A stretch of 64,000 nucleotides of DNA from Orobanche coerulescens (lineage: Eukaryota > Streptophyta > Magnoliopsida > Lamiales > Orobanchaceae), in contig CM065801.1 of NCBI GenBank assembly GCA_033398695.1, positions 46,696,358-46,760,357 of the forward strand, read 5' to 3'. Within the stretch, counting starts at the first letter, position 1. Each line of letters opens with the position of its first letter. Below, piece after piece: positions 1 through 64,000 of this stretch. The translations under genes were made by a program, and so were the position numbers. Below the pieces are notes generated by a model. That model was not told the origin of the DNA. It saw only the letters and a list, made by a program, of their open reading frames with translations, and did not search any database.

Positions 1-19
1 CTACACTGCCTGTTGACTT

Positions 20-105
20 AGCGCACATTAATCACTTAACGTAGCGTGCGCTAAGTCGCTCCGGTTAGCGTGCGCTAGACAGTAACACTAACGTGCGCTA
101 ATGAC
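20..105 (-). promoter_or_regulatory. small cluster of TAGCGTGCGCTA near-palindromes
   Basis: Three copies of the near-palindrome (on this strand TAGCGTGCGCTA) lie within about 60 bases, downstream of the main array in element sense. The same cluster recurs in the partner LTR at about 7060-7135. What a second, separate cluster inside the LTR does is unknown. Confidence 0.55.
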
Positions 106-765
106 ATGAAGTTGCATGCATTTCAGATACCGATCAACATATGGCGATTATCAAGAACACTAAGTGATTCTAAACCTTGTTCATATCTATCAAAACAACG
201 AAATCCAATATCCTTTAACATATAGGTAATCATCCAACTCTTAATCCAATTCAAATATTCATAGATCATCTTGTTCCTCAAATATCAACATCATGAACAC
301 CAATAGCCCTAACAACACTTCCCTAATCTAACATTACATAGATTAATGATCAACAATGACATCAACATCCACAAAGGAGTAGAAGGATTAACCAAATTAT
401 CTCAAGTAAACGAACTACACAATTCAACCCACACGAATCATATTAATATTATCATACTCCGGTAATCCATCTCATAATCATGCTTGTCAACTTGTTTATG
501 TAATAATCATCGACTCAAGAACATCAACATCCAATCCAAAATAAAATCCAAAGATGAAGAGTAATTACCTTTTTGAAGGAATGGATTGCATACCAAGTTT
601 GAATCCATTTCCAATCGATTATAAGCTTAATATTGTTATGGATGATTAAATCCACCATAATCCAGTGTTTGGAACTTCAAACATCCCTCTAAGAACTCTA
701 TCTATCGATTGCAAGGAGAGAATGGACGAAATGAAGAATAATGGCCAACTACACTGATATATATA

Positions 766-1829
766 GGGATAGGTTCCGGTAGGAAAGCTTTTTCCGTAAG
801 AAATAAGAATGATTTTGGGCCCTTGATCTTTGGTGATTAATGGCTGCGATTTGTGCACGTTGTGCTAAAGAGTTAGCCTAAGTGTGCTACGCGGAATATT
901 TTTGAGGGGATATTTGTGTAATTATACAGATTTTATGTTTGGTATTTCCTACAATCATGGGATTTCATATCCCACTTCTTATCTCTTCCCAAATTTTAGC
1001 ACCTTTGATAATATTGTTTTGATAATTATTGTGATGTCATTTGTGTGATAATTAGCACTTAAATCTGTAAAATTTTGTATTGTTAATACATTGTATTTCT
1101 GTTAATGTTTTAATAGTAGAGTTTAGCATTAAAATGTTATTTGTATTAGCACATTTAATAGGTAATACTAGCACATATGGTATGTAATGCTTGCATAGCA
1201 GTTTATGGGATTTACAAATGGAGTCTTATTGTATTTATTGTATTTTTTTAGTAAATGACGCGAAAATCATTTTGTACCTATACTTGAAAACGAGTATGAT
1301 TATTTATCTTCCAAAAAAATAAAGCACATTACATTGTATCAAAATTGACTGTATTGTACACAATAAAGCATAACAAAAAAATCACATAATTGGAATATAA
1401 CCAGAACCGCACTCTGTTTTCCAATTTGCAGCACACACAAAACAAATGATTAGCACAACAGTTCCGATTTTTAAAAATACAAATCAAATAGAAAAAAAAG
1501 ATAATGTTAGTTTTTAAAAAAATAAAAATAAATACACCAAAAATATAAAATATTTTAACGACTAAAAAATATGAAATCCCATAAAAAATAGATATTAACC
1601 TAAAATATGAAATCCCATGAATATAAAAACTTCCCATGATTTTAGTAACTTCCCATAAGATAAATTAGTCAAATTACATTGGTACCCCCAATAATTAAAT
1701 TCGTTAGCACTCCTAGTTTCCCGTGTTAGCACACCAGAACGAAATCTGGGTCATTAATCTCCAAGGATTAATGGCTTACAATCATTCCTATTTCTTACAC
1801 TTATACCATTTCACTCCATAACCCACCCC
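766..1829. mobile_element. non-coding TIR transposon inside the LARD 3' LTR
   Basis: The partner LTR at 7026-8602 lacks this segment and has a TA microsatellite in its place. The two ends are imperfect inverted repeats of about 80 bp: the left end begins GGGATAGGTT, the right end read in reverse begins GGGGTGGGTT, and both reach GTAAGAAATA about 30 bases in, followed by ATTAATGG-like sequence. The interior is AT-rich without a transposase, so this is a MITE-like, non-autonomous element. Long degenerate TIRs suggest a Mutator-like origin, but no 9-bp target duplication is visible. Only TA flanks both ends, in a TA-rich site. Confidence 0.65.
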
Positions 1830-1846
1830 TATGTTACTGTACATTA

Positions 1847-2347
1847 TTAACGTCCGCTAACATATTCATTTAACGTACGTTACAAGCTTAGCGTGCGCTA
1901 GCTGTCTTTGTTAGCGTGCGCTATCGCAGTCCAGAGGCTACTGCCTAACTGCGTACAATGATTTACGTACGTAATGCCCATGCAATAGCGTACGTAATTG
2001 CCTCTACTTTGCGTACGCAAGCCTTCAACCCTAGCGTGCGCTACTCATAGTTGACTTGCTACAGTCTGTACCTGCCCCCGTGTCCCCACATGCCGAAAGC
2101 TCTGACAAGGATTAGACTCCCTTGGAATGATCTGATGTTAGCGTGCGCTAACAATGTGCATTAGCGTGCGCTCACCCTTCACAACAAACATCTGTTGACC
2201 TTGTCGACACATGCACCGAAAGTGACTGGGTCCACACATAGATTCCTTCTGATCTAGTCTGTACTAGCGTGCACTATCCTTTACCATTAGCATGCGCTAA
2301 ATCTGCACGATAGCGTGCGCTAGGTATGTATATTGGCGTGCGCTAAT
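1847..2347 (-). promoter_or_regulatory. array of about 14 near-palindromic units in the LARD LTR U3
   Basis: About 14 units of the type TAGCGTGCGCTA (TAGCGCACGCTA in element sense), TTTACGTACGTAA and TTTGCGTACGCAA are spread over 500 bp. Arms of about 5 bp flank a 2-bp centre. Between them lie non-repeated spacers and a TTGACTTGCTACAG motif (2051-2064). The array lies in the U3 part of the LTR, upstream of where transcription should begin. Inference: transcription factor binding array. Unit sequence and order are kept in the partner LTR. Confidence 0.7.
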
Positions 2348-2613
2348 ATTGCTACACTTAGCCATTTTCAGCTATTCTTGTCCAACGTCTCGACATACAG
2401 AATACGAACATACGGCATACTACTCCTTCCAATAATATTCTCATATGGTGCACACTATCCTCAAATGCAATTGTCGACCAAGTACGACAATTATACCAAT
2501 ACAGATGTCTCAGTCCTTCAATTGTTTTATCCATACTGTACATATTCCACGCTGTACAATATAACTCGGATAAAATAATATTAAACAACAGTAGTAGAAT
2601 TCCGGATATTACA

Positions 2614-5093
2614 TACTACACCACTTAAAATAAGTTTCGTCCTCGAAACTTGCAATCCGTCATAAAGAAACAAACAAACCGTTCGACCAAAATATTCCGA
2701 AACCATCACGACAACGATCGATCATCATCATTAATGAATAATCAAAATAGTATACTTACAAAGACGCAAGGTCGACAATCTCCTGAGATACTAGCAAGTG
2801 ACTTCAATGTAAAGCCTCAACACGCTTACGATCACAATTCCATGAGTCTTAACAAAATATATCATCTTCGGATGAAATAATCTATCCGTGTCAAATCCTG
2901 TCTGTCTGATCGCACAATCAAGTCCCAATTCTGATACAATTAATAATGCACGATACATCTGAGAAACAACTGCCCAACACAACGACACAAATCCCGAAAC
3001 ATTGGCACAAAATTTGAACGCTCAGATGATCACCAGCAATGATCAACGCATAAATTAACCGAGAAAATATCATTGACATGATAAACTCTAATATGACCAA
3101 TCCAAAGGTCAAAACGCAGCCACGAATATCATCAACATGATAGCCTCCAATATGACCAACCAGAGGTCAAAACACGATCGAGAATACCTTCACACGGTAA
3201 TCTCCAACACGATCAACACAGAACTACAGAAACCGATATACGAACGAATAAAGTCTCAAAACGACACACCAATCACATACAGTGGATCTCAATAAACATA
3301 CCCGATTTGTGAACATACTCCTCGGCATACGAACAACCAATCAAAACCGACGAACATATCCAATCATACATGGAGTGGGAACAACCACTCAATATCCGAA
3401 ACAACTAGCATGGGGGCACCATCCCCAAATCTACACTTACAAAGAAATCATTCAAAAATCACTATGGTAAAATCGCGCTACTACCATACCAATGGAATCA
3501 CAAGGCATATATGTCCCTATTTCACAAAATTCAAGGTTCCAAAATTACATCATGTGCATGAATCTACAACACGCAGCATATTTCTCTTATCCGATAAATC
3601 AACCGATCATCCCTGGATAACCAAATTACCATACTAAAGTTCGAATCTCTTTTCATCGTACCATATGATATATTATCCAGTTCGTGAGTCACACTCATAA
3701 CTTCACCATGATATGTACTACGCACTAAATGCATATGTATATCAACCATGTTTTTAAAACCAGTTTGAGATCATATAGTCTCGTCAAGAAGACAAATTTT
3801 CGAAAGTTCTTTCAAAAATTTCAAATCTCAAAACATAACTTTTGGTAAGACCACAAAATCAATTTTCGAAAAATTAAATTGGCTCGCTGGTGCCAAGTAT
3901 TCGATAACAGTTTCCTTCGAATCCACACGATTTCGAAGTTTTAAAATGAAAACTATGCAAATGATTGACCACATCCATACTCCTGTATATCAATTCGGCT
4001 CATCACTAATATCCAGTGATATTCCATCGTAAAACCACACGATAGAGTTCCAAAATCTCAATATATAAATTCCGTTAAAAACTCTTTTTTCCTCATATGG
4101 CTCGCAACGTCGACCATTATCCCATTCTTGATCACCTCAACTATGCTATGGCAAAACATGGAAACAAATCAACACAGTGAAAGACTTCCCGAGAAGTTTC
4201 ATTTGAACAAGTAACCCAAAACCACGAAAGGCAGAAACGAAATCCATAAACGATTGATAAAGTGTTTTACAATTCTCGAGAGTTTTAGAAAACATGAAAA
4301 AGCCCTTTTTGAAACATTAGGTCTCAGCCTAAATCCCGTTCCACATTACAAGAAGTTTAAAAAGTAGAAAAACCCTTTTCGGACCTCAAGTCCTGAGTTA
4401 CAAAACTATTCAAAATCGATTGGGTCTCGGCCCAAAAATCATTTTCCGTAAAACATTCGTAGAACATTCATTTTGAAAAGTATCATTTTCAAATGCTCAA
4501 AAACAGTTTCATATATCACAAAATGAACTATCATGACTACCTGTTCAACAATCCACAGTCCTTCTCCCGAATACACAATTCCGTTCCAAAACTTAACCGA
4601 CATATTGATTTCCAAAATCATAACTTCTCAAGATCATAAATACTGTCCCAACCCTATCACCTTATACCGTAAGGCATAGTATTCTGCTGAATCTCAAAGC
4701 ATATCAACTTAGAACGGCAATAAATCTCAATGCAATTCAAGAATCCAAATACTTACAGATCGTGAAGCCGACGATTCCCCGTTATACTGGCACATGTATC
4801 GACTCTAAAAAATACTCGACACAGACATTTACAAAACACTCATTTTGCAAACTCAGTTCAACTCGAGAACACAACACAGCTCTATCTGAAGAAACACGTT
4901 AACATCATTTAGAAAAGTTTACAACAACCTCAGTACTACACTGGTAAATCACATAACGCACAAGCCCGAGTGAACAACAAAACCCCAGAGCTCAAACATT
5001 TGTCAACCGACAACTCGAATGACACAACAAAAGTACGACCCAACTCGACCCGACTACCTAGGTTTTCTCAACCTAAGCTCTGATGCCATATTC
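2614..5093 (-). mobile_element. non-coding internal region of the LARD
   Basis: About 2.5 kb between the two long LTRs. On the minus strand it begins with a tRNA primer site next to the LTR (5077-5088) and ends with GTTTCGAGGACGAAAC and a purine-rich tract against the 3' LTR. No gag, protease, RT or integrase motif is found in any frame, and the longest ORFs are under 85 codons. This is the layout of a large retrotransposon derivative (LARD): very long LTRs with a non-coding centre, mobilised by proteins of relatives. The bases beside the PBS resemble the start of element A's internal region, so the two are related. Confidence 0.7.
5077..5088 (-). other. primer binding site, initiator tRNA-Met type
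   Basis: On the minus strand TGGCATCAGAGC lies five bases after the LTR end (TGTTACA at 5100-5094). It matches the usual plant TGGTATCAGAGC, complementary to the 3' end of initiator tRNA-Met, with one change. Confidence 0.8.
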
Positions 5094-6150
5094 TGTAACA
5101 CACCTAGAGCCATCCCAAAATATTACAGCGCCATGGGCCCCGAGATGGAACCCACAAGACTGAAGGAAATTTTCGCAAACATTTACAAATGCCCAAGAGG
5201 CCAACGACGGTACTATCTTAAAAACATTCGAAGACTTAATAAAATCTATTTATCAAAACCGTCGTAAAAATCTCATTTGAAACCACAAGGCCCGAAATGC
5301 CAAAATTCAACAGTTTAAAAACATACGTTAAGCTATCGCTTACACGTACCGACAGAATAGATTAGAAAACGATTGTCAAAGTAACCCAAGTTACCAGATA
5401 CCAAAAGACAATTTAAAAATACTCACGCAGTGGGAAAAGACAAACAATTAAAATACTCTAGCAGCGGAATACAAGAACTAATCAGGAACTCAATACACCA
5501 ATACATGTCCTAGCCAGTATACTCCGGGAAGCTCATCTCTCCACGACCGCTACAAGCTTGATAATCCAAGAACCTAAAAAGAAAGCCCACGACGGGGTCA
5601 GCCATAATATCAACAATGATAACCATCACATCACGTCAATAATTACATACCAATGAAAGTACTAAGTAAGAATATGACAAATATAATCTTACCGCCATAA
5701 CTTTACCAACTCATGATAATAATTACCAAAGTTCACATCTCGTATCCTTTCAACAACACAATAAGCTCGTACCGAAAAATATGTATTGTATCTCAACAAT
5801 ACCCAAGGTTCTCAAAACATTATCATAACTCACTGTTACGAAATCTACTAACTCTGTCTAATCCAATCCATCGGGTAACATCGTCAGATCTCAACACAAT
5901 AATCGATTGTCCATCAAAAAAATACCAAAGGAAATATGGAACATACCTCAAGATATGAAATGCCACGACGAAAATCACGTCAGTCTAATCCAAGATCAGA
6001 TCAACACAACATACGAACACGGTCCTAACACAAGACCTACAAATGCATACTCATATGACAACGTCAATATGCTCACATCGATAACAACAATGTATACTTA
6101 TGGCAAACCCATAATATACATATGCACAATAACAATCAACACCTGGTAAT

Positions 6151-6298
6151 CCAACGATCCAGCGCACACAGCTATAGATCCCCATGATGATCCTGTCGCA
6201 CCAACGCATGGTGGCATTACCTGTCCAACGATCTAGCACACACATCTATAGGTATCCCATGTTGATCCCGTCGGACCAACACATGGTGGACATATGAC
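6151..6298. repeat. two tandem copies of a 74-bp unit
   Basis: Units begin at 6151 and 6225 with CCAACGATC and end with CCAACNCATGGTGG. They differ at scattered sites. The repeat lies in the downstream part of the LARD LTR. Another tandem duplication occupies a comparable part of element E (63333-63468). Confidence 0.7.
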
Positions 6299-7779
6299 AA
6301 CAATGCACAACCTCACAAAACAACATTACACAATGTACGACAACAACAATGCACAAATGCATGACAACAACGATACATGAATGTACCACAACATGATCGA
6401 CACAAATGACAAAAATGATTAAAATACTTGCTCCGAGTCCTTTGAGACCAATCTTGATATCTAAACCATCACCAACCATTATTCTGAATATTCAACGATC
6501 CAAAATGTCACGGACGGTAGAGAATTCACGTCTTCGTCTATACCACAATGTATCTTCGATGCCAAGTATACCAACAACAAATGTAAATCATATACATTAT
6601 GATTTAATTCCGAGACTCGAATACAACTTATAATCCCAAATCTCCTGTGATTACGATTATAAATATTGCTATACGAATTATAAACGAATGAAACGGAAAC
6701 CATTCATTAAATATTATAAACTGAGCAAGTAATAACTTTCCTCGATACCGATGAAGTCGTTACAAAATCCTTGTCGTCATCTACGCACTCCTCATCCCCG
6801 ACCAAAGTAATCTACGAACATTCTCGAACATGACTGCAACGCATGGTTCTAATCACCGATCAATAATCTCAACCTATTACAATAATCGATAAACAATAAG
6901 TTCGATAACAATCAACAATCGATATAACCAATTCACAAACCCAATGGCTCAACAATATCTCAATTAACCACAAGTCTGATCAACCCAACTTAAACGATCA
7001 CGAATTCATAACCGAAACAGGATATACTACACTGCCTGTTGACTTAGTGCACATTAATCAGTTAACGTAGCGTGCGCTAAGTCGCTCCCGTTAGCGTGCG
7101 CTAGCTAGTAACACTAGCGTGCGCTAATGACATGCAGTTGCATGCATTTCAGATACCGATCAACATATGGCGATTATCAAGAACACTAAGTGATTCTAAA
7201 CCATGTTCATAGCTATCAAAACAACAAAATCCAATATCCTTTAACATATAGGTAATCATCTAACTCTTAATCCAATTCATATATTCATATATCATCTTCT
7301 TCCTCAAATATCAACATCATGAACACCAATAGCCCTAACAACACTTCCCTAATCTAACATTACAGAGATTAATCATCAACAATGACATCAACATCCGCAA
7401 AGGATGAGAAGGATTAACCAACTTATCTCAAGAAAACGAACTACACAATTCAACCCACATGAATCATATTAATATTATCATACTCCGGTAATCCATCTCA
7501 TAATCATGCTTGTCAGATTGTTTATGTAATAATCATCAACTCAAGAACATCAACATCCAATCCAAAACAAAATCCAAAGATGAAGAGTAATTGCCTTTTT
7601 GAGGGAATAGATTGAATCCCAAGTTTGAATCAGTTTCCAATCGATTCCAAGCTTAATATTGTTATGGATGATTAACTCCACCATAATCCAGTGTTTGGAA
7701 CTTCAAACATCCCTCTAAGAACTCTCTTTATTGGTTGCAAGGAGAGATTGGACGAAATGAAGAATAATGGCCAACTGCA

Positions 7780-7782
<3 letters not shown>

Positions 7783-7815
<33 letters not shown>
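7783..7815. repeat. (TA)n microsatellite
   Basis: About 16 TA units between the palindrome array and the leader of the LARD 5' LTR. It marks the site that the TIR transposon occupies in the other LTR (766-1829). It may double as the TATA region. Confidence 0.9.
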
Positions 7816-7817
<2 letters not shown>

Positions 7818-7828
7818 ACATTATTAAC

Positions 7829-8330
7829 GTACGCTAACATCTTCATTTAACGTACGTTACAAGCTTAGCGTGCGCTAGCTGTCTTTGTTAGCGTGCGCTA
7901 TCGCAGTCCAGAGGCTACTGCCTAACTGCATACAATGATTTACGTACGTAATGCCCATGCAATAGCGTACGTAATTTCCTCTACTTAGCGTACGCAAGCC
8001 TTCAACCCTAGCGTGCGCCACTCATAGTTGACTTGCTACAGTCTTCACCTACCCTCGTGTCCCCACATGCCGAAAGCTCTGACAAGGATAAGATTCCCTT
8101 TGGACCGATCTAATGTTAGCGTGCGCTAACAATGTGCATTAGCGTGCGCTAACCCTTCACAACAAACATCCGTTGACCTTGTCGGCACACGCATCGAAAG
8201 TGACTGGGTCCACACATAGATTCCTTCTGATCTGGTCTGTACTAGCGTGCGCTATCCTTTACCATTAGCGTGCGCTAAACCTGCACGATAGCGTGTGCTA
8301 GGCATGTATATTAGCATGCGCTAATAATGC
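7829..8330 (-). promoter_or_regulatory. array of near-palindromic units, LARD 5' LTR
   Basis: Same order of about 14 units as 1847-2347, for example TTAGCGTGCGCTAA, TTTACGTACGTAA and TAGCGTACGCAA, with the TTGACTTGCTACA motif at 8028-8040. It lies just upstream of the TA-rich promoter region of this LTR. Confidence 0.7.
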
Positions 8331-8602
8331 TACACTTAGCCATTTTCAAGTATTCTTGTCCAACGTCTCGACATACAGAATACGAACATACGGCATACCA
8401 AATACACATACTCCTTCCAATAATATTCTCATATGGTACACACTATCCTCAAATGCAATTGTCGACCAAGTACGACAATTATACCAATACAGATGCCTCA
8501 GTCATTTAATTGTTTTATCCATACTGTATAGATTCCACGATGTACAATATAACTCGGATAAAATAATATTAAACAACAGTAGTAGAAGTTCCGGATATTA
8601 CA

Positions 8603-9430
8603 CCTGTCCACTCAGACTACTGCAGAACTTCCAAGATAACTTATAAGGGCTCACCTCCCTTATCACATCTAAAGGCCTCGATGATGTTGGAGAGTTCACA
8701 TCAAAAAGTATTTGATGTTTATTGCATGATAGAAATCAATGAATATTATCTCGTCCCATGTGCATATGCAAACAGTCTCACATAAACCACAGTCGAAAGA
8801 ATATGTATGGTGATTATTTCATTGGTTCTGCACATCAATTTGCATATTTTGCCTGGAATTATGCAATATTGCACGCAACTCTACTTAAATCGTTCATTCT
8901 TAGACCTTTTGCTAACCAATTAGTTTATGCGTACCAGTTGGTAACTGGATAGCCTGATTTTTGTATTTTGGACCCAAACGGACTTGAGTGCCAATTGCGC
9001 ATATTTGGTTACACATTATATGTGCCTTATGCACCCCACAGCGCATCGGTCTTTAGAAACATTTAGGTACTCACGTTGGATAAAAATCTCCAGACGTTTA
9101 TCCAGTATTTGGAACCTTCACAGTGATCTCTTTACCGCACGATTTGCGGATTGTCACTTTAATGAGACAACCTTCCCGTCGTTAGGGGGAGGAGGGAAAA
9201 TGTAATATCTAGGGGAACGACAGAAATTGTCTTGGTATGCCCCCACTTTGTCTCATTATGATCCCCGAACTTCACAATGTTCCCCGAACTTCACAATGTT
9301 ACCGTGAAGCACAAAGAACACTCGATCTTCAGGATGTAGCAGATTCGATGCCTAATGCATTTACTGATATCGTTCAAGTGACAAGATCTCACATTATAGC
9401 TGCAAATGTGCCTGTAAGGTAGAAGTCCCC
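8603..9430 (+). pseudogene. copia integrase C-terminal fragment
   Basis: Broken reading frames contain strings typical of the copia integrase C-terminal region: an AILHA-like stretch near 8850-8880, LRIFGYTLYVP (8993-9030) and DLFTARFADCHFNETTFPSLGG (8 to 22 residues matched in pieces, 9122-9190). Integrase inserts the cDNA into the chromosome. The catalytic core lies upstream and is largely unreadable here. Several stops in every frame, so no product is expected. Confidence 0.7.
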
Positions 9431-9829
9431 TGTAAGGGGCACATCACCAATGAACCGGGTGATGCAACTGCACCTGGTGGAGGTGTGGTTGAGGTCGTGG
9501 CTCCCTGCGAAGGAAAGGGTGGAAGCCACATGGTTCGACTAAATACTCACCCAAGTAAGAGGTTGAGTATGGCAGAAATTCACATGTTAACCCTCAATGA
9601 ACTCGTTTCATGAGATCATGCTTGATTTTATTATGTCAATGATTCATGACGAGGGGGACGCCCCGAAGATATGATTCATAAAATCAAGAATCTCGATGAA
9701 ACTATGAGGGTGTGGCCTGATCAACCACCCACTTTGATGACATGTCATGAATCATAAAGTAGGATGAGGTTGAACCTCGCTCAGGTGGATGAAATCAACA
9801 TAGAGCTGATTGGCCTATAAGAAAAACAT

Positions 9830-11040
9830 TCCAGGTAGAACTAGATTCTCCGACAAAGAGACATGTATTTGGTGTAGGTAGTGCTAACCTAACCAAGTGT
9901 AAAGCCTGAAGGACATAATCGAGCCTTTGCCATAAAGCTTTGTAAGAATAATAGAGTCCTAATGTACAAGGTTCACGAAGTAATGCTTCTCACAATGCCC
10001 TAGAATGGATTACGATGAAATGTACTCCCACGTATACGTATCCGCTATTTAATTAGTGTAGTAATTTCCAAGGGACTGGAAATGCAGCCAATAGACATGG
10101 TTACTATGTATCTCTATGGGGATTTAGATACGGAGACATATATGGAAGTGCCCGATGGCATTTCATTACCCAAATCAAGTGACCCTAGACCACAGAGTGC
10201 GTATGCAATTTGATTGAAATGCTCAACTTTACGGTTTTGAAGCAATCGTTAAGGATGTGGTATAACCGTCTAAGTGACTACTTGATTGGGAAGGGATAAA
10301 AGAACGATGAATTGTGTCCCTGCATCTTCACAAATAAGTTTCGGATTCACGATCATCGCAATGTATGCCAATGACATAAACATAATCAGTCTTGATGAAA
10401 TAAGAGAAACCACCGGATACTGGAAATCTGAGTTTGAGATGAAAGATCTTGGGAAAACTCGGTTCTGTCGAGGCATTGACATAGAACATCGAGTTTGTGG
10501 AATTTATTACACCGGTCTGCCTATGTCCAGAAGATTATCAGGCACTTTAATATGGACAAGGTAAACCCGACTAGCACCCCATGATAGGTCGAATATTTGG
10601 ATGCAAAGGAAAGATCCATTTCGTCTAAAGGAAAGTGACAAAGAGCTTTGGGAGCTGAAATTCCCTACTTGAGTGCAATAGCGCATTATTGTACTTGGCT
10701 CAATGTACACGACCTGATATCACTTCTCAGTTAATTCGCTGACTAGATTTAGTTCAGCATCGACGCAACATCAATGGAATGGTATCAAGAATATCTTCTG
10801 ATACTTAAAAGAAACCATTGATTTGGGACTATTCTTTCCCTACAAGCAGGCAAAAGAAGCTACTTACGAAAAGGCAAATGCTAAAGTAAATGCTGGTGCC
10901 GAAGCAACTACCACAAAGTATGTGTTGGTATGACTTGCTTATGTTTTGGAATCGACTGTGCAAACCCCTTTTGGCTACCTCCTCGAATCACGACAAGATT
11001 ATTGCTTTGCATGAATCAGTCCGTGAGTATACATGATTAA
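9830..11040 (+). pseudogene. copia reverse transcriptase / RNase H remnant
   Basis: Fragments in shifting frames read as copia RT: KALYG-like and MWYNRLSDYLIGKG (10257-10298), then an open stretch at 10286-10564 with SEFEMKDLGKTRF. The catalytic YVDD box reads YAND (10364-10375), so one of its aspartates is lost. RNase H side motifs follow as YLDA, AQCTRPDI and YLKETIDLGLF in other frames. RT copies element RNA to cDNA; this copy cannot. It is kept in order with the integrase piece upstream and the LTR downstream. Confidence 0.7.
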
Positions 11041-11189
11041 GAACTATCATTCTACACTTGTGAGGAACTAGTGGTTAAGTACTACCACTGATGAGCATAC
11101 TTATATTTATGAACATGATGTAACTTGTAAATCCCCTTGATTGATGGAATGATCATAACGGGAAATATGTGAGATATAATGGAACATAC

Positions 11190-11832
11190 TTACATATGTT
11201 GCACTCTTTTCCTTAGACCAAGGTTTATTTTTCCCACTGAGTTTTGTTACTTGGCAAGGGTTTTTAACGAGGCAATGGTATATGAATGTAAGTATTAGGG
11301 GGAGATGTAGATTTTTCCAACTCTGGAGATCGATGTAAAGATCACAAGGAAATGATGATTATAAAGAAACTTAATCACATGGGTTGTACTCTTTTCTTTG
11401 ACCAATGTTCATTTTCACCCATTGGGTTTTGTTACTTGGCGAAGTTTTTAATGAGGCAACGACTACTTGATTGATGTACAAATCAGGGGGAAATGTAGAC
11501 TTGAAAGGGATTCTTACATCCACACCGTACGTTATACTCTTTTCCTTCCAAGGATTCTTTTTCACACAGGGTTTTTATCACTTGGAAAAGTTTTTAACGA
11601 GGTAACAAGATGTACGATTTTAAGGATCGATGGAATGGTCACCATAGTAGCGTTATGATTAATGTAACGATCATATGAGAGGATAGATTCAAAGGACGAA
11701 GTCTAAACTTGATGTGTCTAGATGTTGTACTCTTTTTCCTACGATCAAGATATTTTTTCCACTGAATTTTTGCTTGAAGAGGTTTTAACGAGGCAACACG
11801 ACATGCGCTTGTAGACTAGGCACAAGGGGGAG
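11190..11832 (+). repeat. four degenerate tandem modules before the copia 3' LTR
   Basis: Four modules of about 150-190 bp each contain a GTTGTACTCTTTT-like string, a CCCACTG-GTTTT-like string and TTTTTAACGAGGCAAC (at about 11263, 11446, 11591 and 11783). Each is followed by a G-rich tract such as AGGGGGAGATGTAG. The last ends in CAAGGGGGAG, the likely polypurine tract. Non-coding. Confidence 0.7.
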
Positions 11833-12005
11833 TGTTAAAGTAATAATACCTAATGTGTGCCTAAGTCGGTTAGTTTACGGGCTTTCCTAGTTAGGGTAGG
11901 CTTAGGTCTGCTTGTATGTATTTCTCCCTATTTAAAGGGATGCCATCAATGAAATAATACACAGTCTTTGCCCTACTTTCTGTCTCAGTTATTTTCCCTT
12001 CAACG
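11833..12005 (+). repeat. short copia 3' LTR
   Basis: About 173 bp, starting TGTTAAAGTAATAATACC right after the polypurine tract and ending in TTCAAC near 12004. It includes a TATTTAAA-like box (about 11929) and AATGAAATAATAC. Such a short LTR fits small-LTR copia lineages. The partner LTR is not in the window. Confidence 0.7.
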
Positions 12006-13378
12006 GTTTCGAATTATTAAAAAGTTAATTTGGGGTTAAGTTGCAAGACTTCAAATATAGGGGCCGAAATGAAATAGCCAAGAGTTTGGGGTACATAAAC
12101 CGCTTTCTCACTTTCATACGCCCTCCCTCTCTCTTCTATCCCTCTGCACCGCTCTCTCTCCCCCAACTCATCCTGAAATCTCAAACACACATACGCATAA
12201 AAACATTCACCCACACATTCAGAATCTGACGCACACGCACAATCGGTCACAAACTAACTCACGCACTCAAATGCACACAATCGCGACAGACATAGAGGGA
12301 AGTGGTGGTTCGGCGGCGAGGTGTGTGGAATGGATAGAGTTGGTTGGGTTTCGACCTGGCTGAAGGATGGCGACTTAGACTTTAGTTCACGGCTATGGCT
12401 GATTTAAGGCTCCTGGTCTAGACTAGATTCAGTCAATACGGGTCGGACTGAAAATGGAGTTTCTGGCTCTACTTCGATCTGGTTTGGGTCGGATCATGTC
12501 CACGTCAGATATGGACTCAATGGTGCGGGGCCTGCCGATGAGGTTTCTAGTTCCGGCCATGAAGTACGGGTTCGGTCGTGGGTTTTCATGTTTGAGGAAT
12601 TTTAGTTCTGATAAAGGGGCTCAATATCACGATTTGTGTTGCCACTGCATATGCATTTGACAGAAATTCAGCTTGTGGGTTGAAGGAGATGAAGCTGGGT
12701 AATTTTATTTCTTGTTTGATCAAAAGTAAAAACTGAAATGAAACTAGAACCATGAATAACAGATTTGAGGTGCTAGAGTACACCTTTGATAGATGAAAGA
12801 AGATGGGCAGCGGGCGATTGCAGGAGGAAGAGAGAAGTATTGTGTATTGTACTAATTTGCGGTGTATTGTGAAACTTTGTGCCGAGTATAATATATTGTT
12901 TTATGCCGTAGAGATTAGGTTTAGAGTAGATAGACGGCCGACAAGAACGTAGGTTGAGAAATATCACTTGGAATACCATAAGTTGGTCATGAATTTATTT
13001 CGCCTAAATATATGAATATTAATTGGGCGACAAAAATGATTTGGGCCACAACAAAATTAATAATAATTGGTCTTAAGATAATAATGATAATACTATTGGC
13101 TAACTAAAATAGTTGGGCTTATAATAACAATAGTAGTAATCGTAATAGTAATAATAATAAATCCACTAAAGAATATATTAGATATAATTAAAAAAGTTCG
13201 ATTTGGGGCCTAGAATTGACGAGACGAAACAACATGAATTGCAATGAGATAAATAAATCTGCATGATCATGAAAATAAAGTTGATTATATGATATAATTA
13301 TACGGGCATTAATTTGATAAAATCAAAAATATTTCCTATAGTTCATAATAAACGTGTATGCGAAGTCGGGGCGTAACA
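12006..13378 (-). repeat. 3' LTR of the host gypsy element
   Basis: Begins TGTTACGCCCCGAC at 13378 after a purine tract and runs to lower coordinates, where the copia LTR interrupts it at 12005. It contains a TATA-like AATATATTATAC (minus strand, about 12890) and a CT-rich block at 12115-12170 that matches the expanded (CT)n of the other LTR copy at 54321. ORFs at 12454-12660 and nearby resemble nothing and are taken as chance. Confidence 0.65.
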
Positions 13379-14507
13379 ACCTACCCACTTTTAACAAACT
13401 ACTATCCTCTTAAATTAAGTTACGTACCTTGAAAAATGAATGTCGGATACTTAGACTGGATCTCCTCTTCACATTCCCAAGTTGCTTCATTCACGCCATG
13501 ACGGCTCCACTGAACTTTGACAAGCACCACACCTTTATTCTGGAGCTTGTGAATCTTTCGCTCCAAAATAGCAATAGGTACCTCTTCAGAAGTCAAGTTA
13601 TCGACTACTTGAAACTCCCAATAGTTGTAAATGTCCTCGAGATCGTACACATATTTCCTCAACATATGCATCATGGACAATTCGGGTGGTAAGGCCATAC
13701 GATAGGCTGAATATCCTTCCTCCATTTATCAACATAAAATTTCTATCGATCTTGAACAGTCTTAATTCTACTCCTGGTCTCATATATCTTTTCAACAATT
13801 TGACCAATCTATTCTGGTCCCAAAATTTTACCTTCCCCTACCTCACTTCAATATAGAGGCGATCAACAATTACTTCCATAAAGTGCCTCATAGGGAGCCA
13901 TTTGAATGGTCGCTTCATAATTTGTGTTATAAGTAAACTCTACTAATGGTATAATATCCTCCCTATTACCTCCAGTATCAAGAATACAAGCCCTCAATAA
14001 ATATAATAGTGTCTTGATAGTACTTTCGGACTGTCCATCAACCTGCGAATGATAGGTAGTACTAAACTTCAACTTAATGCTCAATGCACTCTGAGACTCT
14101 TTGAAAATTTCGAGGTGAATCGTGGATCTCTATCTGAAATAATCGAAACTGAGACTCCATGCAACCTCAAAATCTCTCGAATATATATTCACGAATACTG
14201 ATCCATACTCATATCCATCCTTACTGTCAGAAAGTGAGCCGACTTCATCAAATGATCGACTATCACCCAAATTGCCTCATTCATTCTCGAAGTTCATGGT
14301 AATCCAACCATGAAACCAATGGTAATGTGTTCCCATTTTTATTCTAGGATTTCCACAGGTTATAGTAAACCTCCCGACCGCTGACGTTCAGCCTTCACTT
14401 GCTGACAAACTAAACACTTCTCCATGAATGAACTGATATCTCGCGTCATACCTCTCCACCAAAAGAACTTCCTTAGATATTGTACCTCATGAATGAGTTG
14501 TATATAG
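13379..14507 (-). pseudogene. gypsy integrase core and chromodomain-like tail, broken
   Basis: From 14507 downward: zinc-finger end (LRKFFWWRGM, then [10 protein letters not shown]), core pieces IWVIVDHLMKSAHF and IISDRDPRF carrying two of the DDE acidic residues, DGQSEST with the glutamate (13863-14084), and a C-terminal stretch (13420-13725) with the module HKLQNKGVVLVKVQW and EATWECEEE. That last module is the chromodomain-like tail of plant chromoviruses, thought to steer integration. Frames shift several times. A copia element split the integrase between its N-terminal part (21275-21383) and this segment. Confidence 0.75.
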
Positions 14508-15225
14508 TGTTGGGAATAGTGCATAGAATATTCAATGTGCCTAGATTTGTATTTGTCATATTTAAATAAAGTTATTTGAAATTTTAATAAAGTTATTTGA
14601 GTAATGTATAATATAGGATATTATATATTATATTATTTAATTATATCAACTTGGAAAGGTAAATATAATATTGGATATTATATTTATTAAGGACTAAATA
14701 ATAAGTAATATTTAATATAAGATATTATATATATTGTATTATTTAATAAGTTAAGGGGTAACTAAGCAAATACTAGAGTTTTAACTCTAGGGTTTACTTA
14801 GTATAAATAAAGGGTCTTGGACAAGGGGTTGTCACAAGAGAAACAAGCAGAGAATCGACCCCCTCCCCTTCCTTCACCAATTGGCCGAAATTTTTCTATC
14901 CAAGGAACCCAATTCGGCCATCTCTGTCTCCTTTCTTTAGTTGATATTGATCAACAGTACAATCCTTCTACCAAGGAATCATCTCTTATACTGTTTATCA
15001 ATATTATTCATAAGGATCTTGCAATCCATCTTGTGCAAATTGTTCGTGTGTGGATCACCGAAAGAGAAAGACGATTTCATCAGCTTCTGGTCCGAATTTA
15101 AGTTCTATGCCCCCCGAGTCGTCTATTAATTTATTATTATTATTATTATTTATAGCGAGCGTGTCGTTTGCACTCGTGTAATTTACTTTACTTTTGTAGT
15201 ATAGTTTTTCATTAATGTAATGACG
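14508..15225 (+). repeat. 5' LTR of the 14.5-kb copia (internally deleted)
   Basis: Matches the 3' LTR at its start (TGTTGGGAATA against TATTGGGAATA), in the AT-rich ATATAGGATATTATATATTA block and in the downstream ATTCGGCC to GGATCTTGCAATC block. About 0.86 kb present in the 3' LTR after AAAGTTATTTGA is missing here. It keeps a TATAAATAAAGG promoter-like stretch (about 14801) that the 3' LTR lacks. The right end near 15225 is approximate, since the last 120 bp no longer align. Confidence 0.6.
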
Positions 15226-15958
15226 ACAAGGGGGACATGAAGGACGGGCTCAAGGAGCCAATTGATCACGTACGACGTTCCAAGGAGTTGGAAGATTAAC
15301 GAAGACCAATTATACCCTTCATATTGACCTTTGTGATTTTCATGTTGGCTTACGAAAATCACGTTAGGGTTATGGTCATGTTATACACAGCCAAATGCTT
15401 TATTATATCGTGTGATGCTACGTATGTTTAAATTTATATATGTATGTGATGCGATGTATGTTTAGATTTATGTTAGCCAATATTGACGTGAAACATTGGA
15501 TAAAATCCCTCATTAAAATTTTTAATGCTGTTCAAATAAAACACCAATCAAGACTTCGATCATCTTGAGCAGGTCATGCCAAAAATGGGTGCTCGGATTA
15601 TCTTAGTAGGGTAGATAGGTAATGGTGATACCTATGTATTCTAATGAACTGAGAATTTAAAATAATTTTGAACCTTAAGGCATAAGATGGGATTATAACT
15701 TGGTTAGATATAAAATGTCAAATCCCATAAGTATAATCTAAGAGTTACATATGATGTAACCGATAAAGGGTTATCCGCCTAAAGTTGCTCAATTCTAGGC
15801 GTCATGCAAAGCTGAGTTTAGAATTGTAAGAAATGAGATCTTCGCCCACTAAAATTACAAATGTTGTAGAGTTGAGGGTGTTTGCTTTAGTGAGAATATT
15901 TTTCGAGAAATAGAAATGTGGCCAAATAATTTGCATATTTAATTTTGTCGTTAATAGA
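15226..15958 (+). other. untranslated leader of the 14.5-kb copia
   Basis: About 730 bp without coding signal between LTR and gag. A near-duplicate pair TGTGATGCTACGTATGTTTA and TGTGATGCGATGTATGTTTA lies at about 15411-15470. No clear tRNA primer site is readable next to the LTR, so the LTR end is uncertain. Confidence 0.45.
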
Positions 15959-16740
15959 ATGGCATCAAACAACATATCCACCATTTCACTGCGATTCGTC
16001 ATTGAGAAGGATAAGGTCAAAGAAAACAACAGCAACTATCTGGATTGGATCTGGATCTTGAGAATAGTTCTCAAGCAAGAAATAAAGTTGTACGTTCTTG
16101 AGGAAGAAATTCCCGACGAACCTACTGACAATGCTAACAAAGCAACAAAAAACAAATGGAAAAAGCATGTGATGATTCCATTAATGTTAGTTGTCTTATG
16201 TTGGCTACTATTTATCCAGAACTTCAGAAGAATCTGGAAGAAATAGAAGCTTATGAGCTTAATGATCACCTCAAGGAGACTTTCTCAAAGCATGCTAGGC
16301 AAGAGAGGTATGAGACCTTTCAACCCTTGTATGCTTGCAAGATGGTTGCGGAAACATCTGTCAGTGCTCATGTACTCAAGATGAAAGGATACATTGATCA
16401 TCTTGATAGGCTTGATTTTCCACTTTATAAGGAGCACTCCACGGATGTGATCCTAGACTCATTGCCCGATAGTTTCATTCAGCCAATTATGAACTATATA
16501 TGAATGAGACGGAGAAGTCCATTGCTGAGCTGTATGAGATGCTTAAAAATGGCTGAGCAAAATATTAAGAAGAAACCAAGCCACGTGCTAATAGTCAGCA
16601 AAGGGAAGTTCCTCAAGAGCAGAGTAAAGGATAAAGGTAAAGCAAATGTTGCCAAATCTAAAGACACAACTAAGCCGGTTTTCAAGAAAAAACCTCCCAA
16701 AGATGGAAACTGCCATCATTGCAATAATCCAGGACACTGA
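15959..16740 (+). pseudogene. copia gag (capsid/nucleocapsid), frameshifted
   Basis: Starts MASNN at 15959 with the NYLDWIW stretch that opens copia gag. It shifts frame near 16160 into a 115-codon stretch ending at 16503, then shifts again. The nucleocapsid zinc knuckle is recognisable at 16711-16755 as CHHCNNPGH, but the following tryptophan codon is TGA and the last cysteine is phenylalanine. Gag packages element RNA into virus-like particles; this one is non-functional. Confidence 0.75.
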
Positions 16741-18253
16741 AAGAGAAATTTCAAAGTTTACTTGAAAGAGCTAAAGCGTACCAAGGGTAGTGAGACTACC
16801 ACAGGTATACTTGTTATAGAAGTTAATTGTACAAATGTGTAGGGGTTGAGAAGCAGTAGATAGCTGAAGAAAGGATAAGTGGATCTAAGAGTCGGCAATG
16901 GAGCAAGAGTTGATGCGCTAGCCGTTGGAACTTATGATCTATTTTTACCCTATGGGCTTTTGTTAGTTTTGAACAATTGCTATTATATTCCTGCTATGAA
17001 TAAGATATTTTTGTTTCTACATTGCATTATGAATTATTCGTATTTTCTTTGATGACTTGCTCTATGGTACTGCAAAGTTATATACTAGCCTTTACAATAT
17101 TTATCTAGATGAGTCCAAAACTTTGGAAGACTATAACATTGCAACCAAGAAACCTAAGCTCAATAATTCTAATCCTACTTACTTATGGCACTGTCGACTT
17201 GGTCACATAAATGAGAAATGCATTTCTAAATTTCATAATGATGGATTTTTAGACTCCTTTGACTATGAATCATATGGGACATGCGAATCTTGTTTATTGG
17301 GCAAGATGACGAAGAATCCTTTCAGCGGTCATGGACAAAGGGCTAGTCATCTATTAGGCCTAGTACATACTGATGTATGCGGACCTCTTAGCACTCATGC
17401 CAGAGGCGAGTACCAATACTTCATCACTTTTACCAATGATTTCAGTCGGTATGGATATGTTTATCTTATGAATCACAAACATGAATCTTTTGAAATGTTC
17501 AAAATATTCCAGAGTGAAGTACAGAACCAACTTGGCAAGACAATTAGAGCCCTTCGATCGGATTGAGGTGGCGAATACTTGAGCCAATAATTTGATATCA
17601 TCTTAGTTGTGGAATTGTTTCACAACTTACTCCTCCTAGAATACCTCAACATAACGTGTCCGATAGGAGGAATCAAACTTTATTAGATATGGTTCGATCC
17701 GTAATGAGTCGAACGGAGCTTCCATTATCATTTTGGGGCCACACCTTAGAAACAGCAAGATTCGCCCTTAACCGCATTCCATCTAAAGCAGTCGAAAAGA
17801 CACCATTTGAGAAATGGATTGGTAAGAGACCAAACTTGTCTTTTCTAAAGATCTGGGCACATTCGTAAGACACAAAGTGTTTGACTAATTGGCGGCGGAT
17901 CTGAAAGATTTTTATTTATGGGATATCCTAAGGAAACTAAAGGATACTACTTTTATAAAGCCGTAGAGAACAAAGTGTTTGTTGCTCGAAATGCTATCTT
18001 CTTAGAAAGGGAATTTATTTTCAAAAAAGACAGTGGGAGAAAAGTAATATCTGAGGAAACTCGAAAAACACAAGAAGACATTGCTCCGCCGATGGAAACT
18101 GAACATGCTCAATTAGTTGAGGATCCAGTTCAAAGTACACAAGTCCCTCGCAGATCTGATAGGATGCGACATGAACTTGAGAGATATGGGTATCTCGTGA
18201 TAGAGGATGATGATGCATCGCTCATAGATGATGAGCCTAGTTACTATACATAA
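16741..18253 (+). pseudogene. copia protease and integrase, broken
   Basis: The protease region (16741-17050) is degraded. An integrase pre-domain at 17057-17566 has WHCRLGH and CESCLLGK (the HHCC zinc site) and core aspartates in HTDVCGPL and RSD. A stop codon directly follows the RSD aspartate at 17564-17566. The open stretches at 17656-17868 (SFWGHTLETARFALNRIPSK) and 17918-18253 (GYPKETKGYYFY and the acidic linker to RT) are later integrase parts in other frames. Confidence 0.8.
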
Positions 18254-19789
18254 GCTGCTTCAGGACCAAAGTCTAAGGAATAGCGAGAGGCCATGAAGTC
18301 AGAGATGCAGTCTATGTACGACAATCATGTTTGGAACTTGATAGATCCACTTAAGGGTGTTAAAACCATTAGGTGCAAATGAGTATTTCAAAAGAAGAAA
18401 GACATGGACAACAATCTACAAGACTATAAAGCTAGACTAGTTGCAGAAGGTTATAGAGAGGCTCATGTTGTTGACAATGATGAGACCTTTTCACCAGAAT
18501 TCATATGCTTATTAGAATTTTATTTGCTCTTGCCGCATACTATGATTATGTGATATGGCAAATAGATGTAAAAATGACTTTTCTTAATGGAAACTTACTC
18601 GAGGATGTGTACATGACACAACCTGAGAGTTTTGTTCATCTAGAAAATTCTAAAAAGGTTTTCAAGCTTCAACCGTTTATGGATTAAATCAGGCTTCTCG
18701 AAGCTGGAACATTCTTTTTGATGAAACTGTCAAAGAGTTTGGGTTTATTCAAAATAAAGATGAATTTTGTGTGTACAAGAAGGTTAGTGTGAGTATAGTT
18801 GTTTTCCTAGCCTTATATGTAGATGCAATATTAATTATTGAAAATGACATACCCACCTTGCAGACAGTCAATACTTGGTTGGGAAGTTGTTTCTCCATGA
18901 AAGACTTATGAGAAGCTGCTTACATTCTTGGGATAAAAATCTATAGAGATAGATCAAATAGAATGATTGGTCTGAGTCAAAGTACCTACATTAACAAAAT
19001 ATTGAAAAGGTTCAATATGCAGGACTCCAAGAGAGGACTCCTGCCAATGTCACATGGCATTCATCTGATTACGACTCAGAGTCCTTCGAATCCTGATGAG
19101 CGAGCCAGCATGAGTAAGATTCCATATGCTTTGCCTATTGGATCACTCATGTATGCCATGATTTTTACTCGATGAGATGTATCTTTTGCCCTTAGCATGA
19201 CAAGTCGATACAAATCAAATCTAGGTGAAAGTCACTGGCAAGTAGTGAAAACCATCCTAAAGTACTTGAGAAGAACTAAGAATGTGTTCCTAATTTATGG
19301 AAGTGTGGAAGATGAGCTGGCTGTAAATGGTTACGGCGATGCAAGTTTCGAAACTGAAAGAGACGATTTTAAATCACAAACTGGTTATGGGTTTGTATTG
19401 AATGGGGGTGCTATGAGTTGGAAGAGTTCAAAGCAAAGCACAATTGCTGATTTTGTAACAGAAGCTGAGTACCTGGCAGCATCGTATGCAGCTAAGGAAG
19501 CCGTATGGATCAAGAAGTTCGTTACAGAACTAGGAGTGGTGCCGACCATCCAATGTCCCAAAAGCCTTTATTGTGACAATAATGGTGCTATTGCACAAGC
19601 CAAAGAGCAAGTCCCATCATAATTCCAAATATATACTCAGGAAATATCACTTAGTAAGAGAGATCGTCAGACGAGGAGATATTATAATATGCAAAGTAGC
19701 AAAGGAAGAGATTGTTGCTGACCCACTTACTAAGCCCCTCTCACAAGGAAAGCATGAAGAGCAAGCTAGATCCATATAACTAAAAGTCA
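18254..19789 (+). pseudogene. copia reverse transcriptase and RNase H, broken
   Basis: RT pieces: DNHVWNLIDPLKG, ARLVAEGYRE, and WQIDVKMTFLNGNLLEDVYM at 18505-18687. The catalytic YVDD box reads YVDA (18816-18827), so the second aspartate is missing. RNase H follows at 18963-19622 with GYGDASFE, a QSTIADFVTEAEY stretch and LYCDNNGAIAQA, largely open for 141 codons. The tail with VADPLTKPL reaches 19779 in another frame. At least five stops or shifts in all. Confidence 0.8.
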
Positions 19790-19803
19790 TGCAAGTAGGA
19801 TAT

Positions 19804-21274
19804 TATTGGGAATATTGCCCTAGGACATTCGATGTGGCTAGATTTGTAATTGTCACATTTAAATAAAGTTATTTGATATCATCTATTTCTCGTTGAATGT
19901 TATAATGTTTATATGTCTTAATATTTTAATAATCGAATAATAGTTATTCACTAATAATAATATTATTCATATGTCCCTGGTCCAATCACGTAGAGTGGAG
20001 ACTCAAGTGCTTAATTTGCTAGTATAAGTTTGATTGTAATCATCGGATGATTATGCATATGGTACGGATCAAACTTATGGATATTGGTCGGAGAACGCAA
20101 TATTGGACAGATTCGCGTTGAGATCACTGCATGGAAATGTCATAAGTGAATCTCAATATAATAGTATGTTAATAAATCATTGAACCTGAGATTATCATAG
20201 AGTCCAACATGATAACTATTATTCCTTAACGTAATCCAACGTCATCTGAGACATGATGATCATAAATGTTAGCGATCGGGATTAATAGGAGTCATGTAGA
20301 GGGCAATGAACAATCAAGATACGAATTTCTCCCTCTATTTAGGGAGAGAGATATCTGCTGGGACCCTCGATAAGTAGGATTGAATGAAATGCATGGCCAT
20401 GCTCAAATGAAGAGTCATTTGATTCAATCAGTCTACTTAAGATCGATAAATTATTTGAACATAATAAGTATGACAGTTTCCATGACTTAGTTTAAATATG
20501 ATATCGATACGAAAAAGGGATTTGACATGTTAAGTGGTTTAATGGGCTTTAAACTTATATTATATGGGTGGGTTGTCATAATGGCTTGCAAGAGACCACT
20601 TATGATTTATCATTTAATAAGGTATTAAATGATTGCCAACATAGTATAATCTTTTCGGGTCACACATACGACAATTAAAGACAACCAAAAATAATTAATA
20701 GATATAATATTAGATATTATATTTATTAAAGAAATTAAATAATGAGTAATGTAAAATATAGGATATTATATATTATATTATTTAATTAATCAACTAGGAA
20801 AGGTAAATATAATATTGGATCTAATATTTGTTAGACGATTAAATAATAAGTAATATATTTAATATGAGCATAGGCCTTAATATAAATAATACAAATAATA
20901 AGTAATATATATAATTCGGCCGAAATTTTTCTGTCCAAGGTGTCCAGTTCGGCGATCTCTGTCTCCTTCCCTTAGTTAATCTTGATCAATAGTACAATCT
21001 TTATAGCAAGAAATCATCTTCTGTACTGTTTATCAATATTATTCGTAAGGATCTAGCAATCTGACTTGTGCAAATTGTTCGTGTGTGGACACCGAAAGAG
21101 GAAGGCGATTTTCATCAGTTTTTTGTCCGGATTTAGATCTACTCTTCGGATTAAGGTAATTCGACGAAATCTTTATTAATTACTACACGAAGATCCTCAT
21201 CTTAAGTTTTTCGATTATTATTCTGCTGCGTTTTTGCTCAAATTTCTTGTATTAGATACACGTAAAAGCCAACA
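19804..21274 (+). repeat. 3' LTR of the 14.5-kb copia
   Basis: About 1471 bp from TATTGGGAATA (TG changed to TA at the terminus) to GCCAACA. It holds the AT-rich block also seen in the 5' LTR and a further 0.86 kb that the 5' LTR has lost. The promoter/leader segment around the TATA box is missing here. Terminal bases then meet host integrase at 21275. Confidence 0.7.
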
Positions 21275-21383
21275 TATGGCTCACTATGCGCCTCCTCAAG
21301 AATCTCCTTCATAAGGGGTCTTGTCCTTAGGAACGCAAACTCTCCCATGATACGTCAATATATTATTGGCCACTAAGTATACA
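21275..21383 (-). pseudogene. host gypsy integrase, N-terminal piece
   Basis: Read on the minus strand: LVANNILTYHGRVCVPKD, then in another frame EILEEAHSEPY. This is the stretch before the HHCC zinc finger of gypsy integrase. It continues at 14507 beyond the copia insertion, and is separated from its upstream part (29968 onward) by the Sirevirus-like copia plus a Cassandra fragment. Confidence 0.65.
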
Positions 21384-22613
21384 GAATACAACTTGGAAAG
21401 TATTTAAGCAACAAGCTGTGCGTTTTACAAATTAGAGTGCATAGCAGAAGTCTTGTTAAAGATAGTTTGCAGTGTATACTTAAAAATAATCACAGTAATG
21501 AAAACAATAAATTGCAGAAGGTAAATAACACAAGATTTAAAGTGGTTCGAGGTAAACCCCTCTACGTACACTGGTCCTCCACACAGGAGTAAAACGTTTT
21601 ATTATAAACACTGCGTACACAACTACGTGTCTATAATCAAACCTATCCTCGTATCGTTCACACAGATTGATACAACGACTTCAGCTTTCAACCATTCACA
21701 CAAATTGGTCAAAGCTAACTCTTGACTTGTTTCTGAACACATAGTCCCAAAGCCTCATCTTATTCGTCCCACACAGGTCGGAATAACTTATTTAGTTCAC
21801 ACAGAACTAGGTTTTTACTCAAAGGTAAAAGTAAGGTAACCAGGTAAGAACATCAACTTGAATATGAAGTTCTTGAACTGATGATGGCTGTTCTTGGTGA
21901 CTGAGTATATTTCTTCTTCTTAGATGTGAATGATACTTGGAAGAAATATATTTTGCTCTTGTAAGCTTGATCTGATGATAATAAATATTCAGTCTTTTGA
22001 TCGTTTGAATATCGCTTGTAAGCTTGTATGTGTTCTTGTTTTTGTGATCTTCAAACTCCGGGGTATATATAGCCACTGAATAGATCCGTTGGGAATAGAT
22101 CCGTTGAGCTGATAGTCTGTTCCAACGTGTTGATGGACAAGATCCGGTTTTTGCTCCTTGATTGAAGATCTCTGTCTGATGGTATTTAAATACTTTATCC
22201 CTTCAATATTTAAATACTTCTTTTCAAATGGGTATTTGACCTTAGTGAATAAAGCAGATTCCATTTCAACGGTCTTCAGTCCTGTTGGATAAGTGTTTGA
22301 ATATCTTTACACTTTACAGCTGGATCGCTGTATCCAAAAAGTTGATTGACTAACGTTGTATGGAATGATGCTGTATGAATGAATCAGGACAGCTTCTATA
22401 CTTGGTGTCATATCACTATGAGCTTCTTGTTGTATGATAGGCAATTATCCTTTTGCTGCATGATGAGGCAACACAGGATGTAGGATAAATTGCACAGCAA
22501 TATGAACAGCTTCGTAACATCTATTTGCTGTATGATGGCTTGCTGTTTGGGACCAATTGCTGTATGAAGCTTGCTGTTTGGGAATTATCAAAACAACATT
22601 GTTTTTACAAACA
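21384..22613 (-). repeat. 3' LTR of the Sirevirus-like element
   Basis: On the minus strand it begins TGTTTGTAAAAACAATG at 22613, right after a purine tract, and runs about 1.2 kb to the host junction near 21384. The left edge is approximate because no clean CA terminus is seen. A GGGGTATATATAGCC box (about 22060-22074, facing minus) could be the TATA region. Short ORFs at 21819-22264 have no resemblance to known proteins and are ignored. Confidence 0.6.
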
Positions 22614-23203
22614 ATTTTCCCCTATTTTATAATTGCCAAGTCTCTTGATGATGCCAAAACCTTGATGCCAAAAATATTTGAAATATCTTTGTTTCGAGAG
22701 GCTTTCTTCTTGATCTTCTGTCGAATGTTCTCGGCAAATTAAAGTAATGTGAACTGCTCACAGGCAAGTTCTAAAAAGATAGAATCTAACAGCAAAGTGT
22801 TTTTACAACTTAAGCTTAATATTGGCGCGCAGGCACAATCTTACAGTGTAATCTAGTTGAATACAACTTAACCTATGAACTGTTCGCAGACAAGTTCTTA
22901 CAGCTTATATTCTTAACAAGTTTTCATACTTGTTATTAGCAAAAGAATTTATTTCGTAATCATACAGGAACACAGTAGATTACGAGTTGTAATCTTTCAA
23001 GACGAAAATATATTTTATTGATGAAGAACGAAGATTACAAGTTTGGGCAAAAATGGAGATACAAAATTTTTGCTGTTTCAGAAACAAAAATACTGGAAGG
23101 ATCTTACAAGCTAACTCCTATAGTCAGCATGTCTCCAAGGCCTTCTTGGATAATTCTTGGTTCCCTTCCACCAATTTTGCAAGGCATCCCTATTTCGATT
23201 TAA
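22614..23203 (-). other. polypurine tract and spacer between env-like ORF and LTR
   Basis: The tract reads AAAATAGGGGAAAAT on the minus strand at 22614-22628 and would prime plus-strand DNA. The spacer is AT-rich and holds two related copies of GAACTG-TC-CAG-CAAGTTCT near 22751 and 22877. No coding signal. Confidence 0.6.
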
Positions 23204-26200
23204 CTAGATAGCTCTTCCTTCAGCTGATTTATCGAAAACATGGATCCAGTCTTCCGGTTGGGTAACCAGATCTCCTTTCCTGTATTTGGATTTTAAATTT
23301 TGCTGTAGGGGGTGCGTTCCTTCATCTAACCTATTTTTGAATTCCTCAGCATCTTCCTGCAGCATCTTACAACTGTTGAATATGGGGGATTCCCTGATAA
23401 GAACTACAAAGTATCTTAACAGTTCATTCTTCCTCCAATCCTTTATCTTGTCGGCTGTTGGCTGTCGGTTGGATGGGAGATTTATCATTTGCGGCTTCTG
23501 CACGAGGTTTTTCCAAGGAAATTTAGGGTCATGGAATTCCGGACGAGCTCCCTGTATCCTAACAGTGTGAGTAGGAGATGACAATCGAGAGATTGCAGCA
23601 GTAATGCTGTCTTCTAATGTAGCTTCCATCTCCTTTTCTTGCTTAAGCCTTAATCTCTTTGCAGCTTCCCTAGCCTCTTCCCCCTTTTTAGCCTCATCAA
23701 GGTAAGAGACCTTATCATCTAGGCGTTCCAGGATTTTCAGTGCGTCATCCTGTTTGGTCTCCAAACTTGACATTCTATCAACTAGTGATTTGAGCACTAG
23801 TGACATGTCATCAATCTTTTTGTCGTGGCCTTGAAGGTGGGATCCTGTCTCAACAAGGGCTAATGTAGTCTTGGCTTCAGAAATACGAATCTTGGCTTAT
23901 TCTTCCAAAAGGATTTGCTCCTGGCGTTGTTGTAGTTTATTGAGAGCTTGCCTCGTGACGGTGGGCTTATTCTTCCAAAAGGAGAGCTTTTTGCTCGTGG
24001 CACTTGGGAGATTTCGCGCTTGACACCAGTCATTTCATCGATAGCAGTTGTAACCAATTAATTTCCTTCTCAACAGTGTGTAGGGCATTAACGGCGTCCT
24101 GTAGGAAAAAAGTTCGGCGGCCAGAGCATGCAGTTGCTCTTTCATCTCTACTATTCTGGGGTAATCGGGCTTTGCATCGACTTCGGCTCCATTTAGCTGT
24201 CTGACGACCACATGAGATCATGGCCATTGTGGTTCATCCTCAGGTAAGAAACCGTCGTCGGATTCCACTTCAATAGGTGAAGGTGCAGGGGCAGCAGAGG
24301 CTGTTTCAGATTGCGGCTGTTCGGTTTGATCGGCGACAGGGGGAGCTGTTGCTTCCTGTTCCGAAGTGGTTTGTGTATACATGGGTACAGGAGGGACTGA
24401 ATCCTCCTTTTGTCTCTCAGCTTCTGCCTATTCCGGCAGAGGGACTGATTCCTCCTGCGGGATGGCGCGGGCTTGATTGTCGGTGGCAGGCTCGTGTGCC
24501 TGTTGTGAGACTGATTGTTCCTCCGTGATAGGAGGGACTGAATCCTCGATGTCTTGAACATTTTCTTGCTGTATGGAAGGGGACTGATGGAGAGATGATG
24601 TCCCTTCTCCCTGTTGATGTGTCCTTGAAAACTCCTGTTCTCTTGCTTCTGCACGGCTCATCCGCAGACCGGCCTGGAGGCGTCGTCGTCGTCTGAGTCG
24701 TGGTCAGTTTGTGGACTGATAGGAAGTGTTTCTATGGACAGGGATTTTCCTTTCTTTCGAGCATCAGCTTTGTCCATTAGATGGCTCGAGATTAGCTCTT
24801 TGCAGCAAAGGTTATCCCATTGGATCAGGACTTCAACATTCTGAGAGTCAGTCACCTCCAGAACAAACCTTTCTTCTTTACTCTAATCGCTCCAATTGTA
24901 CAAAGTCTTGTATGGAGCAAGCCTTTATGCTTTCCATTGAACAAAGTGGTCATATGCCTGTTCAATTTGCACAGATAATAGGGTTCTGTTAATAATAGAG
25001 TCAGGAGACGGGCTGCGTACAGCGCATGGGTCTGGTGTAGGCAAGGGTTCTAATACAGGTGTGGGAGCCTCTATTGGAGAGGGATCCCGTACAGGGGATG
25101 TGGCTATTGGCTCCAAAGAGGTAGCTGACTCGCCAAAGTCTTTTAAGTTGGCAGATTGTTGTATTTCCATTGTTGCCGCCAATGGCTCGGGATCTACTAT
25201 TTGCACAGTAGCAGCTATCTCTTCCACAAGGGTTGCGCCCTGGGGGTTTGATACAGTGGGTTGCGCCTTCGCCTTAATTTTGGAAAGCCTTTGTAGCTTC
25301 CTTTTCGGCTCCTCACCAGCAACGAGAGTTTTTCTGTGAGATCTCTTTCTTTTCTTTGAGGGCTCCTAGCTTCTGGGCTTAGAAGATACATCCCTTGGAT
25401 CAGACGAGAGAGGCAGCGTGTGGAAAAATGGCCTTGTCGCAATCAGATGTTCGTTGTTGAAGACGGAGGGCCTAGCTCCTCCAATGTACTTACATGAGTA
25501 AATCTTCTTAGCATCCTCTGCTTGCGGAACACCGCACTTGGTCAGAATATAGTTTAGAAACAGACCAAAAGACTTCTTTTGAGAAGCAGGTTTAGCGACT
25601 TCTTCCTGCAGGCTCTTGAGAATAATCTGACACCAGTGGACCTTCTCGCAGGTCATGATGGCGACCATCATCCTGAACCTCAAATTGGTGCACATCTCAA
25701 AAGCACCTGTTCTGTTTTCAATTACACGACAACAGAAATCGTGTAAGTAAACAAAGGGAAGGCAGAAACATTTCTTGTGGCATGAGGAATGAACCGTTTC
25801 GACCGATGCGGAACCAGTAAATAAGCCATAGTATTTGGTTAGGACTTATTGGGACCCAAAGGTCTCAAGTTCCTCCATGAACAGGCCATCAGCAGGGAGC
25901 CTGTAAAGATTCTGCAGCAGGTCTTGGTCAACGCGTATCTCCACTCCGCAGACGATAGTAGTGATGTCGGCGACGTTTCTTCCCTGTGCAAGAGAAAAGA
26001 AACGGACAGCAGTGTTGAGGTAAAATTCCTCAACCATTTGAGCATCGTAGCGCTCAGTGGTGTGACTTCCAAGGCGATAGAGGCCTTGTTGACGAATCCT
26101 AGAAATGATAATCTCCATGGATTTGACATCATCTCCTTCAGCATGAACACGCTCAACAACGACCGATCTGGCAAAGATCCTTCCGTCAATGATGCTGGCG

Positions 26201-26241
26201 GTCTTCTTGAGAGATGGAGAGGAAGTCTGTGATGATGCCAT
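23204..26241 (-). pseudogene. env-like ORF of the Sirevirus-like copia, fragmented
   Basis: Runs from MASSQTSS at 26241 to a stop at 23204, in pieces: 26241-25846, 25695-25366, 25227-24925, 24855-24658, 24661-24428 and 23806-23204. The first piece (131 codons, with SRIRQQGLYRLG and FFSLAQGRNVADI) looks like the globular part of plant retroelement envelope-like or Transposase_32-like proteins. The middle is rich in Pro, Ser, Glu and Gln. The last 200 codons form a coiled-coil-like heptad stretch (LVDRMSSLETKQDDALKILE). Function is unproven in plants; virus-like envelope ancestry is a hypothesis. Joining the pieces needs several frame changes. Confidence 0.65.
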
Positions 26242-26967
26242 AGAAGTTTCTTGAAGAGAAGAAAGTGAGATTCAGAGATAATTGCAGTAAAATTTGCAGT
26301 GAAATGTAGGCTGTTTGCTCAAAGACTTGCTTAATTTGCAGAAAGCGTGGAGAGTCAAAAGGGACAGAAACAGTCCTTTTATAGTGGGCGGTGGGAAGAC
26401 TCAGGATTTCCAGACAGTGAACGGTCAGATATAAGGGATGGGAACCGTCGTTTAAAATGAACGAATAGGATGGACTGAGCGTAACGGGTACATCTTATCC
26501 ATCCGATTTTGAAATGAGAGCGGGTCCCACATCTGACGTATCATCTTCCCTTATTGCCCGAAACGGCGGTGAAAAATTATAAAATAATTTGAAATATCGC
26601 GGCGTTTGAGATAAAATAGTCCAGATGTCGTGCAAAGCATTTAATGTAAAAGACGTTTGATATAAAACAGGGCACGTGGACTCAAATCTGTTTTGAAATA
26701 AATAAAATATTAGAATATAATATTAATTGAATTCCATAGTACATGCTGTATCCGCGTACATACAACGTTCCCCCTTAAAAGGTACATACATGATTCAATT
26801 TCATACAGTAATTTTCGGATTACTGTTGTATTCATGGCTCATACTGTATTCCCCCTTAATTATTGCATACGTCAGCTGTAGGATAATTATATGTCTCTTT
26901 GTTCCTACAGTGCTGTTCGAAATGTCTGAGTGTACATAAAATTAACGGTGGATACTGTATTCGTGGG
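26242..26967 (-). other. spacer with repeated purine tracts between pol and env-like ORF
   Basis: 730 bp without ORF. On the minus strand TTAAGGGGGAA-type tracts recur at 26768-26778, 26849-26859 and, shorter, 26980-26990, each near a TACAGTAT/CATACTGT-like string. Sireviruses are known for multiple polypurine tracts in non-coding parts, which fits. The segment upstream of the env-like ATG is otherwise ordinary leader-like sequence. Confidence 0.5.
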
Positions 26968-27492
26968 TCATACAGCATTACCCCTTAATTGTTGAGTAAA
27001 AGCATTAAAAACTTGCAGGGAGTCAGGCTGTAGCAAACCCAATTCTTGTCGAAGCATACAGAATCGTGTTGTGCTGAGAGGCTTCGTAAAGATGTCAGCT
27101 AACTGGATATCTGTATGAACTTTCTCCAGCCGAACATCCTTATTCTCGACATGATTCCTAATGAAGTGATGCTTCATATGGATATTCTTAGTACGCGAAT
27201 GCAATATAGGGTTGTGCGTTATTGCAATTGCACTCGTACTGTCGCACATAATGGGTGTTTCTTTGGCTTCAATTCCATAATCTGACAGCTGTTGTTGCAT
27301 CCAAAGGATCTGCATACAGCAACTACCAGCAGCATAGTATTCTGATTCTGCTGTTGAAAGCGAGTTTGCCAATTGCTTCTTACTGAACCAAGACACAAGT
27401 CCAAGTCCAAGAAAGTAACAAGTGCCGCTTGTACTCTTCCTATCTAGCTTGCAGCCTCCGAGATCTGAGTCGCTGTAGCCAACCAAATCCAA
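26968..27492 (-). pseudogene. copia RNase H domain, open frame
   Basis: 174 codons remain open. The copia RNase H motifs are clear: GYSDSDLGGCKLDRKSTSG near the start, STAESEYYAAGSC, PIMCDSTSAI, and the LADIFTKPLS tail. RNase H removes RNA from the RNA-DNA hybrid during cDNA synthesis. Acidic residues of the D-E-D set are present (SDSD, AES, CDS). The frame ends just before the purine-tract spacer, as expected for the end of pol. Confidence 0.8.
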
Positions 27493-27499
27493 TCCGCCT

Positions 27500-28576
27500 T
27501 CTTTAGGATACCACAGTCCTGCATCGACTGTTCTTTTGACGTATATTAGGATTCGTTTGGCTGTTGTGAAGTGTGATTCTTTAGGTGCTACTTGATATCA
27601 CGCACACACTCCTACAGCAAACTGGATATCGGGCCTGCTAGAAGTTAGGTATAGGAGTGAGCCAATCAGCTTCCTATAGAGTGATTGATCAACCGGCTTT
27701 CCAGCTTTGTCAGCACTAATTTGCACGAAAGTGCTCATGGGGGTTGACGATGATTTGGAGTTATTCATCTCAAATTTGTTGAGAATCTCCTTGTCGTATT
27801 TTTCCTGATTGATGAATATCCCTGTAGGCAACTGCTTTACCTACAATCTTAGGAAATAACTAAGTTCTCCCATAATACTCATTTCAAATTTACTTTGCAT
27901 GAGATGAGAGAACCTTTGACATATAGCAAGGTTAGTTGAACCAAATATAATATCGTCTATATATTTAAACCATCAGGAGGTCATCACCTTCCTGTATTTT
28001 AAATAAGTTCTTGTCCACAGCACCTTTCTTGAATCCATTATCGGTTAGATACAGGGACAGGGTCTCATACCACGCTCTAGGTGCTTGCTTAAGTCCATAC
28101 AGTGCTTTCCTTAGCCTGTATACAAGGTCTCCGCCTTCTGAGTTGACAAACTCTGGTGGTTGTTCAACATAGACTTCTTTGGAAAGTTCTCCATTCAGGA
28201 ATGCACTCTTGACGTCCATTTGATAAACAATAAAGCTCATATGGGCGACAAAGGCTAAAAATATCCTAATGGCTTCTAGTCTGGCAACAGGGGCAAAAAT
28301 TTCATCGTAGTCTATGCCTTCTTCCTGTCTGTAGCCTTGTGCAACTAAACGGTATTTGTTTCTGATAATGAGTCCATTTCCATCCTTATTGTTTCTAAAT
28401 ACCCATTTTGTTCCAATTACAGATTGATGCGTTGGTCTGGGTACAAGATACCATACATTGTTTCTTTCAAAATCATTAAGCTCTTCTTTCATAGATGTAA
28501 TCCAATGAGAATTGTCTAGAGCTTCTTTGGTGGAAACAGGTTCAGATTGAGCTAAGAATATGGCAATAGTGCACAT
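27500..28576 (-). pseudogene. copia reverse transcriptase, frameshifted
   Basis: 28576-27965 is open for 203 codons: [60 protein letters not shown] and [13 protein letters not shown] are standard copia RT blocks. A frameshift lies at about 27965, right before the catalytic box, which survives as YIDD in the next frame (27963-27952). The piece 27831-27598 (IGSLLYLTSSRPDIQFAVGVC) joins RT to RNase H. The active site is thus intact but out of frame. Confidence 0.8.
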
Positions 28577-29325
28577 GTTAAGTCTTCTAAGTTCAGATAG
28601 AGACTTCTATACAAGAAATGGAGATATCTCAGACTTGGGTTCGTCTTGCGCACATAATACATTTCCTTATGTACTCTATATTCTCCTAAGAGTAGATATA
28701 CCAGCATCAATATTTCCTATGTTCAACTCCTGAGGGTGATCTCTCAACCATCTTCTGCTGGGTTCTAATTCGGCGTCCCGTACTGTATATTGAGTTGCTG
28801 TTGTTTTAGCTTTAGTTTGTACATCATTGGCTTCATCTACTTCTGTTCTTACAGCTGCGGGTTTGATTTCTAAATCAACGACAGGCTCTATAGGAGTTGT
28901 AAGGCTATCAATGGTGAGTTGTTCGATATTCTGAGTGAGATCCTCTACTCCTGTAGGATCATGATGAGGTTCGTCGAACACTACATGTACTGATTCATCA
29001 ATTGTCAACTTACTTTTATCAAAGATCCTGTAAGCTTTGCTGACAGAGGAGTATCCAACAAATATTCCTTCATCCAACTTCTCATCGAAGGATCTAAGTT
29101 GATCCTTACCATTGTTCAAAACATAACATCTGCATCCAAAAATGTGAAAGTACGAAACTAATGGAGTTTTGTTGTTCCATACCTCGTAAGCTGTTTTGTT
29201 GTGGTGTTTGTTGATGATACAACGGTTTTGTGTGTAGCACGCTATATTGGTGGCTTCGCCCCAGAAACACTGTGGCAACTTACTTGCGGAAATCATGGTC
29301 CTTGTTGCTTCTTTTAGCGTCCTGT
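28577..29325 (-). pseudogene. copia integrase C-terminal part
   Basis: 29296-28676 is open (206 codons) and the reading continues upstream to the junction as NRTLKEATRTM. It shows the integrase C-terminal region: CFWGEATNIACYTQNRC, TAYEVWNNKTP, FHIFGCRCYVLN, FDEKLDEGIFVGYS. The RNase-H-like core with two of the catalytic acids lies beyond the junction and is missing. A SYLRRPYR-like linker with acidic residues leads to RT. Confidence 0.75.
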
Positions 29326-29967
29326 TCCCTCGAAGTATCCTATAGTGGAGGCTGCCAGAGTGTTGGAACTAAGAGGCGGGCATGCAGCAAATGTTGCCAG
29401 TTAGCCGGAACCTAGATGTTGGCGCTGTGGAGGTTGTGAGGAGCTGGAGGGCTATGTGATCAAATCTAGTATGCTGGAACTGAGAGACTGGCGCAGCAGA
29501 AGTAAACAGAACTGGAACAGATGCTGATGTCAAATGTTGGAGGACTGTGTGAATGAATACAACCGCTAGAGGGCTGTGTGATCAAATCTAGTTCGCGGAG
29601 GTTTCCAGACTATGGTGCTGAGATGCTGGCAGGTACTGGGAGAGGGATTGTTGGTCTTCGGTCTAGCATCCTGCCTGCATGGGATTAAAAATATGCGAGG
29701 CGCGGCTTGCGATTCGACCTGTGAGATCTGCACTAGAAAGTGGTTAAATGAATTGATTTTGAGTACTCATACCAACAAGATGCATCTTCTTTTCTGGTAT
29801 CCATCTCATATAAACTCTAAAGTTAAGCATGCTTGGCCTAGAGTAGTTACGGGATGGGTGACACGCTGGGAGGTATCCCAGGTGCGCGTGAGTGAGGACA
29901 AAAGCGCGCTAGAAAAGACTCGTGTTGGTACAGTGAGGATAGTCTTCATCATTCTTGGGACCAAACA
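29325..29967 (+). mobile_element. Cassandra-type TRIM, internal region and 3' LTR only
   Basis: Plus strand. The internal part begins at TTCCCTCGAAGTATCC, which in the complete copy lies shortly after the PBS (56545). It then follows the same order to a GGGAGAGGGAT tract and an LTR at 29649-29967 (TGTTGG to CCAAACA, 319 bp). The 5' LTR and PBS are missing; on the left sits copia integrase in the opposite direction. Cassandra elements have no ORFs and carry 5S rRNA-like sequence in the LTR. Confidence 0.8.
29762..29890 (+). rRNA. 5S rRNA-like sequence in a Cassandra 3' LTR
   Basis: Aligns by eye with plant 5S rRNA from the ATACCA motif to GGTGC. The pol III internal promoter is recognisable: A box AGTTAAGCATGCTTGG (29821-29836) and C box GGGATGGGTGACACGCTGGG (29851-29870). 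Not a genuine 5S gene: the 5' third is diverged and it sits inside an LTR. Confidence 0.75.
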
Positions 29968-31299
29968 TATATCATTTACCAAAATTGCAAAACCTTTTAC
30001 ATCTCCAACTTATGCTTAACCTATCATCTTGCACAAGAACTTATCATGGGGTTGAGCCTCCTCGATCTTATCCCTCAAATTTGGTTGTACAACCAGTGAT
30101 GCAAGGATCGCCTTCATATGGAGTCTCAACTGCCTTGATCCTCAGACTAGAGAACTTTTTGATCAACTTCTCATGGTTGGTGAGCAAGCAAGCAAACTCA
30201 CCTCTTGACTTCCGACATAGTGTATCAGCTGCTATATTTGCATTGCCAGGATGATAGTGAATTGTACATTCATAATCTTTCACCAATCGTGTATATCTCA
30301 CACTTACCTCCAAAGAGATAGTGACGCCAAATTCTCAATGCATGCACCACTGCTGCTAATTCTAAATCATGTGTTGGGTAATCAACTCATGAGGCTTAAG
30401 GTCATATATGCCTAGACCACCACATTGCCTTGTTGCATCAACATGTAACCTAATCCCTACTTCAAAGCATCACTATAAATGACAAACTCCTTGGTCGGGT
30501 CTGGAATTGTCAATATTCTTGCAGAGGTTAGTCTCCTGTTCAACTCTTGGAAACTTTCCTCGCACCTCTCATTCCATTCAACTTTTCAAATTTTCGTGTT
30601 AACTAAGTCATATGTGTGGCTATTTTCAAGAACCCTTCTATAGATCTTCGGTAATAACCGGCTAAGTCCAAAAAACTACGAAATTTGCTTGTATTCTTCG
30701 GTACCTACCAACTACCAACTGCCTCAACCTTATTGGGATCTACCTCAATTTGCTTAAAATTCACCACTTGACCATGAAGTCCAATTCGATCCAATCATAA
30801 TTCACATTTCTTGAACATCACATATAACCACTCCTTGCAAAGTGTCTCCAACATGATTCTTAGATGTTCCTGATGTTGTTTCTTATCTTTGGAGTACACC
30901 AAATATCATTTATGAAGATAATCAGACTTGTGTAAGTATGTGTGGAACACCCTGTTCATCAAATCTATGAAATTAGTTGGTTCATTACTTAGATCTAATG
31001 GCATCACAATAAACTCGTAGTGCCCATAATGGGTTCTAAATGGCCTCTTTGAAGTATCACTCTCCTTAATCTTTAACTGATGGTAGCCATATCTTAAATC
31101 AATCTTTGAAAAAGTACTGGCACCTCTCAATTGATCGAACAAATCCTCTATCCTTGGGAGTAGATACTTGTTCTTGACATGTGAGTCTATTCAACTCCCT
31201 ATAATCGATACACATCCTGGGTGATCCATCCTTGTTATTAACAAATAAAATCGGAGCACCCCACGGTGAGACACTAGGGCAAATAAACAAAAGCTCCAA
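29968..31299 (-). pseudogene. host gypsy RT and RNase H, broken
   Basis: 31299-31099 has [20 protein letters not shown] and IDYRELN; 31142-30906 has [20 protein letters not shown] and [13 protein letters not shown]. The catalytic FIDD box reads FIND in a shifted frame (30916-30905). RNase H and linker at 30313-30068 carry CTIHYHPGNANIAADTL and then QPNLRDK-like sequence to the Cassandra edge. Residue changes and stops are scattered throughout, so this copy is older than its insertions. Confidence 0.75.
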
Positions 31300-32520
31300 T
31301 AACTCCTAGATTTGAGCTTTCAACTCTTGAAGTTCCTTCGACGCCATTTTATATGGTGCCTTAGATGTTGGGGCTGCCCTTGGTACCAAACGATGCTAAA
31401 CTCCACTTTCCGATCAGGTGGAATTACCGACAATTCTTATAGGGATACATCAGAGTACTCCCACACTATAGAAACGTCTACAGGGGTAGTCTCAACCTCT
31501 TGAGTGTCTATGAGACTTACTATTTTGGGTAAATAAGATACAATCAACATACCTGATATAGTGTTGGGATTCTCATCTGCTTTATTTTGGATCAAGGGAT
31601 ATATGTAAGCTCTTTCTCTAGAATTTTGACCCTTGACCCCTTGATGATAAAAGTTCGTAGATGAGTTCCCTGGCTCCTTATAGTGGTAGCAGACACCGTT
31701 ACCATACAAGCACTCCCTGCCATGATTTTTACCACACTTTGGGCACTCTAGCTTACTATTTTGAGCCTTAGGTCCTGACCTCTAATGAACCCTGGGTTGC
31801 TTTAGAAGCCTCGACCTAATTTGGATTCCCAGTCTGATGTCTCTTATAAATATTAGGCTTTGCAGGATGTTGTGGATTCAGATTATGGGTAGCCTCAACC
31901 TCTTGAGATGGGAACACTATCTCGGTATAGGTTAGCACCCTATGACCATCCACGATGTGATGGATACTCGGGCGTAACCCACTTTGGAACTTGAGGTCTC
32001 TTTTTCAATCCGTACATGTTCTCTACTAAGAAGCTAGTCTGGTTGAACTTTCTCTCATATTCTTCAATCGTGAGTCGTCCTTGTTTGAGGTTCCAAATCT
32101 CTCTATCCAGCTTCTCGCTATAATGATGGGGATAGTATTGTTCCATTACCATCTCTTTGAAGGTGTTCCAGGTTCAAGCAGCACGCTCCGCTGCCGGCCT
32201 CAACATCGAATAGCTCATCCACCAGCGTCTCACATCCCCGATCATTTGATACTGAGCACATAGGATCATCTGAGCTCAGTTCACCATATAATCTTGAAGG
32301 TGCACTCCAAGGACATGAACCATTCGTCCACAAATTTTGGCCCTTCCTGGATGCTGAATGATGGTGGCATGTTTCATAATTTGTGCCTGATTAGGTTATG
32401 GCATGTATGATTGCGGTTGTTCTGACCTCCGTTACCACCAGCACCAACATTATGGGCGTTCTAATCACCGAGATTACCCACACCTCGGTTAGCTGGGAGT
32501 CTGTGTCTACGAGTTGCCAT
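31300..32520 (-). pseudogene. host gypsy gag and protease region, broken
   Basis: A start MATRRHRLPANRG is readable at 32520. Gag-like strings follow in several frames: PSFSIQEGPKFVDEW, KLDREIWNLKQGRLTIEEYERKFNQ (32107-32030, matched in pieces) and a degenerate zinc-knuckle region near 31700-31740. Protease cannot be recognised with confidence. Gag forms the particle shell; no product is possible here. Confidence 0.6.
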
Positions 32521-32962
32521 GATCCTAAGGCACATCATAGGCAATGACCTATCAGTAATCACCCCACAAGAAGGGGAAATAAAATGAAGAATTACATTGT
32601 ATCAATGGGTTGAAAACACCAAAGATTTATAGAAATAATAAAATAACGCATGTCGCACATATAGCTATGAATTTATAAGAAAATAATTGCATTCCCAAAT
32701 ATTTTATCAAAAATTCCTATTTCACAAAAATAGATTGAGAATGAGTCGTTAATACATGAATCTTGGTTGATCTGCAAATTTGCATTTATCACAAAATGAG
32801 TAATAATAATCTAAATGTACCTTGAAGTCAACATAAAGCGGCATAGGTGGATGATCATAGTTTCTATAAGAATTTGGACTACTTGCGAAAATAAAATTTT
32901 AGTCTGGAAAAGAAACTTCTTAACGAGTCTACAACACGGTAGACCCGTTTTGATACCACTTA
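32521..32962 (-). other. leader and primer binding site of the host gypsy element
   Basis: Non-coding leader of about 440 bp. The PBS, TGGTATCAAAACGGG on the minus strand (32958-32944), lies four bases after the LTR end (TTACA at 32967-32963). Its first eight bases match the initiator tRNA-Met complement; the rest does not. Confidence 0.6.
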
Positions 32963-33301
32963 TGTAATTCCTTATTCTCGGAAAAATAACTCTTCAAATT
33001 TTTAAGCAAAAATGAATGAATATTTTTAAGAAGAATAAATGAGTATGTTCAAAACCAAATATAATAATCGCAAGTAATATTCTCAAGTAATCGTTAAACA
33101 CAAACATACTTTGATTTGAAATTAAAACCATTCGAACACTGTTCAGAAAATATAGCTTTACATCAATAAAATAAATAAATAAATAAATATCTATTAATGA
33201 AGCATGATTATCACAAACTCAAGCGCACGCCACACCAAACTCCTTAACCTGAAAGGGTTAAAATAATTTGGGTGAGCTTTTAACTCGCTTAGTGTGGAGA
33301 G
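32963..33301 (-). repeat. host gypsy 5' LTR, terminal part
   Basis: AT-rich final 340 bp of the LTR, ending at the PBS. It includes a short (AAAT)n run at about 33167-33187. A Cassandra insertion interrupts it at 33302; the LTR resumes at 53663. Confidence 0.6.
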
Positions 33302-33386
33302 TGTTGGTCCCCCAAATGATGAAGGTTGTTCTCACTGTACCAACACGAGTCTTTTCTTCTAGCATGATTTATCCTCACTCACACGC

Positions 33387-33510
33387 ACCCTGAGAGACTT
33401 CCCAGGGGGTCAGCTATCCCACAACTATTCCAGGCCAAGCACGTTTAACTTTAGAGTTTCTATGAGATGGCTACCAGAAAAGAAAATGCATCTTGTTGGT
33501 ATGAGTAGTC
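33387..33510 (-). rRNA. 5S rRNA-like sequence, Cassandra 3' LTR
   Basis: Minus-strand 5S-like stretch with A box AGTTAAACGTGCTTGG (33450-33435) and a C-box region GGGATAGCTGACCCCCTGGG (33420-33401). Both are close to the functional 5S promoter, with single changes in each. Confidence 0.7.
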
Positions 33511-34011
33511 AAAATCAATTCATTTAACCACTTTCTAGTGTAGATATCACAAGTCGAATCGCAAATCGTGCTTTGCGGATTTTTAAGCCGGCGCATGAGG
33601 ATGCTGGATTGAATCCCAACAATTCCCCTCCCAGTACCTGCCAGCATCTCAGCCCCAAAGTATGGAAACCTCCACGAACTAGATTTCATTCACACTGTCC
33701 TCCAACACTTGACATCAACATGTGCTCCAGCTTCGTTTACTTCTGTTGTTTTAATATCTCTGTTCCAGCATATTAGATTTGATCACATAGAACTCCAGCA
33801 CTTAACAACCTCCACTGCACCAGCATATCAGTTCTGTCCAAGTGTAACATTTGATGTATGCCTGCCTCTCGGTTCCAACACTCTGGTAGCCTCCACTGTA
33901 GGATACTGGAGAGAATCCACACCCGTGACCTGATCCGATAATAATTGTTGGTCCGCAGAATGATGAAGACTATCCTCACTGTACCAACACGAGTCTTTTC
34001 TAGCACGCTTT

Positions 34012-34311
34012 TGTAACACCCCAAAAAGGCGGCTTATTACAGTGCCGTGGACCCAACACTGGGACCCACCAGGCGATATCCAAAACAGATTAAATAAGTA
34101 TTACTTGTGATACCGAACCACAATAAATAGTTATTACTCCGGTTAGGAGTTTATTAAAAATATGGCCAACGGCCTTAAGATACACTGGATCCGAAATACA
34201 TGTATAAACCATATGGAGATGGAATATACTTCAAATACCAATACAACCAAATAGTAATTTAAATGAAGCGGAAATAAGGTAACATTACACGGTTTAACAT
34301 AATCGGACAAC
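34012..34311 (-). repeat. element C 3' LTR, distal end
   Basis: Matches 50537-50826 of the 5' LTR, from the TGTTACA terminus inward (on this strand TGTAACACCCCAAAAAGG). It is cut off from the rest of the LTR by element A. Bases 34307-34311 (ACAAC) are the left copy of the target duplication of A. Confidence 0.85.
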
Positions 34312-34904
34312 TGTAATATCCGCCAATTCGATTTCCGGTAATTTTTCTTTTTTGGCAAAAGTCCATTTTTACGACTTGCTTGGGACCATTTCGTCATCCT
34401 GAGAATGATTAATTCCACACTTTTTGACATCCAAGTTCGTTTCGGAGTCGTTTTGTTGAGTTCCGTGCTTTTTAGTGACTTTTCCGCTCTTGAGTCGATT
34501 CTTGCGAATCTCGTTCGAAACTCCTGTTTCGAGTTTCCTGTAAGTCTGTTTAACTTTGTTAGACGTGTTATGATCTTCGGTTTGGTTATTCGATCACGTA
34601 TCGTGATTTCCGAGCGTTTTGGGCCATTTTGTAATTTACCCAAAGTTATGGGTATCCGTATCTGTATTTGTTGTCTCGACCCTTTTCTTGGTCGCATATT
34701 ATTAATTATTGCATTACGTTTTCATTTCGAGTCGTTTATATCGTCCGCGAACTTTTCGTCGTGTTCGTTCCGTGCGTTTTCGGAAATCGAGGCGTCGGGT
34801 CGTGGCGGCTGAGCAGCTGGCCGGACCGGTGCGGCATCTTTGTCGGAATCTTGACCTTTGCCGAGCAGGCACGGCGAGAACCGCGTAAGCGCACACCTCT
34901 GGCC

Positions 34905-35310
34905 GGGCGCTGCGCGCGCTAGCTCAGCGATGTAGCGCCTGTTGTCAGTCGGCTCGGCGCCATCTCGGACTTGGGCAGAGGGGTTCTGAGGTTTTGGACT
35001 CAGGTAGGATCGGCAGGTAGCCCACGCTACTGTCGGTCGTGGCGCACGCTAACCGGCAGGGGTAGCGCACGTTGTCGGCCGACTAGCGTACGTTACCGGG
35101 ATGAGTTTGTTAGTCCAAAGGCTACTGGACAGGTCGACTAGCGCGCGCAGGCTTCCGGCCGTAGCGCACGCTAGTGGGAGTCGGGCGGACAAGTCATGGT
35201 CGGCAGAATTGGTCGGTGGTGCCGGGTCATGCGGGCCATGGCCGAGAGTGCTGGGCCGATACTAGCCGATAGCGCACGCTAGTCCGGGAAGGCTAGCGCA
35301 CGCTAGTTCC
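34905..35310 (+). promoter_or_regulatory. near-palindrome array, element A 5' LTR
   Basis: About nine units such as TAGCGCACGCTA (35160, 35269, 35293), CTAGCGTACGTTA and GTAGCGCACGTT lie in GC-rich sequence. The last unit is about 15 bp from TATATAAAT. Same orientation relative to the element as in the minus-strand LARD. Confidence 0.7.
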
Positions 35311-35912
35311 GGCCCAGTATATAAATGACAGAGCAGCCACTTTTTCATTCATTTTTCATTTTCTTTCTCTTCGGTCCGCGGCTAGAGCTTTGGAGGAGAT
35401 GAAGCCATGTTGTTAAACAACAAATCCATGAATTTTCTGAGTTTATATCACTGATCAATCATCCTATAACATCCTTTGATCCAGCGAATCAAGGTTAGAT
35501 CTTTAGAACCCTACTTTTGGGGAGATTTGGGGATTTTCGCGTTTTTGTCCGATTCATTCGGCTTTGCTGAGTAATTCATGATGAATATGATTAATCTTGT
35601 TGGTATTCTTAGTTTCCCTACGGATTCATGGTATATTTCGTGATTTTTACGAAATCGAGAGGGTTTGGTTGTGGTCCGCCCTCGTTGTCGTTTTTATACG
35701 AATATACATGAATCGTAGGCGGGTGTCCGGGCGTATTCCAATTCCGTATTCGTTTAGAATCTGTTGTGATTGTATTCTTCGAATCGTTAGGGTCGGTTTC
35801 GATGGTTCCTAGCATTCGTCGGCGACTTTCCATTCCGTTCGTTGCGTCGTCGACTATTCAAGGCAAGTATATATTTATGATTGTACGTTCTCGACTTTGA
35901 AAGTAAGTAATA

Positions 35913-36107
35913 TTGATGGTATGATATGAACGAACCGTTTTTACGGCATTCATAGATATATTGATGGCATAATATGAACGAACCGTTTTTACGGCAGTCA
36001 TATATGTATTGAAGGCATGATATGAACGAACCGTTTCTACGGCATTCATACATGTATTGACGGATGATATGAACGAACCGTTTCTATAGCATTCACATAC
36101 GTCTTGA
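35913..36107 (+). repeat. four tandem 48-bp units in the element A LTR
   Basis: Units start TTGATGG or TTGAAGG/TTGACGG at 35913, 35961, 36009 and 36057. Each contains ATATGAACGAACCGTTT and a small hairpin CCGTTTTTACGG or CCGTTTCTACGG. The fourth unit has decayed arms (TATAGC). Confidence 0.9.
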
Positions 36108-36648
36108 TGTGACACTATGAGATTTAGTTATTCCAGAATACTAGTCTTGAATTGATGAATTGACGGTTACACTTACTTTATTGTCGAGGAGTATTGTGTT
36201 TCATACTTGATATACTTGCACTAGCTATTCGACGGCTAACCCCTTTATGGGGGAAATACTTTTTATGTATTTCAGGTTCCAGGAGAGCGAACAGGCGGGT
36301 ATCGGGTCGGCATGAAGATGATGGGCAAGTGTGATACTGTGTCTTGTCTCCGGTTATCTTTTGGATTCCTCCATTCAGTGTTGTTGTACTGGAATGGATT
36401 TTAAATACTCGAGTATTGTATTTCAGTTTCCTTGATGTTCCGTCCTGTGTTGTCGAGGTATTGATTTGTGCAGTGATGTATATGGTTTCATTGGTTATGG
36501 TTTTGAATACCATTTGTATCGTCTTTCTTTCCATTGTATGTAGACCTTTTCGGTCAAGTTTTATAGTTCCGCGTATGTTTAGCCTTGTGGGTCCCACGGC
36601 GGGGCTCACGACGCTGTAATATACCCTGAATAACTTGGGGGTGTTACA

Positions 36649-37177
36649 GAATATGGTATCGGAGCTTAGGTTTATGGATACCTAGGCTGTCGGTCTTTTG
36701 GGTCGATTGAGTCGTCAATTGCCCACAGTATCACTACTCTGCCATCATCACAGTGCGACCGGTACTTGTAAGTCCTCTCACTCTTCTTGTATTTTTCTTA
36801 ATCGTTTCGTTTATAGCTTGGTATTCTTGGGAATTGGTCACTTCGAGAATGTGCGATTTGGAATATACTTACACACGTGTGTGCCCTTCAGAATGTTGGC
36901 TGAAAGTAGGAATAATCGTGGCCGTGGTCACGGACGTGAACTCTTCCTTGAGATTTTGTTAAGTTACTAATTGCGATATTGGTGTGTATCGGTATTATGT
37001 CGAGACTTTGTTTAGAAGTCGCATGCTAGTATCACGGGAGATCTTCGACTTCACAGACTTGTAAGTATGTTGTTCGGATTATTCGATAATTCTTGGTGAA
37101 TTTGAATTTCCGTTGAAATGTTGTTTGTGTGAGTGATTGCAAGTTTCGAGGACGAAACTTATTTTTAAGGGGGGTAG
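36649..37177 (+). other. element A internal, PBS, gag stub and a foreign 3' end
   Basis: The PBS TGGTATCGGAGC lies at 36654-36665. A gag-like start (MLAESRNNRGRGHGRE, 36895 onward) resembles the RGRG-rich start of gag in element C but stops within 25 codons. From about 37100 the sequence is instead the 3' end of another internal region, GTTTCGAGGACGAAAC and a GGGGGGTAG tract, leading into a new LTR start at 37178. Confidence 0.65.
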
Positions 37178-40100
37178 TGTAATACCCTGAATTTTCGGAT
37201 ATATTTTTTTTTTCGTTTATTTGTTGGATGTCGTTGATGGATAATTGTGCTTGAGGATGATGTGAACGTATGACAATGTTACTGAATGCGTATATGTATT
37301 TATTGTGCCGTATGATCGTTTGGTATGTCGAGATGTTGGTAGAGAATAGCGGAAAATGGCTAAGTACAGCTACGTTAGCGCACGCTACAGGGTATGCCTA
37401 GTGCGTGCTAAGATATATACTTAGCGTACGCTACGGTGCATACTTAGCGCACGCTAAGAGGTTCGGTTACGTACGCTAAGGAGGACCCCTAATGTACGTA
37501 ACGACTTGCTGGGTTAGTTCTGGAAGGTGACCGACAGGTAGGCCCAGATTGACTTTTATATTCAGTTAGCGCACGCTAACGCATGTTGGTTAGCGCACGC
37601 TAACAACAGATCGCCAATAATGGAATCTTAGCTTTCGGCGGGTGGACCCATCCATGTTCGATGCGTGCCCAGATAAGGTCAGCGAGTGTTTGTCGTGTAG
37701 AGCTAGCGCACGCTAAAACCGTATGATTAGCGCACGCTAATTCCATATCGGTCAAAGGAATCCCGGTAATCGCGGATGCTTTCGGCATGTGGGGGCACGA
37801 TACTGTAGCAGGTCAACGACGATTAGCGCGCGTTAAGGTCGAGGAATAGCGCACGCTACTGAGCATTTCACTGTAGCAAGTCAACGCCTGTTAGCGTACG
37901 CTAATGCATGGGCATTACGTACGTTAGATGAATTTCAAAGCAATGTAGTAGCTTCTGGACTGCCCGATAGCGCACGCTATCAAGGAAGGATAGCGCACGC
38001 TAGTCCTGTAGCGCACGCTAAATATAAGGTCTAGCGCGCGCTAGTGATGTGTTTTATAAAGAGGATAGACGAGTGCTGAGAGGCATTTTGTCCATTCTCC
38101 TTCCTTCAGTCAATAGAGAGAACCTTGGGAAGTACTTGAAGTTCCTAAACATTGAGAGATGATTCTCTTAAACAAGATTAAGATCGAGAGCTCGGATTTA
38201 AGTATTGTTCTTGAAGTTTTTGATGATTCTTGGAATGGAGATCAATTATTCTTCTTCGTGATTCGTCCATACAAGGTAATCCTCGTATCCCTTTGATAGT
38301 GGTTCGTTTTTTTTAAGGATTACTACTTGGGAGGGAGTATGTTGGGAATCGTGTATTTTGATGTTCGTCTTATTTCAATGTAAATGCATAAATTGGCATA
38401 CTTTTATCCATTGCGTGAGTATTTTGAAATGGCTTTTGGTATTTTGCCAACTGAATTTTATTTTGTAAAACCGATTCCCTAAACTGAGTTTTTGGCATTT
38501 TGGCCTTGATCGTTTTGACGGTATTTGGAAAATGATTTTTTTTAGTATTTGAAAAATATTACCGTCATCGGTCTTTTTGGCATTTTTGAAATGACGTGGA
38601 AAATTGTGCTTAGCCTGGTAAATCATTGTGAGAAGGGTTTACGGCGTGTAATATTCCCAGGAGGATCTGGGGTGTTACAATTATGGTATCATGTGATAAT
38701 GTTATACGAGATTTATTGGAATTGTAATAAGAGATTTCGGATGTTGATATGATTATTGAGATCTTCTTCATATGATGATAACGGTATTGTTGCGATTCTT
38801 AAGGTTGTATGAATGGCATGATGAAGAAAATGGTAACATGGAGATATATACCTCGGATATATTGTTCTGAACGGGATTTCGGATATTTCGTGTTCTTGAA
38901 GAACTCTTGAATTATACGAGGTGATGAATTTTTTTTTAAGAAGTGTTGATGTTTTGAAAATGAATATGGAATATTCATATCTAGAGCTAAACTATGTGTT
39001 TGAAATAATATTCGTATAGGAATACGAATGTGATTATGAGTTTGATGAGACTATTATTCATCTCTGAATTTGGAAGCCCATACGTATGGAGCAAACGTTT
39101 AAGTCGAATGATTGGACTATTTGATAACCTTTTTAATAGGATTATCTATTGTTTTGAACCAGTCGGATGATTCGAATTGATGACGGTCATAAGTAAATTT
39201 TAACGATGGATTTACGAGAAGGGAACCTTATCAATTCGTATTTAAGAATTGAGTTTGGAACATTTAGACCCTTATTATTGGTCCCAATTGGTTGCTGATA
39301 TGATCATCATATTTCGACTCGTATTGTGGACAAGATTTGTAAGTGTCTGAGTTGGATTGTTCAGACTGTGATTAGTCGAGATATGGTGAAACGATTGAGT
39401 TTGTGGTTTGGTGGTATTGATATTGGTCGTCATCGAACCTGTTGATTATTAATCCTTCATTTTACAATAAGATATGATGTTTGATCGTGAATTATGACTG
39501 TTGTGTTGTGGTTAAGGTTGAAGGGTTCGTAGATTAACTTGGTTGAGACTGAGGAATTCGTAAGACGAAATCAACTGAATTGGTAACAGTTCGTTGTATT
39601 GATATCGAGGCAAGTTTTATACTCGTACTAATCAATGAGACTAATGTTATCGTGTAGGTGTACGAATGTGTGTATCATTTCGAGACTTGGCCTCCTTATG
39701 ATTGTATTGATATCAGGGGATTGTTTGATACGACACCCGTCGACAAATTATGCCAAATGTTATTGTTGTTCGTAAACGGCCGATTGAAGGCATTGATGTA
39801 TTCGAATTTCATCTTCATTATCGGTAACTGATTTAAGTGTGCCGATACATCCGTTGTACCGTTGTTATCGAGTTGCCGTTCTAAGGTAACCGAAGTATTG
39901 AATTGGGACTGTCGAAGATAGTTCCCATCCGTTGAGTCGTTATCGATTGGTCGTTCGAAGACAATCGAGATATTGAATGGGGATCGCCGAGGATAGTGCC
40001 CATCTTTGAGTTATTATTGTCGTGTTGGCCGACTCAAGACAGCACACTATTATTCTGGTGAACTCGGTAATTTTGTGATCGTTGAGGGTGGAGGATTTCC

Positions 40101-40620
40101 CGAATTGTGGTGTTGTGGTTATTGCCGTGTTAATCGGTCCTTAGGGATTCTGATCCCAGGATGGTTGTTTTGAATATCGTTGGTCGTGTGGATCTTTCAT
40201 TATTCGTGTGCCATCGTTCACTTGGTGAGTCGTATGATCCGTAATGGGTATTTTGTCCTTTGAGTTTCGTTGTCATGTTGTATCATGGCATATCTGGAAT
40301 CATGTCTGCGTGCCGATTGGTAATGTGTAGGATTTTTATCCAGGCACTCGATGGTCATGCGTGGATGTTTCCGCATTGGACTGTGCACACGAGACGTAGT
40401 TCTTGAGGCTAATTAGGTACATTGTCACACGTATATTCTGGATTCCGTATATGGGGTGGACATGTGCACGGACACATTTCCGGATCGGGCGTACTGTGAT
40501 GTCCCTCTTGAGCCTTATTGTTTGGTCGTTCGTAGTCCATGTTGTATTGGATATGTCCGACGATTTGCGGCTGGTTGTTCATACGCCGAGGGGTATGTCC
40601 GACAGTCAGGTTTGCTTCTT
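37178..40620 (+). mobile_element. LTR-like segment B of a LARD-related family inside element A
   Basis: Begins TGTAATACCCTG after a purine tract, continues with U3 sequence related to the LARD LTR (CATATGTCGAGATGTTGG-like, GAAAATGGCTAAGTA), a palindrome array, a TTTATAAAG box (about 38053) and a leader. 40258-40600 matches LTR sequence of element C (51406-51060 reversed). At 38671-38701 an LTR-end-like GGTGTTACA is followed by TGGTATCA, so a shorter LTR of 1.5 kb is the alternative reading. No ORF of significance. Confidence 0.55.
37370..38045 (+). promoter_or_regulatory. densest near-palindrome array, about 18 units
   Basis: I count 18 units in about 680 bp, including repeated TTAGCGCACGCTAA, TTAGCGTACGCTAA, TTACGTACGCTAA and CTAGCGCGCGCTAG. 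The last ends about 10 bp before TTTATAAAG. Two TGTAGCARGTCAAC motifs (37804-37817, 37873-37886) lie between units. Confidence 0.75.
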
Positions 40621-40941
40621 TGAGATCTGTATTGTGATGAATTACAGCTTTGGGCTGTTTGGCTTTCAGGCCATCGTGATATACAGCTTCGGCTGAGGGG
40701 TTTTCAGACCATTGCGATGTATTGGTATTTTTGTTGGAGCCTTCAGGCATTATGATTCGTATTTACTTCAGCGTTGGCTTAGATTACCTTCGGGTAATGT
40801 ATTGTTGTGTTGCTTGTAACGTTTCGCCGTTGGGCGTAAGTTACACGTTTCTTGTGTATCTCGTTGAGTTTTCCTGGTGGGATATTGCTCTCCCTAGTTG
40901 TTTTAAGTTTCGGGACGAAACTTCTTTTAAGGAGGGTAGAA
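40621..40941 (+). other. element A internal 3' end and polypurine tract
   Basis: Short degenerate repeats of TTTCAGGCCAT type (about 40660-40750), then GTTTCGGGACGAAAC and AAGGAGGGTAGAA against the LTR. No coding signal. Confidence 0.6.
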
Positions 40942-41514
40942 TGTAATATCCGCAAATTCGATTTCCGGTAATTTTTCTTTTTTGGCGAAAGTCCGTTTTT
41001 ACAACTTGCTTGGGACCGTTTCATCATCCTGAGAATGATTAATTCCACACTTTTTGACATCCGAGTTCGTTTCGGAGTCGTTTTGTTGAGTTCCGTGCTT
41101 TTTAGCGACTTTTCCGCTCTTGAGTCGATTCTTGCGAATCTCGTTCGAAACTGCTGTTTCGAGTTTCCTGTAAGTCTGTTTAACTTTGTTAGACGTGTTA
41201 TGAACTTCAGTTTAGTTATTCGATCACGTATCGTGATTTCCGAGCGTTTTGGGCCATTTTGTAATTTACACAAAGTTGTGGGTATCCGTATGTGTATTTG
41301 TTGTCTCGACCCTTTTCTTGGTCGCGTATGATTAATTATTGCATTACATTTTCATTTCGAGTCGTTGATATCGTCCTCGAACTTTTCGTCATGTTCGTTC
41401 CGTGCGTTTTCGGAAATCGAGGCGTCGGGTCGTGGCGGCTGAGCAGCTGGCCGGACCGGTGCGGCACTGTCGGAAGTGCTGGACACTGGCCGAGCAAGCA
41501 CGGCAGGAACCGGC

Positions 41515-41930
41515 GTAGCGCACGCTACGTCCGGGACGCTGCGCGCGCTAGCTCGGCGATGTAAGCGCGCCGTCGAGTCGGCCAGCGTACGCCATCGGGC
41601 ACAGGCGAGAGGGTTACGAGGTTACGGACTCGGGTAGGATCGGCGAGTAGCGCACGCTCGCTGTCGGTCGTGGCGCACGCTAACCGGAAGGGTAGCGCCG
41701 CGTCGGCCGACTAGCGTGCGTTGGGATGAGTTTGTTAGTCCGCAGGCTACGGGCCAGTCGGCTAAGCGCGCGAGCTTCGGCCGTAGCGCACGCTAGCGGG
41801 AGTCGGGCGGACAAGTCATGGTCGGCGGGGTGGTCGGTGGTGCCGGGTCATGCGGGCCATGGCCGAGAGTGCTGGGCCGATACTGGCCGATAGCGCACGC
41901 TAGTCCGAGAAGGCTAGCGCACGCTAGTTC
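41515..41930 (+). promoter_or_regulatory. near-palindrome array, element A 3' LTR
   Basis: Eleven recognisable or damaged units, for example GTAGCGCACGCTAC (41515), GTAGCGCACGCTAG (41783) and CTAGCGCACGCTAG (41913). Several units intact in one LTR are damaged in the other. Confidence 0.65.
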
Positions 41931-42530
41931 CGGCCCAGTATATAAATGACAGAGCAGCCACTTTTTCATTTATTTTTCATTTCCTTTCTCTTCGGTCCGC
42001 GGCTAGAGCTTTGGAGGAGATGAAGCCATGTTGTTAAACAACAAATCCATGAAGTTTCTGAGTTTATATCACCGATCAATCATCCTATAACATCCTTCGA
42101 TCCAGCGAATCAAGGTTAGATCTTTAGAACCCTACTTTTGGGGAGATTTGGGGATTTTCGCGTTTTTGTCCGATTCATTCGGTTTTGCTGAGTAATTCAT
42201 GATGAATATGATTAATCTTGTTGGTATTCTTAGTTTCCCTACGGATTCATGGTATATTTCGTGATTTTTACGAAATCGAGAGGGTTTGGTTGTGGTCCGC
42301 CCTCGTCGTTTTTATACGAATATACATGAATCGTATGCGGGTGTCCGGGCGTATTCCAATTCCGTATTCGTTTAGAATCTGTTGTGCTTGTATTCTTCGA
42401 ATCGCTAGGGTCGGTTTTGATGGTTCCTAGCATTCGTCGGCGACTTTCCATTCCGTTCGTTGCGTCGTCGACTATTCAAGGCAAGTATATATTTATGATT
42501 GTACGTTCTCGACTTTGAAAGTAAGTAATA

Positions 42531-42722
42531 TTGATGGTATGATATGAACGAACCGTTTTTACGGCATTCATAGATATATTGATGGCATAATATGAACGAA
42601 CCGTTTTTACGGCATTCATATATGTATTGAAGGCATGATATGAACGAACAGTTTCTACGGCATTCATACATGTATTGACGGATGATATGAACGAACCGTT
42701 TCTACGGCATTCACATACGTCT
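42531..42722 (+). repeat. four tandem 48-bp units, element A 3' LTR
   Basis: Units start at 42531, 42579, 42627 and 42675, with the CCGTTT(T/C)TACGG hairpin in each except for one change (ACAGTTTCTACGG) in the third. Confidence 0.9.
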
Positions 42723-43267
42723 TGATGTGACACTATGAGATTTAGTTATTACGGAATACTAGTCTTGAATTGATGAATTGACGGTTACATTTACTTTATT
42801 GTCGAGGAGTATTGTGTTTCATACTTGATATACTTGCACTAGCTATTCGACGGCTAACCCCTTGATGGGGGAAATACTTTTTATGTATTTCAGGTTCCAG
42901 GAGAGCGGACTGGCGGGTATCGGGTCGGCATGAAGATGATGGGCAAGTGTGATACTGTGTCTTGTCTCCGGTTATCTTTTTGGATTCCTCCATTCAGTGT
43001 TGTTGTACTGGAATGGATTTTAAATACTCGAGTATTGTATTTCAGTTTCCTTGATGTTCCGGCCTGTGTTGCCGAGGTATTGATTTGTGCAGTGATGTAT
43101 ATGGTTTCATTGGTTATGGTTTTGAATACCATTTGTATCGTCTTTCTTTCCATTGTATGTAGACCTTCTCGGTCAAGTTTTATAGTTCCGTATATGTTTA
43201 GCCTTGTGGGTCCCACGGCGGGGCTCACGGCGCTGTAATATACCCTGAATAACTTGGGGTTGTTACA

Positions 43268-45841
43268 ACAACAAATGATTTGGGCCCCCCGAACTAGTAT
43301 CCCTCGAACCCTTTGCCGTCAACATGCTCTTCCCGTGCCTTGCCTTTGCCTCGACCTAAAATACAACACAAGTATTTCGCCCATAACACAGGGTCAGATA
43401 TACATGATAATTAATTCTTCTGACATATACAATTCACATATATGGATCTCAAGGAAACATCCCGACTATTAATCATACCCCTCGGGCGTATGAAACAACC
43501 AGTCACAAACCGTCGAACACATCCAATCATACATGGACTATGAACGATTAACAATATGGCTCAAGATAGACATCACAGTACGCCCGATCCGGAAATGTGT
43601 CCGTGTACATGTCCACCCCATATACGGAATCCAGAATATACGTGTGACAATGTACCTAATTAGCCTCACGAACTACGTCTCGTGTGCACATTCCAATACG
43701 GAAACATCCACGTATGACTATACAAGTGCCCGGCTAAAAATCCTACACAATATCCAATCGGCACGCAGATATGATTCCAGAAATGTCACGATACAACATG
43801 ACAACGAATTCAACGAAATACATATCCGATTAAGGATCAAGAAAAACTCACCAAATTGATAATAAGGACCATCAAGATCAACGATTCAAAGTGACGTACT
43901 TGGGAATGCAACCCCATGATGAAAATAGAATAACGTCAAAATGTCAAATCACGACAAACATTTCATAAACATTTCATACACATGAAATGTATAAACATAA
44001 CAAGAATCTAATCCTCATTATAACCAAGCAAGATAACTTGCCTCAATACGGAGACGAGAATAATCCTCTTCTTGTCGAAACGAACGAACGGTCCTCGACT
44101 AATATCGTTTACTCGAACAATCAACCTTAAACGGAATACATTTTACTCAATAACATATTCGTATAATTATCAATATAGGATTAGTAAGACGACACCCTAC
44201 AATCCAGTAGAATAGTTTCGCTATCTCAAAATATCGAAGTCTTATACCAAGAATTCTTTTTACCTCAATACAACCATAAAATCGGTTCACAATACTTCTA
44301 CCAAAAGTTCACATGATTCTTCATAAATAAGAATTTTATCAAGAACATGTAAAACAACCACTTATGTTGTCAATATCATCTTATGTTGATTAAACTTTCC
44401 AAAACATTACAATGTTGAAAGGTAAAATCTGCACAATTATGTTCATCAATACATCTCATCTAAATTGAATATTAAGCTTACAACAAGGTTATATTAGTTA
44501 TGAGATTACACCATATTCATGAATGTTATCAAAATCATTCTTACAAATTCACTACCTTAAGAACACCACAAGATGATCAAACACATTCTTAGGTTATCAA
44601 CACATCCGGTTAATAAGAAGTTATTGTTGTTTTCACAATATCCTTATCAATCTTCAAAGTCTTGCTGGGCTGAAACATAAGGAGGTTATAACTCTTAAGA
44701 ATTCTGAACAAGAGAACATCCTCCTACTTCTAACATTGCCAAGTTCTTCCCAAGGTAAGTGAATATCAAGTATGGTGTTTGAACACTTTATGATAACAAT
44801 TTCATTGTTCAAGTCTAACCATGATGAAGCTAACTAATTTATCAAGGTTCTACTGATATGAATTCGTCCAGCAAGGTGAGCATGAAGATTCTAAACATGG
44901 TTACTATCATTATAACCTCAAGAACACATCTATTTCAAACCCTCTTTATCATATTCATCAAGAAGTGTGAAGAAGTTTAATTAATACCATGTTTTACTTG
45001 ATTAATCTAACTTTAGGTGAAGTATACTTCATTACCAACATCAACATATTAAAACAATACAGAGAAGAAAGTACACCTACCTCCAGAAACGAAGAACAAC
45101 CTCAACACTACAAGAAAGTACACTCCAAGCTCAAGAACACCTCCTAATCTTCAAGGTAATGGGCTCCACTCCAAGATTTAAGGCTTAAACACAAGTTGGA
45201 GGAGGTTGATATCGATTTGGGGGTGCAGAGGGACAATATATGAAGAGAAAATCGGTTTAGAGTTGTGAAGAAGTGAAAAACAGGTTGGTCATATAAATAG
45301 ACTGTACCGGCTTAACGTACGCTATCGGGGAAAGCTACCGTACGTTAACTCTCTTACGTACGCTAACCGGTTAATGTTACATACGTAAGCGGCTTACAGT
45401 GGCTACTGTCTTGAATCCGCAGGCCATTAGCGCACGCTAATTAAAAGGGTGCTACGCATGCTAATAAAAGTTGACTCTGGCCGACACGACAGCTCAGACA
45501 TCATACACATGCATGCCAACGGATAACAAGTTCACATGCTGAAGTCAACTTATGTCAGATTCCTTCTTAACGTATGCAATAGATAAGGTATTACGTACGT
45601 TAAATCACAAGTTTAGCGTACGTTGGTTAAGCTACGTAGTGTACGCTACACTAACAGAAAAAGTTCAAAAATGCAACTCTCCAATTGACATCGAATCATC
45701 AAGTATGAAATGAAATGACAATGATATGAAGCTCAAATTTATAATACCTCAACATAATCCTAAATGCAACGATCCACGGTAATCAATTTATCCGAATATA
45801 CAACGACAGATAAAAACAAAAAATTACAGTCGGATATTACA
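43268..45841 (-). repeat. element C 3' LTR, main part
   Basis: Minus-strand LTR from TGTAATATCCGACTG at 45841 to the element A insertion; 43268-43272 is the right copy of the ACAAC duplication. Collinear with 50827-53418. Contains the palindrome array (45655-45310), a TATTTATATG box facing minus at about 45287-45297, and a long AT-rich downstream part. No ORFs of note. Confidence 0.85.
45310..45655 (-). promoter_or_regulatory. near-palindrome array, element C 3' LTR
   Basis: About ten units, mostly of the TTAACGTACGCTA, TTACGTACGTAA and TTAGCGCACGCTAA forms, ending just upstream of the TATA-like box in minus sense. C is the only pol-coding element here that carries the array. Confidence 0.7.
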
Positions 45842-45899
45842 TACTCCCACCCTTAAAAAGAGTTTCGTCCTCGAAACTAAGGGGTAAATAACTCGGGGT

Positions 45900-46452
45900 A
45901 TCTCACTCGCATACTATCATCGGTTTCCCACGTAGCCTCCTCGACTCCATGTCGTGACTACTGAACCTTTAGTAGGGGAATCGTCTTGTTTCTCAACTGT
46001 TTGATCCTCCTCTCGAGTATCTGTACAGGACGCTCCTCGTACGAATGATCCTCCGCTAATTCGATCTCATCGAACTGAAGTATATGACTCGGATCAGCAA
46101 CGTACTTCCTCAACTGGGAGACATGAAACACATTGTGAATCTGACTTAAAGCCGGTGGCAAAGCCAGTCGATAAGCGAGATCACCTACACGCTCCAACAC
46201 CTCAAATGTGCCCATCGCACGATGAACTGCCTTCCAGAAGTGCAACACGAATCGCCCGTCACGATCCGATACAATACTCTTGTGGGTACCATGTAACCTC
46301 ATAATTTCCTTAATAAATAGCTGGGCCAATCTCTCGGGACCCCACGTGTCCTTAATCTCCAAGAAGTGGGCTGATTTGGTCAGACGGTCCACAATCACCC
46401 AAATTGTATTCATTCCTCGACGACTCGTCGGCAAGCTAGTGATAAAATCCAT
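45900..46452 (-). pseudogene. element C integrase with internal deletion and chromodomain-like tail
   Basis: Open from 46452 to 45958 (164 codons). It begins with DFITSLPTSRRGMNTIWVIVDRLTKSAHF (first aspartate, in pieces) and SIVSDRDGRF (second). After HRAMGT it jumps straight to [18 protein letters not shown]. The block that normally lies between, with the catalytic glutamate (DGQSERT) and the YEALYGRK region, is missing in frame, about 150 residues by comparison with element F. A chromodomain-like tail follows (QLRNKTIPLLKVQ, stop at 45958, then EEATWETDDSM). Strand transfer should be impossible. Confidence 0.8.
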
Positions 46453-47265
46453 CGATATATCCTCCCATTTCCACTCGGGAATCGGGAGCGGTTTCGGATT
46501 CTGCGGAGTCGGTGCTCAATCTTAACTCTTGTGAGTTAAACATCTCGAAACGAATTCGGCAACCTCACGTTTCATATTCCCCCACCAATAATTTTGCTTC
46601 AAATCCTTATACATCTTGCTAGATCCCGGGTGAATAGAGTACGGGGTAGCATGGGCTTCTCTCATAATAGAGTTCCTCAACTATTCGTCTGCGGGTACAC
46701 AAACTCGATTTCTAAAGCGTATCAATCCATCCTCGTGGATCACGAATCCAGGGGCTTTCCCTTGAGTTACTTCATCCCGAACTCGAGATAAGAATGGGTC
46801 CGTAACTTGCTTCGATCTGATCATATTATCAAGAGACGAAGAAATCTCAAGTGTGCAAAGTTTTCCCTGAACACGCTTTAACCAAACTTCAATTTCCGGC
46901 CTCATAAGGTCTAACTGCAACTCCCTCTGTGCTGTCAAGCGGCTCAGCATCTGCTCCTGCACTGTCTTACGGCTCAAAGCGTCGGCAACCACATTTGCTT
47001 TGCCCGGATGATAAAGGATCTCGATATCACAGTCCTTGATTAATTCTATCCACCTTCTCTGCCTCATGTTCAACTCCTTCTGAGTAAAAATGTATTTTAT
47101 GCTCTTGTGGTCAGTAAAGATCTGGCAGGTAACTCCATACAGATAGTGACGCCAGATTTTCAAAGCAAACACCACGACTGCTAGCTCTAAGTCGTGAGTC
47201 GAATAGTTACCTTCATAGGGTCTCAATTGTCTCGATGCATAGGCAATCACTTTCCCTTCCTGCAT
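46453..47265 (-). pseudogene. element C RNase H and integrase N-terminal part
   Basis: Open at 47265-46681 (194 codons): [55 protein letters not shown] and [16 protein letters not shown] are gypsy RNase H motifs. Sequence after 46681 continues in other frames as the zinc-finger part of integrase (EAH, HPGSSKMYKDL, YWWGNMK). A stop at 47281-47283 separates it from RT upstream. The RNase H acidic residues are present in the pieces. Confidence 0.8.
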
Positions 47266-47283
47266 GAGTACACATCCAAGGCC

Positions 47284-48129
47284 CTATCTCGACTCGTCAC
47301 TGTACACCACGAATCCTTCCGTTTCTTTTGGTAAGACCAAAACAGGTGCCGAAATCAATCGACTCTTGAGCTCATCAAAACTTTGCTGACATGCTTTTGA
47401 CCACAAATACTTCTTATCCTTCCGCAGTAGGTTAGTCATTGGTTGCGCAATTTTGGAAAATCCTTCCACGAACCGTCGGTAGTAACCCGCTAGGCCGAGG
47501 AAACTACGAACGTCCTTAACGTTCTTCGGAGGTAGCCAATCTCGAATGGCTTCTGTCTTCTGTGGGTCCACTCTCACTCCTTCGGCTGATATCACATGCC
47601 CAAGAAAGATAACTTCAGGCATCCAGAATTCACATTTAGAAAACTTCCCATAAAGCTGTTCCCGCCTCAACGTATCGAGAACTTGGTGGAGATGATGTTC
47701 ATGCTCTTCATGGTCACGAGAGTAAATCAGAATGTCGATAATAAAAATGACTACAAAGCGATCCAGATAGTTAATAAAAACCCAATTCATCAACTCCATG
47801 AATACCGCCGGTGCATTAGTCAATCCAAATGGCATCACCACGAACTCATAATGCCCATAGCGAGTACGGAATACTGTCTTCGAGATGTCAGACTCTCGAA
47901 TCCTCAACTGGTGATAACCGGATCTCAATTCGATCTTATAAAACACAGCAGCTCCCTGAAGTTGATCCAATAAATCATCAATACGAGGCAGAGGATATCT
48001 GTTCTTGATGGTTACCCTGTTAAGCTCACGGTAATCAAATAAACGCAGAGATTCGTCCTTCTTTCGTACAAATAACACTGGTGCTCCCCAAGGGGACGCA
48101 CTAGGTCGAATATAGCCGTTTTCAGTCAA
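47284..48129 (-). pseudogene. element C reverse transcriptase
   Basis: 281 codons: [61 protein letters not shown] and [11 protein letters not shown] are the expected gypsy RT blocks, ending at the RNase H edge. The catalytic box reads FIID (47745-47734) where FIDD is usual, losing the first aspartate, and two residues before DYRELN are missing (RLFDYRELN for a usual [10 protein letters not shown]). The N-terminal piece is fused to gag-protease in another frame (see 48134-50122). Likely inactive. Confidence 0.85.
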
Positions 48130-48133
48130 CTCC

Positions 48134-50122
48134 TCAAAGCTGGTTCTTCAACTCCTGCATCTCAGTCGGAGCCATACGATACGGTGCCTTTGAAAGCGGG
48201 GATGTACCTGGCTCTAACTCAATAATAAACTCCACGTCACGATGAGGAGGTAAGCCTGGCAACTCGTCTGGAAATACGTCTGGGTAGTCTCGGACTACCG
48301 GAATGTCGGCCAATTCAAATGGTCGATCTGCTGTTTTGGTCATGTAGCACCAATAACCAATACACCCTTGATTAAGCAGTTTCACTGCTTTCATAGCGCT
48401 GATGACTCTCCCGGAACGACTGGGATTATCACCTAAAAAAATACACTTGAAACTATCATCAGAAGTGACGGTTACCATATGCTTGCGGACACTAAGTATG
48501 GCATCATGACGATTCATACAATCGATACCCAAGATTATATCATCCTTAGGTAAATCAACTACAATCAAATTTGACAACCACTCACGGTCGTTCATACGAA
48601 TCGGACAGTCTTGGACTTCGCGATTCCCAATAATTCTTCTACCATCGGGTAGACCAATCACATAGGGCTCACAATTGATAACATGGTCTAGAGGCAAACA
48701 ACTTAAACAAGAAGTAGATATGAAAGAGTGTGAAGCACCGGTATCAAAAAGAACACACACCGGCTGAGAGTGGATCTCGAGTATACCTGCAATCATGCTG
48801 GCCTCGGGATCGTCAGCTTTCTTCATTTCGTAGATCCTGGGTTTTGCGGCTCCTGCACCATGTGCACCACTTTGATTCCCACGACCCGTTCCCCTGTTTG
48901 CCGCGGTAGTCTGATAAGAAGCGGACGGAGGCACACGGTCCTGGACAATAGACTGATTTGGAGTATGAGATGCCACTGGTTCACGTCCGGGCCCATTTCT
49001 GCAAAAACGAGCACGATGCCCATTCTTCCCACAAGTATGGCATGCGACGGCCGGCTTCGGGCATTTGGAGCTGACGTGCCCCTGGTCTCCGCAGTTATAG
49101 CACACAACAGATGAGGGGATTGCTTGAGAGTGCAATCCGGATGGCTTCGACTCCATGGGTGGTCGATCAGAAGGGTTTGGCAATGACTGGGGCTTCCTAA
49201 ATGTCCCCTGGTTACTCTCAGTCTGGTTCTGGTTCCTGGATCTTTTGTTGTTGGACTGTGGTTGCTTCTTAGAAATCTCCTTCGCCGTGAGCTCGTATTC
49301 TAGAGCCTTCTCGATGAACTCCGGCAGGGTCGTACAGTGGTAATTCAACAGTTGCATTCTCATTCGGGGTTTAAGCCTCTTGAGAAAGTATTTGATCTTA
49401 TCAGTCTCTGTTCGGATAATTGTCGTGGCGAAAGGAAGAAGTGCCTGAAATTTCTCAGCGACAGATAGTACATCATCATCCTCGGACGGGTCCGGGTTTA
49501 GTAATTCCGACAGTTTGGCCTCACGGAGTGGCCCTGGATAGTAACGGTCTAGCATGAGGTTTTTAAATTCCTCCCAAGTATAAACACCATCAGCTGGCCT
49601 CACTGAAAGCCACCAGGTATGAGCGCATTTGCTATGATAGTAAGTGGCTACAGAGACGCGGTTCTCTTCCGGGCAGTCCACCATCTCGAAAAGTTTCTCA
49701 AAATGCTCGATCCAATGCACAATGTCAGCGGGCTCAGAGGAGCCTTCAAAGGTCATAGGTCGCTGGCGAGAGATGTCGCTGATGATCCGACTCACGGGTC
49801 CGCCAAGCACAAGAGGAGGATGAGGCCCCTGTTGCTGGCCAGTAGTGGCCCTCTGCATAGCTTCGATTAATTGACCCATCTGGGTCATCTGAGTCATCAT
49901 GTCCTGCATCACAAAGTAAGGATCGACACGCGCATCCTCACGCCCACTGTGGTGCGATTGGTCCCTAGAAGATGAACCACTATCTGCGGAACTATGATCC
50001 ACATTCGCGCGTCTGTTGGCTCGAGGTATCGGGATTCGGCCCCTTCCGCGGCCTCGTCCCCCTCTGCCACGACCTCTCAGATTCCTTTCCATACTGAAAG
50101 AATCAATCATAATGATAATCAT
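48134..50122 (-). CDS. element C gag-protease polyprotein, 662 codons
   Basis: The longest intact frame of the window. Met11 ([12 protein letters not shown], near 50092) is the likelier start, since relatives begin with an RGRG-rich stretch. Gag capsid domain at about residues 125-265 ([24 protein letters not shown]); two CX2CX4HX4C zinc knuckles at 341-354 ([14 protein letters not shown]) and 361-374 ([14 protein letters not shown]) that bind element RNA; aspartic protease with the DTGA active site at 460-463; then the start of RT ([12 protein letters not shown]) before a stop at 48134. RT continues four bases away in another frame, so either a frameshift mutation or a programmed shift separates them; a mutation is simpler. 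Confidence 0.88.
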
Positions 50123-50536
50123 AAGTACAGTTCAAGACACTATTCAAAATTCATGCTAAGTTAATAGCAACAAGGGATCACATATTCAAGGAAGAGGTTC
50201 ATAATTAATTATCGACACCACGAGTGTCGCACAGAACATTACATCGACGTCAAGTCGAACAATTTCAATCATATAATCAGTCCAGCATTTATCTCGAATT
50301 ATTAATCAGATAAATCATGCCACAAATCCTCAAAATAACAAGATCAACAAAGAGATCCATTCCGATATCAATATCATGCCAGTAATTAAATCATGGCTCA
50401 TAAAGTACATACCGTATTTGGCTCGTAGGGTCAGTAGCTTGCACAGGTCACACGTGACACGAAGGTCTTTGGATACTAGTTCATTATACAACAACTCTTA
50501 AAGAGAAACAAAACAACACTCTCTGATACCATATTC
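50123..50536 (-). other. element C leader with PBS
   Basis: The PBS TGGTATCAGAG at 50531-50521 lies five bases after the LTR end and matches the initiator tRNA-Met complement over its first 11 bases. The 400-bp leader to gag holds no ORF. Confidence 0.8.
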
Positions 50537-53418
50537 TGTAACACACCAAAAAGGTGGCTTATTACAGTGCTGTGGACCCCACACTGGGACCCACCAGGCG
50601 ATATCCAAAACAGATTAAATAAATATTACTTGTGATACCGAACCACAATAAATAGTTATTACTCCGGTTAGGAGTTTATTAAAAATATGGCTAACGGCCT
50701 TGCAGGATCCGAAATACAAGTATAAACCATATGGAGATGGAATATACTTCAAATACCAATACAACCAAATAGTAATTTAAATGAAGCGGAAATAAGGTAA
50801 CTTTACATGGTTTAACATAATCGGACAACAAATGATTTGGGGCCCCCAAACTAGTATCACTCGAACCCTTCGCCGTCAACATGCTCTTCCCGTGCCTTGC
50901 CTTTGCCTCGACCTAAAATACAACACAAGTATTTCGCCCATAACACAGGGTCAGATATACATGATAATTAATTCTTCCGACATATACAATTCACATATAT
51001 GGATCTCAAGGAAACATCCCGACTATTAATCATACCCCTCGGGCGTATGAAACAACCAGTCACAAACCGTCGAACACATCCAATCATACATAGACTATGA
51101 ACGATTAACAATATGGCTCAAGATGGACATCACAGTACGCCCGATCCGGAAATTTATCCGTGTACATGTCCACCCCGTATACGGAATCCAGAATATACGT
51201 GTGACAATGTACCTAATTTGCCTCACGAACTACGTCTCGTGTGCACAGTCCAATACGAAAACATCCACGTATGACTATACAAGTGACCGGCTAAAAATCC
51301 TACACAATATCCAATCGGCACGCAGATATGATTCCAGAAATGTCACGATACAACATGACAACGAATTTCAACGAAATACATATCCGATTAAGGATCAAGA
51401 AAAACTCACCAAAGTGATAATAAGGACCATCAAGATCAACGATTCAAAGTGACGTACTTGGGAATGCAACCCCATGATGAAAATGGAATAACGTCAAAAT
51501 GTCAAATCACGACAAACATTTCATAAACATTTCATACACATGAAATGTATAAACATCACAAGAATCTAATCATCATTATAACCAAGCAAGATAACTTGCC
51601 TCAATACAGAGACGAGAATAATCCTCTTCTTGTCGAAACGAACGAACGGTCCACGACTAATATCGTTTACTCGAACAATCAACCTTAAACGAAATACATT
51701 TTACTCAATAACATATTCGTATAATTATCAATATAATATTAGTAAGACGACACCCTACAATCCATTAGAATAGTTTCGCTATCTCAAAATATCGAAGTCT
51801 TATACCAAGAATTCTTTTTACCTCATTACAACCATAAAATCGGTTTACAATACTTTTACCGAAAGTTCACATGATTCTTCATAAATAAGAATTTTATCAA
51901 GAACATGTTAAACAACCACTTATGTTGTCAATATCATCTTATGTTGATTAAACTTTCCAAAACATTACAATGTTGAAAGGTAAAATCTGCACAATTATGT
52001 TCATCAATATATCTCATCTAAATTGAATATTAAGCTTACAACAAGGTTATATTAGTTATGAGATTACACCATATTCATGAAGGTTATCAAAATCATTCTT
52101 GAAAACCTGAAAGATTCATTAATATCATTTCTGATCAAACACCACAAGATGATCAAACACATTCTTAGGTTATCAACACATCCGGTTAATAAGAAGTTAT
52201 TGTTGTTTTCACAAATATCCTTATCAATCTTCAAAGTCTTGCTGGGCTGAAACATAAGGAGGTTATAACTCTTAAGAATTTTGAACAAGAGAACATCCTC
52301 CTACTTCTAACATTGCCAAGTTCTTCCCAAGGTAAGTGAATATCAAGTATGGTGTTTGAACACTTTATGATAACAATTTCATTGTTCAAGTCTAACCATG
52401 ATGAAGCTAACTGATTTATCAAGGTTCTACTGATATGAATTCGTCCATCAAGGTGATCATGAAGATTCTAAACATGGTTACTATCATTATAACCTCAAGA
52501 ACACATCCATTTCAAACCCTCTTTATCATATTCATCAAGAAGTGTGAAGAAGTTTAATTAAAACCATGTTTTACTTGATTAATCTAACTTTAGGTGAAGT
52601 ATACTTCATTACCAAAATTAACATATGAAAACAATACAGAGAAGAAAGTACACCTACCTTCAGAAACGAAGAACAACCTCAACACTACAAGAAAGTACAC
52701 TCCAAGCTCAAGAACACCTCCTAATCTTAAAGGTAATGAGCTCCACTCCAAGATTTAAGGCTTAAACACAAGTTGGAGGAGGTTGATATCGATTTGGGGG
52801 TGCAGAGGGACAATATATGGAGAGAAAATCGGTTTAGAGTTGTGAAGAAGTGAAAAACAGGCTGGTCATATAAATAGACCGTACCGGATTAACGTACGCT
52901 ATCGGGGAAATTTAGCATACGTTAACTCTCTTACGTACGCTAACCGGTTAATGTTACGTACGTAAGCGGCTTACAGTGGCTACTGTCTTGAATCCACAGG
53001 CCATTAGTGCACGCTAATTAAAAGGGTGCTACGCACGCTAATAAAAGTTAACTCTGGCCGACACGACAGCTCAGACATCATACACATGCATGCCAACGGA
53101 TAACAAGTTCACGTGCTGAAGTCAACTAATGTCAGATTCCTTCTTAACGTACGCAACAGACAAGGTATTACGTATGTTAAATCACAAGTTTAGCATATGT
53201 TGGTTAAGCTACGTAGCGTACGCTACACTAACAGAAAAAGTTCAAAAATGCAACTCTCCAATTGACATCGAATCATCAAGTATGAAATGAAATAACAATG
53301 ATATGAAGCTCAAATCTATAATACCTCACCATAATACTAAATGCAATGATCCACGGTAATCAATTTATCCGAATATACAACGACAGATAAAAACGAAAAA
53401 TTACAGTCGGATATTACA
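50537..53418 (-). repeat. element C 5' LTR
   Basis: 2882 bp, from TGTAATATCCGACTG at 53418 to TGTTACA at 50537. Close match to the split 3' LTR. It has the palindrome array, a TATTTATATG box (about 52867-52876, minus sense) and a long tail related to segment B (40258-40600). The 63-codon and similar ORFs are chance. Confidence 0.88.
52888..53230 (-). promoter_or_regulatory. near-palindrome array, element C 5' LTR
   Basis: Same ten-unit order as 45310-45655, for example TTAACGTACGCTA, TTACGTACGCTAA, TTACGTACGTAAG and GTAGCGTACGCTAC. A few units carry point changes (TTAGTGCACGCTAA here against TTAGCGCACGCTAA in the other LTR). Confidence 0.7.
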
Positions 53419-53429
53419 GCTTTGTCCTC

Positions 53430-53545
53430 ACTCACGTGCACCCTGAGGGTCACCCATCCCATAACTACTTCAGGCTAATCACGGTTAAATTTGGAGTTTC
53501 TATGAGATGGCTACCAAAAAAGAAGATGCACCTTGTTGGTATGAG
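53430..53545 (-). rRNA. 5S rRNA-like sequence, Cassandra 5' LTR (damaged)
   Basis: Minus-strand 5S-like stretch with a diverged A box (ATTTAACCGTGATTAG, 53496-53481). Its C box has lost the CCCTGGGAAGTCT part present in the 3' LTR copy, so GGGATGGGTGACC runs directly into CTCAGGG. Confidence 0.65.
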
Positions 53546-53662
53546 TAGTACAAATTAATTTATTTAACTACTTTCTAGTTCAGATCTCACAGGTCAAATC
53601 GCAAGGCGCGCCTCCCTTATTCTTAAGCCCATGCAGGTAGGATGCTAGATCGAATCCTAACA

Positions 53663-54649
<987 letters not shown>

Positions 54650-55111
54650 CGACTTTCTAGGATAAATATTGGGGAAAATAAATAAAAGATAGCTTTTGAC
54701 AAAAATAATTTTCGTTGAGAATATTAAAATTCTCACCTACAAAGTCGAGTCGCTACACTGACATAACTTTAATACCTTTAAATATGGCAAGATTTCATCA
54801 TAGATATGAGATAAAATTTTGCGGTGGAAGAATAAATCATAAATTAAAATTTCAATTCCCCAAATGAGTTCCAAAACATTTGACATAAAGAAAACATCAT
54901 GTAATAATTCCTCTTTCATATGCCCTCGCGGATCTCTCCTTCGTCCATCCGGCTCGGTTTAACCTGCGGGATCAATAAAGGTGGGGTTGAGCTTCCTTCA
55001 GCTCGTGGAAATGACACTGATCACAGTAATATACAATCTCATGGAAAGCATAACATGAATAATCTATCATATTTTTCCTTAACGTCAATGCATACTCACA
55101 ATATTACATGT

Positions 55112-55254
55112 AGCATGAATCGAGCACGTGTAACACGAATATTGAGGTTGCGCAAGTGCCCCCGCAACAACATCAAACATACACACAATAGCACATAACA
55201 TGAATCGAGCACGCATGTGAATATTGAGGTTGCGCAGGTGTCCCCGCAACAACA
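55112..55254. repeat. direct repeat with GTTGCG/CGCAAC hairpin
   Basis: Two related copies (55112-55170 and 55198-55254) of a segment running from ATGAATCGAGCACG to CCCCGCAACAACAT. Each contains a 6-bp stem hairpin GTTGCG-N10-CGCAAC (55147-55168 and 55229-55250). Confidence 0.75.
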
Positions 55255-55836
55255 TATATCTTAAGATAGCCTCCTATACGAATACAGGTTAGCCTGATTT
55301 ACAACATGCATAAAATTTTAAACATGAATAGAACATCACATACACAGTCCAATTAAAGCAATTAAAGTGATAGTGAAAATTCCCACCTGAATAAATGATG
55401 ATGTCTGACTTGAATATGAAGATGCTCGACTCGTAGTCCTAAGCCCATAACTACTCGATAAAGTCTACATATAATAATTATTATTATAATCCTTACAATT
55501 TATTATTTATATCATAAATGAAAAGATACAAATATCACTATCTAATAACTGAAAATAAATTGCTTATTAATATTAATCGAAGAGTTAACATTATAGATGA
55601 CTGAAATTAAAATATATATGCGTAAATTCAGATTATTTATTAATATTAAGTAGAAGTCAATATTTTAATATCTTGGTCAAAATTGGGATTGAATTGAAGT
55701 TTTAAAGTTCACTGGGATCAAATTGTAAGAGTTGAGAAGCTGACTGGGTTAAAAACGAGTTAATTAAAATTGTCTGGGGCTAAATTGAAAGCTGCTGGAA
55801 ATTGGGAGGACTAAATTGAAAACCCTAAAATCTCGC

Positions 55837-55850
55837 GGGTATAAATACCC
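55837..55850 (+). promoter_or_regulatory. palindromic TATA-like box facing plus
   Basis: GGGTATAAATACCC, almost its own reverse complement, preceded by repeated ACTAAATTGAAA-type strings and followed within about 50 bp by a CT-rich leader-like block. The arrangement looks like a promoter on the strand opposite to element F. Functional status unknown. Confidence 0.4.
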
Positions 55851-56332
55851 TTTTTCCTGACCTTCAGTCGACAGAAACTTCACTCTCCTTCTTCCCGTGC
55901 ACCCTGCCTCCCTCTCTGCCCTCTTCCATCTCTCTCTACAATATTCTCTTCATCTCGACTATTATTTCCAAATTCTTCTTCTCGGCCGAAAATAAATCGC
56001 AGTAAACACATACTAAAAGGAAGAAAATAAACACACACACATCGACCGGCGTTCGGACTCGCAAGAAGATGCAGTGGCGGCGAAGCTTCCGGTCAGGTCT
56101 GTACCCAATTCAGGCAGGAGTGGAACTAAATCTCTTTGTCATCCTCCTACGGTCCTACCAACAAAGTGATGAGATTCACCGCCGGATACTTAGGGGATTC
56201 GGGGTTGGATAATGTTTGTTGGGATTCGGTCCAGCATCCTGCATGCAGGGGTTAAAAAATGCGCGAGGCGCGGCTTGCGATTCGACCTGTGAGATCTGCA
56301 CTAGAAAGTGGTTAAATGAATTAATTTGGACT

Positions 56333-56440
56333 ACACATACCAACAAGATACATCTTCTTTTCTGGTATCCATCTCATAGATACTCCAAAGTTAAGCGTGC
56401 TTGGCCTGGAGTAGTGGGAAGTTTTCCAGGTGCGCGTGTG
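56333..56440 (+). rRNA. 5S rRNA-like sequence, Cassandra 5' LTR (C box deleted)
   Basis: 5S-like stretch with an intact A box AGTTAAGCGTGCTTGG (56389-56404). The segment TATGGGATGGGTGACACTCT, present in the 3' LTR, is missing after GGAGTAGT, which removes most of the C box. Confidence 0.75.
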
Positions 56441-56557
56441 TGAGGACAAAGTGCGCTAGAAAAATACTCGTGTTGGTACAGTGAGGATAGTCTTCATCAT
56501 TTTCAGGGACCAACAATTGGTATCGGAGCAGGTCACGGGTGCGGATTCCCTCGAAGT

Positions 56558-57540
56558 ATCCTACAGTGGAGGCTGCCAAAGTGTTGGAACTAAGCGGCGG
56601 GCATACAGCAAATGTTGCCAGTTGGCCGGAACTAAGATGTTGGCGCTGTGGAGGTTGTCAGGTGCTGGAGGGCTATGTGATCAAATCTAGTATGCTAGTA
56701 TGCTGGAACTGGGATACTGGCACAGTTGAAGTAAACGGAGCTGGAACAGATGCTGATGTCAAGTGTTGGAGGACTGTGTTAATGAATCCAGCCGCTAGAG
56801 GGTTGTGTGATCAAATCTAGTTCGTGGAGGTTTCCAGACTATGGGGATGAGATGCTGGCAGGTACTGGGAGGGGATTATTGGGATTCGGTCCAGCATCCT
56901 GCATGCATGGGCATCCTACAGTGGAGGCTGCCAAAGTGTTGGAACTAAGAGGCGGGCATGCAGCAAATGTGGCTAGTATGCTGGAACTGGGATACTGGCG
57001 CAGTAGAAGTAAACAGAGTTGGAACAGATGCTGATGTCAATTGTTGGAGGACTGTGTTAATGAATCCAGCCGCTAGAGGGCTGTGTGATCAAATCTAGTT
57101 CGTGGAGGTTTCCAGACTATGGGGCTGAGATGATGGCAGGTACTGGGAGGGGATTGTTGGGATTCGGTTCAGCATCCTGCATGCATGGGCATCCTACAGT
57201 GGAGGCTGCCAAAGTGTTGGAACTAAGAGGCGGGCATGCAGCAAATGTTGCCAGTTGGCCGGAACTAAGATGTTGGCGCTGTGGAGGTTATCAGGTGCTG
57301 GAGGGCTATCAAATCTAGTATGCTAGTATGCTGGAACTGAGATACTGGCACAGTAGAAGTAAACGGAGCTGGAACATAGGCTGATGTCATGTGTTGGAGG
57401 ACTGTGTTAATGAATCCAGCCGCTAGAGGGCTGTGTGATCAAATCTAGTTGGCGGAGGTTTCCAGACTATGGGGCTGAGATGTTGGCATGTACTGGGAGG
57501 GTATTGTTGGGATTCGGTCCAGCATCCTGTGTGCATGGGC
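56558..57540 (+). repeat. three tandem units made of Cassandra internal plus LTR start
   Basis: Units begin ATCCTACAGTGGAGGC at 56558, 56913 and 57191. Units 1 and 2 end with the first 40 or so bases of the LTR (GTTGGGATTCGG-like to CATGGGC) and then jump back to ATCCTACAG. Unit 3 runs into the true 3' LTR. Unit 2 is shorter (278 bp against 355), lacking an internal block. Confidence 0.88.
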
Positions 57541-57620
57541 TTAAAAATGCGCGAGGCGCGGCTTGCGATTCGACCCGTGAGATCTGCACTAGAAAGTAGT
57601 TAAATAAATTGATTTGGACT

Positions 57621-57745
57621 ATTCAGACCAACAAGATGCATCTTCTTTTCTGGTATCCATCTCATAGAAACTCCAAAGTTAAGCGTGCTTGGCCTGGAGT
57701 AGTTATGGGATGGGTGACACTCTGGGAAGTTTCCCAGGTGCGCGT
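57621..57745 (+). rRNA. 5S rRNA-like sequence, Cassandra 3' LTR
   Basis: Best-kept 5S-like copy of the window: A box AGTTAAGCGTGCTTGG (57677-57692) and C box GGGATGGGTGACACTCTGGG (57707-57726), with spacing as in real 5S genes. The 5' third is diverged. Confidence 0.8.
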
Positions 57746-59176
57746 GAGTGAGGACAAAGCGCGCTAGAAAAAGACTCGTGTTGGTACAGTGAGTATAGTC
57801 TTCATCATTTTCAGGGGCCAACAATGTTTCTGACTGTTTGGGTTGGAAAATCCGAATTTGGACTGAAGCGGTTTTCGGGTGCCGATTTCAGGTGAGTTCG
57901 CTTGATTCAATTGTTCAGGTAGTGCAAATTGAATTTTGATGTCCGAATTTGAGTTCGGGTTTGGGAAATGTCGAAGGGTTGGAAAAATCTGAGTTGTGAA
58001 ATTTCTGGATTCGGGCTCAGCCCGGATTTGGGTTGAATTATTCGGGTTTGGTTACTGGGGTTGCAAATTTGGGTTAATTTGGTAATGTATATTTGATATA
58101 AAATTTGGTGTTTTTGATTTGGTTTGATTGCTAGGTATCGAAATTCTGGTCTTTGAGTTCGGACATATTCGGTTGGACATATGAACTCGAAAAAGAAGAT
58201 AAGCACTATTTGATTTTTATGTGATTATTGATGGTTTAATTTCTGGGATTTTGATTAAAATTGCATATGGGTATTGTATTTGATTGTATTAAGAGGAAAT
58301 CTAATATGAACATAAATATGAATGTACAGAACTTTGGGTTTGAATTTACCTCTGATGGGATGAAATTTGCCGTTGGAAATCAATTTGCAGGAGACGAAAA
58401 TTAGTGGATGAGAACTTGACGGCCGAAAACTGGACTGGAATACCTTCACCGCGGTGGTGATTTGCAGAGGATAAAATTCCGACGGCTGATGAGAATCAAC
58501 TGGAAGTTGGGCGAGAATTGGTGTATTGTATTTTTTTCTTTTTTTTTTTTGTTTTCTGGATGTTTGATCGATGGACGTAAAAGATTTCTGCAATAGGAAT
58601 ATTAGTGTATTTATAGGTGTAGTTTTAAAGTGTTTAAGTTGCATTAGAATTTGTTTTGGATAAGTATTGAGGAGTTTGATGGAGTGAGGGGAATGGAAGG
58701 GAACGATGGTTTGGGAGAATTCTTAATTATGATTAGTTTAGTTTAATCATGGTTGGTTAATTAAATTTAATCATAGTTTGGTTAAATTATAATTCATGAT
58801 TAAATATAAATGATATAATAATAGTAAAATTAGTATAACAATTAATTGGTAATATCGATAATAAAAATCTGAAAATAATAAAGATAATAATAATAATATT
58901 AATACTTAATAAAATGGTATTAATAATAATATTATTATTAATAATAATAATAATAATAATAATAATGGTGTTAGTATTATACTCGAATAATTATAACACT
59001 ATTATAAAACAAATAATGACCACTTGAATATATATCTGACAAAATGATTCGGGCTATGACTTGTGATACGTGGAAATAAATGTTCATGATCCTCTAATGA
59101 AATTAAATGAAATGAAATGCAACGATAATATTATTATAAAAAATAATATCACAGTATGAAAATGACGGGTAATACA

Positions 59177-59538
59177 TCCTACCCCTCTTAGAAAAATTTT
59201 CGTCCTTGAAAATAAATGACATACCTCGATTGAAGAAATTCAAATAACAAGCTTGAAGTTCTTCCTCGCGCTCCCAAGTGGCTTCATATTTACTGTGGTT
59301 ACGCCATTGGATCTTGACAAACACCTTCTCTTTGTTCCTCAAATGTCGGACTGATCGGTCGAGAATTAGTTCTGGTTGTTCTTCATAGGTAAGATTTTTG
59401 TTCATCTCCACGGCGGTATAGTTGATGACGTGGATGGGATCGTCCACATACTTCCTCAACAACGATACGTGGAAGACGTTGTGCACAGCCTAAAGTTCCG
59501 GGGGTAAAGCCAAGCGGTAAGCTATCTCTCCAATCCGT
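59177..59538 (-). pseudogene. element F integrase C-terminal, chromodomain-like tail
   Basis: Open from 59486 (HNVFHVSLLRKYVDDP) through the module RHLRNKEKVFVKIQWRNH and EATWEREEEL, with the frame continuing past the purine tract into the LTR. The module is the chromodomain-like tail of plant chromoviruses, thought to bias where cDNA inserts. The stop at 59490 in front of HNVF separates it from the core. Confidence 0.75.
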
Positions 59539-60300
59539 TCAAGAATTTCGAACGGTCCAATATATCTTGGTCTCAACTTGCTCCTTGGACACAATTCCCT
59601 TGGTAGGAGATACCTTCAGGAATACCTTGTCGCCAACACAGAATTCGAGATCCTTCCTACGTTTGTCGGCGTAAGACTTCTGACGATCCTGTGCTATCTT
59701 GATCCTCTCACGAATCTTATCCACCACACCAACTGTCTGTTCGATCATCTCGGGACCCAAAATTCTCCTTTCACCTACCTCATCCCAATACAGTGGTGAT
59801 CGACACTTCCTACCGTATAAGGCTTCATACGGTGCCATACCGATCGTCGATTGATAACTATTGTTGTAAGAAAATTTTACCAAAGGCAACAGTCGTTCCC
59901 AATTATTTCCCATGTCTAACACACATGCTCGCAACATATCCTCAAGGATTTGGATGGTCCTCTCGGACTGACCATCAGTCTGAGAATGATAGGCCATACT
60001 AAAATTCAACTGCATTCCCAAAGCTTCTTGCAAACTCTCCCAAAAGCGCGATGTGAAACGAGTATCTCTGTCGGATACTATAGAGACTGGCACTCCATGT
60101 AATTTAATAATCTCACTGATGTAAAGTTTGGCATACTGATCCATTCAAAAATTCATCTTAAACGGGATGAAGTGAGCTGACTTCGTGAGTTGGTCCACAA
60201 CCCAAATGGAGTGGTTTCCTCTTTCCGTTCGCGGAAACCTACCACAAAGTCCATCGTAATGTGTTCCCATTTCCATTCCTGAATATGAAGTGATTTAAGT
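59539..60300 (-). pseudogene. element F integrase catalytic core
   Basis: 60144-59539 is open for 201 codons and holds IVSDRDTRFTSRFW (second aspartate), AYHSQTDGQSERTIQ (glutamate), the YEALYGRKCRSPLYWDEVG block and QKSYADKRRKDLEF. The first aspartate (IWVVVDQL-like) is at about 60190 in another frame, after DFVVGF. A TGA/TAA interruption near 60145-60155 and a frameshift near 60200 break it. It shows the block that element C lacks. Confidence 0.8.
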
Positions 60301-60834
60301 AATCCAAAGGGGCGTTGGTTTTCTGCCTTCACTTGTTGACAAACTATACACCTTCTAACAAGTTTGCCACATCTCTTTTCAAACCTTCCCACCAAAATAT
60401 CCCCTTAAGGTCTTGGTACATCTTTGTACTCCCAGGGTGTGCTGTATATGGGGTTTTATGTGCCTCCTTTAATATTGCTTCTCTCAACTTGACAACATTG
60501 GGCATACAAATCCTCCCTACGTAGTACATTGTGTCATCATCGGATACACGGAATCTTTTATCCTCACCTGAAAGAGTTCTCTCATTTTGACCAAGAAGTC
60601 GTCTTGTCCTTGACATTGTTTGATCTGTTCCCTAAAGGTTGGTTGCACCACCAAACTAGCCAATAACGACTCAACTGGATTCGATGGTGTAGCCATCTCA
60701 AGGTTCATCCTTGCAAATTCTTTGACCAAGCTTTTCTCTTTGGTCAACAAACAAGTTAGGTCTCCTCTCGCCTTACGGCTTAGTGCATCAGCAATTACGT
60801 TTGCTTTACCAGGGTGGTAATGAATTGTACAATC
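60301..60834 (-). pseudogene. element F integrase zinc-finger region and RNase H linker
   Basis: 60616-60344 holds [22 protein letters not shown] (two histidines, in pieces), FWWEGLKRD, and in the next frame CxxCQQVKAE (60360-60330), together the HHCC zinc finger. 60750-60517 is the linker (SLLASLVVQPTFREQIKQ). Frame changes occur at about 60350 and 60530. Confidence 0.75.
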
Positions 60835-61077
60835 TTAGTCTTTGACCAACTGAAGCCATCTGTGCTGCCTCATATTCAATTCCTTTTGTGTGAAAATATA
60901 TTTCAGACTTTTGTGGTCTGTATAGATTTCACACTTACCTCCATACAGGTAATGTCTCCAAATCTTCAAGGCATGAACTGCCGCTGCTAATTCCAAATTA
61001 TGAGTAGGGTAGTTCAACTCATGCGGTTTCAACTATCTCGAAGCATAGGCAACTACCTTGCCTTCTTGCATCAATAC
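60835..61077 (-). pseudogene. element F RNase H end, cut by element E
   Basis: 61032-60835: [42 protein letters not shown] (in pieces) is gypsy RNase H. A stop at 60837-60839 follows LVKD. Upstream the reading continues as QEGKVVAYAS to the edge at 61077, where element E begins. Candidate target copy AATAC at 61073-61077. Confidence 0.75.
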
Positions 61078-61439
61078 TGTAATATCCTAGAATTTCACTC
61101 TGAATCTTTCGCATTATTTTATCTGGGATGTACTGTACAAAGTGGGACCGACACGATATGAGTGGATAATTTTGGAAACCGTGATAGTCGTGCCAGTATA
61201 TCTATCGAGGTTATTTATAATTCTAGGATATTACATGCTTGGTGTGTTTTCGATGTCGGAGATACCGTATGAGTATTTGTATGATTGCCGTACTTGGTCG
61301 ACAGTTGTAATTGAGGATATCGTGCATCAGATGTATCATATGGAAATGTTATCGGAACGAGTATATGTATTCGGTATGTCGCGTGTATGTGTTCAGTTTA
61401 TTGAGATGACAGACAGGGGCAGAAATGGCTAAGTATGAA

Positions 61440-61842
61440 AGCCATTACGTACGCTATGTAAGGAGCCTTACGTACGTAAGTAAGCAGGATTAACGTACGT
61501 TTAGGAATGTACATTACGTACGTTACGAAGGGATTCGGACAGGATCGAGCCGTGGTCGGCAGGTGGGACCCGGTGTCGGCTGCTTTCGGCGCAGGATGTG
61601 GACAGGTGAGTCAACCTCGGCATTACGTATGCTATGCATGGCATATTATGTACGTAATATGGGATGATATTGTAGCAAGTCAACTGCTACATTACGTACG
61701 CTGTGGTGATGGTATTACGTACGTAACGTAAGGTACAAAATAGTACAGTTAACCCTGGATGACGATTACGTACGCTATACAGGACATATAGCGTACGTTA
61801 AAGGCCTTACGTACGTTAAGGTTGGGACTTAACGTACGTAAC
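61440..61842 (+). promoter_or_regulatory. near-palindrome array, element E
   Basis: Twelve units, almost all of the ACGTACGT form: TTACGTACGCTA, TTACGTACGTAAG, TTAACGTACGTTTA, TTAACGTACGTAACG. TGTAGCAAGTCAAC lies at 61671-61684. The last unit is about 15 bp from the TATA-like box. Confidence 0.72.
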
Positions 61843-63332
61843 GAGATGCGCAATTTTTATAATAAGAGTTGGTCTTTCATTTGTTCATGAAAGGAAGCTC
61901 ATTTCTCCCACCCCAGCTCGTCCTTCTTCACTTTTAAGTGTATTCTAGACTTTTAACTTGGTTAGGAGCTTGAGAGCATGAATTTGAGGCTCGGATATGA
62001 AGATGTTAATGATTCTTGAAGTGTTTGATCCTTGTGGTTCTTCTTCAAAAGGTATGATGATGAATTCTACTCCTTGAATTCGGATTTTGATGATAGTGTT
62101 GATGTTCTTCTCCGTATAGTGATGATTATGGTATTGATGTTATGATTTTGAGATTATACGAATCGTATATTGAAGAACAAAATGATACATGCCTTGGATT
62201 ATGTATCACATGATGATTAGATGTTAGAACACATATAATTACGTCGTTTTGTTGGCTTCAAACATGATTATGGAGTAATTCATGTTCTTGAAGAATTCTT
62301 GAATGATACATGTCCGTAAATTATAAGGATTACGGTTAATTTTGGTATATGATTATTCATGATGATAGCCGGTAATTGTATTCCTATGAATTTGCAAGAA
62401 TGAGCCATGTTAATCCGAATTTAAGATTTAAGTCGGAACCAAGAATGTTGTAGACGTTGATAGAACTATTGATTATCGAAATTCGGCTTGTGTTCGTATT
62501 GATAAGAGTTGATATGGTTTGATTTCGTATGATCGAGATACCGTTGAGTTTGATTGGTTGGTCATATTGGTTATTGATTGTTATTGAACGTATCGTTAAT
62601 TGATTATTGCATTAGGTTACGTTTAGTGATCGTTGATGTTAACCTCGCGATGCGGTTGAGGTTGGAGAATGCATGAATCGTCTTGGTCGAGGCTGAGGAG
62701 CTTGTAGATGAAGATGGCGGGATTGATAGCGGCTTCGTCGAATTGGTATCAAGGCAAGTTATGCTTGCTCAGTTCATAATGTTAATAAATGATTTCGTTT
62801 TCATTTCATTTATGATTCATATAGCAATGGCATTATGCAATATATGAATTGCCGGAATGGTGGTACGTATATTATGATTGGACTAAGATAAATCATAATG
62901 TATATGATTTTAAGGATGTCTAGTGGAAATGGGAACGTGAATTATAATTTGGACTATTGCATGAGAAGTTGGATATCAAGGTTAATTATCGTGTCGATGT
63001 TGAACTCGGGATGGTGGTTTGGTATTAGTTATGGACTGTACTTCATTTTGGATTGTCGGATAAACCGTGTATTCGTTCAAGTCGGTTGGTCGTGGAAAGG
63101 TTAGCGTCTCCAGCTTGAGGTAAATTAATATTGTTAGATTATGATAATCATCATGTTGCATTATTGCATGTGTGTTTATATTTCATGCGGTGAATGTGCA
63201 CCATCGTTTGTTACGTTTTGTGACATGCTCTTTCTTTGAGCCGTAATTTGTGGGGCCGATGTGTTGGGGATAAAACCTGTATGGTACCCGAATGGAAATG
63301 TGTTAGGGGATAAGACCTAAATGGCACCTATG

Positions 63333-63468
63333 TCCGGAGTATTCCTGATTAGATGCTTCTGTGACCCTCGGCTGCTGCCTTGGGAGTTTATGCGATATTT
63401 TCCGGAGTATTCATGAGTAGATGCTTTCGTGACCCTCGGCTGCTGCCTTAGGAGTTTATGTGCTATTA
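63333..63468. repeat. two tandem 68-bp units in element E
   Basis: Units start TCCGGAGTATTC at 63333 and 63401 and share GTGACCCTCGGCTGCTGCCTT and AGGAGTTTATG (in pieces). A few substitutions separate them. Confidence 0.85.
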
Positions 63469-64000
63469 TTATATGTATTGTTGAGCATGCTGTGAACTGT
63501 TGTCTGACGGAATACGACATTGTGGTTGTGTCGGTCTTTCATGATCCAGTTATTGTTGCCCTCTTGGAAAATCTTCTTATCCTTGTTGGATATGCATTTC
63601 TTTGAGATTGGTTGTCATGTTGTATCGTGGCATATCTGGAGTCAGATACGTTATGATCGTTCATGTGTAGGATTTTCGGGACGGGTACGTGTAGCATATG
63701 TTGGTTTCGACCTTATATTGAACCGTGCACACGAGACGTACTTCGTGAGGCTGATTAGGTACGAGACCAGACGTGTATTAATCAATACCCGTGGTTGGCT
63801 TGTACACGGACACTTGTGCGGATCGAGCGTATCGTGACGTCCATCTTGAGTCTTATTTATTGGTCGTTCACAGTCCATGTATAATTGGATCTGTCGATAT
63901 TCGGGTTGTGTTTGAAATCCCGTATATATGATTTGTATATGGTTGACGATTTTATTCTCTCGTGTATCTGTCAACATTGAACCCTTACTAATCTCGTTCG

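What the first reader, a model, noticed from the sequence alone, without database searches (positions are those of the whole stretch)
37370..38045. Arrays of oriented near-palindromes shared by the U3 of at least five LTR families
Seen: the LTRs of the LARD (1847-2347, 7829-8330), A (34905-35310, 41515-41930), B (37370-38045), C (45310-45655, 52888-53230) and E (61440-61842) each hold about 9-18 units fitting TTARCGYACGYTAA, ending shortly before a TATA-like box. The TAGCGCACGCTA form is not a perfect palindrome (its reverse is TAGCGTGCGCTA), yet it appears in the same orientation relative to each element on both strands. Spacers differ between families. Known: palindrome clusters upstream of TATA have been described in Sirevirus (copia) LTRs. 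Inference: a convergent or exchanged promoter array in Ty3/gypsy and LARD elements, with ACGT (bZIP-like) and GTAC (SBP-like) cores as possible binding sites.
Basis: partly seen in the sequence, partly recalled or inferred. Interest (0 to 1): 0.88.

Follow-up and report, generated by a model that had tools for sequence, protein, structure and literature searches.

The report
Spaced palindrome arrays in retrotransposon promoters
Five related plant retrotransposons in this window carry 9 to 18 short CG-rich near-palindromes just upstream of a TATA-like box, often exactly 23 bases apart, and these arrays likely serve as docking sites for a host protein that would switch the elements on.

Summary
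The arrays are real: 92 of 101 unit hits lie in eight U3 regions of five element types; random sequence gives about 3 per 64 kb. In the seven U3s with a TATA-like box the last unit ends 10-15 bp before it (E by eye).

(1) Convergence is not needed: the elements share LTR termini and, where readable, primer site and purine-tract block, and look like one Ty3/gypsy Del/Tekay-type lineage, probably from an Orobanchaceae relative. (2) Spacer sequences differ but lengths recur: LARD, B, C and E share a 23-18-23 bp ladder beside the TATA-like box (then 51 bp, 53 in B); A does not. (3) Orientation is shared by LARD, A and B (25 of 26 asymmetric units), reversed in C (2 of 2), undefined in E.

Between families the four TATA-proximal units stay 64-80% identical while spacers fall to 23-50%. 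Between the two LTRs of one insertion, units differ about as much as the rest (34/484 vs 114/1896). That fits selection in the replicating lineage, then decay. Best reading: a promoter-proximal platform for a host dimeric factor, a gypsy counterpart of Sirevirus repeated motifs. Binding and transcription are untested; the genome-wide search did not complete.

The parts
37178..38679 (+). B LTR (1,502 bp) inside A's internal region; array of 18 units 37375-38044, TATA-like box at about 38055
   Evidence: TGTAATACCC after a purine tract, GTTACA end before TGGTATCA; units
34312..36648 (+). A 5' LTR; array of 9 units 34909-35306, TATATAAA 11 nt after the last unit
40942..43267 (+). A 3' LTR; array of 9 units 41515-41927, TATATAAA 11 nt after the last unit; A has target duplication ACAAC and sits in C's 3' LTR
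50537..53418 (-). C 5' LTR (2,882 bp); array of 9 units 52889-53226, TATTTATA 12 nt after the last unit
43268..45841 (-). C 3' LTR, first part (rest at 34012-34311, split by A); array of 8 units 45312-45649
   Evidence: target duplication GCTTT
45958..50131 (-). C coding region: gag with zinc knuckle, protease, reverse transcriptase, RNase H, SH3_Tf2-1 tail
   Evidence: Pfam
5094..8602 (-). LARD 5' LTR (3,509 bp); array of 14 units 7824-8324, TATA tract 10 nt after the last unit
7044..7127 (-). second 4-unit module (spacings 23, 24, 23) about 700 bp downstream of the LARD TATA tract
1..2613 (-). LARD 3' LTR, cut by the window start and carrying a 1,069-bp insertion at 766-1834; array of 14 units 1847-2346
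61078..64000 (+). E LTR, runs out of the window; array of 11 TA-centred units 61444-61842, TATAATAA 15 nt after the last unit
   Evidence: starts where an RNase H match of another gypsy element ends

Best explanation
The arrays are most likely a promoter-proximal control region of one lineage of Ty3/gypsy retrotransposons, where a host dimeric DNA-binding protein is predicted to bind the CG-rich near-palindromes side by side and would switch on transcription from the TATA-like box 10-15 bp downstream. Shown: unit sequence, spacing, place before the TATA-like box, and stronger conservation of units than of spacers between families. Inferred: that a protein binds; that it is host-encoded; that it activates; and that the non-coding elements (A, LARD) keep the array so as to be transcribed together with a coding partner such as C. 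Each half-site reads about TWRCG, two of them facing each other across a 2-bp centre. The 23/18/23-bp ladder would hold neighbouring dimers in register with each other and with the TATA-bound complex.
For: 92 units in eight U3s, far above shuffles. Last unit 10-15 nt before the TATA-like box in seven of seven U3s that have one (E by eye). Exact 23-18-23 ladder in LARD, B, C and E, then 51 bp (53 in B). In the last 78 bp, units 0.64-0.80 identical between families and spacers 0.23-0.50 (six pairs), while after insertion units are not spared (34/484 vs 114/1896), as expected if only replicating copies are under selection. Two-fold symmetric unit suggests a dimer. Same layout as Sirevirus repeated motifs (PMC2829016).
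Against: No binding, expression or start-site data. A lacks the ladder. The ladder permutation tests are modest: p 0.008 for two pairs, 0.02-0.06 for four, uncorrected over 15 pairs. Units were found by their motif, which raises their identity. Over 129 ungapped bp the contrast is smaller (units 0.56-0.81, spacers 0.19-0.41). In LARD units differ less than the rest after insertion (0.046 vs 0.067), in A and C more. One 4-unit module lies downstream of the promoter. No single known site fits all units. An array-less gypsy LTR with a similar purine-tract block lies at 59176.
Confidence: 0.6

Rival explanations
1. The array is a silencing target or repressor platform: a CpG-dense patch that attracts methylation or a repressor and keeps the element quiet outside the tissue where it transposes.
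For: Array CpG observed/expected 1.14-1.67 against 0.89 for the window; 16 of 34 unit differences between LTR pairs are CpG-type transitions against 30 of 114 elsewhere, as methylation would give. BZR1, which binds CGTGCG, acts there as a repressor (PMC3343102, passages).
Against: A pure silencing target should be lost by successful copies, but units are the better conserved part between families. Strict place before the TATA-like box fits activation at least as well.
Confidence: 0.15
2. The units act in RNA, as small hairpins or a folded 3' end of the transcript (termination, dimerisation or packaging).
For: Predicted fold of the sense array is somewhat more stable than shuffles: z -1.7 (LARD), -0.7 (A), -3.0 (B), -1.9 (C), -2.7 (E). 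The two half-sites covary weakly within families (CMH z 2.0).
Against: Any palindrome array would fold this way. The single unit folds weakly (-3.2 kcal/mol for GC forms, -0.8 and 0 for ACGT forms), and the forms that dominate E fold least. Place is tied to the TATA-like box.
Confidence: 0.07
3. The array is a relic of a 23-bp tandem repeat, kept by copying and not by function.
For: 23 bp is the commonest spacing (28 of 56) and 18+51 = 3 x 23.
Against: The 9-bp spacers between 23-spaced units carry almost no common sequence (information 0.02-0.54 bits per column), while the units do; a relic would lose units and spacers alike.
Confidence: 0.1
4. The sites are read by a protein encoded by the elements themselves, an anti-silencing or activator protein (compare VANC proteins of VANDAL transposons, recalled, no call).
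For: One array type is shared by coding and non-coding elements, as a trans-acting system would need.
Against: In C's internal region the only frames of 150 aa or more are four gag-pol frames and one 158-aa frame overlapping gag-protease that matches no Pfam family.
Confidence: 0.06

Closest known systems
Sirevirus (Ty1/copia) repeated motifs (PMC2829016; passages and section 9 seen)
   Same: Short palindromic units, 8-32 per element, mostly in the first half of the LTR within a CpG-rich stretch shortly before a TATA box; near-identical within an element while the LTR around is very divergent; shared by elements with little other similarity.
   Different: Superfamily (Ty3/gypsy here); core is CGYRCG, not the CGG-CCG signature; no linker or env-associated copies tested; a bp-exact spacing ladder shared between families and a strand bias of asymmetric units were not in the parts of that paper that I saw.
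Del/Tekay LTR CpG islands (PMC4029996; abstract, sections 14, 15, 21 seen)
   Different: The islands were reported for monocot clusters; eudicot Del LTRs had none. No palindrome array appears in the sections seen.
RLG_Cereba/RLG_Quinta autonomous and non-autonomous pair (PMC11302176; passages seen)
   Same: Non-coding or partly coding partner recognised by shared LTR termini, primer site and promoter part.
   Different: Centromeric CRM-type elements; no palindrome array in the passages seen; partnership of A or LARD with C is inferred here.
BZR1 binding site CGTGCG (PMC3343102; passages seen)
   Same: 25 of 61 units hold CGTGCG or its complement.
   Different: 0 of 11 units in E and 1 of 9 in C5, so it cannot be the common binder.

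Membership tests
Sirevirus repeated-motif arrays | Palindromic units clustered in the first half of the LTR, upstream of a TATA box | tested here: met
   Units begin 192-597 nt after the LTR start and end 10-15 nt before the TATA-like box
Sirevirus repeated-motif arrays | CGG-CCG core | tested here: not met
   Core is CGYRCG in 53 of 61 units
Sirevirus repeated-motif arrays | Host element is Ty1/copia (Sirevirus) | tested here: not met
   C encodes Ty3-type capsid, RVP_2, RVT_1 and SH3_Tf2-1
Del/Tekay chromovirus | Ty3/gypsy gag-pol | tested here: met
   C only; A, B and LARD show no match to C's proteins
Del/Tekay chromovirus | Chromodomain at the integrase end | tested here: inconclusive
   No Pfam hit on a 50-residue tail broken by a stop; a resemblance to Tekay chromodomains is recalled only
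Del/Tekay chromovirus | U5 end with GGG at -8 to -10 (type A) | tested here: inconclusive
   Exact in A5, B and C3; not in A3, C5, LARD5
Del/Tekay chromovirus | Place in an RT tree | not tested
   No named reference set was held
Eudicot Del LTRs (cluster A) | No CpG-rich region in the LTR | tested here: not met
   Array CpG o/e 1.14-1.67 in all eight U3s; GC above 0.5 over about 400-670 bp in A and B. CpGplot itself was not run

The most novel reading that the evidence does not exclude
A whole guild of retrotransposons, coding and non-coding, keeps one spacing-coded operator, a bp-exact 23-18-23-51 ladder of dimer sites before the TATA box, that outlives the sequence around it and drifts between unit dialects (TA-centred and CA-centred) along with a host factor, so that non-coding elements fire together with their coding partner.
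Probability: 0.3. Interest if true: 0.72.

Novelty: new variant of a known kind. Interest (0 to 1): 0.52.

Why it matters
How plant retrotransposon promoters keep working while their LTRs diverge beyond alignment is largely open. Here spacing is kept to the base pair where spacer sequence is near random, which gives a testable grammar. If one host factor reads it, that would explain how non-coding elements stay co-expressed with coding ones, and would name a candidate driver of the Tekay load reported in Orobanche (PMC4381496, passages).

Tried and rejected
Convergence between unrelated families: not needed, since termini, primer site and purine-tract block are shared and E links LARD (U3) with C (downstream LTR part) by sequence.

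Random decay of a CGCGCG palindrome as source of the asymmetric units: would give CA and TG alike; seen 25 CA to 1 TG in LARD5, A3 and B, but 0 to 2 in C5. A binomial p was computed (8e-7 for 25 of 26, 3e-5 for 25 of 28), but units are related, so I do not rely on it.

bZIP (ACGT), SBP (GTAC) or BZR1 (CGTGCG) as the common binder: each fits only part of the units. NAC-type or VOZ-type half-sites are a recalled lead, from no call.

Wholesale homogenisation of units inside an array: at offset 115-117 LARD, E and B are alike TA-centred while neighbours differ, so units look inherited position by position.

Array relatives in other species: a protein search of a 70-aa frame over the B array found no candidate. 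Own-genome search: 11 requests, none answered.

Rows left out of counts: the 8 downstream LARD units and 1 isolated hit are not in the U3 counts; counts per 61 units and per 56 spacings use one LTR per family (LARD5, A3, B, C5, E); the identity test leaves A out because it lacks the ladder.

Full report
OBSERVATION. The window (64 kb, 40% GC) holds nested plant LTR retrotransposons. A symmetric matrix for the 14-bp unit finds 101 hits at score >=9, against a mean of 2.65 (max 7) in 20 Markov-1 sequences. Of these, 92 lie in eight U3 regions: 14+14 LARD, 9+9 A, 18 B, 8+9 C, 11 E. Two 4-unit clusters (18-101, 7044-7127) lie further down the LARD LTR and one hit is isolated. Because the matrix was trained on these units, two checks were made: shuffled U3s give means of 0.11-0.41 units, and a seedless count of repeated near-palindromic 10-mers gives 14 stretches with five or more copies, all on these arrays.

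ANATOMY. LTR starts were read from TGTAATAYCC and ends from GTTACA before a TGGTATC-type primer site. LARD is on the minus strand (5' LTR 8602-5094; 3' LTR from 2613, leaving the window). A is on the plus strand (34312-36648 and 40942-43267, target duplication ACAAC) and sits inside C's 3' LTR. C is on the minus strand (5' LTR 53418-50537; 3' LTR 45841-43268 continued at 34311-34012; target duplication GCTTT). B is a 1,502-bp LTR (37178-38679) inside A's internal region with no 5-bp duplication; how it came there is not settled. E starts at 61078 (plus strand), where the RNase H match of another gypsy element ends, and leaves the window.

CLASS AND HOST. C matches Ty3_capsid, zinc knuckle, RVP_2, RVT_1, RNase H and SH3_Tf2-1 models, so it is Ty3/gypsy. 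Long LTRs and termini resemble Del/Tekay elements (PMC4029996; abstract and sections 14, 15, 21 read), but GGG at -8 to -10 is exact in three of six LTR ends, a chromodomain was not confirmed and no tree was built. C's proteins match nothing inside A, B or LARD, and the four frames of 150 aa or more that touch A's LTRs match no Pfam family. The seven best gag hits of 73 are from Orobanche gracilis and O. minor, the first at 67% identity over 70% of the query (only the 7,989 candidates sharing most words were scored). The source is probably in or near Orobanchaceae, where Tekay elements are reported at about 10-13% of several diploid genomes (PMC4381496, passages).

UNIT AND LADDER. Of 61 units (one LTR per family) 53 read CGYRCG at the centre, flanked by about TWR and YWA; 32 contain neither ACGT nor GTAC. 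Of 56 neighbour spacings 28 are exactly 23, 33 are 22-24 and 4 are 18. Counted from the TATA-proximal unit, LARD5, C5 and E have units at 0, 23, 41, 64, 115; B at 0, 23, 41, 64, 117; A at 0, 24, then 132 (A5) or 131 (A3). Permuting the order of spacings gives p 0.008 for LARD-C and C-E, 0.02-0.06 for LARD-B, LARD-E, B-C and B-E, 0.10 for A's own two LTRs, and 0.15 or more for A against the others; these are uncorrected for 15 pairs. The last unit ends 10-12 nt before a TATA-like match in six of seven U3s tested, and 15 nt before TATAATAA in E by eye. In LARD3 an insertion of 1,069 bp has split the TATA tract.

ORIENTATION. In element sense CA-centred/TG-centred units number 9/0 (LARD5), 9/0 (LARD3), 6/0 (A5), 6/1 (A3), 10/0 (B), 0/2 (C5), 0/1 (C3), 0/0 (E). 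The shared orientation holds in three families, is reversed in C, and cannot be read in E.

SELECTION. In the last 78 bp, unit versus spacer identity is 0.80/0.50 (LARD-B), 0.71/0.27 (LARD-C), 0.79/0.27 (LARD-E), 0.64/0.23 (B-C), 0.68/0.27 (B-E), 0.73/0.27 (C-E). Over 129 bp without gaps the contrast is smaller (0.56-0.81 against 0.19-0.41), partly because B is shifted by 2 bp there. Between the two LTRs of one insertion, units differ at 9/196 (LARD), 13/148 (A) and 12/140 (C) bases, the rest of U3 at 40/598, 59/867 and 15/431: as a whole units are not spared after insertion, although in LARD they changed less and in A and C more. This is what selection on replicating copies followed by neutral decay would give. 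Caveat: units were found by their motif, which raises unit identity.

DESCENT. With units masked, U3 similarity exceeds 100 shuffles clearly for LARD-B, LARD-E and B-E; A-B is slightly above (19.5 vs 17.5), A-E ties (18.0), and LARD-A and all pairs with C are not above. C is linked to E by 74% similarity in the downstream LTR part. The LTR start joins all five types. Common descent is preferred to convergence; for A it rests mainly on termini. A further gypsy LTR (start 59176, minus strand) has a similar purine-tract block but no array, so the termini alone do not predict the array.

MECHANISM. Place, recurring spacing and conservation fit a promoter-proximal platform for a dimeric DNA-binding protein. 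Binding, activation and the host origin of the protein are inferred. C's internal region has no frame of 150 aa or more beyond gag-pol except a 158-aa frame overlapping gag-protease, without a Pfam match. CGTGCG, bound by BZR1 (PMC3343102, passages), occurs in 25 of 61 units but in none of E. RNA folding of the sense arrays is somewhat more stable than shuffles (z -0.7 to -3.0) and half-sites covary weakly (CMH z 2.0), so an RNA role is not excluded.

KNOWN. The design matches Sirevirus repeated motifs (PMC2829016; passages and section 9) in a different superfamily and with a different core. That paper calls its motif Sirevirus-specific against classic copia elements. Searches for palindrome arrays in gypsy LTRs and for the unit strings listed no report that I recognised as these arrays; I judged from listings and from passages of PMC10794571 and PMC11302176, and most subscription papers are not held. 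Eudicot Del LTRs were reported without CpG islands, unlike A and B here.

Noticed in passing
766-1834: A 1,069-bp insertion splits the TATA tract of the LARD 3' LTR; its nature was not worked out.
   Followed up: partly
35112-35127; 1928, 7905, 37946: A 16-bp block AGTCCARAGGCTACTG lies between units in A on the sense strand and in LARD and B (B with 2 mismatches) on the antisense strand: a second conserved element, inverted in A.
   Followed up: partly
61078-61235: The E LTR start TGTAATATCCTAGAATT recurs inverted 158 bp further on.
   Followed up: no
29325-29964, 33302-33907, 53419-53674, 56205-57825: A separate dispersed repeat in both orientations, partly in tandem.
   Followed up: no
17033-17566 and 27965-29368: Coding remnants of Ty1/copia-type elements (gag_pre-integrs, RVT_2, SH3_retrovirus); none of the unit arrays lies there.
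   Followed up: no
13426-14476, 30197-31481, 59229-61077: Diverged gypsy pol remnants, local matches 31-69% identical to C.
   Followed up: partly
36649-40941: A's internal region holds a purine-tract block, the B LTR, a primer-site start and a stretch 85% like C's downstream LTR part: a composite that may have arisen by template switching (inference).
   Followed up: partly
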